DNA of 64,000 nucleotides. Origin: Ceratothoa steindachneri (lineage: Eukaryota > Arthropoda > Malacostraca > Isopoda > Cymothoidae). Where the stretch lies: positions 33,269,675 through 33,333,674 of the forward strand of contig OZ018327.1 of the NCBI GenBank assembly GCA_963969495.1. The letters run 5' to 3'. Numbering within the stretch: position 1 is the first letter of the stretch; the number at the start of each line of letters is the position of its first letter. Made by a program: the position numbers and the translations under genes. The notes under the pieces are model-generated. The model worked only from the letters and a program-made list of their open reading frames with translations, did no database searches and was not told the DNA's origin. This document shows positions 1-64,000 of the stretch, one piece after another.

Positions 1-1322
1 AGTCAAACCTGCTACTGAGGAGTTCTCAGCACGGCTTCCGAAGGCAACTGTCATGCCTGACGAACCTTGTGGAATTCTTCCACTTCGTCTTCAGTGAGCA
101 CGATCGGGATAAGGCGGTGGATGTAGTGTACTTAGACTTTCAGAAAGCCTTTGTTAAGGTACCACACCGCCGCCTTCTCTGGAAAGTGCGAGCGCTGGGC
201 ATAGACGGAAAAGTAGCCGGCTGGATCGAGAACTGGCTAAGTTGTAGACGGCAACGGGTGGTGGTGAATGGACAGGCTTCTGAGTGGGTGTCCGTTACTA
301 GCAGGGTGCCTCAAGGTTCTGTCCTGGGACCACTACTATTCATCATCTACGTCAACGACATGGACGGTGACATGGTTGCCAAGATTTCCAAATTTGCCGA
401 CGATACCAAGCTTGGTATGAACGTTGCAAAGGACGAAAATACTGCAAGCCTGCAGGAAGATCTTCGGAAGATTGGGGAGTGGTCTGATACGTGGCAAATT
501 CCTTTCAACGTAAACGAATGCAAAGTGATGCATATCAGCCACCGAAATCGTCAATCACCCTATATCCTTAAGGGCACTGCTCTTGAATCCACCGACACTG
601 AGAAGGACTTGGGTGTAACTTTCACGAGTGATCTCAAGTTCTCGAAACAGTGTATTGAGGTGGAGAAGAAAGCCCAAAGGATGTTAGGGTATATAAAGCG
701 ACAGTTTTGATATCAGAACAAGGAGATAGTACTGTGTCTGTACAACTCCCTCGTCCGACCGCACCTGGAGTATGCTGTACAATTTTGGAGTCCTTCATTC
801 CGAAAAGACATCGCGAGATTGGAACGCGTGCACGCCAGGGCAACCAAACTGATTCCCTCTATCAGACATAGAAGTTATGAAGATAGATTAAGGGAATTCG
901 ATATGTTCTCGATGGAGACCCAGAGACTACGTGGTCAGCTTATCGAAGTATTTAAAATACTTCGAGGCTTCGACAGACTGGGCTACGGGGATATTTTCCA
1001 GCTCAGCGAGGGAAAAACAAGAAATCACGGGTCTAAACTTGAACTGAAGCGATACCACCGTGATCTGTGTGGCAAATTCTTCACTTACAATATTTACGGT
1101 AGTTGGAACGCACTTCCGACGGAAGTTGTCAACAGTGAATCTGTTGACCAGTTCAAGTTAAGACTAGATAAAGTCTTGCGAAATCGCCGTTAAGATCCTC
1201 GCGAGTGATCTTCGAGGTTGCCAACGGACACCTTCGAAGATTACGCCAAAAGTACCCTCCTTGTATTGACCGTAAGGTCTCCTAGGGTACTTATTTTTCT
1301 TGTAGCTCCTTGTAGCTCTGTT
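1..1322 (+). mobile_element. CR1-group LINE, copy A (5' end outside window)
   Basis: Non-LTR retrotransposon copy running into the window from the left. It holds the RT palm and thumb, the C-terminal region and the 3' UTR. The 3' end carries two copies of a 10-bp unit close to CTTGTAGCTC near 1297-1320; the same position in copy B (26.25 kb) has two copies of CCTTGTTACT. Short tandem repeats at the 3' end are a known CR1-group trait. Its end lies inside a minus-strand Jockey/I-group LINE, so the CR1 copy inserted there later (inference from the order of breaks). Confidence 0.85.
3..1193 (+). pseudogene. CR1-group reverse transcriptase, C-terminal part
   Basis: The frame is open from base 3 to the TAA at 1191-1193 except for one in-frame TGA at 708-710. 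That stop replaces a Gly codon present in copy B. RT motifs visible in order are YLDFQKAF (active-site A), VPQGSVLGPLLF (B) and KFADDTKLG (C, with the catalytic Asp pair). After the stop come the thumb and C-terminal region (RPHLEYAVQFWSPS, LERVHARATKLIP, SYEDRLRE, WNALPTEVV). Family function: target-primed reverse transcription of the element's own RNA. One substitution in motif A (FVKV instead of FDKV) and a serine for glycine before VPQGS suggest early decay. Not expected to be active. Confidence 0.85.
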
Positions 1323-2330
1323 CCCTTTCTGTATTCTCACGGCTACGTGTATCGTGTAATCGGATTTCGTTATTGTCAAACCTAGTACTTTACAGTCGTT
1401 ACTGTATCCATATCTTGCATTATCCACGTTGATGTCTGCTACTTTTCTTCTGTATTTGGGAACTATCTGAAATTTGTCTCTGTTCGTACTGATTTTCCAT
1501 CTGCGTTCGTATTCGTTAATTCTTCGAATTTCTTCTGCCGTCCTTCTTGCTTGAAATTGAGCGTGCTTGTATGGAGACACCACAACTTTGGTAATATCAT
1601 CCGCAAATTGTATGTTCATACATCCCACCATCATTGGAGGGGGGGGGGGTGTCCGCTGTATAAACAGCGTATAATACCGGACTCAGGCAACTGCCTTGGG
1701 GCACTCCGGCCTCCAGCTTAAAGGGTTCCATTTGGTGATTACCCATGTCTATATACGCGTATCTATCAGCTATATAGTTGCATAGCAACCTTTCCAGCTG
1801 ACTGCTGAATCCGAGCCGAAGTATCTTATATTGTATGCCTTTCTGCCATACTTTGTCGAACGCTTTGGACACGTCTCTACATAATATGTCCATATTCTTC
1901 TTTTCGCATTTGACCTTGGCTATTTTCTCCATAATTAAACAGAGTGCCATATACGTGCTCCTGTTCTTCCGGAATCCGAATTGGCACTCATTGTACAGGC
2001 TGGTATCCACCAGATGTTGATCGAGTTTCTTCTTTAGATCTTTTCATATACTTTCTCGATGAAATCAAGCAGAGATATTGGTCTATAGTTTTCAACCATG
2101 TGTGGAGATTTTCCTGGCTTTGGGATAAAAATCAGTTTTGCTACCTTTAGGTCTTTAGGATAGTAGCCTGTATTAAGGCAGGCAATGAATAGGTTATTCA
2201 ATCCCTACAAGATGTTATTGGTCACTTCTGTGTAGTTTCTCTTTGTGGGTCCTGAGATTCCAGGCGCCTTTTGTTTGAAGCTGTTTATGGTATATTTTAA
2301 TTCCTGTACGGATAATGTAGCATCATTTCC
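1323..2330 (-). pseudogene. Jockey/I-group reverse transcriptase remnant
   Basis: Visible minus-strand pieces: FKQKAPGISG and LIFIPKPGK near 2270-2120, FGFRKNRSTYMAL then DVSKAFDKVW (motif A) at 2010-1840, AGVPQGSCLSPVLY (motif B) near 1700, and IQFADDITKVV (motif C, catalytic Asp pair retained) near 1600. The poly-G/poly-C run between B and C shifts the frame. Downstream reading continues to about 1320 and then runs into the CR1 tail. Family role: reverse transcriptase of a non-LTR retrotransposon. Confidence 0.75.
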
Positions 2331-2339
2331 CTTATTGTT

Positions 2340-3540
2340 GTTTCTCGTTATGTAAACCGAATAATAGTGTTGTCTGCTGGCCGTTGTCTGTTTGAGTTCT
2401 TCGACAATTACGTTCTTAAAATCAATGTCGAAATTTTCATTTTCTTCTTCGCTGATTCTAAAAACATTTCTCCAGTATTCTTTGAAAACTATTTCTATCT
2501 CACTTTCGTCCTCAATTAGTATCCCACTCTCCTCTTTAATCTTGATCTGATCCTTTGCTCTTTTCTCTTCATTCTATCTACCCATTTCCCAAATTTCTTT
2601 GGGGATTCTTCGACATCTAACTTCCTTACCTGGTTGTTCCAATATTCTTGTTGCTTATCGCTTATCATTTGCGTTAATTCTCTTTTATTTCTTCTAAGTT
2701 AGTTGTATAGGTCTCTACTAAGTCCTTCTCCCCGAACTTGTTCAGAGATAAGTCTCATTTTCGTATTTTTATTTATCATTTCTTGTGACCATCTAAAGCT
2801 TTGGATCGTTCTAAAGGCTCTTATTGGAATTATTTTTTCGTCTGCTCTAATCAGCGTCCTCCTAATTTCTCTAAGTCGATTTCTTCTATATTCGCTTTGA
2901 TGAAAGTCCTTGGTTCATATTCTCTTAAAACTTCTTTGTACTTTGTCCAGTCTGCCTAGTGATAGGTTTTCCATTTCTTACCTGGCTTCTGTATGGGATT
3001 CTGGTTAATGGTAAGTAGTGTAGCTATGTGGTCGCTGATCGATATGTCAACCAGTTCCCCCAAAAATATTAAATGGCAAGTTAAAGTTTGCGAGGCAGAT
3101 ATCTGGCTTACTTGTCGTTCTGTGATGTATATATGTGGGAAAATCTGGCCCCAGTCTTTGAAGCATTCTCCTATCCAGCATCGTTTTCAAATGCCTGCCC
3201 GCGTTGTTGTTTGTTCTATATCCGTTTTCCGCGCAGTGTGCGTTCAAGTCTTCCATAAATATGACTGGATTCCTGTTAATAAAAAGCTTAGTGAAGTGGG
3301 AAATTGTTAATCCGTCTCTTCTTTGGGGTTGGTACCCCGTGGCTATTATAAGACTAGTTAGTTTTAATTGTATCTCTACTGCTGCATAGGATTCGGTTAG
3401 TCTTTGCTGAGTCTTATAGTTTAGTTTCTTCTTGATTGCCATTGCTACTCCGTCATGTCTTTGTCTTGAAGGCTTTGTTGATACAACGTTGTAATTCCAT
3501 ATTTTTATTTTTCTGTTTCTAGGTATAATCCGTGGCCAGA
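2340..3540 (-). pseudogene. Jockey/I-group APE-type endonuclease remnant
   Basis: The open piece at 3442-3047 reads YAAVEIQLKL, ATGYQPQRRDG, MEDLNAHC, RIGPDFPTYI-like and TSKPDICLA. These correspond to the central and C-terminal parts of an exonuclease-endonuclease-phosphatase domain; compare GKDLNDR and RIGPDFPTY in copy B at 47.3-46.4 kb. The usual GDLN motif reads EDLN here. From 3040 to 2340 only stop-broken linker toward the RT is seen. In this family the domain nicks target DNA to prime reverse transcription. Confidence 0.6.
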
Positions 3541-3707
3541 TATTAAAATAACATCTTGGTCTAGCTCTCTAAAGATATTTCCGTATATGCATTTTTACCA
3601 ATCCAACCGTTAGTATTAATCTGAAGTATTTCCAGTTTACGTTTGTCCATTTTGATATTCCATTTTGGTTTTCCGTTTGTCTCTTTAGGTCTTGTTTAAC
3701 GTTTCTT

Positions 3708-5146
3708 CTACTTTATCTCGTTCTGTTCCCGTCTACACATGGTTACTTCCTCTCTTTTATGCGATAGTGATGTCGACGGGATCGGGGACTGCTTCGGTTG
3801 GGTTGATGTCTTATGTGAGCAGGATCTGGATTTTCTTTTCTTTTGGGCTTTCCTTCTGGTAACTCTAACCTCCTGGGCGGATTCTTCCATACTGCTATCC
3901 GATTAAGTTTCCTCAGTATTTAAGTGTTCATTGTTTTCGTCTAGCGGTTTTACTTCTTCGATTAGTGTTTTTGTTGTCTTGTCACTAATCTTCACCTTAA
4001 ATATTGCTGACGAGTCCACATCCTTGGAAAATTCATGGGTTCTAAACCGTTGTCCTTGAGCATTCCGCTTAGGGTATTCGCGTAGCTTCCGGGGTTGGCA
4101 ATGTTCAATATATGTGAGTGCAAGATACAGGTCCGTATCTTGACATTCAATGTTCTATATATGCTAAGTTGTATTTTTGTCCTTTGGTTGTTTATTGTAT
4201 TTTTTGTCGCCGAGGCGTATATCATGTTCTTCTGTCCCTTCAATCTTTCTTCGTTCTCCTTCCTTTTTATTATGTCTTTCCTTTTCGGGCATGACATCAC
4301 CATTGTCCGATGTGGTCATCCACAGTTTATGCACCGTTTGGTATATGGTCTTTCATTTCGTAACAACGGAAGCATATTTCTATGTTGATGAATGCGTCTC
4401 GCTGGATTTTGGTTTGCGGGATCATAGTGCAGAATGCCACAAGTCCTTTATCCATGATTTGGGTAGCCATTTCGGTGTTTTCGCAGACGATCTTAAGCAC
4501 GTGAGTGTGATCTCTGAGTTTTATAATATCATGAATTTTCAACCACGGTTGATTTGCTTGCAAGTCCTCCTTAATATCCTGAGGAGTGTTCATGCCTACC
4601 CATGACATAACCTTCCTGCCTACGACTGATTTATTGGCCGTGATCTGTGGGGGTTTATGCTTCAAGGTCAAGTTTGTTGAGTTTGATGCTGCCCGCAGAG
4701 GATAGGAGCTTCTCGACATCCTTGTTTTCAGGGCAGGTCACGCTGAATCCTGTCGGGACATCAAGGCACTTAATTAGTGAGATTTGCAGATCAATGAATA
4801 TATGTTGGTCTACTTCTTGTGGTGTCCTCTTCTTTCTCCGTTGGGCTTGAGACTCGGGGGGAGCCTTTTGATGAATTCCACTTTTCGTGTCGGTAATGGG
4901 TGGGGGGGTAATCCCCCCTTTTCTACTCTGTAAAAAAGTGACAGAATCTAAGAGTCTGAATCCTATTGTGAGTGTACCTATTAGTGCCTTAAATACCTGC
5001 CTATAACCCACACTCCGCAACCCTCCTACCTTAATGGGCCTACGATAATAGGCGCCTCTCAAAGATCTCCGACTCATGTCCTTAAGAGACACCCTTCTTC
5101 GCGCCCCCTTACAGGGCTTCCGAAGTTCACTATACCGTACTATCAA
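3708..5146 (-). pseudogene. Jockey/I-group ORF1 (gag-like) remnant
   Basis: Three overlapping minus-strand frames cover this region. The middle one (4719-4327) ends in IEICFRCYEMKDH, which matches the first zinc knuckle of copy B (FCFRCYKMESH). The next (4303-3992) begins MSCPKRKDIIKRK, matching the end of the knuckle region in copy B (ACPLKKDLIKKK). The other knuckles are lost between frames. The product binds element RNA in related LINEs. Clearly dead: at least two frameshifts. Confidence 0.6.
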
Positions 5147-5447
5147 GGAAGTATGAGCGCAATGAGGGTTTTGTTATGTTGCGAAGTGATGAAAGAAGCG
5201 TGAGTAAATAGTTCCTTCCTTATGGGAGGAACTACCCCGTGTTTAGCCACAGGATGTCTCTCCATTCAGACTAAGCACGCATTAATGTTCGGTGCAGCGA
5301 CGTGGAAAAGATTATTTGTGCAAACTTAGCACGACTCGTGTAATCAAACACTCACAAATCTTTACCTCCTTTATCAGGGAAAACGTTACTAAAGCGTAAA
5401 GAGAAAAAAACAACAGATAAACTGAGCTTTCTCTCATCTTGAGGCGC
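5147..5447. other. No gene seen
   Basis: Sequence upstream of the LINE copy; it may contain its 5' UTR. I see no supported coding or RNA gene. Confidence 0.4.
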
Positions 5448-6649
5448 TTTTCAATTTACTATGAAATAAACGCCACACATACAAGACGGTATTTAGCAGA
5501 TTACAAATGGGATTAATTTTTATACTTGCACTCGATATAAGTTCAAATAATATTAAATCTATACACTCTACTTATATTACCTTATTTTATAATGTTTTAC
5601 ATTATTATTCAATCTTGCAATTGTTATAGTATTATACATGAGCAATTTAATACAATTTAAGTTTCCTCGCTAAGATTGGGCACAATTTAGAGCGTTTAAT
5701 ACATTAAAATATAAGTTTTTAGAGTTTAATTTATAGTAGCTCGTTTGGAATTTAATTATAGATATGTTAATCTTAACAGAAACAAAACAGCTATTATATT
5801 AATTGTTTTTCTATAGGATTAAAGTCATTCACTGGCTGTCTAAATTTTTAATAAGCGGACATGGCGCCGTTTAGAGACATCACTTGAATGGTTGCCGAAT
5901 GTCACGATTTTTCTCTCATTTTTATGCTTAAATCACAATTTAATTTTTCACTCATCGATTAAACTCGATTTATATTAAATATATAGAAAAAATTGCATTG
6001 TAATTGTCATTTATTAATTGGAAATTATTATATGCCTGTATTTTGTTTATTTTAAACCTGTTATAAATTTCCTCAAATTAATGGAAATAAAACAAGGATT
6101 TAGTTGTTGTCATACAGATGAAAAAATGATAAAGATGACAGAAAATTGAAAACGTTTAAGCTGTTTATTCTCTAACGTAAAGAGATATTTAGATCACAAT
6201 GTTGACGATATTTACTATTAGCAAATAAACTCGTTACTTCTGGGGACTGAGCTGTGAAATTAAGGAAAACGATGGTTCTTAGTTTTAGAACACACGCTCC
6301 TAAGTAGTCCTGCATGAGTTTCTTCTTATTTCTTTAAGAGGTGATAGGCGATCGTTATTATTTTGTAGTTTTGCATTAATTAACTGGAGTATGGCATTGC
6401 GTACACATATACCACCAGCTTAAGGAACCTCCCCAAAAAAACTTTTCAAAAAAGAAAGCTAATACTATACGAGAACAGTGCTTCTTTTAAGCGCTCCTAT
6501 CCATTCGGATTCCGTTCCTTTAAATGTTGTTATGGTTCAATGTAGGAACCCGTTATAAGAAATCAAAGTGCTCATTTTTTTAGGTGTCTTCGAGTGCCTT
6601 ATTTCATCTTACGTTGTTGTCTGTATTTATAAATAAAAATTTGGCACAC

Positions 6650-6650
<1 letters not shown>
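5420..6650 (-). repeat. LTR-like repeat, minus-oriented copy (interrupted)
   Basis: The stretch 6645 down to about 6155, then about 5457 to 5434, is similar on the opposite strand to 29,740-30,235. Shared strings include TTATTTCATCTTACGTTGTTG near 6600 and TCATCTTGAGGCGCTTT near 5435. At 30 kb the same repeat is followed by Gypsy-type leader sequence, which suggests this is an LTR or LTR-derived copy. A segment of about 700 bp splits it. No LTR boundary motif could be fixed. Confidence 0.6.
5458..6152. mobile_element. AT-rich insertion with inverted ends
   Basis: Absent from the matching repeat at 30.18-30.23 kb, where the flanks join directly. Its edges are an inverted pair: TTTTCAATTT at 5448-5457 and AAAATTGAAAA at 6142-6152. 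It is very AT-rich with no coding frame, so a MITE-like non-autonomous element is the simplest reading. A clean target duplication was not found, so the exact ends are uncertain. Confidence 0.45.

Positions 6651-6653
<3 letters not shown>

Positions 6654-6700
<47 letters not shown>
6654..6700. repeat. (TA)n microsatellite
   Basis: Nearly pure TA dinucleotides directly beside the LTR-like repeat. Confidence 0.95.
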
Positions 6701-6703
<3 letters not shown>

Positions 6704-7553
6704 GAGGGACGAAAGCGTGTGACCAAAAAGTCTCGACAGGTACACACTACTGTACGCCAGACAGCCACTATCTGCGCTGGGCTTGGGTACGATTGAATTG
6801 GGGAAAAGGTAAGGACCTTCTACTTAGAGTGTAATATTATAGGTCTGCTCTTGAAAAGGGAATACGTTTGCCGGGTTCGTCTCAAGGGTTTTCGAAAGAC
6901 CAATGGCCAGGTCTTCGTCGATGGGGTCTCAATGCGAAGGCGTCCAGAGAGACTCCGAACGGGGTTGTAATTACTTCGGATCCAGGGAGAAGTAATCACG
7001 AAATTGAGTCGTCTGAGGACGGCAGGAAGTGTCAATCAATGTAGTGAGGCGAGAGAACCCCAGGATAATCTTCCAGGGTATAACGGGTTTCCATAATCTT
7101 CCTCTGGTTAGGTCGGATAACACGACGACGACCTTCAGACCAGATCACAAGGGCGAGGGGATCACTTCACAGGAGACAGATACTAGGGTCTGGACGGCAA
7201 GAAGCTCTGGTTCTCTCTATCTGCTGAGGATTTGCAGACATCACCTTAAATAGGAGCCACAGCCATGGTCGACAGAGGGATTCGCGCAAGAGAGCCTCCC
7301 AAGAGGAAATCGGACGTGGCTTAAGCAAACATGAACCTTGATAATTTGGGGCATCGGCGAGGCGAACGGAAAATAAGATTCCATTCTACCCCAAGAGGAG
7401 GAAGATGGACACGGCTGCCACCTTTGAAGCGGGACAGCGTTACCAAACTGGGGGAAAGAGGGTGATAACGCACCCAAAATTAAACAGAGCTGCGTCGATC
7501 TGTCTTGACCAGAAAAATTCTGTGTGATAAGGCGTATTGAGTTTATGCTTCCT

Positions 7554-7555
<2 letters not shown>
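6701..7555. other. Between two (TA)n tracts, no gene recognised
   Basis: Moderate-GC sequence. Short open frames exist on both strands (for example 7241-7477 minus), but none shows a domain I recognise. Its position between the Gypsy remnant and an LTR-like copy suggests old retroelement sequence. Confidence 0.35.

Positions 7556-7615
<60 letters not shown>
7556..7615. repeat. (TA)n microsatellite at the Gypsy 3' side
   Basis: About 60 bp of TA repeat. The neighbouring sequence (TAGCCACTAAATT, TAAATATTTAT) is the inverted counterpart of the sequence next to the (TA)n at 25,392, so both Gypsy copies carry a TA tract at the same place. Confidence 0.9.
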
Positions 7616-7618
<3 letters not shown>

Positions 7619-9965
7619 CGGGATTTGTAGCCACTAAATTGTGACTGCCATAATAAATATTTATAAATAATGGAATTAGGATTTCTCGCAAATGTAAATC
7701 GTTTACTGGATCGAGTCTAAACTTCCGCTTTTCTACCATTCCTTTGGGTATCTGGAATAGATTCTACGTTACTGTCATCATTGTTTTCTTTCTGATAATT
7801 TTACTCAATTTTATTCCGGAGTATCTAAAATTTTTTCTGTCTATTCACTATTGTTTGACTCTTTGTAGTTTGCAAGTAACTTTCCTCTCTGTTTAATTTT
7901 GCTGTTTTTAGTCTGTCTATGGATACCGTATGTTGACGTCCATTTGTGAATTCTAGTTTGTACACTATGAATTCGCGTCCCACAACACGTAACGAACCTG
8001 CATAACACACTTCTAGAGGTTTTCAAAAGGGATTAACACGGACCCACACAGGCGTGGCATCTCGTAATTCCTTGGGTACGAACAATTTTTGTACTGAGTC
8101 TAGATGTCTTTCAGAAATTTTTGGATACTTCATGTTATTTCACACCAAGGTTGAGTATTTCTGGGAGAGGAAGATGATTTTGATGCCGGGTTGAAACGAT
8201 TTCATTTTTCCATCTTGCTCTGTGCTGTTGTCAAAGAACGGAGGTCAGACGAGACTATTTGCACCGAGTTGACATTCGAGGATAAGCGTTCAATAACTAC
8301 ATTATCTTCACCACGTATGTACGTTATGTCGTTATTATATTTTAATAGCCCACTCCTGCTACGTTATTGGTTGTCAGTCTTTTCACGTAGGGGCGAGGTA
8401 AAAACAGGTACTAATGCTTTGTGATCCGTACATAAGGTCACATGTAGACCTTTGATCATGTATTTGAAATGGATCACAGAAAGATACACAGCCAGGAGTT
8501 CCCTGTCATAGGGTGACTATGGTTGCCCTGTTTTGCTCAACTTGCTGGAGAAAAACGCTACTGGCTGTGGAAACCCATTCACCATTTGATGAAGAGTAGT
8601 ACCAAATGCGAATTGAGAGCTGTTTGTCATTAATTGCTACGGTGAATTATTAGGTAACTGGTGACGTATCTTGATCAAGTTTGCCAGGCCTTCTTTGGTA
8701 GCATTAATCGCTTCCCGTGCAGCATCATTCCAGACGAGCTCTCGAGTTTTTGATTGAAGTCGTAGGAGTTGAGTCAGAGGAGCTGCAATTGAAGCAAAAT
8801 CAGGCATCCCCCTCCTATAATAGCCTACCCTACCTAGGAATGTATGTAGTCCTTTTTAAACTGGCAATAAGTGTATTTCACTGATCTCCCTCACCTTCCT
8901 CGCTAGAAGGCATTTTCCTGCAGCTGAAAAATGGTAGTCTAAAAAGTCAATTTATTCCTTCATGAACTCGCATTTTTTAAATGAATTCACAAATTATTCT
9001 TCGCCATTATTTTTCCGGCTGTCTAGATGTTCAATTTGTCCATTTCTGTTATCTGAAAAAATTAGAATATGGTCACTACAGAGATAAACGAATTCCAAGC
9101 CACTAAATATATTGTATTTTTAAGACCAAACGGCAATCTCAAGAATTCCCAGAGCTCAAGGGATTTGACACACCAGTTGTTTTTTTTTATATCTACTTGA
9201 TTCATTAGAATTTTGTTATATGCCCGAGCCAAATCTACTCACGATAAAACAAATTTACCATGGAGATAATTAAGCATGCTCTGAATTTTGGGCATAGTAT
9301 ACCGGTCTGGTTTTGTTATTGCGTTCAGGGAGCGAAAATCACCAACAACTCTATACTCGCCTATGGTATTCTTTTGCAACATATGAATGGGTGAAGCCCA
9401 TGGTGACTTTTGTGGACGTAACACACTTGCTTCGATTGTTGCTTTGGCAACATGTAACTTCTCCAATGAAAGTGGCTTTGGACAGGCGACAGTTGGTGGG
9501 TGGAACGCTACCAGTCTCGATTGTATGCACTACAGAGGTAGGTGGGGAAGAATAAAAATCTAGAAAACTGGGCCTATATAAAGATTCGTATTGACGCAAA
9601 ACTTCCCTGCAATTGGTTAATAAATACGAGAGGTCATTATTAATTAATGATGCTACAGGTGCATCTCTAAAGCGATATTCGGAGGTAAGGACTGGATAAC
9701 CTTCTGCTTCAAAGGGGCCTCATCAACTCTAATTTGCAATGCAATCCTTCACAGCTCTTCGAGATTTAGAGATGGTCGTTAGGTAGGTGGGGAAGATGCG
9801 ATTCATTTCTCGAAGAGATTTTGTAATGTCCATCTTAAAGAGTCCAATTACTTCTGTCCTAAGGAGAGAAAGAGGATCCATTGTTTCGGGTGGTAAATCA
9901 GCCAGGATATGAAAAAAAATTGTCTTTCCGACTTATCCTTGAAATGTAGAATTGTGCTTTCCCTA
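7616..9965 (-). pseudogene. Gypsy-type LTR retrotransposon, copy A (gag-pol remnant)
   Basis: Read on the minus strand, in order: a gag piece (9960-9840, matching 18,230-18,340); RT with SPWASPIHMLQKN, GEYRVVGDFRSLNA and DRYTMPKI (9466-9239); RNase H with SSQFAFGTTLHQ, PVAFFSSKLSK, YDRELLAVYL and CTDHKALVPVF (about 8640-8390); and an integrase C-terminal piece, GREFIVYKLE then HTVSIDRLKTA (8010-7870). The protease and part of the integrase found in copy B are missing. Frameshifts and stops are common. Family roles are RNA packaging, reverse transcription and integration. The antisense reading of 9313-9555 resembles the antisense of 22,208-21,969, confirming that copies A and B are inverted to each other. 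Confidence 0.8.
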
Positions 9966-12600
9966 TTTTAAAACAGTCATGAGTTTAAAATAAGATCCAA
10001 TTTGCACCTTCTAGTTATATTAATTTATCTTATAAAACCTTAGAACCAATACAGTGTTATACAATTGTATTCAATGATACAGAAGTTAATAATAATACAT
10101 TTTCCTTTAATATTTCTACGGAAGAATTATAAATAGATGAATGCAACATTAGAGATTACAAGTTTGAAAGTCCCTCCAATGACCTGCGGGGTTTTGTAAT
10201 AAGATGATAAATGGTTATTACATTGATGGTTTCCCATGGTTCAAATCACTTATAAGTGCCTTTGAATGGCTAAATGAGGATTCTGCCACTAGATGGCGCC
10301 ACCCAGCACCAAATCCGATGGCAGATTTAAAATCTCCAGGGTGAATAACCATATGACATAGGGTCATAGGGTCATTTCATTGCTCTAAATGGGTACAATT
10401 GAACTTTACTCCTTTTTAAAAAAGCGACGCCAAGACCTGGCGCTTCGCCGCAGGTAAAAATGGTGGTGTAAGATCGCAGTTTGCAAATTGTTTTATGTTA
10501 CGAAAGTATTTATAAAGCCACGCCGGCGCTTAAGTGGGTGCCGGAAACGCGTGGAATAGAGTCTCAACAAGTTCAGTAGTGGTAGTATACAGACTGTCGA
10601 TGAAAAATTGCCGTGAGCAGACACTCAGACCTATTACCGTAGATATGGCAAAGGAGTAAATGCAACGATAAATCTGTGTGGCAGAAAGAAGCTTGGAAAT
10701 GGTGAGATGGCAGACAAGAGGAAAGTCAAACTGTAAATGGGCATTGAGAATGTAATCGGACTTGCGAAGAAACAAAAGATCTCCAAGAGTTAGTGAAGGA
10801 CGACGGCTAAAGACAGACAATGGGAAACTTGCATCGTACAGATTTGTGAATAATATCAATTATGAAAAAAAATCAGTATCATATGTTTTTCTTTTAATTG
10901 GGAGGATGGGGGGGGGGGGCACTCGTGAATTAACGAGAAAAAGTACCCATTTAAGATTGCTAAAGTCTTTGTAACTTAGTCACCCTATTTGTATGTTGCT
11001 ATGTGGTGTTTTACATGGACGCCTGACCAATTTGCTTACAATCCAACTGTCCACACAAAGTTTTCCGATAAACATAAGGATCGTGTGAGCCGCAGTCCAG
11101 CTGGACAGTGCGATTTGATCTTCTTGAATTTCCCGTCCTTTGAGTTGAGCACTCACTACTATTTCAGGGAGGGGGATATTCGTCTACTATGATTATTCTC
11201 CCCAACTCTGTAGTGCATATCTGTGAGACAGAATGATGTGGTTGACATAATTCGTTTAAACCTCAAAAACACAGTGTTTGCATGGGTGGATTGTTGGTAC
11301 GCGGTTCTTGCGTCCATGTGAAACACTACAGAAGATTCTGTCTGACTGAGTCCCTGAAGTGCGGAAATCCACAAATTGGATACTATAACGGTAACGGACG
11401 ATGTTTCGAAGTATACTTTCGTCAAAGTTTTACATAAATAAGAAGGAATCTCAATGACACATAAATCTTATGTATATGCAGTGCATATATCCTGTACTTG
11501 ATGTAATAACCAATACGTTTCTGTTTTTAGACATCTTTGAATCAATATATGTCTGACTTACAAAGCGAACAAATTTGGGTGCACGAATGGCTGAAGGGGG
11601 GGCCTCGAGGTCAAAAACTGCGAAGATGTTTAACGTTTGGAGAGGAACTGTGTCTCAAGTCATGCAGGCATACCACAAAAAACAAGGAAGATCTTATTTT
11701 GGTGTCAAACCAGTGGCAGACAAGGTAGAACATTAAAACTATCGTGTCGATATATCCAGAATCACAAATACTATAGCGCGTGAAAAGGTGAAGCAACATC
11801 TTGCCAACCCATTATCAGCCAAAACACTCCGTCGAGAGCTCAATGCACCTGGACACCATGGAGGGGCTACCATTGCCATACATTTTCTTTCCCACACTGA
11901 CGTGAAAAGACGCCTTGAAGGCTGCAAAGAGCCTAGTAAGGCTGGGCAATTGCTAGAGGAAGAATGTCATCTTTTCTGACGAATCATCCTTCACGGTTGA
12001 TTCTAACTTCCTGCCCCCTCCCACGAAACAGGGAGGCAGTTCTGTCTTGGAATTCTTATGGTCCTGTGATGAGACTGAATGGTAGGGATATTAGTCAATT
12101 TTGGGTGCCTAGATTCACCCAACAATGCAAACACTGTTTCCCAATGTTGCTGCCATTTCCCGTCCAATAATACGTCTATTCACACCTAAAATTGTTTACA
12201 AAATGGCACGAAGAACACAGTAGTGGTGTAAAACACATAGAGATACCAACATAGTTACGAAATCCTAAAACATAATCGAGCCTCATTGTATGTTTTGGAG
12301 CAGCAGGTCGTGAACCACTTTCTCCAGCCATCATCTCTGAAATCGAGGAACAGATTCAGTTTCAAGAATATATTAAAATTCCCATAGCCACTGCCCAAAA
12401 CTTTGAATTACTCTCTTCATCGACCTAATGAAGCAGCTATTGCTGTAATAGGAGTATCAATAATATTTTATTTAACATAGTATTTCCATTATATTGTCAA
12501 ACGCCAGTATATATCTTGAGAAGAAAGCAGAAGATATCGCCATCGGTAAAGATGACATTTATGGAACCTCTTTTGATAAATCTGGGTTTATAGTTCCACC
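9966..12600 (-). repeat. Left arm of large inverted repeat (LTR/5' region plus Tc1)
   Basis: Reverse-complement similarity to about 14,801-17,830 is visible along the whole stretch. It ends at a gag fragment on one side and extends past the Tc1-like remnant on the other. Landmarks shared with the right arm are CACCTTCTAGTTA near 10,003, TTTCCTTTAATATTTCT near 10,102, GAGACTCTATTCCACG on the minus strand near 10,557, TCCAGCTGGACAG near 11,096, AACACAGTGTTTGCATGG near 11,267, and GCCACTG near 12,390. The part nearest gag probably includes a 5' LTR, but I could not fix LTR ends. Confidence 0.75.
11537..12430 (+). pseudogene. Tc1-like transposase remnant A
   Basis: Broken plus-strand frames include an N-terminal helix-turn-helix-like piece (MSDLQSEQIWVHEWLKGG), then KTLRRELNAPGHHGG (11,818-11,870), VKRRLEG, and VIFSDESSFTVDS (about 11,965-12,005). 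The last is the typical Tc1 segment carrying the second catalytic Asp. Stops and frameshifts occur throughout. The same remnant sits in the right arm at 15.6-14.95 kb, also antisense to the neighbouring Gypsy. It belongs to the IS630-Tc1-mariner superfamily. Confidence 0.7.
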
Positions 12601-13501
12601 GGTGATAAAGAAAAAGATATAAACGATAATGGAAATAAGTCTCCTTCGAAGTGGGTCAAGAGCCAACTTCATATCCTATAATTCGATCCTTAATTGAAAA
12701 TAAAAAGCAGAAACAAAATACCCCCTTTACCGAATGACTAACCAGTGTTCCTAACAGAATTTTCAAAATACGAGAGTAAATACATTCTAAGAATCTATTT
12801 CCAACTAGAAAAATGTAAAAACCTTTACTTACAAAGAAGGGAGCTAAAGGTGCGAAGGGCAATGCGCTGAAATGTGCGCAAAACGCGCGAATATATCTAA
12901 AATGAGCGTGCCAGGGCCAACCTTTGTTTTTCAACTTCAAATAACTGGACTCTAGAACAAACCGTAAGAAGAGTAAGCCTATGCTAACTCTCCCTTCCTC
13001 CCTTAAATAGGGCGGGAGTTTATCTTTGCTTTTCTCCCTGGCTAGTGCTCGGAGGCTTGTTCACAATTAGGAAGATTAGTTCATTTTGGGGGTGAATTCT
13101 TGATAGAAATAGAGCGCGGGGTTGGTTTAAGGCGGTCCTGCGGCAGTGTTATTCTCTACCAACTTGTGTGCTGTTTATGCCGACTAAATTACTCATTTAA
13201 AACATAAATGCTGCAATTATCTTGCTAAACAGTTTCAGTGTAAAAAGAGATATGAATAATAATAATTCCTAATGTTAGGATTTGGCGAACAATATAAGTG
13301 TTCCTTAGTGAAAGGGAGAATAGTGAAATCTAAATAGGCCTCGTCTACAATAATGGATTTGCATTTGTTTCGAAGAGCATTCAAAACGTCTGTTATCGGA
13401 TGTACAGAATGACCCTTTGAAATCTGACTGTTTTAATAGCCTTTTGTCCCTCAACGAAATGGAATACAATACATATAGAAAAAGATATGCACGTGTATTT
13501 A

Positions 13502-13506
<5 letters not shown>

Positions 13507-13570
<64 letters not shown>
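13507..13570. repeat. (TA)n microsatellite
   Basis: About 64 bp of TA repeat in the spacer of the inverted repeat. Confidence 0.95.
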
Positions 13571-13573
<3 letters not shown>

Positions 13574-13916
13574 ATTAAGAAGGCAATGTTGTAGCTAACG
13601 AAGCTCTTCATCAAGCTCTTGGAAGGAGCTCTTCGCACAATCATGAGAAGATAACGCATAAAACAGCCTTTCGTTGATTCTTACGCACCCACACCACCTT
13701 AGAACACAATTACAACCTCGTTTACACCCTGCTTCACCCCATAAACACCTTTATTACAATCCTTCCTATTTACAATGCCTTTCCTTTCTACATTTCCTTC
13801 TCATGCCATAACACATCGCACTCACTCCTTCCCTTGCCATACCATAGCTTGCACTTTCCACTGCCATGCCATTGCTTATTCCTAGACCTAACGTTCGTAA
13901 CATCGAACTTTCCAGA

Positions 13917-14070
13917 ATTCGTAGGTGAGCGCTATTAAAAAATCTCCTTAAGAAATCGCCAGATGGGCGCTATTTAAAATCCAATTAAGAAATCGCCAGA
14001 TGGGCGCTATTAAAAATCTCGTTAAGAAATCGCCAGATTGCCACTATTAAAACAAGTCTCGTCAAGAAGT
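13917..14070. repeat. Tandem repeat, unit about 37 bp, four copies
   Basis: Units share AAGAAATCGCCAGATGGG followed by CGCTATTAAAAATCTC. The outer copies are more degenerate. Confidence 0.85.
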
Positions 14071-14944
14071 CGCCATATCTCTTCTCTATCAAACGGATCC
14101 TACGGGTTCTCTACAGCCATGAAACTATCATCGGTCAGACGCTTTTCATCCCTTGCTAATTCCTCACCTCCCTCCAAGCAAAGACTCGAGCGCCTCAGCC
14201 CCAACCAGCTCTAATTTACTCCATTTCTTTTCTCATCATACACCGTAACCACCCCGGCATTCTTTCACTCGTCAGGTAGTGCTTTGCTTTCAGAAACCTT
14301 AAAACAGAACAACCAGATCCATTCTTTTACAGATTCACCTCATTCACCATTTCTTTCACTAGGTTATCCATTAAGCTGCGTTCCTATTGTTCATACCTTC
14401 TGCATATTTAGCGGTTTCCACATCTTCTTCCATATATGGTTTGCACTCTTAAATCTACTCGCACACAGGCAACCATTGAAATCACACTGTTGCGTAGTTG
14501 CATCCAGTTTCCACTGTAGGAAACGCTGAAATAAAAAAACGAGCTTTTTAATAGGCATCAATTTAGTCCAGTGTTTGTCGTTACAAGCACGGAACAACTA
14601 TGGTTGTACCTAAGTCTATGTGTTTCTAATCTGTTACACATTTAGACGTTATATTTAGTAACTATATGTTTGCAACCACTCGCGTGGTTTGAAAGCTTTG
14701 AGTACGATGTTCGCTAATCTTACCATGGTTAAGGGCAAATAAACCCTAGATGAGTGATACAGGTGAATCCAGTTCGAGCTCGGTTCATTCCCGCCAGTTG
14801 TGGCCGTATTGCTCAAATGAGGCTCCAGAGATGTCATCATTTACCAGTGGCGATATCTTATTCTATTTTTTTTTAGGAAATATACAGGGGTTTGACTATA
14901 AATTGAAAACAGCAATAACTGCGCCATTACGGTGAATGATAGAG

Positions 14945-15640
14945 TAATTAAAAGTTTTGGACAGTGGCTATGGGAATTTTAATCTATTCTTAAAACAGAA
15001 TCAGTTCCTCCATTTCAGAGATGATGGCGGGAGAAAGCGGTTCACGAGCTGCTGCTCTAAAACACACAAGTGAGGCTCAATTATGTTAGGATCTCCTGAT
15101 TATGTTGGTCCCTCTTTGTGTTCTATACCAATACTGTGTTCTTCGTGCCATTTTCTAAACAACATTAGCTGAGAACGACGCATTATTGCCCGTGAAGATG
15201 GCGGCACTATTGCGTAACAGTGTTTGTACCGCTGGGCGAATCTGGCCGCCCAAAATTGACTACTACCCCTTAAAGTAATCCCTACAATTCACTGTTATCC
15301 AAGTACCATGAGAAGTACATGATGTAACCGCCAAAACCATCACAGAATAGGCTCCCTGGTATATGGGAGGGGGGCAGGAAATCAGGATAAAGCGTGAAGG
15401 ATGATTCGTCAGAGATGATGACATTCTTCCACTAGCCATTGACCAGACTTATTGAAGTCTTTGTTCCCTTCAAGGCGTCTTTTAACATTGATGGGGGAAA
15501 GAAAATGAATTGCAATCGTAGCCCGTCCATGGTATCCAGCTGCATTGAGCTCTCGATGGAGTGTTTTGGTTGATACTGGGTTGGCAACATGTTGCTTCAC
15601 CTCTTCAGTCGCTATAGTAGTTGTGGTTGTGATTTATCGA
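14945..15640 (-). pseudogene. Tc1-like transposase remnant B
   Basis: The clearest piece is 15,600-15,409: KTLHRELNAAGYHGRATI, VKRRLEGNKD, SGQWLVEECHHL. It aligns with remnant A (KTLRRELNAPGHHGG). The following SDESSFT-like sequence near 15,400 is still readable. The piece near 14,950-14,985 (GTTTTGGACAGTGGC) matches, inverted, the segment near 12,390 in copy A. Dead element. Confidence 0.7.
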
Positions 15641-15781
15641 CCCAATACGTTTAAATGCTCCATGGTCTCTATCACTGAGCTTTTTGGTATGCCAGCGTGA
15701 CTTTAAACACAGGTCCTCTTCAAATCTTAAATATTGAAAGTCAGAAAAGTCATGCATTTTTACATATACTGATGCAGAGAT

Positions 15782-16726
15782 CAGTGGTGGCTCGTAGCTA
15801 AAATTAGTGGGTTTGCTGCATCAGAATCTTTTTTTAGCATTGTTTCAATATTATGTAAAAGGAAATAAATATATAAAGAGGAAATTTATAGATAGACTTG
15901 ATAAAATCGTAAACAGAACAAAATCAAACATTTTTTTACTTACTAATAGCCTAAATTGTTGCACTTCAAACTTGATCCATTCGTTTAAAAAAGAATTCCA
16001 TTCTTCTTGTTTTAATTTGCGCGAAAAGATTAATTCTTTTCTCCTTGATCTCTGGATGACTACTGAGGAATTTTTTCTCCATTGAAAGCACTGCAAGTGC
16101 ATTTAGTATTTCAGAATTCATTTTGCTTCTTAGAAAAGTTGTTATTCCTTTCAGTGTTGAAGCGTTCTGCCTCTGATGTAGTCATGGGAATTGTCAAGAG
16201 GATTTTTATCAGCTTCGTAATTTCACTGAGAACATCATCTAGATTATTTTTCAAGAGAAATCTGTGCAGCTTGATTAATTAATAAAAGAACCAAAGGAAA
16301 TATGAGTTAAATTCTACACATTATCACATTCAAGAATATAAGCACGTAATTAAGCACAACACACGCGGAGTCAAAAAGAAACACTACTTTCCACCAGAAA
16401 ACCAAGGGTGTCACTTCGTGACCCACAGTGCTCTCTCTCCCTAGCGTGCAGCTGCCTATCTCGGACATGTGAGCATGCGCACAGCAGCAAAACACGGTGT
16501 CGCTGGAACTATGAAGCGCACAGTGCTATACAAAGTTTTTGATATTTTTTTCATAGACGAGGGATGCCTACTGAGATTAAGTTTAAGGATTATATAATGA
16601 ACAATTATAAGGAAAGAATTAAAGAAAAAAGGACTCATTATATTGAAAGTCATTGATAATATCGAGTGTAAATTGGGGGTGGGGGGAGGCTGCAGTTCAG
16701 CAGTGCTTATGCACTATCCGCCACTG
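15782..16726 (-). mobile_element. hAT element, decayed, with 8-bp target duplication
   Basis: The left end reads CAGTGGTGGCTCGTAGC; the right end, reversed, reads CAGTGGCGGATAGTGC. It is flanked by GCAGAGAT (15,774-15,781) and GCACAGAT (16,727-16,734), an 8-bp duplication with one mismatch as expected for hAT. The left arm of the palindrome shows the uninterrupted site near 11,530. Minus-strand coding remnants at about 16,109-15,965 read ILNALAVLSMEKKFL and INLFAQIKTRRMEF, the conserved C-terminal part of hAT/ZMYM-type transposases. At 945 bp it is much shorter than a full hAT, so most of the transposase is gone. Confidence 0.85.
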
Positions 16727-18144
16727 GCACAGATGTCTTAAAACAGAAACGTAGTGGTTATTACGTCAAGTACGGGATATCTGCACTGTATATACATATG
16801 ATTTATGTGTCATTTAGATTCTTTCTTATTTGTGTTAACTTTGATGAAAATATGATTTTAAACATCGCATGTTTGTATTATTTTGTCGAACCCCTGAATT
16901 TCCGCACTTCAGGGACTAAGTCAGACCGAATCTTATGTAGTGTTTCGCATGGACACCAGAAACGTGTAATTACAATCCACCCATGCAAACACTGTGTTTT
17001 TGATGTTCAAACGAATTGTGTCAACCGCATTATTCTGTCTCACAGATATGCACTACAGAGTTGGAGAGAAAAATCATCGTAGGGAAATATCCCCCTCCCC
17101 AAAATAGTACGGAATGCTCAACTCAAAGGACAGGAAAATCAAGCTGCTCGACGCTCAAGAAGATCCAATCGAACTGTCCAGCTGGACTGCGACTCACACG
17201 ATTCCTTTGCTTATCGGAAGACTTTGCTTGAATTGTAGGCAAATTGACCAGACGTCCAGGTAAAACGCCACTCGACAACATTGAAATAGAGTGAGTAAGT
17301 AAAAAAAAATCTACCATTCTTAAGCGGATTCTTTTTCGTGTGAATTCACGAATGCCCCCACCCCCTCCTCCCAATTAATGGCAATACATCTCTTCTTCCG
17401 ACGTCACCAACATTTTCAAACGGAGACACAAGACACATTTTCTGCCACAGAGATTTATCGTTGCATTCACTCGTCAGTGGGGTGTCGACCCACGACAACT
17501 TTTCATTGTCAGTCTGTATTCTACCACTGAGGAACTTGTAGAGGACTCTATTCCACCCTTTTCCGACACCCACTTAAGTGCCCCTGGGGCTTTATAAATT
17601 GTTTCGTAACATTAATTTACATATCTGCAATCTTACATCACCATGTTAATCTCTAATGTTCATGTATCTTATCATTCTTTCGAAGAAATATTAAAGGAAA
17701 ATGTCTTATTATTTACTTCTATATTATTGCAATTATCTGGTTCTATAACGGTGTAAGGTTTTGGAAAGTAAGTTAATGTAACTAGAAGGTGAAAATGAAT
17801 CTTATTTTGACCTCATGTCGAATGTATAATACCGCCATGCGTGCGGGCCGTTCCTGCCGAATAAAGAACACTGACTCCAGCTCCCATATTTCTTGACCTT
17901 TGAGGAAACCTCTGCTCATCTTTACCCGCCTACAATCAAGAAAGAAGAGAATCCTCTGCCTTTTAGGAGTCAGTGGTTCACATAAAAGGCAATCCCAGAA
18001 GAAACAAACCGGTAGCCACCAAGCGGAACTAAGAAACCTAGCGGGCTACCCAGGAGTGCTACCAAAACTGGGTGACAAATCCCTCTAGTTAAACAAAGCA
18101 CTCACAAAGAGGTACACAAGCTGCTCACTTTACACCCCAAATAA

Positions 18145-18606
18145 GTGGAACTTGCCAATTCAATCACCTCCAAGCCTCCCGTCTTTAATGAAGCAGCTGT
18201 GAAGAGATGGTTTAACTTAGTGGAAGCACAATTCCACATTTCAAGGATAAGTCGGGAAGACAATTTCTTTCATATCGTGGCTGATTTACCTCCCGAGAGA
18301 GTCGATCCTCTTCCTCTCCTTAGGACAGAAGTGATTAGAATCCCTGAGAGGACAAAACCAGAACTCTTCGTGAAATTAATCACATCTTCCCCACTTACCG
18401 GACGACCATGGGTCAATCTGGAAGAGAAGCGAAGGACTACACTGCAAGTTGAGGTAGGTGAGGACTTTGTGAAGCAGAAGGTTATCAAGTCCTTACCTCC
18501 AAATATCGCGTCCATCATCGTTACGCAGACGGACCAGCCCCTCGCTCAATCAGGAAGACTTGCAGACAAAATAACGGTATGTATAAAGCACAGTGTTTTA
18601 GTGTAA
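18145..18606 (+). pseudogene. Gypsy gag, N-terminal fragment
   Basis: About 153 codons open. KRWFNLVEAQFHIS followed by DNFFHIVADLPPE matches the start of arthropod Gypsy gag domains (W-x3-VEAQF then a conserved ADLP-type turn). Copy A retains the same segment on the minus strand near 9960-9840. The frame then breaks. The nucleocapsid zinc knuckle is not recognised; Cys-containing but stop-broken sequence follows at 18,660-18,740. Confidence 0.65.
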
Positions 18607-18846
18607 AGAACAGTGATAAAGATAAAAATAGTGCCACATTATTTCACATTATAAGTGCTCTCAGTGTTAATGATATGTGTAAAAGTCGGATCAATAATGC
18701 GCAATGTACGAAATGTGCGCGTTCGCAACCCATCAGTGCGTACACTGATGTTAATCAATCAAATTTCGTGCCTAATAATTATAAGAGTGATAATTCAAAA
18801 TGTGTGCCATTAGGACTATTATATTTCCGTAATAATCAAAAGCCTG

Positions 18847-19155
18847 TTGTGTGCTTTGCACATTTGTATTTTGGATTTAATGCTAGATATTGGTGGAGGT
18901 GACCAAAGCGAAGTGAAAACGTCCAAATACAACGATCTTATCCAGCCCCCTTGGAAAACTAAAACGGCAGGCCTCAGTAAATGGACGACCGGCGTTCCCA
19001 CTTTACTCACTGTCGTTGCGAGGCTAAATAATACTAAAAGGGAATTTTTGATTGATACCGGTGCAAGTGTTGCAAAATTCCATCGTATCTTGTGTACTTT
19101 TGTTAAATGCGTCACTCAAGTGTTAATATTTCAATTGTTAATGGAAGCGGGATAA
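18847..19155 (+). pseudogene. Gypsy aspartic protease fragment
   Basis: REFLIDTGASVAKF near 19,041-19,082 is the retropepsin active-site loop (D-T-G-A). The rest of the protease is broken by the L2 insertion near 19,200. Its place after gag and before RT fits a Gypsy pol. Confidence 0.7.
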
Positions 19156-19224
19156 AAGTGCATTTAGATAGTTATCCCTAGTTTACGCCGTTCATTCAGA
19201 TAATAATAATAAACTTCTTATAAT

Positions 19225-19260
19225 GCGCTCTTCAAGGCCGGAGGCCTTCACATAGCACAC
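19225..19260 (-). other. 3' stem-loop of L2 LINE, copy A
   Basis: AAGGCC (19,234-19,239), loop GGA, GGCCTT (19,243-19,248), with weaker outer pairing TGCGCT/AGCACA. It lies just inside the (TTA)n tail. Copy B has a differently spelled but equally paired stem. In L2-type LINEs such as UnaL2, a 3' stem-loop is the recognition site of the RT. Confidence 0.75.
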
Positions 19261-19423
19261 GTTCGGCTGTGGGCTAAGATTAGTTTGGTGAGTAGGTAAT
19301 CTTGAACAGATGCGTTTTCAGGAGTCGCTTGAAAGTGGTAAGTGAGGCAGCAAATCTAATTTGGGCTGGAAGAGCATTCCAAAGCTTGGGGGCACAGACT
19401 GAGAAGGAGCGGTCGCCCATCGA

Positions 19424-20700
19424 TCAGAGGGACGAGTGAGGAGTATTCAGGAGAGGAGCATGAGATGACCGAAGGGCGTGGGGGGCAAGACGTTGGAAAA
19501 GGGCAGAGGGAAGGTAGGTTGGGGCCTTTTGGTGAAGGACCTTGAAAGTGAAGAGAAGAATCTTGAAATGAGAACGACATCTCACAGGTAACCAGTGCAG
19601 TTCCTGAAGCAGGGGCTTAGAAGGGGAGATGTGAGAGCGACCGAGGAGTAGTCGGGCAGCGTAGTTCTGGACTAGCTGAAGGGGGCGTAGAGAGGAAGAT
19701 GGTAGATTTACAAGAAGAGAGTTACAGTAATCAAGGCGGGAGGTAATAAAGGCGTGGACAGCAGTCTCAAGACTTTGGCGATCGTATTGCGAGCGAATGC
19801 GGGAGAAGTTACGGAGGAAACAAAGGGAATATTTACTAATATTGTGGATGTGGGGCTTGAAGGAGAGATGATCATCAAACACAACGCCAAAGATTTCTGA
19901 TAGAGTCAGAGAAAGCGACAGAGTTTCCACCCAGAGGGAGGGAGGGAAAGATGGATTTAACTTTGTATACTAGAGCGGGGGTACCAACCAGAAGAACTTC
20001 AGTTTTGGAGTGGTTAAGTTTGAGGAAGTTAGCCGATAGCCAGTCCGAGATAGAAGAAGAGGCAGAGAGGAAGGAAGTCACAGATTGAGTGGGCAATGGT
20101 CGAGGGGGAAGAGGAAATAAAGATTTAAGTGTCATCGGCCTAGAGGTGGAAGGACAGACAGAGATTACGTAGGAGGGAGCGAAGAGGGAATAAGTAGATA
20201 CGAAAGAGGAGATGGCCGAGGACAAAACCCTGAGGGACACCAAAGCGAATGGAAGCGGGGTCAGAGGAGACATCGTTAATCACTATAGATTGGGTGCGAG
20301 ACGAAAGGTAAGAGCGGAACCATTCGAGAGCAACGCCAGAAATGCCAAGGAAAGAGTGGAGGCGATCAAGCAAGACGGAGTGGTCAATAGTATCAAAGAC
20401 AGAGGAGAGGTCAAGTAGAATGAGAATGGAGGCACAACCCCGGTCAGCAGCTCTACGTAAGCAATCAGTCACATTGAGTAGAGCTTTTTTGGTAGTGTCC
20501 AGCTTTAAAACCTGATTGGCAAGTCTCATCGATATTATAGGAAACGCTGTGGGAATTAATGCGCGAAAAAACTACTCTCTCAAGGACCTTAGAGAGGAAG
20601 GGAAGTTGCGAGATCTAGCGATAGCTAGCTGGGTCGGAAGGGTTAAGCTTCGTCTTTTTAAGGATCGGACGGATTTAGGCACATTTCGAGGAAGAAGGGA
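19424..20700 (-). pseudogene. L2-group reverse transcriptase, broken
   Basis: Minus-strand pieces: LILLDLSSVFDTIDH (motif A), FGVPQGFVLGHLLF (motif B, where PQGSVLGPLLF is usual), LNHSKTEVLLVG near 20,000, then SFKPHIHNISK, TSRLDYCNSLLVNLPSSS, LVQNYAARLLLGR and LLQELHWLPVRCRSHFKILL. The pieces lie in at least three frames. The YADD region near 20,130 is not intact. Confidence 0.8.
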
Positions 20701-20802
20701 GAACACCAGTAGCAAGGGAGGTATTGAAAAGGGAGGGAGCGAGTCACAAAGGGAGCCAGATTTTTTTAGAGCGCGAGAGTAAGGCAGACAACTCAGAAGC
20801 GG

Positions 20803-21795
20803 TCACGGCAGGAAATACGTTGAGCGGCAGTAGGGTAGATCAGGGAGAATGTGAAAGGCCTCGTCAGGCATTCGTGGGAGGGAGGCACGAAGGTTGATGT
20901 CCTTATCAGCGAAGAATTTTGAGAGGATGGTGGGGCTGATGGGGGTGGGGAATTGGTGTGAGGAGGTAAGAGAAGAGAGCAGGCGGAAAACGGCACGGGG
21001 TTCATTTTTATTATCGGCTAGCAATTTACGCGAATGGGCTTCACGAGCAGATTTCAGTTTAGCCAAGTAGAGAGATGTCGCAAGACGGTAAGTGAGCGAA
21101 AGAGCAGTTGTATCTTGCCCACGGGAGCGAGCTTTACGAAGAGCTCTTTCATGGGCACGTAAAGACTGTCTCGAGCGTAGGAATTCCAGCGAGTACCATG
21201 GGGCTCGTTGACAGCAAGAGGACGAAGGTGGAATAATTAGGGAGTGGGCATTAAGGTAAGTTAGGAAGGATTGCTCCAAGAATGAGAGGATTTGGTCAGG
21301 GGAGGGGAGAGCGTCGGAAGGGGGTAAATTAGAGGCAACATCATTAAGGAGGAATAGGGTGTCAATGGAGGCTAGCCTTTGATAAGGTTTTAGGATGAGA
21401 GGAGGCCGAGAGGGCAAAAAAGTGTGTGTTGAGACGTTGAAGTTAATAAGGTAATGGTCAGAAAGAGCATCAGACAGGATAGAAGTGGTCAAGTGGCAAA
21501 TTTGACAGTCGCAAATTACAAAGTCTAAAATATTACCATGGCAGTGTGTTTGGGAAGAAACGTGTTGAGTAAGGGAGAAGAGGTCAAGGATTTCGAGGAA
21601 GGAAGGTAGATTAGGGTTAGTGACTGGGAGGTTGAAGTCCCCCATGATGAGAAGATGACTCGATGGGGAGAGACTAGCGAGAACGTTACTAAATTCGTCA
21701 AGAAAAAGATCAAGGGAGGACCTGGATGCGGGGGCGGTAGAACACAATGGTTGTTTTAGATGGAACTTAAATAGAGACAGAGCTAAGGGCCTCAA
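20803..21795 (-). pseudogene. L2-group endonuclease domain
   Basis: A 330-codon open frame. SHLLIMGDFNLPV (catalytic GDFN), ILDFVICD and SDALSDHYLINFN (catalytic SDH) mark the C-terminal half of an APE-type endonuclease. A basic linker (RQSLRAHERALRKARSRGQD) leads to the RT. The N-terminal third is missing, probably by 5' truncation. No stop occurs within the frame, suggesting moderate age. Cleavage of one DNA strand at the target primes reverse transcription in this family. Confidence 0.8.
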
Positions 21796-21879
21796 AAGAA
21801 AGAAGAGGGGAGGGGGAGGGAAATCAGAGAGAGAGGCAATTTTTGGCGCATTTTGTTCCTTTGGTGGATTGTGCTTATG

Positions 21880-23150
21880 TAATCCTCATTGCCAATCACA
21901 TAGGCTCATATCCAAAGTTTATCAATCCAGTGCATCCGTGGTATCATTAATTTGCAATGACCTTTTCCTCACCTAACTCTGTTATACATACAATCTAGAC
22001 TGGTAGCGCTCCACCAACTTTCGCCTTCCAAAACTACTTTCAATGGTGAAGTTACATGTTCCCTAAGCAACAAGTGAATCTTAATCGAAAGAAAGTGTGG
22101 TGCGTCAATCAAAGTAACCAGTGGCTTCACCCAATTCATATGGTGCAAAAGAAGATTCCAGGTTAGTAGAAAGTTCTTGGTTATTTCGCCCCCTGAACGC
22201 AATAACAAAACCGGACCGTTATCTTTTCCGAAGAATTCAGAGGATGGTTTTCATCTCCATGGAAAAAGTGTTTTCTCGCGACTAGATTTGGTTCGGGCAT
22301 ATAACCAGATTTCAATGTATCAAGAGGACATAGAAAAAAAACTGGTGTGTCAACTCCATTTGGGCTCTAAGAATTGTTGAGATTGCCGTTTGGTCTTAAA
22401 AATTCAATTTATTCCGTGGCTTAGAATTCGTTTTTGTCTATATCAACCATATTCTAATTTTCTCAGATAACAGAAATCTTTAAATAAAACATCTATACAG
22501 AGTCTGAAAAATACTGGTGGATAATAATTTGTGAATTCAATGGAAAAATGTGAGTTCATAAAGGAATAATTAATTTCGAGAGCCACCATGTCTCAGCTGC
22601 AGGAATATGTCATCCAGCGAGGAAGGACACGGAAATCAGCGAATTGCCCTTACCGATGGTTTACCTAGGACTACATGGATTTCTAGGTATGGTAGAAAAT
22701 TATAGGAGGAGGAAGCCCAATATTGCTGCAATTGCAGCTCCTATAAATGAACTCTTAAGACTTCAACCTAAACCTCGCTATCTTGTCTGGAATAATGCTG
22801 CATGGTAACCATTTAATGCTACTAAAGAATCCCTGGCGAACACAATCAAGTTACGTCACCAGTTTCGTAATGAATCACAGTACCAATTAGTGACAGACAG
22901 CTCTCAATTCGCAGCTGGTGCTGCTATTCATCAAACTGTTAATTGGTCTCCACAGCCAGTAGCGTTTTTCTCAAGCAAGTTGAGCAAAATAGGGCAAGCA
23001 TGCTCACGCTATGACAGGGAACTCCTGTGTGTGTCTCTTGCTGTGAACCCTTCCAAACAGATGATAAAGGGCGACATGTTGCTTATGTACGGAACACGTG
23101 GTATCTTCTTTTTCCTCGCTGTTACGTCCAAAGACCGACGAACAACATTG
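21880..23150 (+). pseudogene. Gypsy RT and RNase H, copy B
   Basis: VFSRLDLVRAYNQI near 22,270-22,320 is RT motif A with its catalytic Asp. The expected YVDD motif near 22,440 reads YINH, so RT is inactive. RNase H follows: TDSSQFAAGAAIHQ, PQPVAFFSSKLSK, YDRELLCVSLAV (22,890-23,050). Frameshifts separate the pieces. Counterpart of 9466-8390 in copy A. Confidence 0.8.
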
Positions 23151-23289
23151 TAATTTGACGGTAATATTAAAATATATTAACGACATAATGACAATACGTG
23201 GTGAAGATAATGTTAGTTCAGTGCAAATAGACTCGTTTGACAGCGCAGAGCAAGATGAACAAGTGAAATCGTTTCAACCCAAAATCAAA

Positions 23290-23756
23290 ATCGCTTTCCT
23301 TTCCCAGGAATACTCAACTTTGGTGTGAAGTAACATCTAAATACCCACGATTGTTTGTTGCCATAGCCTGCAGGATGTAAATTTTGAAGCAAATAATCAC
23401 ATCGTAGGATTAAAGCATCAATTCACTTGTTTAAAGAGAGGTACTTCTGGCCTAATATGGACAGGAACATACGTTTCTGGACACGAGAATGCCTCTAAAG
23501 TCAATCAGCTAAAGTTAATCGTCACACCAAGTCACAAACCTTGACCATTAGTTTTTCTATATCAAGATTCGAAACAACACACATTGACATAATTGGTCCG
23601 CTACCATCGTGTACACTGCCGGGAAAATCCTACCTGTTATAATGCATAGACAGAGCTACAAGGTGACTATGATCCATTACCGATTCCAGACATCAGTCCT
23701 GCAACGGTTGCTTAAGATACTTAGACGGTTGAATTCATAGATTCGTTGTTCCATTA
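23290..23756 (+). pseudogene. Gypsy integrase fragment, copy B
   Basis: A broken plus-strand reading includes the zinc-binding-side pieces (HQFTCLKRG, FWPNMDR-like) and THIDIIGPLPS near 23,580-23,610, the start of the integrase core with its first catalytic Asp. The C-terminal chromatin-binding part seen in copy A (HTVSIDRLK) is absent, removed at or near the second L2 insertion. Confidence 0.65.
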
Positions 23757-25215
23757 ATAATAATAATAATAATAGGTATTTATAATGCGCCCTTCAGGGC
23801 TGTTAGCCCTCCCAGAGCGCAGGTTGTGTCGCGAGTGTAGAGAAAGTTTACATGGAAGAGAAGGCAATTCTGAAGAAAGGAGACTCGAGGAAACGTTTAA
23901 AAGTAGCAAGGGAGAGAGGGGATCGGACTTCGGCAGGAAGAGCATTCCAGAGTCTAGGAGCACAAACTGAGAAGGAACGGTCATCCATGGAGCAGATGAC
24001 AGAGCGAGGAGTGATCAGGAGGGGATCGCGGTTAGACCGGAGTACCCGAGGAGTTTGGCGACGGGAGATGGCAGACGAGAGATAAGGTCGAACCTCGAGG
24101 TTTAGGGCCTTGTAGGTGATGAGCAGAATTTTATAGTGGGTACGGAAGCGAATAGATAACCAGTGTAGTTCCTGTAACAGAGGCATCGAAGGAGAGAACC
24201 GGAAGCGGCGAAGGAGGAGCCGGGCAACATACTTTTGAACTAGTTGTAGGGGGAGAAGTGACGAAGAAGGGAGATTCACTCGATGTTAATTGCAGTAGTC
24301 TAAGCGTGAGGTGATGAAGGCATGAATAGAAGTCTCAAGTCTTCCTCGATCAAAATGAGATCGAACACCTGATAAGTTGTGGAGGAAACCGAGGGAAGAC
24401 TTACAGATTCGATGGATGGGCAGTTTAAACGAGAGTTGCTGATGTTATCAGAGAAGGCAACATTGGTTTTACCAAGGCTAATGGATAGCTAGAGAGCTTT
24501 AAATTTCTCCACCATCGAAGAGGTACCAACAAGGAGAACTTCAGTTTTATCGTGTTTAAGCATGAGAAAGTTGGCAGACAGCCATTCGTTTATGGATGTG
24601 TAGGCTGAAAGGATCTTGGTAATTAATTGAGAGAAGGACATATGGGATGAGGAAAGGTATATCTGAGTGTCATTAGCATAGAGGTAGAAGGACAGGCCCA
24701 AATCACAAAGAAGGGAGCCAAGAGGAAGTAAGTGGAAGCGAAAGAGGAGGGGACCAAGGACTGAGCACCCCAAAATGAGTGGGCGTGGGTTCGGAGGATA
24801 GGTTATCGAGAGCGACCGACTGAATGCGGGAGGAGAGGTATGAGCGGAACCAATCAATTGCAGTGCCCGAGAAACCAAGGAAAGTGTGAAGACGATCAAG
24901 GAGGACAGTGTAGTCGATGGTGTCGAAAGCAGAGGAGAGGTCTAGGAGGACTAGAATGGACGTACAACCACAACCCCTATCGGCTGATCTACGTAAACCG
25001 TCTGAAACATTAAGAGTAGCGGTTTTAGCAGAGTGCTTCGCTTTGAACCCGGATTTGCACGTTTCATCGATATCGCAGTTAAAAATATGGTCATTAAGGC
25101 GAGAGAAAACCATTATCTCGAGCATCTTAGAGTGGAATTGAAGCTGTGAGATAGGACGATAGCTAGATGGTTCAGAGGGGTTAAGGTGTGGTTTTGTAAG
25201 GATAGGACGATATGA
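23757..25215 (-). mobile_element. L2-group LINE, copy B, inserted in Gypsy copy B
   Basis: 5'-truncated L2 copy with a (TTA)n tail at 23,755-23,775. Minus-strand pieces: NCDIDETCKSGFK, LVLLDLSSAFDTIDY (motif A), LYANDTQIYLSSS (motif C, YADD changed to YAND), then NLPSSSLLPLQLVQKY, LLQELHWLSIRF, SFSVCAPRLWNALP. RT is inactive. Related to copy A but clearly diverged, so they are separate insertions. Confidence 0.85.
23785..23820 (-). other. 3' stem-loop of L2 LINE, copy B
   Basis: AGGGCT (23,796-23,801), loop GTT, AGCCCT (23,805-23,810), with outer GCGC (23,787-23,790) and GCGC (23,817-23,820). Two base pairs of the inner stem differ from copy A on both sides (A-T to G-C, C-G to T-A), so pairing is kept. 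Confidence 0.8.
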
Positions 25216-25388
25216 GGCATGCTTGAAGAGAGAGATGACAATGATGACAGTAACGTAGAATCCGTCCCAGATAGTCAGAGAAATGGTAGAAAAGCAGACG
25301 TTTCTACTCCTTCCAGTAGATCCTTCATATGGGTATTTTTAAATATTTATTTTTGTAGGCCAAATTTAGTGGCTAAAAATCCAGTTGC

Positions 25389-25499
<111 letters not shown>

Positions 25500-25654
25500 A
25501 GAGGTAAAAGGCCATGTTGTATGTAGTTACTATTGAAGTCCACAGGGTCTTCGAGGTGAGAAAAATATTTTAAGGGAAAACTAAGCGCTACAAGAAACAT
25601 AAAATTGGAAGGCTCAGATTGTCTGAGGATTCCACTGGGCCTCGTAGGTGTTAA

Positions 25655-26150
25655 GGTTTTCAATTTCTGCTGTTGTCACAGAGTGGGGCACAGGCACCCT
25701 CCCTTGCGGAATGGCCGGAGTGAGCGGAAACTTTGATCCGTTCGTGCACCCTAAACTGATCTACGCTGCTCTCTCCATCACACAGTCACAGAGAGTTCTC
25801 GTAAGTTTTCACTTAGGCCCAGTCATAAGATCTTGCACTGCATTCCCCGTTGCCACACCTTATCAAACGCTTTTGATACATTCCGACAGACAATGTCCAC
25901 GAAACTTCTTTTCCGTTTTGCTTGGGCTAGCTTTTCCGCAAGACACCAGTTTTCGGTTGAGGATCTCCTCGAAGAGCTTCCCGCCAAATTCTAGAAGTGA
26001 ATTTGGCCGGTAACTCTCCTTCAACGTTGGGTCCTTTCCATGCTTAGGCAAGAAAATCATCTTAGCCATTTTATAAGCATCTGGAAAGTATCCCGTGTTC
26101 AGAAAGGCGTTATATATCCTTCTCATTCATTCGATGACATTGGCTGGTGC
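25655..26150 (-). pseudogene. Jockey/I-group LINE RT fragment
   Basis: Minus-strand frame 26,126-25,863 reads IYNAFLNTGYFPDAYKMAKM, LPKHGKDPTL and SYRPNSLLEFGGKLFEEIL. It matches 46.0-45.8 kb (IYNASLNTGYFPD, YRPISLLEIIGKV). A broken continuation with an IPQG-like motif B reaches about 25,680. Fragment only. Confidence 0.75.
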
Positions 26151-26249
26151 CTTTTAAAAATTTAGCTTTGTAACTCCGATCTAGTTCTCTGGTAAAGAAG
26201 GCAATGGAAAATGAATGTTTGAAAACATGCTTCTTTTAACGACAGTCAA

Positions 26250-28809
26250 CTCAGGGAGTAACAAGGAGTAACAAGGATAGTAAGTACCCTAGGAGACCTT
26301 ACGGTCCATTCAAAGAGGGTACCTTTGGACTAGCAATCGAGCGGGCACATGGCTGCTCAATTGTTTTGCGTCCCTAAACGGCCACTTTTCAAGACTTTGT
26401 CTAGTCTTGACTTGAACTGGTCAACAGATTCACTGTTGACAACTTCCACTGGAAGTGCGTTCCACTTACCGCAGATACTGTAGGTGAAAAAGTTTCCACA
26501 CAGATTGCGGTTGTAACGCTTCAGTTCAAGTTTGAAGTCGTGATTGCGCGTTCTGTTCTCACTCAGTGTGAAAATATCCCGGTAGTCAACATTGTCGAAC
26601 CCTCGAAGTATTTTGAAGACTTCGATGAGCTGACCACGCAGTCTACGGGTTTCCAGCGAGAACAGATCTAACTCCCTTAGTCTATCCTCATAACTTTTAT
26701 GTCGGATAGAGGGAATCAGCTTGGTTGCCCTGGCTTGTACGCGTTCCAATCTAGCGATGTCCTTTCGCAATGAAGGACTCCAAAATTGTACGGCATACTC
26801 CAGATGCGGTCGGACAAGTGAGTTGTACAGGCACAGTACAATCTCCTGGTTCCGATAACCAAACTTGCGCTTAATATAGCCTAGCATCCTTTGGGCCTTT
26901 TTCTCCGCCTCAATGCACTGTTTCGAGAACTTGAGGTCACTAGTGATTGTTACACCCAAGTCCTTCTTAGTGTCGGTAGATTCAATAGCAGTGCCCTTAA
27001 GGATATACTGAGATTGGGGGTTTCTGTGGCCGATATGCATCACTTTGCATTTCCCCACGTTAAAAGGCATTTGTCACGTGTCCGACCACTCCCCAATCTT
27101 CCCAAGATCTTCCTGCAGGCGGGCAGTATTTCCATCCTTTGCAACGTTCATACCAAGCTTGGTATCGTCGGCAAATTTGGAAATCTTGGCAACCATGTCA
27201 CCGTCCATGTCGTTGACGTAGATGATGAATAGTAGTGGTCCCAGGACAGAACCTTGAGGCACCCCGCTAGTAACGGGCACCCACTCAGAAGACTGTCCAT
27301 TCACCACCACCCGTTGCCGTCTGCCACTTAGCCAGTTCTCGATCCAGCCGGCTACCTTTCCGTCTATGCCAAGCGCTCGCACTTTCCGGAGAAGGCGGCG
27401 GTGTGGTACCTTATCAAAGGCTTTCTGAAAGTCTAGGTAGACCACATCCACCGCCTTGTCCCGATCGTGCTCACTGAAAACGAAGTGTAAGAATTCTACA
27501 AGGTTCGTCAGGCATGACCGTTGCCTTCGGAAGCCGTGCTGGGAACTCCTCAGTAGCAGGTTTGACTCTAAATACGACGTCACTTTGTCCACCATGATGC
27601 TTTCCATGAGTTTACCGACTATCGAAGTCAGACTGATAGGTCGGTAGTTCGACGGTTGGTTACGATCTCCTTTCTTGAAGATTGGAGTCACCTCCGCCTC
27701 ACGCCAGTCTCTAGGAACGCATTTGGTCCGGATTGACATGTTAAAGATAGCGCACAGATGTCGTGATACTTCATCGCACACTTCCTTCAACACCTTGGAT
27801 AGAAACCCGTCCGGTCCAGGGGACTTATTCGTCTTTAGGTCAGCGATCTTTTTCTTTATTTCTCCTTCAGTGAAGTCCATTGCCTCCAGCTTTTCCCCTG
27901 AGTAGGAATCCGTCGGCTGGGGAATGGGACCACACTCTTCAGTAAACACTGAAGAGAAGTAGTCGTTGAGGAGGTTAGTAATTTCTGCATCTGAATGCTT
28001 TAATGTCCCCTCCTCATTCCTCAAAGGGCCAATCGTTCGAGGGATTGGTTTACGGCTGTTCACATATCCAAAAAAACTCCTTGGGATTCTCTTTACAGAG
28101 TCTCGCCACTCGGAGTTCCTCAGACCGCTTAGCCGCCCTTATGCTGGACTTCACTCTCCTGGCTAGCCTCCGGTATTCGTCAAAGTCACCCGAGATCTTC
28201 GATTGCCGGTACGCATTTCTCCTCTCCCTAAGCAGTTGCCCGATTTCTCGATTAAACCACTTTGGTTGAACAGAGGACCGACGGGGGCATTTCAGAGGGA
28301 TGAAACGCGATTGAAGACTCATGAATGTGGTTTTGAAACTGTTCCAAGAGTCTTCAACAGCCTCGCACTCTTCTAGCCTCGCGTCAGTCAGTCCCGCACG
28401 TAGACCTGCAAAGTCTGCTCTTCTCAAATCGAGTTTCCTTGATTTACTAGTTGCAGGCTCTGCCTTGGGGACTTTGACTACAAATCTAATTAGTCGGTGG
28501 TCACTGCCACCGACCTCTTCGCCAACAGAGAGGTCCTCAACGATGTCATCCTCAGAGGTGAAAACCAAGTCGAGGATATTGTCTCCTCTCGTTGGCTCTC
28601 TCACCCATTGAGTCAGGAACTCGTTGTTCGTGAACTCCAGGAGTAGTGCGTTCTCGCCACAGGGTTCTCTGGTTTCCCAGTCAACTTGTGTGTTGAAATC
28701 ACCCATGACGATACACGCTCTGTCTTCGACAAGTTCTCCTAGTAGCTGGTACAGATCTCTGTCCTTTTCAACGAGTTGGGCAGGAAGTCTATAAAGCACC
28801 AGGGTCCTG
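26250..28809 (-). mobile_element. CR1-group LINE, copy B, nearly full ORF2
   Basis: Minus-strand CR1 with the C-terminal half of the endonuclease, complete RT and 3' UTR. The 3' end has the repeated CCTTGTTACT unit near 26,255-26,278 and shares CCGTAAGGTCTCCTAGGGTA with copy A. The coding region is broken only twice. It abuts a Penelope-like fragment at 28,810 and a LINE fragment at 26,150. Confidence 0.9.
26357..28799 (-). pseudogene. CR1-group endonuclease-reverse transcriptase
   Basis: The endonuclease part (28,799-28,050) has ACIVMGDFNTQVDW, NILDLVFTSE and GSDHRLIRF, so the GDFN and SDH catalytic motifs are present; the N-terminal half is absent. The RT (28,063-27,074) has DWREAEVTPIFKKGD, NYRPISLTSIVGK, VYLDFQKAFDKVPH (A), GVPQGSVLGPLLF (B) and KFADDTKLG (C). 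The thumb and C-terminal domain run 27,070-26,357. Two lesions are visible: a one-base frameshift in a run of seven T/A at about 28,065, between KEFF and the expected GYVNSRKP, and TGA for a Trp codon at 27,071-27,073 (copy A has SDTWQIPF here). All RT active-site residues are intact, so this is a young copy. The outermost start is not determinable. Confidence 0.88.
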
Positions 28810-29715
28810 TATTGCCTGCATGAATGCCGAGATGTCGGGAGTACTGTTTCCGGGCTGAAGTTGCACGTTAATTGCCGGTTTCTTCATTTGCATAATGACG
28901 GCTTCGGCCATCCGCAATCTTCTGTGGGTTTGGAGTCTCAGGATGATGGAGGTGTCCTTATTCAGTTTTTCACGGGTTAGGGTAGTGCCATGAGGGTGGG
29001 CGCCATCTTAAAGGTGAAGTGTCAGTCGCCTTAGCAGGGTTGTGGAGGTTACGCCAATGTACTTTGAATTACGATGTTCGCAGTCACCGACTTTGCACGA
29101 ATATTCGTACACGACGTTAGTCTCCTGGAGTTCGATCGTCGGAGGGAAACAGCTGTTCTTCATGATGCAAATACTGGTTTTCTTGGTCTTGTAGTATATA
29201 ATTAGATTTATATCCGTATTTGGGTCGGTTAGGGCCATGTTACGATGGAGAATGAGTTTGAGAGCCTTTTCGTCTTCACGATAGCCGGTGTTCATATTGT
29301 CCTTGTAATAAAGGTCGATATTATTCTTCTTCGGAGTGGACCTGACGTTAGGACCAGCAGTCAAGTTCATTTTCTCTTTCATGGTAGCGTCGATGGATTG
29401 TTGTGGGTTGTCGTTGTTAACGAGAACTCGGGAAACCCTCTTAAGTTGGAAATCAACAGCTGTCCACGAGGATGAATGAGAAATTGCCATGTTAACTAAA
29501 GCATTGGTGACTGATCTCTTGTAACTTTCAGGAAACTCAGAAGAACCGTTAAAGCAGAAGCCTATGTTCGTGGCATTAACGTATACTTGGGTCATAAATT
29601 TGGACTCCTGGGCACTTTTGAGGATATCAATGAAGGGAAGGGATCCTTCATTTTCCGTTTCGTGGGTGAAATTCAGACACGAGTTGTTCTTGAATCTTTC
29701 AACTAGGCCCTTCAC
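28810..29715 (-). pseudogene. Penelope-like element fragment, RT thumb plus GIY-YIG
   Basis: The 235-codon frame (29,715-29,008) reads NFTHETENEGSLPFIDIL, TQVYVNATNIGFCFNGSSE and YKRSVTNALVNMAISH, typical of the end of Penelope-like RT. It is followed by VYEYSCKVGDCEHRNSKYIG, the start of a GIY-YIG endonuclease with conserved Cys residues. Broken continuation of the GIY-YIG part reaches about 28,810, where the CR1 copy begins. The RT palm would lie upstream and is missing. Penelope-like enzymes combine RT and GIY-YIG nicking activity. Confidence 0.85.
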
Positions 29716-29724
29716 TTTATTTCT

Positions 29725-30560
29725 AAATAATCTTTATTTTTAAATACAAACAACAACGTAAGATGAAATAAGACACTCAACGACACTTAAAAAAATGAGA
29801 ACTTTCAACTCTTATAACGGGTTCACACATAGAACCATAATAACATTTGAAGGAACAGAATCCGAATCCATAAGTGCTCTACAAAGAAGCACTGTTCTCG
29901 TATAGTATTAGCACTCTTTTTGGAAAAGTTCTTTTTTGGGGGGTGGGGGTCCCCAAAGCTGGTGATATCTGTGTACGCAATGCCATACTACAGTTCTTTA
30001 ATGCAAACCTACAAAATAATAACGATCGCCTAAAAGATAAAGCCAGACCCCTTAAAGAAATAAGAAAAACTAATGCAGGGTTACTTAGGAGTGGGTGTTC
30101 TAAAACTAAGAACCATCGCTTTCCTGAATTTCAGAGATCAACCATCAGAAGTAATGAATTAATTTTATAATAGTAAATATCTCAACGCTAAAGAGTGAAC
30201 AGCCTAAAATTGGAAAGCGCCTCAAGATGAAGACCCAAAATCTATCAAGAGAGATACATCAGAAGACTTTCCAGGTTCCCGCCGAATAAAGAATAGTGAA
30301 TCCAGCTTCAACATTTCTTTATCCTTAAAGAAATTGCTGATCACATTTAGGCAGCCTACAATAAAGAAAGAAGAGCTATCTCTACCCTTTAGATTCAGTG
30401 ACTATCGTACAAGGCACTCCCACCAAGCCGAACCAAGAAACCTATCACTCTACTGAGGAGTAGTAAAAAAACTCGGTGGCAAATCACCGTTGGTAACCAA
30501 ACCACTCCAACTGGGCTAAACGGCTCATCCATAAATCGGGATAATGATGGCGAGACAGTG
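29725..30560 (+). repeat. LTR-like repeat plus Gypsy-type leader
   Basis: 29,740-30,235 is the inverted match of the repeat at 6645-5434. 30,275-30,530 resembles the Gypsy leader at 17,850-18,100 (shared GCCGAATAAAGAA, CTACAAT-AAGAAAGAAGAG, GAACCAAGAAACCTA). A solo or truncated 5' LTR with leader is the simplest reading. It contains the string TTTTTTGGGGGGTGGGGG near 29,930. Confidence 0.6.
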
Positions 30561-31126
30561 TTTTTGAGTAAGGAGTGACATGATGCATTTTTTTGCGTAT
30601 GGGACGTGAGCTCAAAAATCCTGCGAGTGAAGGCTAGTTTTAGGCAATTAATTACATCTCCTGCTGCTTCTAATCTCCTATGTTACGTCCCTCGTCCTCT
30701 ATAGGAAAGTTCAGGCTTCAGAATATATCATTTGAGCTAGCCAGAAAAACTAGTTCAAATGACGGTGTCATTAATTGATTTAAACCAACCGCTCCGATTG
30801 TCATCATGTTTTCCATGTGTGGGCGAAGTTGAGATTTGTAAGAGGTAAACTGATGTAGTGTAAGAACACTGTAACGATAGAAGTGAAGCTGAGAAAGAGA
30901 GTTTCTGGAATTACTCTGAACGAGTACTAGATGTGGGTATACTTCGAGATAAGGAAAATGGAGAGGAGGTTTCTGACAACAGCATATTGACCTCCATCGC
31001 GACGAAAAGACACCAAGGCGGGGAATAAATGATAAGTGGCTTCGTCCTTGATTGGTCCTAAAAGGGACAGCAGGGAGGTGGGTAGTGTCGAGGGATAGGC
31101 CAAGGTGTGGTTGGAGTTTTTCCCGA

Positions 31127-31131
<5 letters not shown>
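30561..31131. other. No gene recognised
   Basis: Unique-looking sequence before a (TA)n tract, without a credible coding frame. Confidence 0.35.

Positions 31132-31207
<76 letters not shown>
31132..31207. repeat. (TA)n microsatellite
   Basis: About 76 bp of pure TA. Confidence 0.95.
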
Positions 31208-31209
<2 letters not shown>

Positions 31210-33376
31210 TATTATCACGAATGCGGAGGGGTCGTTGTACTACTTCTTATATTTCGTTCGACCCGTGCTCTGGATGGGTTTATTGACTCAGAGTGCTTAG
31301 AGGTTAGCTAAGGAGGGATTGGAATAAACTTTGCCAGCAAGCGATCCAAAGGAAGTTAGATAAACAAACAATATGAAAATAAAATTTTAATGAGCGCTAA
31401 ACAACAAAAATATATACATACAAATAAGGTTCTTTGAGAGATGAATTAATAGGTGAAGCTCGGATATCTCACTTGGATTGTAAATATCTTTTCACTATGT
31501 AAATCCCTATACACTTTTACTGTTGGTAAGCTTCGCGGTGAAGTTGGGGAATGTGAAAGGGAAAGGTTACCTTGGAACCTGAGGTTCGAGTGGCACTGGA
31601 AAGTGAAGGTGGTGAAATAAAGGGTGGAGACGATAAGGTAGGTTCTCCAAGGACTGACCTGATCCCACAATTCCGTCACGATTCTGCTGGAAGAAGGCGG
31701 TGACAGGAGCTTCTTGTTAAAGAGGGCCCCATGCTTCTGAACTCCGAGGAATCTTAGGTGCCTCTGTGAGGAAGGGGGCGCGAAGTGACCTATTGACGCG
31801 TAGGGTCACGGAGAAAAGCTGACTTGCAGACCAACGGGATAAGGAGCCTTCCTAACTGGGACCGATCTCCTCTCTGAAGACTTGGTGCTTCGACGATTTA
31901 CCACAACACCAAGATAGATGGCAATTCCTGCCCCGCCAGACGCTGTGCAAGCTCTACTACCGATGGTTAAAATAATACATCTTTTATACCCGAAGCTCGG
32001 GAGAGGTTCACATGGCTGCGGAAGTAGATTTGATGTCAAGTGCCCTTCTTAGGATGAGAGCTGCTTGATTATCTCCTTCATTTCGTCCTTTGTAAACTTC
32101 TGGAAACCACCGGAAGGCAAGATGGGCTCCCATCTATCGATAATCAGTCCGGGAAGGAATGCGGTGGTTAGCTGAAATGGCCGGCGGATTCTTCCTGCGG
32201 GAGGCCACCAGACATCGGGCCGGAAGGCGAAGGTTTGGTAACGCGGCCCGATGGGAACGGAGGTGGGGAAACGTGGGAGCATTAGGCTATTCTCCTACAG
32301 GTAGTATTTTAGTGGTTTATTAGAGCGCCGGCCCCAATTGGTGTGAAAGAGGCTGCTGTTGATAAACATAATATTTAGACTTTGGAATAATAATAATAAG
32401 GTAAAAACCTTTGTCATGTATTTAAATTCGAAAAAGAAATTCAAATATATTCATTTCTCATCGAGTGATTTTACTTTCTCGTTTCAACTGGGCCCAAATG
32501 AGCCAAAAATGAATAAATAAGTTGGTTACTTTTTTATACATCAACACATCCAGCATTGTCATTCATCATTCTGTATTCAAACTAGGTAGTCAAATTCCAC
32601 AGCGTCTTTGTAATTCCTTCAGAATCGTGTCAGTTTACCGATCAATTTAATCTTTACAAGGGGCATCTCAAATATTTTGGAAAACTTATTCACCATCATT
32701 ATTCGTTTGATATAAATCCTTAAGTCAAGGGAGCCTTAGGATTTCCGAAGTTCTCCTTACTCTGTGGAAACTATCATAGAGCCCAAATTAGCGAACGGTT
32801 GCGGGAATGCTTCAAGTTTCTAAGCTCTTGAAGAGTTATAACAACTGTAAAATAGAAAACTTATTTTATTTCGACATGGCTGTTCAAGAGATTAAGTGAA
32901 AAAGACCGCGTGAAGATTTTGCTCTTGCAGAAGTCCACACTTTGGAGTGATCTCGACGAGTGACTAGTTAATGGAAAGGTCAAAAATCTATTGGAGCACC
33001 GTCTGGAGGACATTGGTAAATTTCAAGTATTTTATAGACACAACCCTCCTCCATATTTCAACGAGTTTAAGCCCCCTTGCAAACTTACTCTATCATAACC
33101 AGAAGTCGGAAAGAATGAGAGAAGAGCAAATCCAGATGAAGTAAGAAAAAGTTAATAGAGCTGAAAGCCGAAATGTTATTAGGTAGAACAAATTTGAACA
33201 AAGGCCCCCCCCCCTTTCAATGACCCATAGCATACGTCGCTATTTTATTTGAACAAAGACTTAAATGAGGCCACCAGGGGCCATTGAACGTGGCGTCACA
33301 ATGGAAGTTGATATCTGTCCCTGAATCGACATTGGACAGCACCGAGTCTTGATCGTTTTGAATCTCCGGCACTGGA
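31208..33376. other. Upstream region of the secreted-protein gene
   Basis: 31,208-32,340 has moderate GC and short open frames (for example 32,282-32,049 and 32,039-31,806, minus) with no domain I can name; it may be old repeat sequence. 32,341-33,376 is AT-rich and appears non-coding. Confidence 0.35.
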
Positions 33377-33377
33377 T

Positions 33378-33382
33378 TCAGT
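33378..33382 (+). promoter_or_regulatory. Candidate TCAGT initiator
   Basis: TCAGT inside ATTCAGTGTGAG, about 105 bp before the first ATG of the secreted-protein gene, matches the arthropod core-promoter initiator. No TATA box about 30 bp upstream and no clear DPE were seen. Predicted from position and motif only. Confidence 0.4.
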
Positions 33383-33484
33383 GTGAGCAGAGAACTCCAT
33401 CGCGAGCACAAGTGCGGACTCTTCTCTTCAAGCGGACTTTCTCTATTCAACCAACGCCATTTCACCCTGAGACTCAGAGAAACA

Positions 33485-35038
33485 ATGAGGTAAGTCACTC
33501 CTCAATCCAGAGAAGGGAAACAGTTCCCGCTAGGCCTCAACCATTATTATGTGTGAGTTTTAGTAAAACCATAATGGGTCTGCGGAGTGTTGGGACCATC
33601 AGAAATTCAAATATAAACACAAGGAAGTGAAATCTTTGGGAAATCAAGATGAGAAAAGAGTCGTTTGTTTCTCTTTTGTCAAAAAATAAAAAAAAGAAAG
33701 GAAATTTGTAGTGAATTTTGAACAAAACGCTTACTCCCTCTAAACTCAAAATGGTAAAAAGTATTTAGTTTTAACATTAATTCTGTTTTTTAGGAAGGGA
33801 AGGTAATTGACTTTTATGGTTCTCCTATACGATTGGGATTTTAAGGTTAGTTTAGGTTTATTTAGTTAAGGATTGAAGCTATAGTCACATACCTGACCTA
33901 ACTTAATTGTAAAATACAAAGAGACGCATAAAAACCCTGATTCGGAAATTCGAATAAAAAAATACCTTTAATGACGCCAATTTTATTACTTGTATAAATT
34001 ACTTTTTTACCTATTTTACTTTTAATTTCAGAGGCTTCACTGCAATTGTGGTCCTCCTGGTAGCCATTATTGGCTTTTGCGTGGCTTTCCCAGAACCATC
34101 GCGGCTGAGACGATCAGGCGTCCCATTGAAGTAGGTACCGTAGTGATTTTAATGGTAGAGCATTTCTATGGACCACTTGAGGCCAAAGTGAAAGCTTCAT
34201 GTTGGGTTTAATGTAGGGCAAAAAAGAGGTGGAATGAATGAAATTTACCTATATTGGCTCTTCAACATCCCGTGCATTGCACTCCATACTAAATCGTTCA
34301 TAAACTACTTCAAATAACCACTTCATAGTTATTCCACTGCATTTCACTCATTTTCCCCTTCTATCGCAGAAACATGGATGACTTTTTACCAAAAGAACTA
34401 CGCGAAAGGTAAGAACCATAACATCTGTATTTTAACACTTGGATCTCTTTTGTTATTAAGCCGCGCCATTTCTTTACACCAATTTGTTTGTATCTTGTAG
34501 GATTCTCTGATTTGATGTGCAATGCCCAACTAAGTGCTTAAGAAAGTTCGAACTTGCCCTCTTGTTTTTAGATACTTGTCTTTCTTGTTCTTTTATTTCT
34601 GCATTTTTCGATAGAGTGTGAGGAATATATCATTGATAAATATAAAAGCAGAAGTTACACATTACCAGAACTCAGGGACGAGAAAGCTTGACCGCTGGAC
34701 GGACCGGCTCTTTATTTCATTTGGGATTCGATCGATCTTAGAAATTGAATTTGAGAAGCCCATCTACTCTTCGCATCTTAATTCTTATTGGTTTTATTTT
34801 TTTTTATTATAGAGATCATATCAGATTTGTGAGACAAGCTCCTTCCCCTGGTTCCAAAAAGAAAGGCGAACCCAATAAAGGTACTGGAAGTAGCGAGGAA
34901 CAAACAGGTCCAAATGCTGAGGTTAACTTGTCTTTATCTATTTCAAGTTCAGAGTCAGATTCATGTTGTGAAGAAGAAACTGGACATCCCGCTCCAGCTC
35001 CACCTCCAGCTCCAGCTCCAGCTCCCGGCAGAAAGTAG
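33485..35038 (+). CDS. Small secreted proprotein-like gene, four coding exons
   Basis: Spliced gene inferred from signals: exon 1 33,485-33,489 (ATGAG, then GTAAGT), exon 2 34,032-34,130 (after TTTCAG, before GTAGGT), exon 3 34,370-34,408 (after ATCGCAG, before GTAAGA), exon 4 34,813-35,038 (after TTATAG, ending TAG). All three introns are phase 2, and the 122-codon frame stays open across every junction. Residues 1-20 form a signal peptide (hydrophobic VVLLVAII, likely cut after FCVA). RLRR at 26-29 is a furin-type site. Exon 4 has a basic segment (GSKKKGE), a Ser/Glu/Asp-rich segment with one CysCys pair (SSSESDSCCEEE), an Ala/Pro-repeat tail and C-terminal PGRK, which would fit an amidation signal after trimming. 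I recognise no family. A secreted peptide precursor (antimicrobial, cuticular or neuropeptide-like) is possible but not shown. Confidence 0.8.
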
Positions 35039-35290
35039 GTTACGGCAATGTCCCAGAATTACTGCATAGTTTTGAAGAATCTTACGATGAACCCAGCCAC
35101 CCAAATTATAATTTATTCTTAGTTTATTTTCACTGAAAAATGTTACTTACCTTCCTATTAGTTGAATCAGTATCCTCTACTTAGTAGATACGTCTTATTT
35201 TACACGGTACTTCACCCGATTAGCACAAAAATCATCTCGTACGTATAAACATCCCAACACCTGCAAATTTCGCCTTCGTTGCCTCGTCAT

Positions 35291-35296
35291 AATAAA
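35291..35296 (+). terminator. Candidate poly(A) signal AATAAA
   Basis: First AATAAA downstream of the TAG at 35,036, about 255 bp into the putative 3' UTR. Plausible, not proven. Confidence 0.4.
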
Positions 35297-35299
35297 AAG

Positions 35300-37860
35300 G
35301 TAGCTACGGTGAAACCTAACTTGCCTTTTTATTTCCCTTCAAATGTTGTGGTTAGTCATGCTTGTTCATCGGTGCTCGACTGTTTACGATATCCAAATTC
35401 ACTGATGGATTTTAAGAATTTTGGGGTGAAGAAGGCTTTGAAGACGCATTATAAATCAAAAACAATCAAACCGAAGAGTCGTAATAGGGTGAATATTGCC
35501 ACTGAAGTCCATTAACCCACCGTTCAGCTCAACTAAGATCCAGTGGTAACCGTGAAACAGGACTACCACCCGGTGAACTGCGGATGGATAGACATGAAGA
35601 TGATCATAGCAACCGGCCTTAAGACATCTCGCATCCTTAAATGTATCTACCATATCAATAACCATTTTGGGGTATTTGAAAACCGAAATGGCAGAAATGA
35701 ACGATGCCTCGAATCTTTGAATACAGAGTACGTGGGGTAGGGCAGGGGCGTTTTTGTCCCAAGAGCACAAACTTACAAGATCCTCAGCGAGTACAAATGA
35801 TAAATCTACCGATTAACATCTATACCGTTTATGTAAAGTAATTACTTTAAATTTATTCTTTATTTGTTTCTGTATTACTGTTGCCTTTTCTTCGGCGCAG
35901 AAAGTACTCTTTTCCGAGCTATTACCACCTTAGAGTGCTCATTTCCAATCTAAAAAAAAAAACCTAAGAGCGGCCGAAATCGGGCCAAATTTGATGGCCC
36001 GTGCAATCAATTGATTCCGATGACTTACATTGGCCTTTTTTTTGTTTGTTAATTAAAACATATTTGTGGCCTCTTCTTTGTGTTAAATCAAGCTGAGCTT
36101 TATTACCGCTCCGTTCACTAAGCTGTTCTTTAGGGATCACTTCATGTTTTGAGCCAAAATTGAATTATAGCATCGAAGCGGCCATAGTATTCCAGCGAAA
36201 ACGCCAGCACAGTTGTCTCGCAACCATCACAAAGATCAGCCATTTTGAACTGAAGATTGAGGGCACCCTTATCTTGCGGCTATGAGAATATATTTTATAA
36301 CAACCTATAAACCACAAAATAGCTGTGGATTTATTAAAACCCTTGGAGGAATTCACTCTTCGAGGTGACTAACCATGATTTAAAGGGTGGTAGCGAAGGG
36401 ACAATAAAGAGAACATACAAGAGAGGGAATGGGGGCAAGAACTCACAAAATTAATAAGGCAAAAAGGGGGAGACGCTGATTATACTAATGATTATGACAT
36501 CATTTTGCTGCTTCTTATACTACAACCTTTTCTCGCTCTTTGGCTCATAACGTTTCTCATTAATACCCTGTGCTACCCAGGAGCAACCTTTTGTACACCT
36601 GAATTCAACGGTTTTGTGGTACGTACATTTTCGTTTGTCATCCTAAGTGAACGATTTGGTCCATCTCAAAGGCCTAATTCAGCACCTCATCTGAGTAGGC
36701 CTGTCGTAGTTTTCCTTATTATCATAAAAGGGATTTACAAACACTATGACTTGAGGGAGCAGTGGGGAGGCTTTAAGGTGTTAAGAACTCTTAATTAGTT
36801 AAATAATAAATGGCACAATAACTATAGTTAGAGAGGGTCGTCTTCGGTCGGTGCTCGTGCAGTACAGCCAAGTCCGGGAGAGACGGGAGCGATCGGTCGA
36901 GCTCTAGAGAAGGAGAGACTAGACACCATTGATGCTTGGCTGAGAAGGTGAATCCTGAGCTCCCACTAAAGAAAGATGGGGCGTTGCTATGGCAGGCTTA
37001 GGGGTGCAGTAGTCATCCTTATTGAACGTGCCGTTGTCAAGTTGATTGTGCAATAGCACTAATGCAAATAGTTATACAATAGTTGTATTTTTCGATTGAT
37101 TTTAATGCTCGCAAGAGAGTTATCTAAAGGGGTTTTCATACCATATTTACTGACATATTTTCAACAACAAAAGAACGGTTTAACAAATGGTTCTTTAGTC
37201 TAAAACATGGAATAAAGATTTGCCACTTCTGTTATTCCCTCTCACTCTCAGTAGACGAGCATTAGCGCGGGCACATGCCTCAGAAGATGGGAAAATTAAT
37301 GAATTATTATTATTATTTGTACTATTACTTTTATTATTTATGGACTTTTTTTTGTTACAAAATACACAGTAAAATGGTTTAAGAGTTACATAAACATAAT
37401 TTTAACATATATTTGATATTTGCTGTGTGTATAAAAAGCCCCAGTTTTGATATACCCTTTATATTACACACACATACATATAAATAAAAGCATAATTTAC
37501 CAAGTATGAATAAATATATTAGCACCATTCTCCATTCTTCCATGGTAATCGGAACTGGGTCATCTTCTGAAAAAATATTGTATTTTTATTTATTTGCTTT
37601 ATAAATAAATTAATTTAATTTTGTTTTGTTTATATCGTTTTCTTCTTTTTAAAATTTAGGTTCGTTACCTCGCCCCTACCTTAGTACTTACAAAGGAGAA
37701 AAAAAGAACTAAAAAGCATTGTAACAAAGAAAAACGAAGAAAATATGAAATAGTGAGAAAGACAGACTACAGGTCCAGGAATATTTCTCTGATAAACTCT
37801 AAATAACTACAAAACTTCGGAGCAGAAGTAAATTTTTGATATCTTTGTTGATTCTCTTAG
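35300..37860. other. Intergenic, no gene recognised
   Basis: Mostly AT-rich. A GC-richer patch at 36,830-37,010 (GGTCGTCTTCGGTCGGTG and following) stands out and could be a repeat or an untranslated exon. No coding frame is supported. Confidence 0.35.
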
Positions 37861-38960
37861 AGTTCCTGCTAGAAGACTAACAGGCTACCTTGAGCATGAA
37901 ATAAAGTGCTGCTACCTCCCCAGAGGAGAAAGGGCTACCTATAATTCCCACTGAGCGCGAAATGAAATATTTCTCCCTTCCGATAGAAGGAAATGCTGTC
38001 TAGAATTACCACTGAGCATAAAATAAATTACAGCTACCTTTCTGGAAAAGGAAATGCTACCTAGAATTATTGGTGAGCATGAATTAAATTACTACTAAAT
38101 TCTGGCAGGCGTACCGGCTACCTGAAGCCTGAAATAAATTGCTGCTACCTTCCAGAAGAGTGTCAGGCTACCTATAATTCCCACTAAGCAAGAAATGGAA
38201 TACTTCTATCTTTCGTGAGAAGGAAATGCTGCCTAGAAGTACCAGTGAGCATGAAATTAATTAGCGTTACCTTCTGGCATAAGGGACAGCTACTTTTAAT
38301 TACCACCTATCATGAAATTAATTAGCACTACCTTCCAGGGCCAGGGAAAGAATATCTAGAATTACCGCAACATTTTGGGAGAAAAAAAGATTACATAAAC
38401 TCTCCACTGAACATGAATTAAATTACACTAAAATCCAAGAGACGGTGGCACTACGTACAAATGCCAGTGAGCATGAAAACAAATTACTGCAACGTTCCAC
38501 GTTCAGTAGAATGAATTACCCGTAATGCTAATTCATTCCACTAAACGGGAAACGAATTACCGTTCTATTTAGAAAGAAGGAAGGGCCATCTTGAATTACC
38601 ACTGATCATTAAATTAATTACTGCTACATTCCAAGATAATTATAGATTGCTTGGAATTATCAATCATCATGAAATAAATTATTCTACTTTCCCGTAGAAG
38701 AAAATGATAATACCACTGAAATACCACTGAACATGAAATAAATTACCGTTACCTAACGCTAGAAGAAAAGAGTCTCTAGAGTTACCACTGAGCATTAAAT
38801 AAATTACTCTTACCTTCTGTGGGAAAGAAGGTCTACCAAGACTCACTACAGAGCATGGGATAAATTACGACTGAACATGAAATTAATTACCGAAACCTAA
38901 AATTACGACTGAATATGGAATGAATTACCACGATCTATCGACCTAAAATAAACACTATAG
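37861..38960 (+). repeat. Degenerate minisatellite, unit about 60 bp
   Basis: About 18 units with core CACTGAGCATGAAATAAATT, then a CTACCTTC segment, GGAAATGCTACC and TAGAATTA. Core starts lie near 37,891, 37,951, 38,011 and 38,071, giving a 60-bp period. Later units drift and vary in length. Non-coding. Confidence 0.85.
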
Positions 38961-39824
38961 AATTCCGCTTAAATACCGTTAAAATCTGTGTTCCAAGTGA
39001 AGAGCCTCAAAAGCCATTGTCTCCCGCATACGAGCGACGAAGTAGCGAACGTTTTAAAGAAAATCAAATTTTGTTACCTTAAATCGGAGCCATTTGTGGT
39101 TGAAGGCGCTGATTCTTTTTTCTCTACCGCTGTCACACCGAATTTGATGAGGGCCGGGGGGCAGCAGGAAGGTTTTGCCCTCGAGGGTTTGCTTCTCGTC
39201 CCTGTGAGATAAAAATAAGATGTTTGAGTGAGCGAGGCGAATGTTTCGACGAATCCGAATCGTGTTGATAAAACGCCCGGATTTTGTGACCCAAGCAATC
39301 GCTTTTTAGGTTTTCAGTGATGGGTGTTGTGTTTGAAATTATTTCGAAGTGGAGGTGTGGACGAGGGACAATGAGGTTGTAAGGAATTATAGGAAAAAAG
39401 TAGATATAGAAGGGTGAAATGTAATTATGTAGTGAAATTAAGTTCTAGAAAAATGAAATGGATTTAGGAAGTAGTGGAATGGAGTTATTCAGGGGTAAAT
39501 GATGGTGTGTATGGGTGAAAATTAAATTTGCACAATTGTATTGCGAAAGATGAATGTGATAGTGTCATTGGTTTCTGTATTCGACGTTCTCAGCAACACA
39601 AACGGTTCTGATCTTCGGTTTGGCAACCATCACCACCACCTTCAAAGTTTGCACTTTTGAATTCTTTACTTTCTGCAGGATGTGTGTCTGGAGAGGGGGG
39701 GGGGTAACTGAGCCCTCCCTGCTTCAATAGGTTGGGTTGAAAGCAGAGCAGGTGTTCTGTCGGTGTCCCCAAAAGAGCTAGATGCGATTTGAGTAGTCCC
39801 AGAAATGGTTGTGTTCAGAATAGC
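38961..39824. other. No gene recognised
   Basis: Short open frames only, with no domains. Includes a G run near 39,697-39,704. Confidence 0.35.
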
Positions 39825-40235
39825 TAAAATTAAAAGAGTTAGTGAGACAAAAGAGGCTAATGGACAAAATAGCTAAACCCCCCAAAGGTTAATGAGACAA
39901 AAGAAGCTAATGGAAAAAATAGGTTGTTCTAACATAGCTAAACCAAAAAGAGCTAGTGAGACAAAAGAGGCTAATGGACAAAATAGCTAAACCCCCAAAG
40001 GTTAATTAGACAAAATCGGATAATGGACAAAATAGCTCGTCCCAAAGTAGCTAACCCCAAAAGAGCTAGTGAGACAAAAGAGGCTAATGGACAAAATAGC
40101 TCGTCCCAAAATAACTAAACCAAAAATAAATAGTGATACACAAATGTGGACAAAATAGTTCCTCTCAAAATAGCTAAACCAAGAAAACCTAGTGAGACAA
40201 AAAGGCTAGTGAACAAAAAAGCTAGTATTTAAACA
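39825..40235 (+). repeat. Minisatellite, A-rich, about 16-bp units in composite about 50-bp units
   Basis: Repeated pieces GAGACAAAAGAGGCTAAT, GGACAAAATAGCTAAA and CCCCAAAAGAGCTAGT. Similar rhythm and ACAAAA core to the array at 41.5-43.0 kb. Confidence 0.85.
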
Positions 40236-40499
40236 ACTTGTACCCCTGGAATTAGTTTCAATGAACTTAGCACCTACCGCGATGACCACCGCGCCAGGTC
40301 AAGGACCATCAGGATCGCACTTCTGGGCATCTATGCTTTCTGCGCCAACTGGCTTCTCATAGTTGCCGAGAACTGCTGCCAAAGGATGAAACTGGTCCAA
40401 TGCGTTTCTGTGTTCCAAACTAACAAATCAAATATTAGCTTAATAGACGCGTATGTGCGTCAGTGGCAAAATCATAATATATAGTTCCGACGTGAATGA
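40236..40499. other. No gene recognised, flank of mariner
   Basis: Short unique stretch between a minisatellite and the mariner element. Confidence 0.35.
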
Positions 40500-41430
40500 T
40501 ACGAGGGGCGGTCAATAAGTTTCGCAATTCGGATATAAGGAAACAAGATATGAGGAAAAGTGTTTTACTATTTTTCAATATAACTACCCTCGACTTCAAT
40601 GCACTTGCGCCACTTGTCCCTGAGGCTTCGAATTGCCGACAACCAGAAATCTCCCGACTGCTGTTCAATCCACTCCTGGACGGCAAGCTAGACATCTTCA
40701 TCGTCCCCAAACCGGCGTCCACGCAGTGCAGCCTTGAGCTGGCGGAATAAAAAGTAGTCGCTAGGGGCCAGATCTGGACTGTAGGGGGGATGGTTGAGCT
40801 CTTCGAATCCGCACTCGCGCAGGGCAGCTTGTGCAACTATGGCCTTGTGGACTTTGACGACGTTTAAGTCGATCATGGGGCGTGAGGTTTCTAGGGACCC
40901 AACGAAAAGAGACCTTGGTCATGGCCACATTGTCGTGGATGATGTTGATAACACTTCCATGTGATATTCCAAGTTCTCGCTCGATTTCTACGACCTTCAC
41001 CCGTCGATTTTCGAGGATGATCCTCTCCACGCGGGCTACATTGTCATCGTTGGTCACGTCTGACGGGCGTCATGGACGGGGGTCATCTTCAAGGGACTCA
41101 CGACCATGGCGGAACTCCCTATTCCAGCGAGCAATGGTTGCATAGGAAGGGGCGGTGTCGGTTTACACTGAAACCATGCGTTCTCTTTTGAATTCTTGCC
41201 TTTCTTGGTCAAAAATTTGATCACTGCGCGGTGCTCAACCTTTTCCATTGTTGAAATGAAAGATTTGTGACTGAAGATCTGCGATCAGCTACTGCTTCTT
41301 AAATAGACGAGGCAGGAGCGTGCGGCTGCAGGTCCTGACTTGTCATAACCTGTCCTAACACCCCCACAAACAGCCATCCCCCATACTCTGTTTTGCCCTA
41401 CCGATTCGCAAAACTTATTGACCGCCCCTC

Positions 41431-41433
<3 letters not shown>
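40500..41433 (-). mobile_element. Mariner element, internally deleted, with matching inverted ends
   Basis: The ends CGAGGGGCGGTCAATAAGTT (from 40,502) and its inverted match (to 41,431) are nearly identical over about 30 bp and bounded by TA on both sides (40,500-40,501 and 41,432-41,433), the standard mariner target duplication. At 930 bp it is about 350 bp shorter than a typical full-length mariner. The right TA is also the first unit of a (TA)n tract, so it inserted at the tract's edge. Confidence 0.92.
40568..41248 (-). pseudogene. Mariner transposase with central deletion
   Basis: Minus-strand pieces in order: MEKVEHRAVIKFLTKKGKN (first DNA-binding helix-turn-helix), NVARVERIILENRRVKVVEI with LGISHGSV and RWVPRNLTP (second helix-turn-helix and WVPHEL-type motif). 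After a junction near 40,865 come VHKAIVAQAALRECGF, NHPPYSPDLAPSDYFLF (third catalytic Asp) and the C-terminal end KWRKCIEVEGSYIEK. The part carrying the first two catalytic Asp residues, roughly 115 residues, is missing. There are also frameshifts between the two DNA-binding parts. Inactive, but its ends could be mobilised in trans. Confidence 0.88.

Positions 41434-41518
<85 letters not shown>
41432..41518. repeat. (TA)n microsatellite
   Basis: About 87 bp of TA directly after the mariner right end. Confidence 0.95.
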
Positions 41519-41520
<2 letters not shown>

Positions 41521-41539
41521 CTACATAGCAAAGAAATAT

Positions 41540-43005
41540 ATAAAATGTAAAATGTGTACTTGGTACTCAACATGAAAATAGGAAAAAAGCGTAGTGCAAA
41601 ATGAAAAAAGACGCTAAAAGGGAAAAAGTACAAAAACATTCGAGTAGAAAAGGCAGCGAGTACAAAAAATTGTGAAGAATAAAAAAAATCACACTATTAA
41701 ACCTCCAAGGAGCACCAACGGATAAAGAGTAAAATATATATCTACTAAACTTTCAAAAGAGCACAACGAATGTAAGGTGTACAAACACATGAAGAGACGC
41801 CACAAGATGTTGGCAAATGAGAAAATAAAAGTAGATAAACGAACTGAGAAGAAAAACAAGAAAAAGTACAAACATACATGATACAAAACAACAAAAGAGT
41901 ACAAATTTTATTATAAAAACATGTAAAGGGTAACAAAACATGTTGAATACACAGTATGCAGAAAGTAAAAAGTTAGAAGGGGCAAATAAATGCAAATAAT
42001 ACAGAAACATGCGATGAGTACAAGCTAAGTAAACATTCAAAAACTGAAAAAACAGACCAAGAGTACACATAGCTCTGATGAGTGCACAAACCAGCGAAAA
42101 ATGCGCAAACATAAAATGAGTACAAAAACGCAAAATGTAATCAAATGGTAAGACAATGTTACGATGTAAAGAGAACAAATTTGCAAGGAATGAAAGCAAT
42201 GAAATGGTACAACAGTATGCCAAAAGTAAAAATACTCAAGATTACAAAACAACCAAAGAGTACAATGAAATTCTAATCTTAGGTTAGTACAGAAGATCGA
42301 AAAGAGTAAAAAACTATCAAAACTTCCCATTAGTGCATAGCAACAAGAGTACAAAAATAATAGGTTACAAATATGCAAAGAACACTTACAAAGAGTACAG
42401 GAGCATGCAAAGATCATTAACACACAAAAAGAGTAAACAAAAATGCCAAATTACAAAGCTTGAATTTGTAAAAACACATTAAAAGAGCACTAACAGTTAA
42501 GGAGTGTAACACATGAAGAGTACAAAAGAAATCATGAAAAGACTACTCACACATGTAAAGAGTACAAAAGATACAAATATTATAAATCATTGAGAGTACA
42601 AAATATAGAAACATATATTACCCACGCAGGACAAAAGTGCAAAGATGAAAAGTATCAAACGTAAAGAGTACAAAATAATATGAAGAGTCCATAATACAAC
42701 GCAAAGTCTAAAAAAACAGACGGAGTACAAAAACATAAAGATAAAAATTGCTCAGGAGTACACAAAAATGTACGGGCAACAATAGGTTCAGAGTACAAAA
42801 AACATGCGAATCATAAAAGTATGCTGAGTACAAAATATGCTGAGCAAAACCGGATGCCGAGTACAAAACATGCAGAGCATAAAGGATGCCGAGTAGAAAA
42901 TATGCGGAGCACAAACATCTGTCGATTAAACGTGCTCAGCACAAAAAAGATTCTGAGTACAAACCATGCGGAGTACAAAATGATTCTGAGTACAAAAACT
43001 TCATT
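41540..43005 (+). repeat. Degenerate minisatellite, core GAGTACAAAAACATG
   Basis: About 1.45 kb of A-rich units of 14-17 bp with core GAGTACAAAA and a variable ACATGC or ATGCTG part. Best preserved at 42,780-43,000, where GAGTACAAAATATGCTG alternates with GAGCATAAAGGATGCC. Long minus-strand open frames here reflect composition, not genes. Confidence 0.85.
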
Positions 43006-43617
43006 TTGAGGACGTTATTAGCATTAATTTAATTAAAACTACACATCGAAAACCAACGAGGGCATTTCCGCCACAAGGGTGGGGGATTCGGGAACAAAGC
43101 GAAGTTAGTGGACCCAAAAATGTAATGGGGGATTAGCCCCCTGGAGTCTTATCTGAGGGGACTATCCCTCCCTCCCTCCTCAATAAATAATATAGATGCA
43201 CAAGCAGAAAAATCAGCGATTTTAATTCCCTAGCGCCCACTAGCGTGGGTATAGTGCCCAACGAAGGGTTGCTAAGGGCAATACAGATGATGGAAGAATA
43301 AATTAAGAAATGGATTGAAAATTGACCAACAAAAGGGGACCAACGACGAGCCTTGTCCCAGTGGAAAGGGTTTCGTGTTTACTGAGACAGCCCCTTGCAG
43401 GTGGGGACGAACTTGTACTAACGAGTACTTGTACTCGTGCAGAATTTCCTATCTCTTGTTCCCACATGTGCTTAGGCCCAATTATGCATGAAAGAGGATG
43501 TTAAACCTTCGAAAAAGTCCTAAGGTAAAAAGGTAAATTTGAATTCGTCGAAAGAGTGTACTTACTTTAGCTTCCGAGTGTCCAACATTCTTCACAAATG
43601 TCAAGAGAACGACGTGG
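43006..43617. other. Downstream flank of the bHLH gene
   Basis: No coding frame recognised. On the minus strand this would be the 3' UTR of the bHLH exon. AATAAA-like signals on the minus strand are not obvious close to the stop. Confidence 0.35.
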
Positions 43618-43653
43618 CTAGTGAAGAAACTCCGCCAAGGCCATAATGTACGA

Positions 43654-44190
43654 CTAGGCCATCTGGAGGGTCTCGAATTTGGACAACATCTTGTCGTTGC
43701 TAAGCGACGGGATTACCTCCCTTAGGCGGTCGAAAGCCTCGTTCAGGCTGTTCATGCGCTGCCGTTCGCGGGCATTGGCGGCCAAACGCCGCCTGCGCAG
43801 GGCATCTTTGGGCAAGGATTTCGAAGGACGTTTTCGAACCCTCCCGGACGACGGGTGGCTCCTGCGGGAAGACGGTGGAAGGCTTTCCAGGAGGGAGTGG
43901 CTGTTGCCATGGAATCCACGGTCCCATGGAGATGGCGGGGTTTCTTTATTATCGCTTGCTCTCGTAGGAGTCGCGTCTTCCGAATGAGTGAAGGAGTTGA
44001 ATGGAGGATATAGAGGTTTAAAGGTAGGATCCTCCTTCAGGGTTAGCTTCTGAGGAAGAGGGGTTCCTCGGGGTGACAGACGGGTAAACGGCACGACCCC
44101 AACTTGAATCTTGACACTGGATTTCACCGTGGCTTTGGGAGGTGACTTGCCACACCGCAGATACTGCCATGAGTACCAGACTCCTTTGAA
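43654..44190 (-). CDS. Atonal-group bHLH transcription factor, last exon (5' partial)
   Basis: The bHLH domain is unmistakable: [14 protein letters not shown] (basic region with NARER), [17 protein letters not shown] (helix 1), loop [15 protein letters not shown] (helix 2). The LAANARER and LSK-ETLQMA signatures are those of the Atonal group (ato/cato/amos, Atoh). The frame upstream stays open to a strong acceptor, TTTTCACCTGTCAG ending at 44,191, so the exon probably starts at 44,190 with [12 protein letters not shown]; 5' exons were not identified. The N-terminal region is Pro/Ser-rich. The frame stops at TAG (43,654-43,656) where the family has Gln. The next codons spell SYIMALAEFLH and then TAG at 43,618-43,620, matching the normal end of helix 2. 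Such factors bind E-boxes with Daughterless-type partners to start sensory or neural fate. It could be a mutated, recoded or mis-sequenced gene. Confidence 0.78.
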
Positions 44191-44191
44191 C

Positions 44192-44688
44192 TGACAGGTG
44201 AAAAGTGAAACTGAAAGTGATGTAAGAAGTAGGAAAATGTGTAGTAGGTATATAAAGATAAAAAGAGTTTTAGATTTGCCCTCGTGTAGAGGGCTCCTCC
44301 CAGGTTTTTCTTGTCTTGTCTCTTATTATTCTTCCCTTTATTTGTTTTTATTATTATTTCTATATATATATATATATATTTATAAATATATAATATATAT
44401 ATATATATATATTTTTTCTTTCTTTTTTTTTATCTAACATTAAGTAAATAAATAAATATATTTGTTCTTTCCTCCATCGTGGCTTTCAAGCTTTTCAAGT
44501 TTCTTACTTGCTATATATATATATCTTCTTATTTTATATTGCTATCTTACTAGGTAATATATCTTATGCCGGGGTTTAGGTTTTAATTCTTGATTGTTTA
44601 AATAGGTTTTATATTGGGGGCTACGCCTCTTTTACTCTCCGTTGTAATTTCTTCATTCTTTGGGCTTTGGTGATCTTACTTCGTGTGT
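44192..44688. other. Upstream flank or intron of bHLH gene, AT-rich
   Basis: T-rich, with an imperfect TA tract at about 44,361-44,411. No coding frame supported. Confidence 0.4.
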
Positions 44689-46377
44689 CTAAGTATAAAT
44701 TCCGACTTGGTGTTCTCGGGAGCAGTTTCTTCCACTCGGGAATAGGGATTTTCTGGTGACACGACCCCTGACTGCTCTCGGTATGTCGAGGTTGTGGTTC
44801 GTATTCGGGAGTATTTCCTCTTCTATTTTGTCCCAGGTCTTTCTCCCTAGCCTTTGGAGTTCTATATTCAGAGGGGTTAGTCCTGCTCTTGCGTGCAGGA
44901 CTATCTGCTGAATATAGTCTGTCCTTTTCGCTCCAGCTATAAGCAGGGCTGCTTTGTTCTGCACTCTCTGCATTTGTCTGAGAGAGGTGGAACTCGCAGC
45001 CTGCATGACCACTGCCGGGTACACTAATGTTGAGCGTACCAGAGCAGTCTATAGCTTTTTTAAGTTCTCGGAGCTGAGGTTTTTAAACCCATACAGTTTG
45101 CCAAGCTGTATTTTGGCTAGGGAGATTCTGTCACTAATGTGAACTTTGTACCCTTTGGAGGTAAATTGTAGACCTAGGACTTTTCCTTTGTTACCATATG
45201 GGTAAACATCGCCCTTTACTGTGACATCCACACTTCTTAGGCGGTTAATTGGAAGGATTTGGAACTTTCGGCGGTTGGTCTTGATTTTCCACTTTCGTTC
45301 ATATCGATTGATGTTGTTGATTTCGATGGCTGTCTGCCTTCCTTGATATCCGGCATGCTTGTAGTAGCTGGGGACGATTTGCGTGATGTCTTCTGCAAAC
45401 TGCAGGTACATCACTTCCTCCCCTACCGGATCAGGTAAGTCCAGTGTGTACAGAAGGTACAGCAGCGGATTCAGACAGCCACCTTGTGGAACACCCGCCT
45501 CGAGCTCAAACTCGGGTCCTCTCTAGCCCTCGATCAAAATTCGGGCTTTTCTGCGCATGGTGTAATCGCAGAGGACCCTTTCCAGGATAGGGTTCAGCTG
45601 GAGGCCTAAGATCTTGTGTTGTAAGCCTCTTAGCCAAACCTTATCGAAGGCCTTTTGCACATCTCGCATCACCACGTCTACGTATTTCCTCTCAGCTTTA
45701 CACCGGGCAAGCTTTTCGGTGAGAAGGGCAAGGGCTGTGTCCGTCCTCCTTCTCTTGCGGAACCCGTGTTGCTGAGGGCTGTGGGCTCCTAGCTCGGTCA
45801 GTTGATCTTGCAACCTGTTAGCCAGAAGCTTTTCGTTAACTTTGCCTATAATCTCCAGGAGGGATATTGGCCTGTAGTCCACCAGTTGATCAGGCTTCCT
45901 CCCTTTGGGTATAAAGATGATTTTAGCAATCTTTAAACCGTCTGGGAAGTAGCCCGTATTCAGGGAAGCATTGTAGATGTTCGTGATTCCCTGAATGATC
46001 TGCCGGGGGGCATGCACCAAGTTATTTCTGGTGATGCCCGTCCAGCCTGGTGCCTTCTGTTTGAATGTTTTTATGACTGCCATGACCTCTTCAGGTGTAG
46101 TTGGTTAGCCATGATCTGCCAAATTCCTTCCTTCGTCGACATAGGCATGTGGGAGCGTGCGATGCACATTCTGATTCACATCTTCAATCAGTTGGCCTTC
46201 GAATTCCTGGTCGAATTCCGCATTTTCTTCTGGTGTTATCCTGAAGATACTTTTCCAGAACATGCGGAATCTTTCTTCTAAAACCGCCGAGTCTTCCAAG
46301 TAGTCATCGCCCTCCTTAATGCGGGTCTTTTCTCTACTTGTATGATCTTTCAACTTGTTCACAAGTCGCCAGAACAC
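44689..46377 (-). pseudogene. Jockey/I-group reverse transcriptase, copy B
   Basis: FKQKAPGWTGITRNNL, LKIAKIIFIPKGRKPD, DYRPISLLEIIGKVNEKLL, HGFRKRRRTDTALALL and VMRDVQKAFDKVW (motif A) lie in one frame (46,083-45,523), ending at a TAG where motif B begins. Motif B near 45,500 reads GVPQGG-type sequence in another frame. Motif C at 45,400 reads LQFAEDITQIV, so the first catalytic Asp is Glu (FADD to FAED). The thumb/C-terminal piece SLRQMQRVQNKAALLIAGAK is at 45,024-44,689. Inactive by stop, frameshift and active-site change. Confidence 0.82.
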
Positions 46378-46431
46378 ATCGGGTCGAACCTCGCTGTCAA
46401 CCTTTTCAATCAGGCTGTCCCAGACTTCAGC

Positions 46432-47355
46432 CTATTGCTGGTTGATAGCCTGCTTAAGTTCTTCACTTAGGCGTCTTAGCAGCGTTGTTCTTTCCCGATT
46501 TGTACCCTCTCTCCTGGTTTCCTCATACACCTTCCTGTGCACTCTAGCGATCTCTCTCATTTCCTCGGTCCATCTGGGTTGAGGGAGAGTTTTGTACCTT
46601 TTCATCGGCACAATCTCACGATCTCCTTCGATGATGCGGGCAGTTATCGCTTCCAGCTCCCCATCGATCTTCTCCAGACTCGCCCCGTTCAGGCCCACTG
46701 GTTCATATCTAGCAAGGATTTTCTTGTAGCGTTCCCAGTTGGCCGAAGCGTAGCTTTTTCGAAGAAGAATTGGGAGCTGAATTGGCGTGAGATAAATGGT
46801 CGTCAAGATCGGTATGTGGTCGTTGGGGACTGTCGGGCCTGGCTCACTACGGTAATTGAAAGGGAAGCCATCACTTGTCATGATTATGTCAGGTTTCGTT
46901 GCGGACCTTACGATGAAATAGGTCGGAAAATCCGGTCCTATACGCTGAATGTTTTTCATTCTCATAATCATTTCCAAGTTATGACCTCTTTCGTTTGTGT
47001 TTCCGTAGTCAGCCGTTCGGCATCTGTCATTAAGGTCTTTCCCAAGGAATGCCATTCTGCCGTGGCCAAACAGGGTGTAAAAGTTTGTTAGAGGGAGATA
47101 CTTGCGTCGAGGTGGTTGGTATGCCGCCGCTACTATGAGCTTGCCTACTAAAGTATGCAGCTCTACCGCCACGAAGGACTCGTTCATATCCGTAAGGCGT
47201 TTGAACGATAGGTTCCTTCTGACGGCAATGGCAGCACCATCGTACCTCTCCTGAGAATTGTTTTTTGAGATCACTCTGTAGCCTGGTATCTTCAACTGCT
47301 TATTGGTCGTATCGATACCATGCTCCGTAATCAGTATGATGTCGGGATCTAGCAC
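46432..47355 (-). pseudogene. Jockey/I-group endonuclease domain
   Basis: A 307-codon open frame. PDIILITEHG replaces the usual ILLQET, SQERYDGAAIAVRRNL corresponds to the G-G-x-A-I strand, VAAAYQPPRR and MAFLGKDLNDR (usual GDLNA) follow, then IGPDFPTY and TKPDIIMTSD. NDHIPILTTI stands for the SDH-type motif. The C-terminal linker contains PQPRWTEEMREIARVHRK, typical before the RT. Altered catalytic positions (GKDLN for GDLN) suggest loss of activity. Confidence 0.78.
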
Positions 47356-47742
47356 ACGGAATATGTTGCCGTATGCCGTGGCTTTCCCCTCCCATCCATT
47401 ATTGTTGAGCGTTAAGATCTTTTACCTATTGTTTTGGTTTTCCATTTTCTGTTCTGGCTTGTGTGGATGTCCTAGTGTTTAAGGGTAGTTGATTTCCTTT
47501 TCCCGTTTCTTCTCTTTTTGAATTCTGTTGGAGACAGTTCAACAAAGGTTTCACGGTGGAAGGCGATACTTCGGTTATACAAAGCTTCCTTCACCGTTTC
47601 TTCGTCGCATTAGGCATTGAAGTCCCATTTGTAAAACTTCTTCTTGATCCCCACACAGATTTTGTTAGTGTCCCAGTCCTTCGGGAAGGGGAATTGTTCC
47701 GAGGCGTATATATATATATAGGTTGATCCTGTCGGCGTCAAT

Positions 47743-49005
47743 CTACTTATTTTTCGACTTCTTTACCTTTTGGGGCTTTGCTTCGCATACGGAGCCCTCT
47801 GAGTCCGAGGAGTCCGTGGTGTCGGATGTCTCCGACTCTTTCGTTTTTTCTGCACACTGTGGTTTTGGTTGGACTGTCTTGGTGGCCGCCTCTCTCTCTT
47901 TTTTGGCTTCGATCCTGGTATCTGGCCGTCTAACCTCCTTATTGTTTCGCTTCTCTGTCTCCTGGTTTATGCTAACCATTTATTTGGGGACCATTTGCAA
48001 CTGGAGTACGTCACCAGATGGTGGGTTCTCGGGGAACCACATCTCGCTCATACCATTATTTGCCAGCATCTGGTTCAGCTCCTTTGCAAATGTTCCTGGG
48101 TTAGTTAGATTTCTGACATGCGCATATAATATGCATGTCAGAATTTTTGTGGAGTTCTCATTCTCCAGCCTCAGGTAGGTTTTCTTTGCCTTAGTTTCTG
48201 TGAGGACTGCCTTCGCTGCTTTTGCATACGTGGTGTTCTGCCTCCTGGTTTGCTCATCTTTCTTTTGCTGAACCTTCTTCTTGATTAGGTCTTTTTTAAG
48301 AGGGCAGGCCATAGCCATAGAGCGATGTCCTAGGCCGCAGTTGGCACACTTTTCTTTCGGGCTGCTGCAGTTCTTCCAGTGGTGCCCCGCCTCGCTGCAC
48401 CTTGAGCAGATCTCCTGTGTTTCGGGACAGTCTTTTGTCGCGTGGCTCTCCATCTTGTAACAGCGGAAGCAGAACTGAATGGGAGTAAATTCTTCCATTT
48501 CTATCTGCTCTCCGCTTATTTTTGCGTTAAAAAGCAAAAGACTGTTCTCTTTTGCCTTTTGAGCCATCGCTGTGTTCGTGAAGACTACTTTGAACACATG
48601 CGAGTATTCCACGTTTTCTTTTCGGTTCCAGAACTTGATGACTTCCGAAACTTTAGCCCATCACTGGTTCTTCATAATCTCGTATTTAATTTGTTCCTTA
48701 GTATGTTGACCAATCCAAGGGTCCAGCTTCCTGCAGAAAACGCTCCTGTGCGTTTGGAATTGTGGTGGGATTGCAGGTTGAAGGCCTATCTCGCGCAGTG
48801 TCTCCACTGCCTCCTCCTTCGTAATTCCCTCCACGTCTTTCTCCTTCCTCTCGCAGACCACCACATATCCTGTGTGGACCTCGAGCAGGCGAAGCATAGC
48901 GATCTTCAGTTTCCCGAAGACCACTTCAAACACCTTCTCCCGTGTTGGCCTAACGCTACCACTGATGGTGCGCAGCGGGATTTTGGTTGTCCCATTAGGC
49001 TCCAT
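47743..49005 (-). pseudogene. Jockey/I-group ORF1 (gag-like) with three zinc knuckles
   Basis: One reading frame across 49,005-47,743 interrupted by two in-frame stops: TGA at 48,661-48,663 and TAA at 47,980-47,982. The N-terminal part (VRPTREKVFEVVFGKLKIAM) resembles the RNA-binding gag domain of I/R1/Jockey LINEs. Three CCHC knuckles follow: CFRCYKMESHATKDC, CSRCSEAGHHWKNC and CANCGLGHRSMAMAC. The tail is basic, then Ser/Asp-rich (SDTTDSSDSEGS). The protein coats element RNA and guides it to chromosomal targets in this group. With only two stops in about 420 codons, the original sequence is still readable. Confidence 0.82.
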
Positions 49006-49020
49006 TATCCCCTCGTGGGT

Positions 49021-49949
49021 AGCCCCCCTGGGTTGTTTTTCCTCTTGGTATTTAGTTTTATCTTGTAGTCCTTAGAGTCCTTTACGATGATCCTTCCTTC
49101 TTGTTGAATCTGGTGAGCTTTTATATGGAGTTGTTTATTGTGGGCAACCCCCTTCCTCCCCTTTGCAAGAGGACTTCTGTGAACATGAACTGCGGGATAG
49201 GGTGGATGAATGGTGGGTGGACCCGGGCAGGCCCCTCAGACGGATGATATGTGGCGGACTTAATGGTGGGTGGTGATTGAATCAACTACCACCACCCGGG
49301 GGTGCCGCCCCGTCTGGGGTTTGGTTATCGATGCTGCTTCCAACTTACACAGGGACGGTTATATGTCCCCCTGTGGTCTTGGCCGGAAACTACCCTCAGA
49401 GATTAGAGCGAACTCTTCCCCAAAGCTTTCAGCATCGCCTCGTAACCGGGCATTCTCTTCCGTAGATTTCTACAATGGGCTAATCCTCAAACCTGCTTCC
49501 ATTTACGTCTCCAATTATGTCTATCAAAGTGGACCGACATAGTTGGGGAGAGATTGATGAGTGTGAGTTCAGTTCACTTCGGTCCCCATGCTCCAGGGGA
49601 GGAGGGGACTGCAAGGGGGCTTAGCCAGATATGTGTCGTCTGTGCGTCGCTCAAAAAATAAACTTGTCATTTTCTTCCCCATGGGAAAATGGCAAAGCTG
49701 GTTGGCGTTTTCTTGGTTTTTTCCCCTTGACTTTACCGCCTTTGCCAGCTGTGACTTCTTCTTGAGCGTAAAAATATCCAAGTTTTCTTCCAAGTCAAGT
49801 GACAGGTTTTTAAGGTATTCCCCTTTTTATCCGGTCCCGAAGAGGCCCTGGAAGACCCAACCAATCAGCGGAAGGCTCTTAGAAAGTGGAAGGAGCCAAG
49901 ACTCACCTTAGACAGTTCGAAATCTTCTCTCTATTTTTTATCCTTGTAC
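49021..49949. other. LINE 5' flank, no gene recognised
   Basis: Higher-GC sequence just upstream of ORF1 and probably partly the LINE 5' UTR. GGTGGGTGGT at 49,265-49,274 faces a complementary ACCACCACCC at 49,288-49,297, an imperfect hairpin. Confidence 0.4.
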
Positions 49950-50115
49950 AAATTAGCCACTACACCCTAAAATTTAGCCACTATTGGACTACGTTAATAA
50001 ATTAGCGACTACACACCATAACATAGCAACTACACACCACAATTTGAACCATGTTAATAAATTAATGACTAATGAAAGAAGCCTAATTGCAACATCCCAA
50101 ATTTAGCCTTTCTTT
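49950..50115 (+). repeat. Short minisatellite, core AAATTAGCCACTACA
   Basis: Five or six degenerate units of TTAGCCACTACAC-type sequence, some joined by a GTTAATAAATTA spacer. Confidence 0.75.
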
Positions 50116-51340
50116 CACAAGCCTAATTACTGAATTGGGTTCCTTTGATATCTTTCCTCAGAGAAAAGACATTAATTCCTAACCATTATCTTTATTTTTA
50201 GCATAATTATAAAGAATACTGACTACTTCCATTCAACTTTTGTCTTTAGCGCATATTTATATATGCCAAGTGTGTAAGTATTAAACCAACCCACATTCAA
50301 AGCATCCCGTCGTTTTTCATTGTTTCCTTGAGTACGACGATAGAAGGAAATCGTTTGCAAAGTCAAGAAAAATATTCGCACTCGAATTTAAAACTTCATT
50401 CTTTTTTAAGGTTAATTTTAAAGACAAAGGATAAAATTGCGAAACAGTTCATAACATAAGGAAGTTTTTTTGTCTTTTATTTGAGGATGTTTCTAATTTT
50501 CTCGTATTTTACGCAAAATAAAAATACGGGAGAGTTTTCAGAGACTCGGCACAGAATAAAAGATAATTGTTGGATCTTTTTGGTTTCGTGCAAGTTATCC
50601 GATCTTTTTTGTTTAATAATTTCTCGAAAAATAACAAATATATATATGGAATAAGCGTATGAAACTGGATAAGGGGGAAATTTACAAAAGAGATTGTGCA
50701 ATCGATCGTTGGTATTATATCCCGAATCCTCAAAAGGTTGATGAAAAAAACGAAATGACCAAAAAACAACTAAAATTTTGCTTATTAAATTCGCAATATA
50801 AACACAGTATGTTAAGGTGTGTATAAAGAATATGATGGATTACCAAGAAACAAAGAGGTTGGTTAATGAGCCTCCATTGCAGCAACATGACTTATGTTAA
50901 ACCAAAACAAAGATGGAGTTCGTATTGGAATTGTACTGGAAGAAGATGCATTGATGCATTGGATGCATTGATGTATAAACATATTATTCTATGTAGAAAT
51001 GTAGTTAGAAAATGGGAATCAATGCAGCTTTAGTGCAACGTTGATTTCTTGTTGGATTTGTAGTGGAAGATGAGTGGACCATTGATGCTTAAGAGAAGTT
51101 ATAAGTAAGCTATGCCCCCAAACATCGTTGATTTTATAATTCTTCCCCAACTCCACAAAGACATCAAAGTTTGCTCTTGCGAAGAGACTTCACAATATAC
51201 ATTCTTCTTCCATTACAACTTCACCAAGAAAGAAAGGTTTGCTCTTGCACCGAAACATCAAAGATTTCATTCTCCTTCCATCACAACTCTGTTCAACAAC
51301 GACTGTTTATGTATTCTGCAACGAGTGTGCACAAAGTTCC
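50116..51340. other. Intergenic, no gene recognised
   Basis: AT-rich. A small GATGCATT repeat occurs at 50,945-50,975. No coding frame supported. Confidence 0.35.
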
Positions 51341-54150
51341 TATTTAAACTGATGCTCATTTTAAGGGAAGTTTCGAGATCTTTGCGAAATAGGTTTCTAG
51401 TTCTTTTTTACGTACGTTTTGACCTCTTTCTAAAGTTTGTTTCAAGGATTTTCTGAAATTTTTTGTGACAGCTTTTTAAAAATACGTTTCGAGCTTTTCT
51501 TAAATAGGTTTCTAGCTGTTTCAGAAATGAGTATTGGGCTCGTTCTAAAGGACGTTCCGAGCTCTTTCCGAACTACATTTTAAGCTTTATTTAAATTATG
51601 TTTCAAGCTCTTTCTGTAATACTTTTTGAAGTGTTTCTAAAATGCATGAAGTAATTCTGAAGTACATTTCGGCCCTTTTCTAAATAGCAGTTCAAAGTCG
51701 CTCTAAAATACGTTTCGAACTCTTTCTGAAATATAGTTGATTCTCTTTCTGAAATACTTTTCAAGCTCTTTTTAAAATACATTTAGAGCTCTTTCTGAAA
51801 TACGTTTCTGGTTCTTTCTGGAATACGCTTCGAGCTTTTCATGAAATCTGTTTCTCTCTCTTTCTAAAATATGTTTCAAATAGTTGCTGAAAAATGTTTT
51901 GAGCCCTTTCTGAAATACGTTTCTAGCTCTGTCTGAAATGCATTTCAAGCTCTTTCTGAACTCAAATTGGAGCTAATTTTACTCTCTGGCATACGCTTCA
52001 TCTTCGTTTTTCAAAAGGCTTCAAGCTCTATCTGAAAAGGTTTCGAGATCTATCTGAAATATGTTTCGATTTCTTTCTGAAATACGTTTTAAGCTCTTTT
52101 TTAATTAACTTCGAAGTAATTCTGAAATAAGTTTCGAGTTTATCCTGAAATAAGTTTCAAGCTCTTTCTGAAACTCGTTTTATTCCCTTTCTGACATATG
52201 TCCTGAGCTCTTTCTGAAATGCGTTTGGATTTCTTTCTTAAGTACGTTTCGTTCTCTTTCTGACGTACGTTTGAAGCTCTTTCTGAAATACGTTGTAAGC
52301 TCTTTGTGTTATACGTTTTGATCTCTTTCACAATAAGTTTCGACCTCTGTCTGAAGTAGCTTTCGAACCCTTTCTTAAATACGTTTAGGCTCTTTCTGAA
52401 CTACGTTTCGAACTCTTTCTAAAATAGTTTTTGCTCTCTTTCTGAAATGTATTTGCTGAAATACATATCAAACTCTTTCTGAAATAACTTTTAGCTCTTT
52501 CTGGAATAAGTTTCAAATTCTACCTGTAAAACCGATTCGAGTTCTTACCAAAATAATTTTTACCTCTTTAGGAAATATGTTTCAAGCTCCCTCTGAATTA
52601 CAATTCGAGTTCCATCTGAATTCTGTTTAGAACTCTTTCATAAATCCGTTTGAGGCTCTTAAAGAAGTACACTTCGGGCTCTTTCGGAAGTACGTTTTGA
52701 GCTCTTTCTGAATTTATTTTCAAGCCTTTCCTAAAATATGTTTCGATCTATGTCTGAAATATATATCAAAACTTTCTGAAATTCGTTTTTGAGCTTTTTA
52801 TGGAATACATTTCTAGCTCTTTCTAAATTTTAATTCGAGCTCTTTCTGAAGCACGTTTCGAGCTATTTGTGAAAGTCGTTTCCATCTTTTTCTGAATTTA
52901 TTTTCAAGCCTTTCCTAAAATATGTTTCGATCTATGTCTGAAATATATATCAAAACTTTCTGAAATCCGTTTTTGAGCTTTTCATGGAATACATTTCTAG
53001 CTCTTTCTAAATTTCAATTCGAGCACGTTTCGAGCTATTTGTGAAAGTCGTTTCCATCTTTTTCGGAAATACGCTACAAACAATTTCTGAATACTTTTCG
53101 TTCGATCACTTTCTTTAGTGCTTTTCAAGATTATTTAGAATTACGTTTCGTGTTCATCTGAAATACATTTGAGCTCTTTAGAAATTCGTTTTGAGCTCAT
53201 TCTTAAATATGTTTCGAGGTTTTTCTTAAATATGTTTCGACCTCTTCCTGAAATACGTTTAAACTCATTCTGAAATGCGTCTTGAGCTTTCTTATATATC
53301 TTTCGAACCTCTTTGAAATAAGATTCTAGCTCTTTCTAAGGTAAGTTTCGACCTCTATTTTAAATAGGTATAGAGCTCTTTCTGAAATACTTTACAAGCT
53401 TTTTCTGAAATACATTTCGAGCTCTTTCTGACATAAGTTTCGAGCGTATCTGAAATACTTTTTGAGCTCTCTCCGTTATAGATATTCAGGTTTTCTGAAA
53501 TAGTTTTGAAGCTCTTTATGACATAGGTTTTGAGCTCTTCTGAAGGACAATTCGAGCGCTTTCTTAAATACGTCTCAAGCTTTTTATGAAATACGTTTCG
53601 AGCTTTTTCTGAATTACGTTTCGAGTTCATTTCTGAAAAGTTTTTCGAGCTTTTTCTGAAATACGTTTCATGCATTTTTTATAGATATTCAGGTTTTTCT
53701 GAAATAGTTTTCAAGCTCTTTCTGAAATACATTTCAAGCACTTTCGGACATAGTCTTTGAGCTCTTTCTGCAGGACAATTCGAGCCCTTGCTAACATAAG
53801 TTTCAGCTCTTTTTCCATATACGGTTTGAGATGTTTCTGAAATACGTTTCGAGCTGATTCTAAATTAAGTTTGAGCTCTTTTTCAAATTCGTTTCGAGCT
53901 CGTTCTGAAAATATTTTGACCTCTTCCTGAAATGCATTTAGAGCTTTCTTAAATACCTTCCGAACCCTGTTTCAAATACGTTCCTAACTCATTATGAAAT
54001 ACCTTTTGAGCTCTTTCCTAAATATGCTTCTAGCTATTTTTGGAATAGGTTTCGAGCTCTTTCTGAAATACACTTTGCTCTCTTTTTACAATCGTTTAAG
54101 CTATTTCTGAGATACTTTTCGAGCTCTTTCTAAACTGCGTTTCGAGCCAC
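51341..54150 (-). repeat. Large degenerate minisatellite, unit about 24 bp
   Basis: About 2.8 kb, roughly 110 units, plus-strand core GAGCTCTTTCTGAAATACGT followed by TTC. Units differ by substitutions and 1-2 base indels. Because 24 is a multiple of 3, fragments stay open on the minus strand and repeat an eight-residue pattern (SERAxxVxQK). A segment is duplicated: 52,705-52,850 resembles 52,885-53,025. Confidence 0.92.
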
Positions 54151-54949
54151 ATGGACTTTCTTGAAATTACTGAAAATCTCATGAGTTTATGTTAAACCAT
54201 TTTCAGCTGCAAATCTCCCTATATAATGCACTTGAGTCCCTAAATAAAGGTCCAACTCTAACATTCGTACATATTTCTTTCCTTATTGATCATTATTTTG
54301 CCCTTTAGCAATACAATATCCATTGGGCTAAAAATAAAAATATATACACGTAAAACAACCCATTAGAACGAGGTTTTGATCATGGGGTTTGTATAAGTAC
54401 GATGTGGCTGACGATCCACCTACAAGGATTCCATGACTAGTTTGCGGCAGAGCGCGCGCACGCTGCTGAAGGAGGCGCAGCAGTTTCAAATTGGGCCTAC
54501 ATTTGCCATCTGGCCTGAGAATATTACCAGATTTACAGCACGAAAATATCAATGTATGTTGCGTTAATAGCAATGTACAACAAGTTGAGACTATAATAAT
54601 TATATTCCAAATATGATTTAAAGTTTATTAAAATGAATATTGGAGGGCGGGGGGTTCTTCTTCATTTGTGGAAGCATAATTTAGACATACCCAGGTATTT
54701 CATTTTTTCATTTGAATCAAGTCTCCCCCTGTGAAATAAAGGCATCGTAAATGAGTGCACATCGGTGATAAAATCTTTACCAACTTCTCTCCTTTTTAAT
54801 TGTAAAACGTAAAGATTATCTTGATTGACGATGAAGAGTATTTGTGTAGCCACTCTGTGTGAGTGTATTGTTTGATAGACCCACAATCACACTCAAGGTG
54901 CTCCCCAATCCCCTTTCCTGTATTGATATCCTTTCTAACAGATGCCAAG
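54151..54949. other. Intergenic, no gene recognised
   Basis: No supported coding frame or RNA gene. Confidence 0.35.
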
Positions 54950-55400
54950 GCAATTTGTCATGTTTTGACAATCTTTTTGAAAAAAAAATATTTGTGGACT
55001 TGTTATTAACATTTTTGGTAGGCCTTATTGGCCTCGTTATTAACAATCTTTTTAACCAACTATTTGTTTGCTTGTTAACAGCCCTTTTTATAAACCATTT
55101 GTGGACTTTTTATTAACATTCTTGGTAGGCCTTAGTAGCCTCTTTAATTACAATCTTTTTAAATAAACCATTTTTAGAAACCATTTGTGGACTTGTTATT
55201 AACATCTTTTGTAATAATTTTATTATGGACTTGTTATCAACAAACCTTTGGAATTGGCGTGTTTGTGGACTTGCTATTAAAATCATTTGGGCTTAACATC
55301 TTGTGACCTTGTTATAAAGAATCCTTTGGTGGATACCATTTGGAAACGTGTTGTTATGAACAGCTTTTTGAAGTTATTTTTTGAACTTGTTATTGACAAG
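54950..55400 (+). repeat. Degenerate tandem repeat, core ATTTGTGGACTTGTTATTAAC
   Basis: About seven units of roughly 60 bp with AACCATTTGTGGACTTGTTA, TTAACATT and GGTAGGCCTTA segments. T-rich and non-coding. Confidence 0.8.
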
Positions 55401-56055
55401 CTTTCAGGGATAAATTCTTTATAATAATCACAATTTTTTAATGAAAAAGAAAATCCTTTTCAAAATTAGTGTACATCTTGATTCGCCCAGTCTTCGACCT
55501 TTATGCAAATATAAGCCTACAAATGCTAGGCCTATTCGATGGGATCATGCATCCGTTCAAATATAGTCGTAGCTTAAATAAAACTTATTTTTACGAAAAC
55601 AATACATGATTTTGTTTATCATTGTATACCTTTGTATGGGTGTCCAAGTTCGTACTTGTAAATGTTTGTGTTCCTAGTAGAAACTAGTTGCTGCACGTTT
55701 ATTACGAGATCTCCCCGTCAGGTATATTGTGTTGAGTCCGTTATTACTTGTCATGCTCTGCTATTATCGCTATTTGTATTTTTGGTATTTAGCCATCTTT
55801 GTTTTAATTTGTGCATCTCTATTTTTTTAAATGAAAATACCACCGTTAATAAAGTTTCCCATTAAGGAATAGAAAATGTGACTAATTTACTGGACAATAT
55901 ATTTATATTCTTTAATCATTGTAAATTCTTCGAGAAATATCCGTAGATTGTAACTATTTTTCTTGAGCTTCCTTTTGAGCAAAACTTGCAAGACGATCAC
56001 TACCTATACTCCCGAGATGGCCGAGTACTTGGTCTCAAATTGACATCAAAAGGAT
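55401..56055. other. Intergenic, no gene recognised
   Basis: AT-rich sequence without supported features. Confidence 0.35.
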
Positions 56056-56500
56056 ATGCTGCGCACTTTAGAGAAAATATTGGTGCGGCCAAAGGGCGTT
56101 AGAGTTGCTGTTCCGTTCCAGGCCTCTTTCACCACAGAACAAAAAGAAACTATTTATGCTCCTGGCGAGACCACTATTGCTATACCCCGCTATTTCCCTG
56201 CATGTTTCAAGCCAGACACTGATGAGAAAAGCTCAAGCGGTCGGAAATATAGCAACAAGATTTATGTTACCCTTCAAGCCCGGATTCCATCGATACTGTT
56301 TCATGAAATTACCGATATTGAACCAATAAACATTACCCTGCATCAACGCGCAAAAGATATATGACAAAAGATAGACCAATACTTAGCAGAAGAAGTTACC
56401 GAACAAATAAATCTCGAAGAAGACCTACCGGATTTACACTTTAAACTCTCGTTCTCAAGTAGCTTTCTGCAGACGCGGCCGGCGATCTATCCCATATATA
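56056..56500 (+). pseudogene. Unrecognised protein frame, one internal stop
   Basis: Starts at an ATG and reads 102 codons to TGA at 56,362-56,364. The same frame then continues for about 45 more codons with protein-like composition (QKIDQYLAEEV, INLEEDLPDLHFKL, FLQTRPAIYPIYK) before TAA. Composition is balanced, unlike surrounding AT-rich shadows. I recognise no domain. It could be an exon, a captured viral or transposon gene, or chance. Confidence 0.35.
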
Positions 56501-56959
56501 AATGAAAATGATACTAAAAATAAAGAGAAAAATAATTAAAAAAAGATCCGTACTAGACAAAATAATGACATTAAAAACAAAAATGAACAATGGGAAAAGA
56601 ATGAATAGATGACAAATAACAAAAGGAATAATGCAGAGACAAGGTCTCTTAAATTACAGAAGATGTTTGTCAATGAAAGCAAAGGCTCCAAAGCGAAACA
56701 AGATCAAGGAAACAAGAGGAAGAAATAGGCAAACAACTGAGGTTACCAGACAATCTGGTACATTTTTTTCTCTTCCTACAAACACTTTTTCCTATCTATC
56801 TCTCTTATCTATCCGATACACATTTTTCCTTCTTACAACGTCGTTAATTGTTACTATTATGCTATTGAATAATTTTCAAAATTATTAAGACAGGTTTTCG
56901 TAGTACTTTTAAGGAATGTTAAGTTCGCCCCTAACATGCCTCTCATCAAATCGTTAGAG

Positions 56960-57120
56960 ACTAGCTAGCATTGTACAAATAGCATGGAAGAACGCCAATG
57001 TGATATATATATTTAAGAAGGGGAATATAGCAATAATGTCCAATTACCAGCCAGTGAGTTTGACATCAATGGTGGGAAAAATGATGGAATTAATAATAGC
57101 GAAATTTATTAGGGATCACT
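56960..57120 (+). pseudogene. LINE reverse transcriptase fragment
   Basis: Plus-strand frame reads VQIAWKNANVIYIFKKGN and NYQPVSLTSMVGKMMELII. It matches the CR1-group RT segment DWREAEVTPIFKKGD then NYRPISLTSIVGK at 27.7 kb. Cut off at 57,121 by a MITE. Confidence 0.75.
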
Positions 57121-57387
57121 TACACTACCGAGCAAAATAAGAGAACGATTTCCTTTATTAAAATATTTTCAAAAATATGATGAGAAGGTAAATGGAATTT
57201 CCATGGTAAACACAGGCAAACATTTAATATATTTATGGAGATTTCAGATGATACAATCGTATATTCAAAAAATTATCATAAATAAACTAACAATAAAATA
57301 TTGACATGTGCAAAATAAGAGAACGATTTTTCAGGAATATTCTAGAAGTTTCTTGAAATCATTTGGTAACATTTTGCTCGGAGGGTA
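57121..57387. mobile_element. Tc1/mariner-type MITE, 267 bp
   Basis: Left end TACACTACCGAGCAAAAT (57,121) and right end ATTTTGCTCGGAGGGTA (to 57,387) are inverted repeats bounded by TA. A second direct copy of GCAAAATAAGAGAACGATTT lies near 57,311, so the left subterminal segment is partly repeated inside. It contains no coding sequence. Confidence 0.75.
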
Positions 57388-57420
57388 AGAAGCTATTATT
57401 AATGGTATATGTTTACAGTT

Positions 57421-58335
57421 CTCTCTATGTTTCATCATCTTACTTAGATCTGTTCTATAGGCTACCTAAGATACATAAGACTGGATGCCCTCTTCGTCCC
57501 ATTCTTGCTTCTTACACTCTTCCTTTCTATAAAATTGCTAAGTTTTGATTTCCTCTGTTAACCCCTTTTACTTCCAATCTATATACCATTAATATTAGCT
57601 TTGATTTTGCTTCTGAAATCGCAAAGTTTGAATCGTCAAGTCGTTTTTTTCTTTTCTAGCTTTGATATCGCGCCCTCATTTACAAATATTCCCCTTCAGG
57701 CAACTATAGAGATTATTTTGACTAAAGCCTTTCCGGATAGAAATGCTCTATTTAATGGTTTCAGTTGTTCACAATTTTCGCATTTATTGCATCTATCTGT
57801 CAAGGACAACTATTTCACTTTCAATGGCGTGGTTTATCATCAAATTGAAGGTGTTGGGATGGGAAGCCCACTAGGTCCGATTTTCACAAATATTTTCATG
57901 TGTAATTTTGAAGATAGATTCTTTCGTGATTGCCCTTCTCAATTTCGTCCCTTATTCTACAAAAGATACGTTGACGATACCTTTGCGTTTTGTTTTTTTT
58001 GTCTCTTGTTCAAAAAGGTTTTTGGATTTTATAAACAATTTACACCCAATTCTCTATTTTTCCATTTCAATTGTTTAATTTTGTAATATTACGTTTACTT
58101 TGTATGTCTTTAATTGATAGTATCTCTTTACAAATATTTTGCTGTTCTTTGCCTCACTATTTTGTTTGTTCATTAACGTAACGTTCATTATAAATTTTTA
58201 ACGTCGTTTTTGTGATTTTCTCTGATCTGTGGTTTTTACTTTGAACATATGCTGTTATTTATGTTTTTAGGCTTAGATTACTCATATAGAATTTGTTTTT
58301 AGCTCCTGAAGATGGGTTTTGTAATAACCCGAAAC
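57421..58335 (+). pseudogene. Penelope-like element RT remnant
   Basis: Frames read YRLPKIHKTGCPLRPILASY (57,460-57,520), SFDIAPSFTNIPLQATIEII (motif A region), DNYFTFNGVVYHQIEGVGMG then SPLGPIFTNIFM (motif B) and LFYKRYVDDTFAF (motif C, Asp pair kept). All are characteristic of Penelope-like RT. Frameshifts separate the first piece from the second, and the frame ends at 58,086. No GIY-YIG domain is recognised downstream, so the copy is truncated or belongs to a GIY-YIG-lacking group. Confidence 0.88.
58302..58335 (+). ncRNA. Hammerhead-like motif at Penelope 3' side
   Basis: CTGAAGA (58,306-58,312), then GGGTT (58,314-58,318) pairing with AACCC (58,326-58,330), then GAAAC (58,331-58,335). 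CUGANGA, stem II and GAAA form the hammerhead core. An extra T at 58,313 breaks the usual first stem II pair, and a cleavage-site stem was not located. Hammerhead motifs are documented in Penelope-like elements. Candidate only. Confidence 0.35.
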
Positions 58336-58380
58336 GTTGGAATTAAAGATGGTACCCGCCTTCTTCGTTTTGTCCTTCTT

Positions 58381-58385
<5 letters not shown>

Positions 58386-58444
<59 letters not shown>
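58386..58444. repeat. (TA)n microsatellite
   Basis: About 59 bp of TA, 50 bp after the Penelope-associated motif. Confidence 0.95.
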
Positions 58445-58447
<3 letters not shown>

Positions 58448-59250
58448 CCCATGTACATTGGTCCGGAAATGCTTGGTTCCGACTTATAGACTATTATAAA
58501 CACCTGCTATCAGCATTCCTTTATCTCCCACAGGTGGCGTCTTTCAGCACAGGATTCCGTTGAACTCGATCAAGTAGTTGTCTGGATAGTGGTGCATCGT
58601 CAGTGGACATGGACTTAAACCAAGAGAGAGCAGATATGCACTTCGTGTATGGTTTGGCGAACGGTAATGTTGTAGAAGGTGGTCGTCTGCACCGGGAAAC
58701 GTTCCCAAACCGAAGATGCCCCAGTAGGAAAACATTTTAGGAGCCCATCTGGCGAGTGCCTTCTTCGGCATAAGCACCGTACTCACTGCAGCCTACAACA
58801 AGGCTGTATAAAAAAAACAAATAACAAGGATAAAAAGATTATAGGCTAAACACAATAACAAAAAAGAAAACAAAGCAAAAAGATAACAAGAAGGAAGCGG
58901 GATCCAGCATCTGGGCTCCAGCGTAGGAGCATGCGACCCACAACAAACAGTCAAATAAAGTAGAGAAGGCCAGCCTCCTTCTAAAAGTCGTATAGTCCGC
59001 AAGTCTGTTTGCACTAACTAGTCCGGAGTACAAGGGACAAACGGTAGTGACCCGGCTCGTTCCGGCACCGGGACAGGTAACGTGCGCGAAGGTGACCCAG
59101 AATGGCACATTCAACAATAATGTGCCGAACAGTCTTGGGGACAACGCAGTCGTCGTAATAAGAGGCTGGCGAGCGCTCCATTAAATGGCGGTGCGCCCCG
59201 CTAGTGTGTCTAATTCGAACCTCGTGGTGGCGACAGAGGACGACCAAGGT
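58445..59250 (-). pseudogene. LINE C-terminal zinc-binding region plus 3' UTR
   Basis: The minus-strand frame 59,247-59,014 reads HHEVRIRHTSGAHRHLMERS, YDDCVVPKTVRHIIVECAIL and RARYLSRCR. This resembles the C-terminal RIGHT-type and C-x-VP-x-TV-x-H-x-x-x-EC segment common at the end of Jockey/I-group ORF2. Below 59,014 the sequence is probably 3' UTR. Confidence 0.65.
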
Positions 59251-59922
59251 CTACAACGCCTGAGGGAGAAGAGGAGATAGCGGATATTGTGAATGATACT
59301 CCGAAATCAGTACACGACAGTTGGCAAGGTAAGTGGGTATTCCTCATTCGAGTGTCTGGAGAGTGTTACGAGAACAACAGTTGTACTCATATTGTAGTAG
59401 AATGCCACTTTTTGATCACCCCACACCGGTCACCACTTTTGTCGTGGTATACCTTGTGGAACGTGAAATACTTCTTTGATGAAGTCGGCTTTGTTCTAAG
59501 AGTGCTAATTTGTGTTGTTTTTAAAGAAGAGCCGTTTCAAACACGTAAGGATATAGAGAAACGCACAAGAATTCCCCAAATAAACTTATATTTTAAATTT
59601 AACAAGTTACTACACAAAAACAAAACATGAACCACTGAGATATTACGAATATTAAAATACACAATAATTACTTCAATTAGCTTGACCCTCTAAAATTGGC
59701 TAAATTCGATACGCACTACAATATACATGAAATAGGCTTATTGACTCTACTGGAGTTTAAATACCTCAGGAATGTTATTGGCTCCAAGATGCGTGCCGAC
59801 CGGCCAGATGGAGGTGGTCGAGATCACGAGGTATTTGGGCGAGTGTAGCACATGGGGGTCCACACGGTATTCAATGGGGGAGAGGGGTCTTCAAGGACGA
59901 GAACAATCACGGTGCTTTAGGC
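59251..59922. other. No gene recognised
   Basis: A 113-codon plus-strand frame at 59,289-59,630 shows no recognisable domain. Confidence 0.35.
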
Positions 59923-60620
59923 GAGAGTAAGTCAAACTTGGTACTTAGAATAAGTTAACTTAGGGTTCGGTGTAACCAGGGTAACGAGCTCGAAGGGGGC
60001 TTTTCTCCTTCGTTACTTAATTCCTCATGGGCGAGGACTGTACTCGGGGGGAGGGGCGGTCTTCTTTAAGGGAGAGGATCGAAGAGGGGGGGTTTCTCTG
60101 ATGAGAATAAGTTGAACTTAAACAAGTTAACTTAAAGGTCGGTTTAGTACCCAGGAACTAGCTCGAGGATGAGCTTCTTCTTAGTTCCAGTCTTCCTCAA
60201 GGGCGAGGATAACGGAGGGGGGTTTCTATGACGAGAATAAGTTGAACTTGGTTCCTCAACCAAGTTAACTAATGAGTTTGGTGTGGCCACCGGGTAACGG
60301 GCTCGAGGGAGAGCCTTTTTCCTCTTCTTTTCTTAATTCCTCAAAAACGAGGAATTTCCCTGGCTTTTACGATGCACCAGGATAGGAGGAGTCTCTCTGA
60401 CGAGAGTAAGTTGAACTTGAACAAGTTAACTTAACGTTTGGTTTGATAACTATGGATTAGCTCGAGGATGAGCTGCTTCTTAGCCTCTTAGGTAGCCCTG
60501 CCTCTCTTGCAGGGGACTTCGTAGTCTGGCGACCCAAGTATTCTACCTGTCCAGTCTCCGTAGCCCGGCCTTAATCCGGGGACTTCGTAGCCTGGAGACT
60601 GACGTATTCTACCTCGATTT
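59923..60620 (+). repeat. Tandem array of multi-hairpin units
   Basis: Four imperfect units (starts near 59,923, 60,103, 60,233, 60,405), each with GAGARTAAGTTGAACTT, an AACTT/AAGTT hairpin, an inner GCTC/GAGC hairpin in a larger stem, and a TCCTC/GAGGA hairpin. The larger stem is GTAACGA/TCGTTAC in unit 1 and GGAACTA/TAGTTCC in unit 2. The last part (60,493-60,601) is a further repeat pair with CCCTG/CAGGG and CCCGG/CCGGG hairpins, the second enclosed by CAGTCTCC/GGAGACTG. No coding frame. Function unknown. Confidence 0.7.
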
Positions 60621-60984
60621 TCCTAAGTGTTTCTTATTTATACCTCGTCACCCCACTGGGGGAGGTGTAGGAGGTGGGGGGAGCTTGTGGACGGGCCCAG
60701 GAAGGTTCTTATTCCAATGGTTTTTATCAGCAAGTCTTAGATCGGCTCCCGTTAGCCTTCGAGCTTGAGAGAAACGTGTCTCCAATTTCTTATTTGAAGT
60801 TAAATTCAATATGCTTTCGTAAGGAATATCTTGCAGTTTGCAACCTTTAGGCTTTTCATAGCGACGAGTGGCAAGGCTCTGTGGTTACGAGTTTGACTGC
60901 GCGGTGCCGGGGACTGATGTTTTTGCGGTAACCGCCTCGTGTTTCCACTGAGAGAGAACGGGCGGGTGAAGATTTCCCTACACA
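60621..60984. other. No gene recognised
   Basis: Sequence between the hairpin array and the transposase remnant; it may belong to the same transposon. Confidence 0.35.
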
Positions 60985-61370
60985 TATCATCTGCAACGTG
61001 TACAGGCGTTGTCGCCCTGCAAGAGTTACGTTCTGTCAATGGTTCGTGAAGCAGTGCGTTAGAAATCCAAACTTTCCCAGCTTCGGTTTCTTCACTGATG
61101 GAGCACAGTTCACACGAGGTGGAATAGTCAACTTCCACAATCAGCATTGTATCATCACGCCACCAACAACGCTTCTCACTCAACATCTGGGACAGTGTTG
61201 TTGGTAATACGTTATTTGAGAACCATGTACTTCCGAACAGGCCCACGAGTGAGACATACGAACGCTTTATGGAAGACAACTGGCCTGATTTCTTGGACGA
61301 CGTTCCACTTATCACTCGTCGTCAAAGGCATTTCATGCACAAAGTTCGTAACTCTAACTACTTGGTCCCT
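60985..61370 (+). pseudogene. IS630/Tc1-mariner-superfamily DDE transposase remnant
   Basis: Plus-strand pieces: VTFCQWFVKQCVRNPNFPSF, then FFTDGAQFTRGGIVNFHNQH (first catalytic Asp in FTDGAQFT), NVWDSVVGN-like, LFENHVLPNRPTSETYERFM, DNWPDFLDDVPLITRRQRHF and MHK, where MHDGAPAH is expected. It is thus cut just before the second catalytic Asp. The order matches a transposase family common in insects. Frameshifts present; inactive. Confidence 0.75.
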
Positions 61371-62935
61371 TTTAACGAACCCCTACCTAAAGGGTATTGA
61401 TACACGCAGGCCCATTTATTTAAGGTTAGTGGGGATGGCTACTGCCGTCTTGGTTATCCTTAAAGATTCTCACTCTTCCATTTCTTACTCTTTATTCGCT
61501 TCTTCCTTTATCTACCTGTTCATACACTCTAAGTGCTCGTTATGAACTCAATTTTTCTTATGGTCTTATTTTATCACTGTGTGAATGTACCATGAATTGC
61601 AAAACCACCTCCCTTTCTTTTGGTAAGGAAATAAGAAGCCAAGAAGAATTTTCCAGTCCAAGTTTATACTTTATGGCAATTGTCGTCGAGGGATGGTTTT
61701 TTAAAGCCATCCAAAACGACCGACTCTCAATATGCCATATTTGGCAAATTTTGCCACTTCCTGAAAAAGATTATGAAAGCATAATCCAATTTTCCTAAAT
61801 CAAAAATGAGATTGTCCAAATATTATTTTTTGCCTAAACTTGTGTGAAAGAATGGAATAAACTGTTCCCACCATCTGGTAACCTTGCCATCAACCCTGCC
61901 GCCACCCTTCATCAGTAGTCGGATGCCCCGAAGCAGACCAGAAGACAAGATGACGTTTCTGGGCTCGCGTCCTTTCCGCCTATGCCATTTCCTGCCAGAC
62001 ATAATGAAAGATGGAGAGTTCTGCCACACATATAAATCTATTTCCATAAAAAGAATTCACACAATCACCACACAAAAATCTTAATTCATATGTACCCCTC
62101 TACTGTTTTTCTTGACTCTTATAACCTGCCTCTCTTTAAAAGGCAGGTCTGCCATCACCTGACGAGACCAATCCATTAACACTGTTTTCCTATCTTTTCT
62201 TCTTCTATTTTTGTTTTGTTTTCGTTTTATCAGAGTCTGAGCTTGAATTGGCTAACTCTTCTTCATCTCACTCTCCCCAATGCTACCCCCCCAAACTAAC
62301 CCCGTTCTCTATTACCCCATCTCCCCCAAGGTCTTTAACAGAGTTTGGCACTAGTATGAATCACTCGATTAGAGCTGAAATATGGCACTTATCAGAAGGG
62401 ACTATTTTTAAAAGATGTGGGAGATTAGATAAGGGACCCTTGCACCTTGGGGCAACACACAACCCCCGAGTATTTGGAGAACGCAGCCTCTTGGGTCAAA
62501 ACACTTGTTCGGGGAGTAGTCAGAAGAAGCATTAATATTTAGAAGGCCTGGCATCCGGCATTATCTCACGTACATAAAGATACACGCACACGCCACGACG
62601 TACAGTCTACAAACAATTACAAAAGCAATAAACAGGATATTCTTTATCATTTTTATCACTTGATAAATAGAATACCATTTCATCGAAAGCATTAGTCTCT
62701 CTTCAGCAGTACGACACAAAACCTGTGAGCCGCCCCACTCCCGTAAAGGTAATATCACCCATGGGTAGATCATAAAGGATCAGAAGTAATTAAAGAAAGA
62801 ACAAAGCTCAGATAGAGACGACGGCAAAACCGAGCCTTAAGTTGAGCGATGCAAATATTATAATACGGAATTGTATAAAATGTTTTCACTTATAAATAAC
62901 ATTTATTCAAGAAGAACAAACATAATATCCAGTGG
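61371..62935. other. Intergenic, no gene recognised
   Basis: Short frames on both strands, none with a recognisable domain. Confidence 0.35.
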
Positions 62936-63140
62936 TAGAAATTTCATATAACGTTATATAAATAAATAAAAAGTGTCCGTAGCCATAGAGAGCGGATAGC
63001 CTACGCAAGGACCTAATCACGGAGACCACATAGCCTATCCATAGCGTTATATAAATAAAAATATCCCTCCGTAGTCATGGAGACCATATAGCCTACGTAT
63101 AGCGGTAAATAAATCAACCAAATTTCCATATCCATAGGTA
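62936..63140 (-). repeat. Degenerate repeat, unit about 65 bp, about three copies
   Basis: Repeated CATAGAGAGCGGATAGCCTA or ATGGAGACCATATAGCCTA, plus GCGTTATATAAATAAA segments. Confidence 0.75.
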
Positions 63141-63880
63141 ACCACATGATTCTCATAACCATAGAGTTCACAATGAGCTCATTAAACGTCAGATTCAAAC
63201 AACGAGGTTACTCTATGTCACCCCCCACCCGGCCCCGAAACGGTACTATCCGCTAACTAAAAACCCTCTTCGACTCAACTCGTACTAATTGTCTTTTAAA
63301 GGTTCAATTAGTAGTTTTATATGGCCACATCAAAGAAATAGATAAATTATAATTTTACGTGCAAAATAAATATAGAAAAGAGGTCATGTTCGAGAATATA
63401 ATTTCTCTATAGCATCTTCGAATGTTTTAACGTAAATAAAAATTGTAGCTAAAAAACTTTAATCGTCTATTACAGAGTCAACCTTTCTCCCATCATTTAA
63501 AATTGCTCTTTCAAATTGGCCTTTTGACTTGGCTGAGCAGATTCTTAGCCGAATAGAAACATGGCTTAAGATTTTAGCGAAATTACGCTACATCGAGTGT
63601 GGTTTAGTCGTCGGATCGCGTTCCAATTAGAGTCGCCTTTCCCATGACTGCCATACGCTGTAGACACTCGCGGTTACAGCAATTGATGCGCAAAGCGAAG
63701 TTCGGAAAGGGTTCAATTCAATGAATAAGGAATCTTCAGGGAAGAACTCGTATCCCGTACACACAATCGAGATGGAAGATAGGTAGAAAATATTAATTTG
63801 AGTTGCTAATTTTCAATAAAGTTTTCATTTTTTGACGCTAGCGGGCTGTAGGGAGGGAGTAGGCCCCATCTGAGTGCTTT
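63141..63880. other. Upstream region of the second secreted-protein gene
   Basis: AT-rich, non-coding. TTTAAAA at 63,885-63,891 resembles a TATA box but lies only about 25 bp before the ATG. Confidence 0.35.
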
Positions 63881-63915
63881 CTAGTTTAAAAGGTGTTCCT
63901 CTCCTCGGTTCACAG

Positions 63916-63978
63916 ATGATTCGCCAGGTGTTGCTTACATTGGTCGTGGTGACGTCACTCGTGCGGCAAGGGGACGCG
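63916..63978 (+). CDS. Signal-peptide exon of a second secreted-protein gene (3' cut by window)
   Basis: ATG at 63,916 opens 21 codons (MIRQVLLTLVVVTSLVRQGDA) and ends at a strong donor, GTAAGTATAG, at 63,979. Residues 4-13 are hydrophobic and QGDA gives a plausible cleavage site, so this is a complete signal-peptide exon ending in phase 0. The preceding GTTCCTCTCCTCGGTTCACAG is a good splice acceptor, so a 5' UTR exon may lie further upstream. The mature protein is outside the window. Confidence 0.6.
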
Positions 63979-64000
63979 GTAAGTATAGAGCAATGGTTCC

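Follow-up and report, generated by a model that had tools for sequence, protein, structure and literature searches.

A tandemly duplicated stem-loop array in a high-copy LTR retrotransposon of Ceratothoa steindachneri and its predicted place in the RNA leader

In the window (the whole stretch of 64,000 nucleotides of Ceratothoa steindachneri contig OZ018327.1 that was analysed), imperfect tandem repeats near a dead transposase keep the same hairpins while their letters change. This raises the question of which element owns the repeats and whether the conserved pairing reflects a folded nucleic acid, as the earlier note proposed, or only the way in which the repeats arose.

The element that carries the repeats

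The hairpin repeats occupy the middle of a dispersed element, a solo LTR of 1,590 bp at window positions 59,393-60,982 on the minus strand, with its sense 5' end at 60,982 and its sense 3' end at 59,393. The LTR has the ends TGTAG/CTACA, homology to independent copies stops at these positions, and comparison of the flanks revealed a target site duplication, CATAT, at 59,388-59,392 and 60,983-60,987 (no strand assigned). Joining the flanks across one CATAT copy restored the frame that the LTR interrupts, with the reading ...VWRVLREQQLYSYHLQRVQAL.... The left piece of this split plus-strand transposase frame (59,343-59,392) was assigned to its family by eye and the right piece (60,988-61,400) is frameshifted; neither had a match in Pfam, and a search of the PDB with one piece was also negative. 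The dead transposase is the insertion target of the LTR and not the owner of the repeats.

A search with positions 59,920-60,620 across the genome of the window (529 contigs, 3.93 Gb) resulted in at least 42 matches (40 scored of 7,322 candidates). Nine of these (L001-L009) represent a single insertion that was multiplied by a segmental amplification, and another 21 (L010-L030) are other insertions with 90-93% identity to the query. Most copies begin with TGTAG and finish with CTACA at about 59,393 and 60,982. Exact 5-bp target duplications were found by script in 12 of 22 copies and by eye in L017; L021 matches at four of five positions, and in the remaining copies one end is missing or unmatched. 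A 29-base pattern from the plus-strand right end of the LTR occurred 1,720 times genome-wide at up to two mismatches, with no occurrence of the reversed control.

Among 100 listed places of the 1,720, two same-strand pairs of the pattern lay 2.4 and 3.5 kb apart. In L061 two LTRs with 91.6% identity (1,548-base alignment) flank an interior of 1,993 bp. This interior recurs in L062, at 92% identity across an alignment of 1,253 bases, together with a second LTR that is partial. L057, one of 30 pattern loci, when extended as L063 displayed LTR sequence on either side of about 2.5 kb, with both LTRs interrupted or cut. These three two-LTR relatives fix the nature of the element, a high-copy LTR retrotransposon, as well as its strand. 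Across 51 distinct sites (the window, the 21 insertions and 29 of the 30 pattern loci, L040 being the site of L028) the L061-type interior was found in L057 only, and the other copies therefore look solo, with the limit that the stretches of the 30 pattern loci often end inside the LTR on one side and some interiors could be missed. A DNA transposon with short inverted ends, of a type we take to be Ginger-like, was suggested by the TGTAG/CTACA ends together with the 5-bp duplications and was dropped because of the two-LTR elements with a shared interior. Frames of the L061-type interior had no match in Pfam and no homologue at E 0.001 in two protein searches, so that assignment to a superfamily is not proven. 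One interior frame is gag-like by eye, and no domain was matched for a Ty3/Gypsy gag-pol order with reverse transcriptase and integrase. Viral contigs contained no exact match to a 22-base array pattern.

The sense strand was assigned before the strand-folding test and corresponds to the window minus strand, as a primer binding site (PBS)-like sequence, a purine tract and a TATA box all agree. The predicted TATA box, TATAAATA (60,635-60,642, minus), is found at the corresponding alignment position in 42 of the 51 distinct sites. The PBS-like sequence lies inside the LTR end (59,426-59,435, minus) and reads TGGTGACCGG on the sense strand of the window and TGGTGTCAGG in many other copies. In L061, TGGTGTCAGG, which we take to resemble a tRNA 3' end, stands a few bases beyond one LTR end, and in L062 a GAAGGGAGG-type purine tract precedes the other LTR. 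The window LTR has neither AATAAA nor ATTAAA in sense orientation, and an alignment of 17 copies contained no shared signal of this type, leaving the 3' end of R unplaced. At the plus-strand left end (the sense 3' end; 59,393-59,445) the LTR end and the PBS-like sequence form a module of about 49 bp that is absent from L061, single in the window and double in L025 and L026, a pattern that would fit a shift of the LTR border through duplication of the module.

Several other features were observed in the surroundings. The window lies within the tandem segmental amplification (G000:C11:32.62-33.33 Mb), whose nine copies of the one LTR insertion are spaced 83-96 kb apart and are 94-95% identical over about 3.7 kb. 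A bHLH exon (43,657-44,322, minus; Pfam HLH) was whole at about 98% identity in four of eight sister stretches, cut by the stretch end in two and not seen in two. Of at least 120 relatives of this exon, the named ones were nearly all from arthropods, including crustaceans. Positions 1-12,600 and 14,800-30,200 share many inverted matches of 75-87% identity (e.g., 1-1,313 with 26,261-27,567), which point to either a large inverted duplication that has decayed or repeated elements arranged in opposite order. Reverse transcriptase fragments, presumably Penelope-like, occur at 57,363-58,086 (57,601-58,083 has a match to Pfam RVT_1, E 5e-6, that does not reach the curated cut-off), and a degenerate 23-bp tandem repeat forms a long array at 51,702-54,147.

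Array anatomy and paired change between units

The array, a predicted R/U5 leader, spans 59,920-60,614 (minus). On re-checking the sequence, every stem named in the earlier note was present where it had been described. The four imperfect units also described there do recur, with starts at 59,920, 60,100, 60,230 and 60,399 (spacing 180, 130 and 169 bp); they are not four equal units but, in plus-strand order, A1-B1-A2-B2, followed by a two-copy C block (C1-C2). The two AB pairs have 69-71% identity and the C block copies lie 66 bp apart.

The stem set of a unit consists of H5, H1, H2, H3 (outer and inner stems) and H4, all given here for the minus strand. Unit A1 (59,920-60,093) contains H1 (59,928-59,962), H2 (59,968-59,979), H3 (59,981-60,016), H4 (60,022-60,037) and a second H4 (60,063-60,078). 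Unit B1 (60,094-60,223) contains H5 (60,094-60,107), H1 (60,108-60,134), H2 (60,140-60,153), H3 (60,154-60,188) and H4 (60,194-60,209). The same five stems follow in unit A2 (60,224-60,392): H5 (60,224-60,237), H1 (60,238-60,272), H2 (60,279-60,292), H3 with a degraded outer stem (60,294-60,332) and H4 (60,335-60,356). Unit B2 (60,393-60,487) contains H5 (60,393-60,406), H1 (60,407-60,433), H2 (60,439-60,452) and H3 (60,453-60,487), and H4 was not found in it. C1 (60,491-60,547) consists of a CCCTG/CAGGG hairpin (60,496-60,514) and its neighbours, and C2 (60,552-60,613) of a CCCGG/CCGGG hairpin (60,564-60,580) inside CAGTCTCC/GGAGACTG.

H1 has 15 pairs in A units and 11 in B units, the B form being shortened around the loop. 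In a subfamily comprising L031, L060, L061 and L062 the H1 hairpin of unit B1 is shorter by 14-16 bases (a B1 stretch of 67-69 compared to 83 bases). H5 is an additional covarying stem that reads TTCTC/GAGAA in B1 and A2 and CTCTC/GAGAG in B2. The proposal that all units keep one set of stems was borne out for most of the pairing; the exceptions, besides the missing H4, are pairs 2 and 5 of the outer H3, lost from A2 (majority bases), and the H1 and H2 of the window's A1, which are broken; of 39 other copies, 24 have a perfect H1 and 26 a perfect H2. Identity to the window was 87.9% for the array, 86.5% for U5 and 82.9% for U3, indicating that the array is only slightly more conserved than U5.

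Majority bases from 39 copies were compared at 45 pair positions, 33 of which were invariant and 12 variable. At six positions (H2-5, H3o-2, H3o-3, H3o-6, H3i-1 and C-4) both bases were swapped with Watson-Crick pairing kept, and H5-1 is a seventh double swap outside the 45-position count. Both sides of H2-1 vary via wobbles, and five other positions vary on one side. At the first pair of the inner H3 a G-T pair stands intermediate between A-T and G-C. The only pairs failing on both strands were positions 2 and 5 of the A2 outer H3; every other unit-level departure reads as G-U on one strand and as A-C on its complement, neither strand being clearly preferred, and wobble asymmetry, used as a strand test at this level, favoured neither.

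In 202 unit-by-unit comparisons 164 were unchanged, 16 were double changes that remained paired and two were double changes that broke the pair, with single changes accounting for nine wobbles on the sense strand, seven wobbles on the plus strand and four broken pairs (three more comparisons were without a reference). Both sides varied together (Fisher P = 8e-5, for stems picked by eye). A test free of hand-picking started from sense-strand folds of each single unit in the 39 copies; the predicted stems were carried over to the sister units through alignments that used sequence alone. In this test 578 of 798 double-changed cells were paired (72%), compared to 32-49% in slid registers; single-changed cells had no excess pairing (34% compared to 31-44%). 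A covariation count was limited to H2 and the inner H3, due to MAFFT misaligning the 5' arm of the A2 outer H3 between A and B units, and covered 36 sequences (nine of 40 copies by four units). It reached 0.224 compared to 0.143 in shuffles, with none of 500 shuffles as high, and 87.7% of cells were paired compared to 82.2%. Double-change pairs (2 compared to 3.1) and pair types (9 compared to 10.3) were not above the shuffles.

The stems are thus kept by compensatory change between paralogous units. The check that had been proposed, covariation across genomic copies, was negative when copies of one unit were compared (13 sequences; term +3.55; 4 of 178 predicted pairs doubly changed). Such a result is expected if copies decay neutrally after insertion, and it neither supports nor refutes a conserved fold. 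The reading of paired change as a sign of a folded nucleic acid therefore holds between units and, as described below, in strand-biased folding.

Folding by strand and the alternatives

Folding of the array exceeded shuffled expectation. In the seven better preserved copies, mean z values on the sense and plus strands were -2.8/-1.8 for A1, -2.9/-1.5 for B1, -3.9/-2.5 for A2, -2.6/-1.4 for B2 and -2.3/-0.9 for C, with the minus-strand means spanning -2.3 to -3.9 and those of the plus strand -0.9 to -2.5. Control segments from six copies gave +0.6/+0.4 and +0.1/-0.7 for two U3 segments and +0.9/-0.2 for one U5 segment; the two U3 segments, located upstream of the TATA box, folded near zero and not beyond chance. 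A segment at the PBS-like LTR end folded too (-3.1/-1.2, six copies), and structure therefore does not mark the array alone. Among 197 random windows of 122 bases, mean z was -0.4 (minus) and -0.3 (plus) and the strand difference averaged -0.07 (sd 1.07). None of 20,000 random quintets was as extreme as the five array segments; because these segments are paralogous and their values are means over copies, this is not a clean probability. In the decayed copy of the window itself the signal was weak, with best z values of -3.9 (minus) and -2.2 (plus) and a background 5th percentile of -3.3 (414 values). The strand z values indicate that the array folds better on the predicted RNA strand.

Pairing of this kind might also have a mutational origin, in which the units were duplicated and their imperfect palindromes perfected by arm-to-arm template switching or by gene conversion between units, producing a fold without function. 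We consider this unlikely, while noting that it fits the absence of covariation across genomic copies and the small number of independent double changes (about seven positions), which represent few events since A and B units share most swaps. However, such an origin does not predict the stronger folding of the sense strand or an unstructured U3 beside a structured leader, and the G-T intermediate at the first inner H3 pair looks stepwise.

It is distinctly improbable that the array acts as double-stranded DNA, its palindromes serving as protein-binding sites of an insulator or enhancer in the LTR. Palindromes do exist on both strands, and transcription is often influenced by tandem arrays close to LTR promoters. 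Benachenhou et al. (2013; PMC3601003) mention tandem repeats in the U3 of retroviruses. The array, however, lies downstream of the TATA box rather than upstream, the two arms of its stems change in concert, which a fixed recognition sequence would not do, and one strand folds more strongly.

A self-cleaving ribozyme would accord with an LTR that contains structured RNA and occurs in many solo copies, features also described for retrozymes (PMC4918200), but has very little probability here, as the whole window had no Rfam match at the gathering score and five Rfam matches up to E 5 within 58,500-62,000 were all far below their gathering scores, none of them a ribozyme. Finally, the suggestion in the earlier note that these are subterminal repeats of a DDE transposon, prompted by a dead transposase within a few hundred bases, can be set aside with near certainty because the LTR in which the repeats sit is a distinct element with ends and a target duplication of its own, interrupts the transposase frame and is dispersed genome-wide without the transposase.

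A predicted structured leader

We consider the array to be, with fair probability, a duplicated structured stem-loop leader of LTR retrotransposon RNA that is kept by selection on the folded RNA. As it begins about 30 nt downstream of a TATA box kept in most copies, it is predicted to be the R/U5 leader. With transcription from the TATA box (60,642), the RNA would start at the edge of the C block (60,605-60,615, minus, judged from a TATA spacing of about 30 nt), and the array would form approximately the first 700 nt of the RNA, between the cap and the primer binding site. In the proposed sequence of events a stem-loop block was duplicated in tandem and the copies kept pairing while their letters changed, from which we infer selection on the RNA. 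The role of the stems would be a cis-acting leader function, for example genome packaging or dimerisation, or translation of a downstream frame.

The hairpin loops allow a narrower version of this leader function. The commonest H2 loops on the sense strand were GUCA in A1 (33 of 40), ACCA in B1 (31), GCCA in A2 (34) and AUCA in B2 (39), and the commonest H5 loop was GUCA. The loops of H2 and H5 could thus be described as one R-Y-C-A tetraloop class on changing stems and, judged from their letters, might resemble a protein-binding hairpin; transitions alone could also explain the class. Tandem duplication would then have supplied more protein-binding hairpins with tetraloops of one kind (GUCA, GCCA, ACCA, AUCA). 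That the leader is an amplified array of one protein-binding hairpin class with interchangeable stems, a packaging or translation signal grown by tandem duplication in R, is a tentative idea to which we give a low probability.

Structured leaders between the cap and the primer binding site serve packaging, dimerisation, translation and strand transfer, and retroviral 5' leaders carry packaging and dimerisation stem-loops. The array resembles these leaders in its predicted place between the RNA start and the primer binding site and in its several stem-loops, and differs in its tandem A-B-A-B duplication. To our knowledge, few cis-acting RNA signals have been mapped in animal LTR retrotransposons.

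Benachenhou et al. (2013; PMC3601003) relate stem-loops to conservation within long R regions, give a Train_length of 174-695 for Gypsy LTR models and call AATAAA a common LTR motif. The retroviral and animal Ty3/Gypsy R-region LTRs treated there share TG..CA ends, a TATA box and stem-loops with the window LTR, whereas the latter is about 1.6 kb long with a tandemly duplicated structured block of about 700 bp, and AATAAA was not found in it. A literature search found no paper on such an LTR array, which does not show that none exists; retrozymes were the closest example found of an LTR that carries structured RNA. Retrozymes (PMC4918200) also combine RNA structure in the LTR with target duplications, a primer binding site, a polypurine tract (the latter two putative in the present element) and many solo LTRs. 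The present element differs in having no hammerhead match, an LTR of about 1.6 kb compared to about 330 bp, target duplications of 5 bp compared to 4 bp, and an animal host.

The paralogous leader units, present in well over a thousand genomic copies, differ in letters and retain most of their pairing. They amount to an evolutionary experiment of their own, and their structure is therefore directly testable by probing. The array also offers a model for the expansion of a structured leader by duplication.
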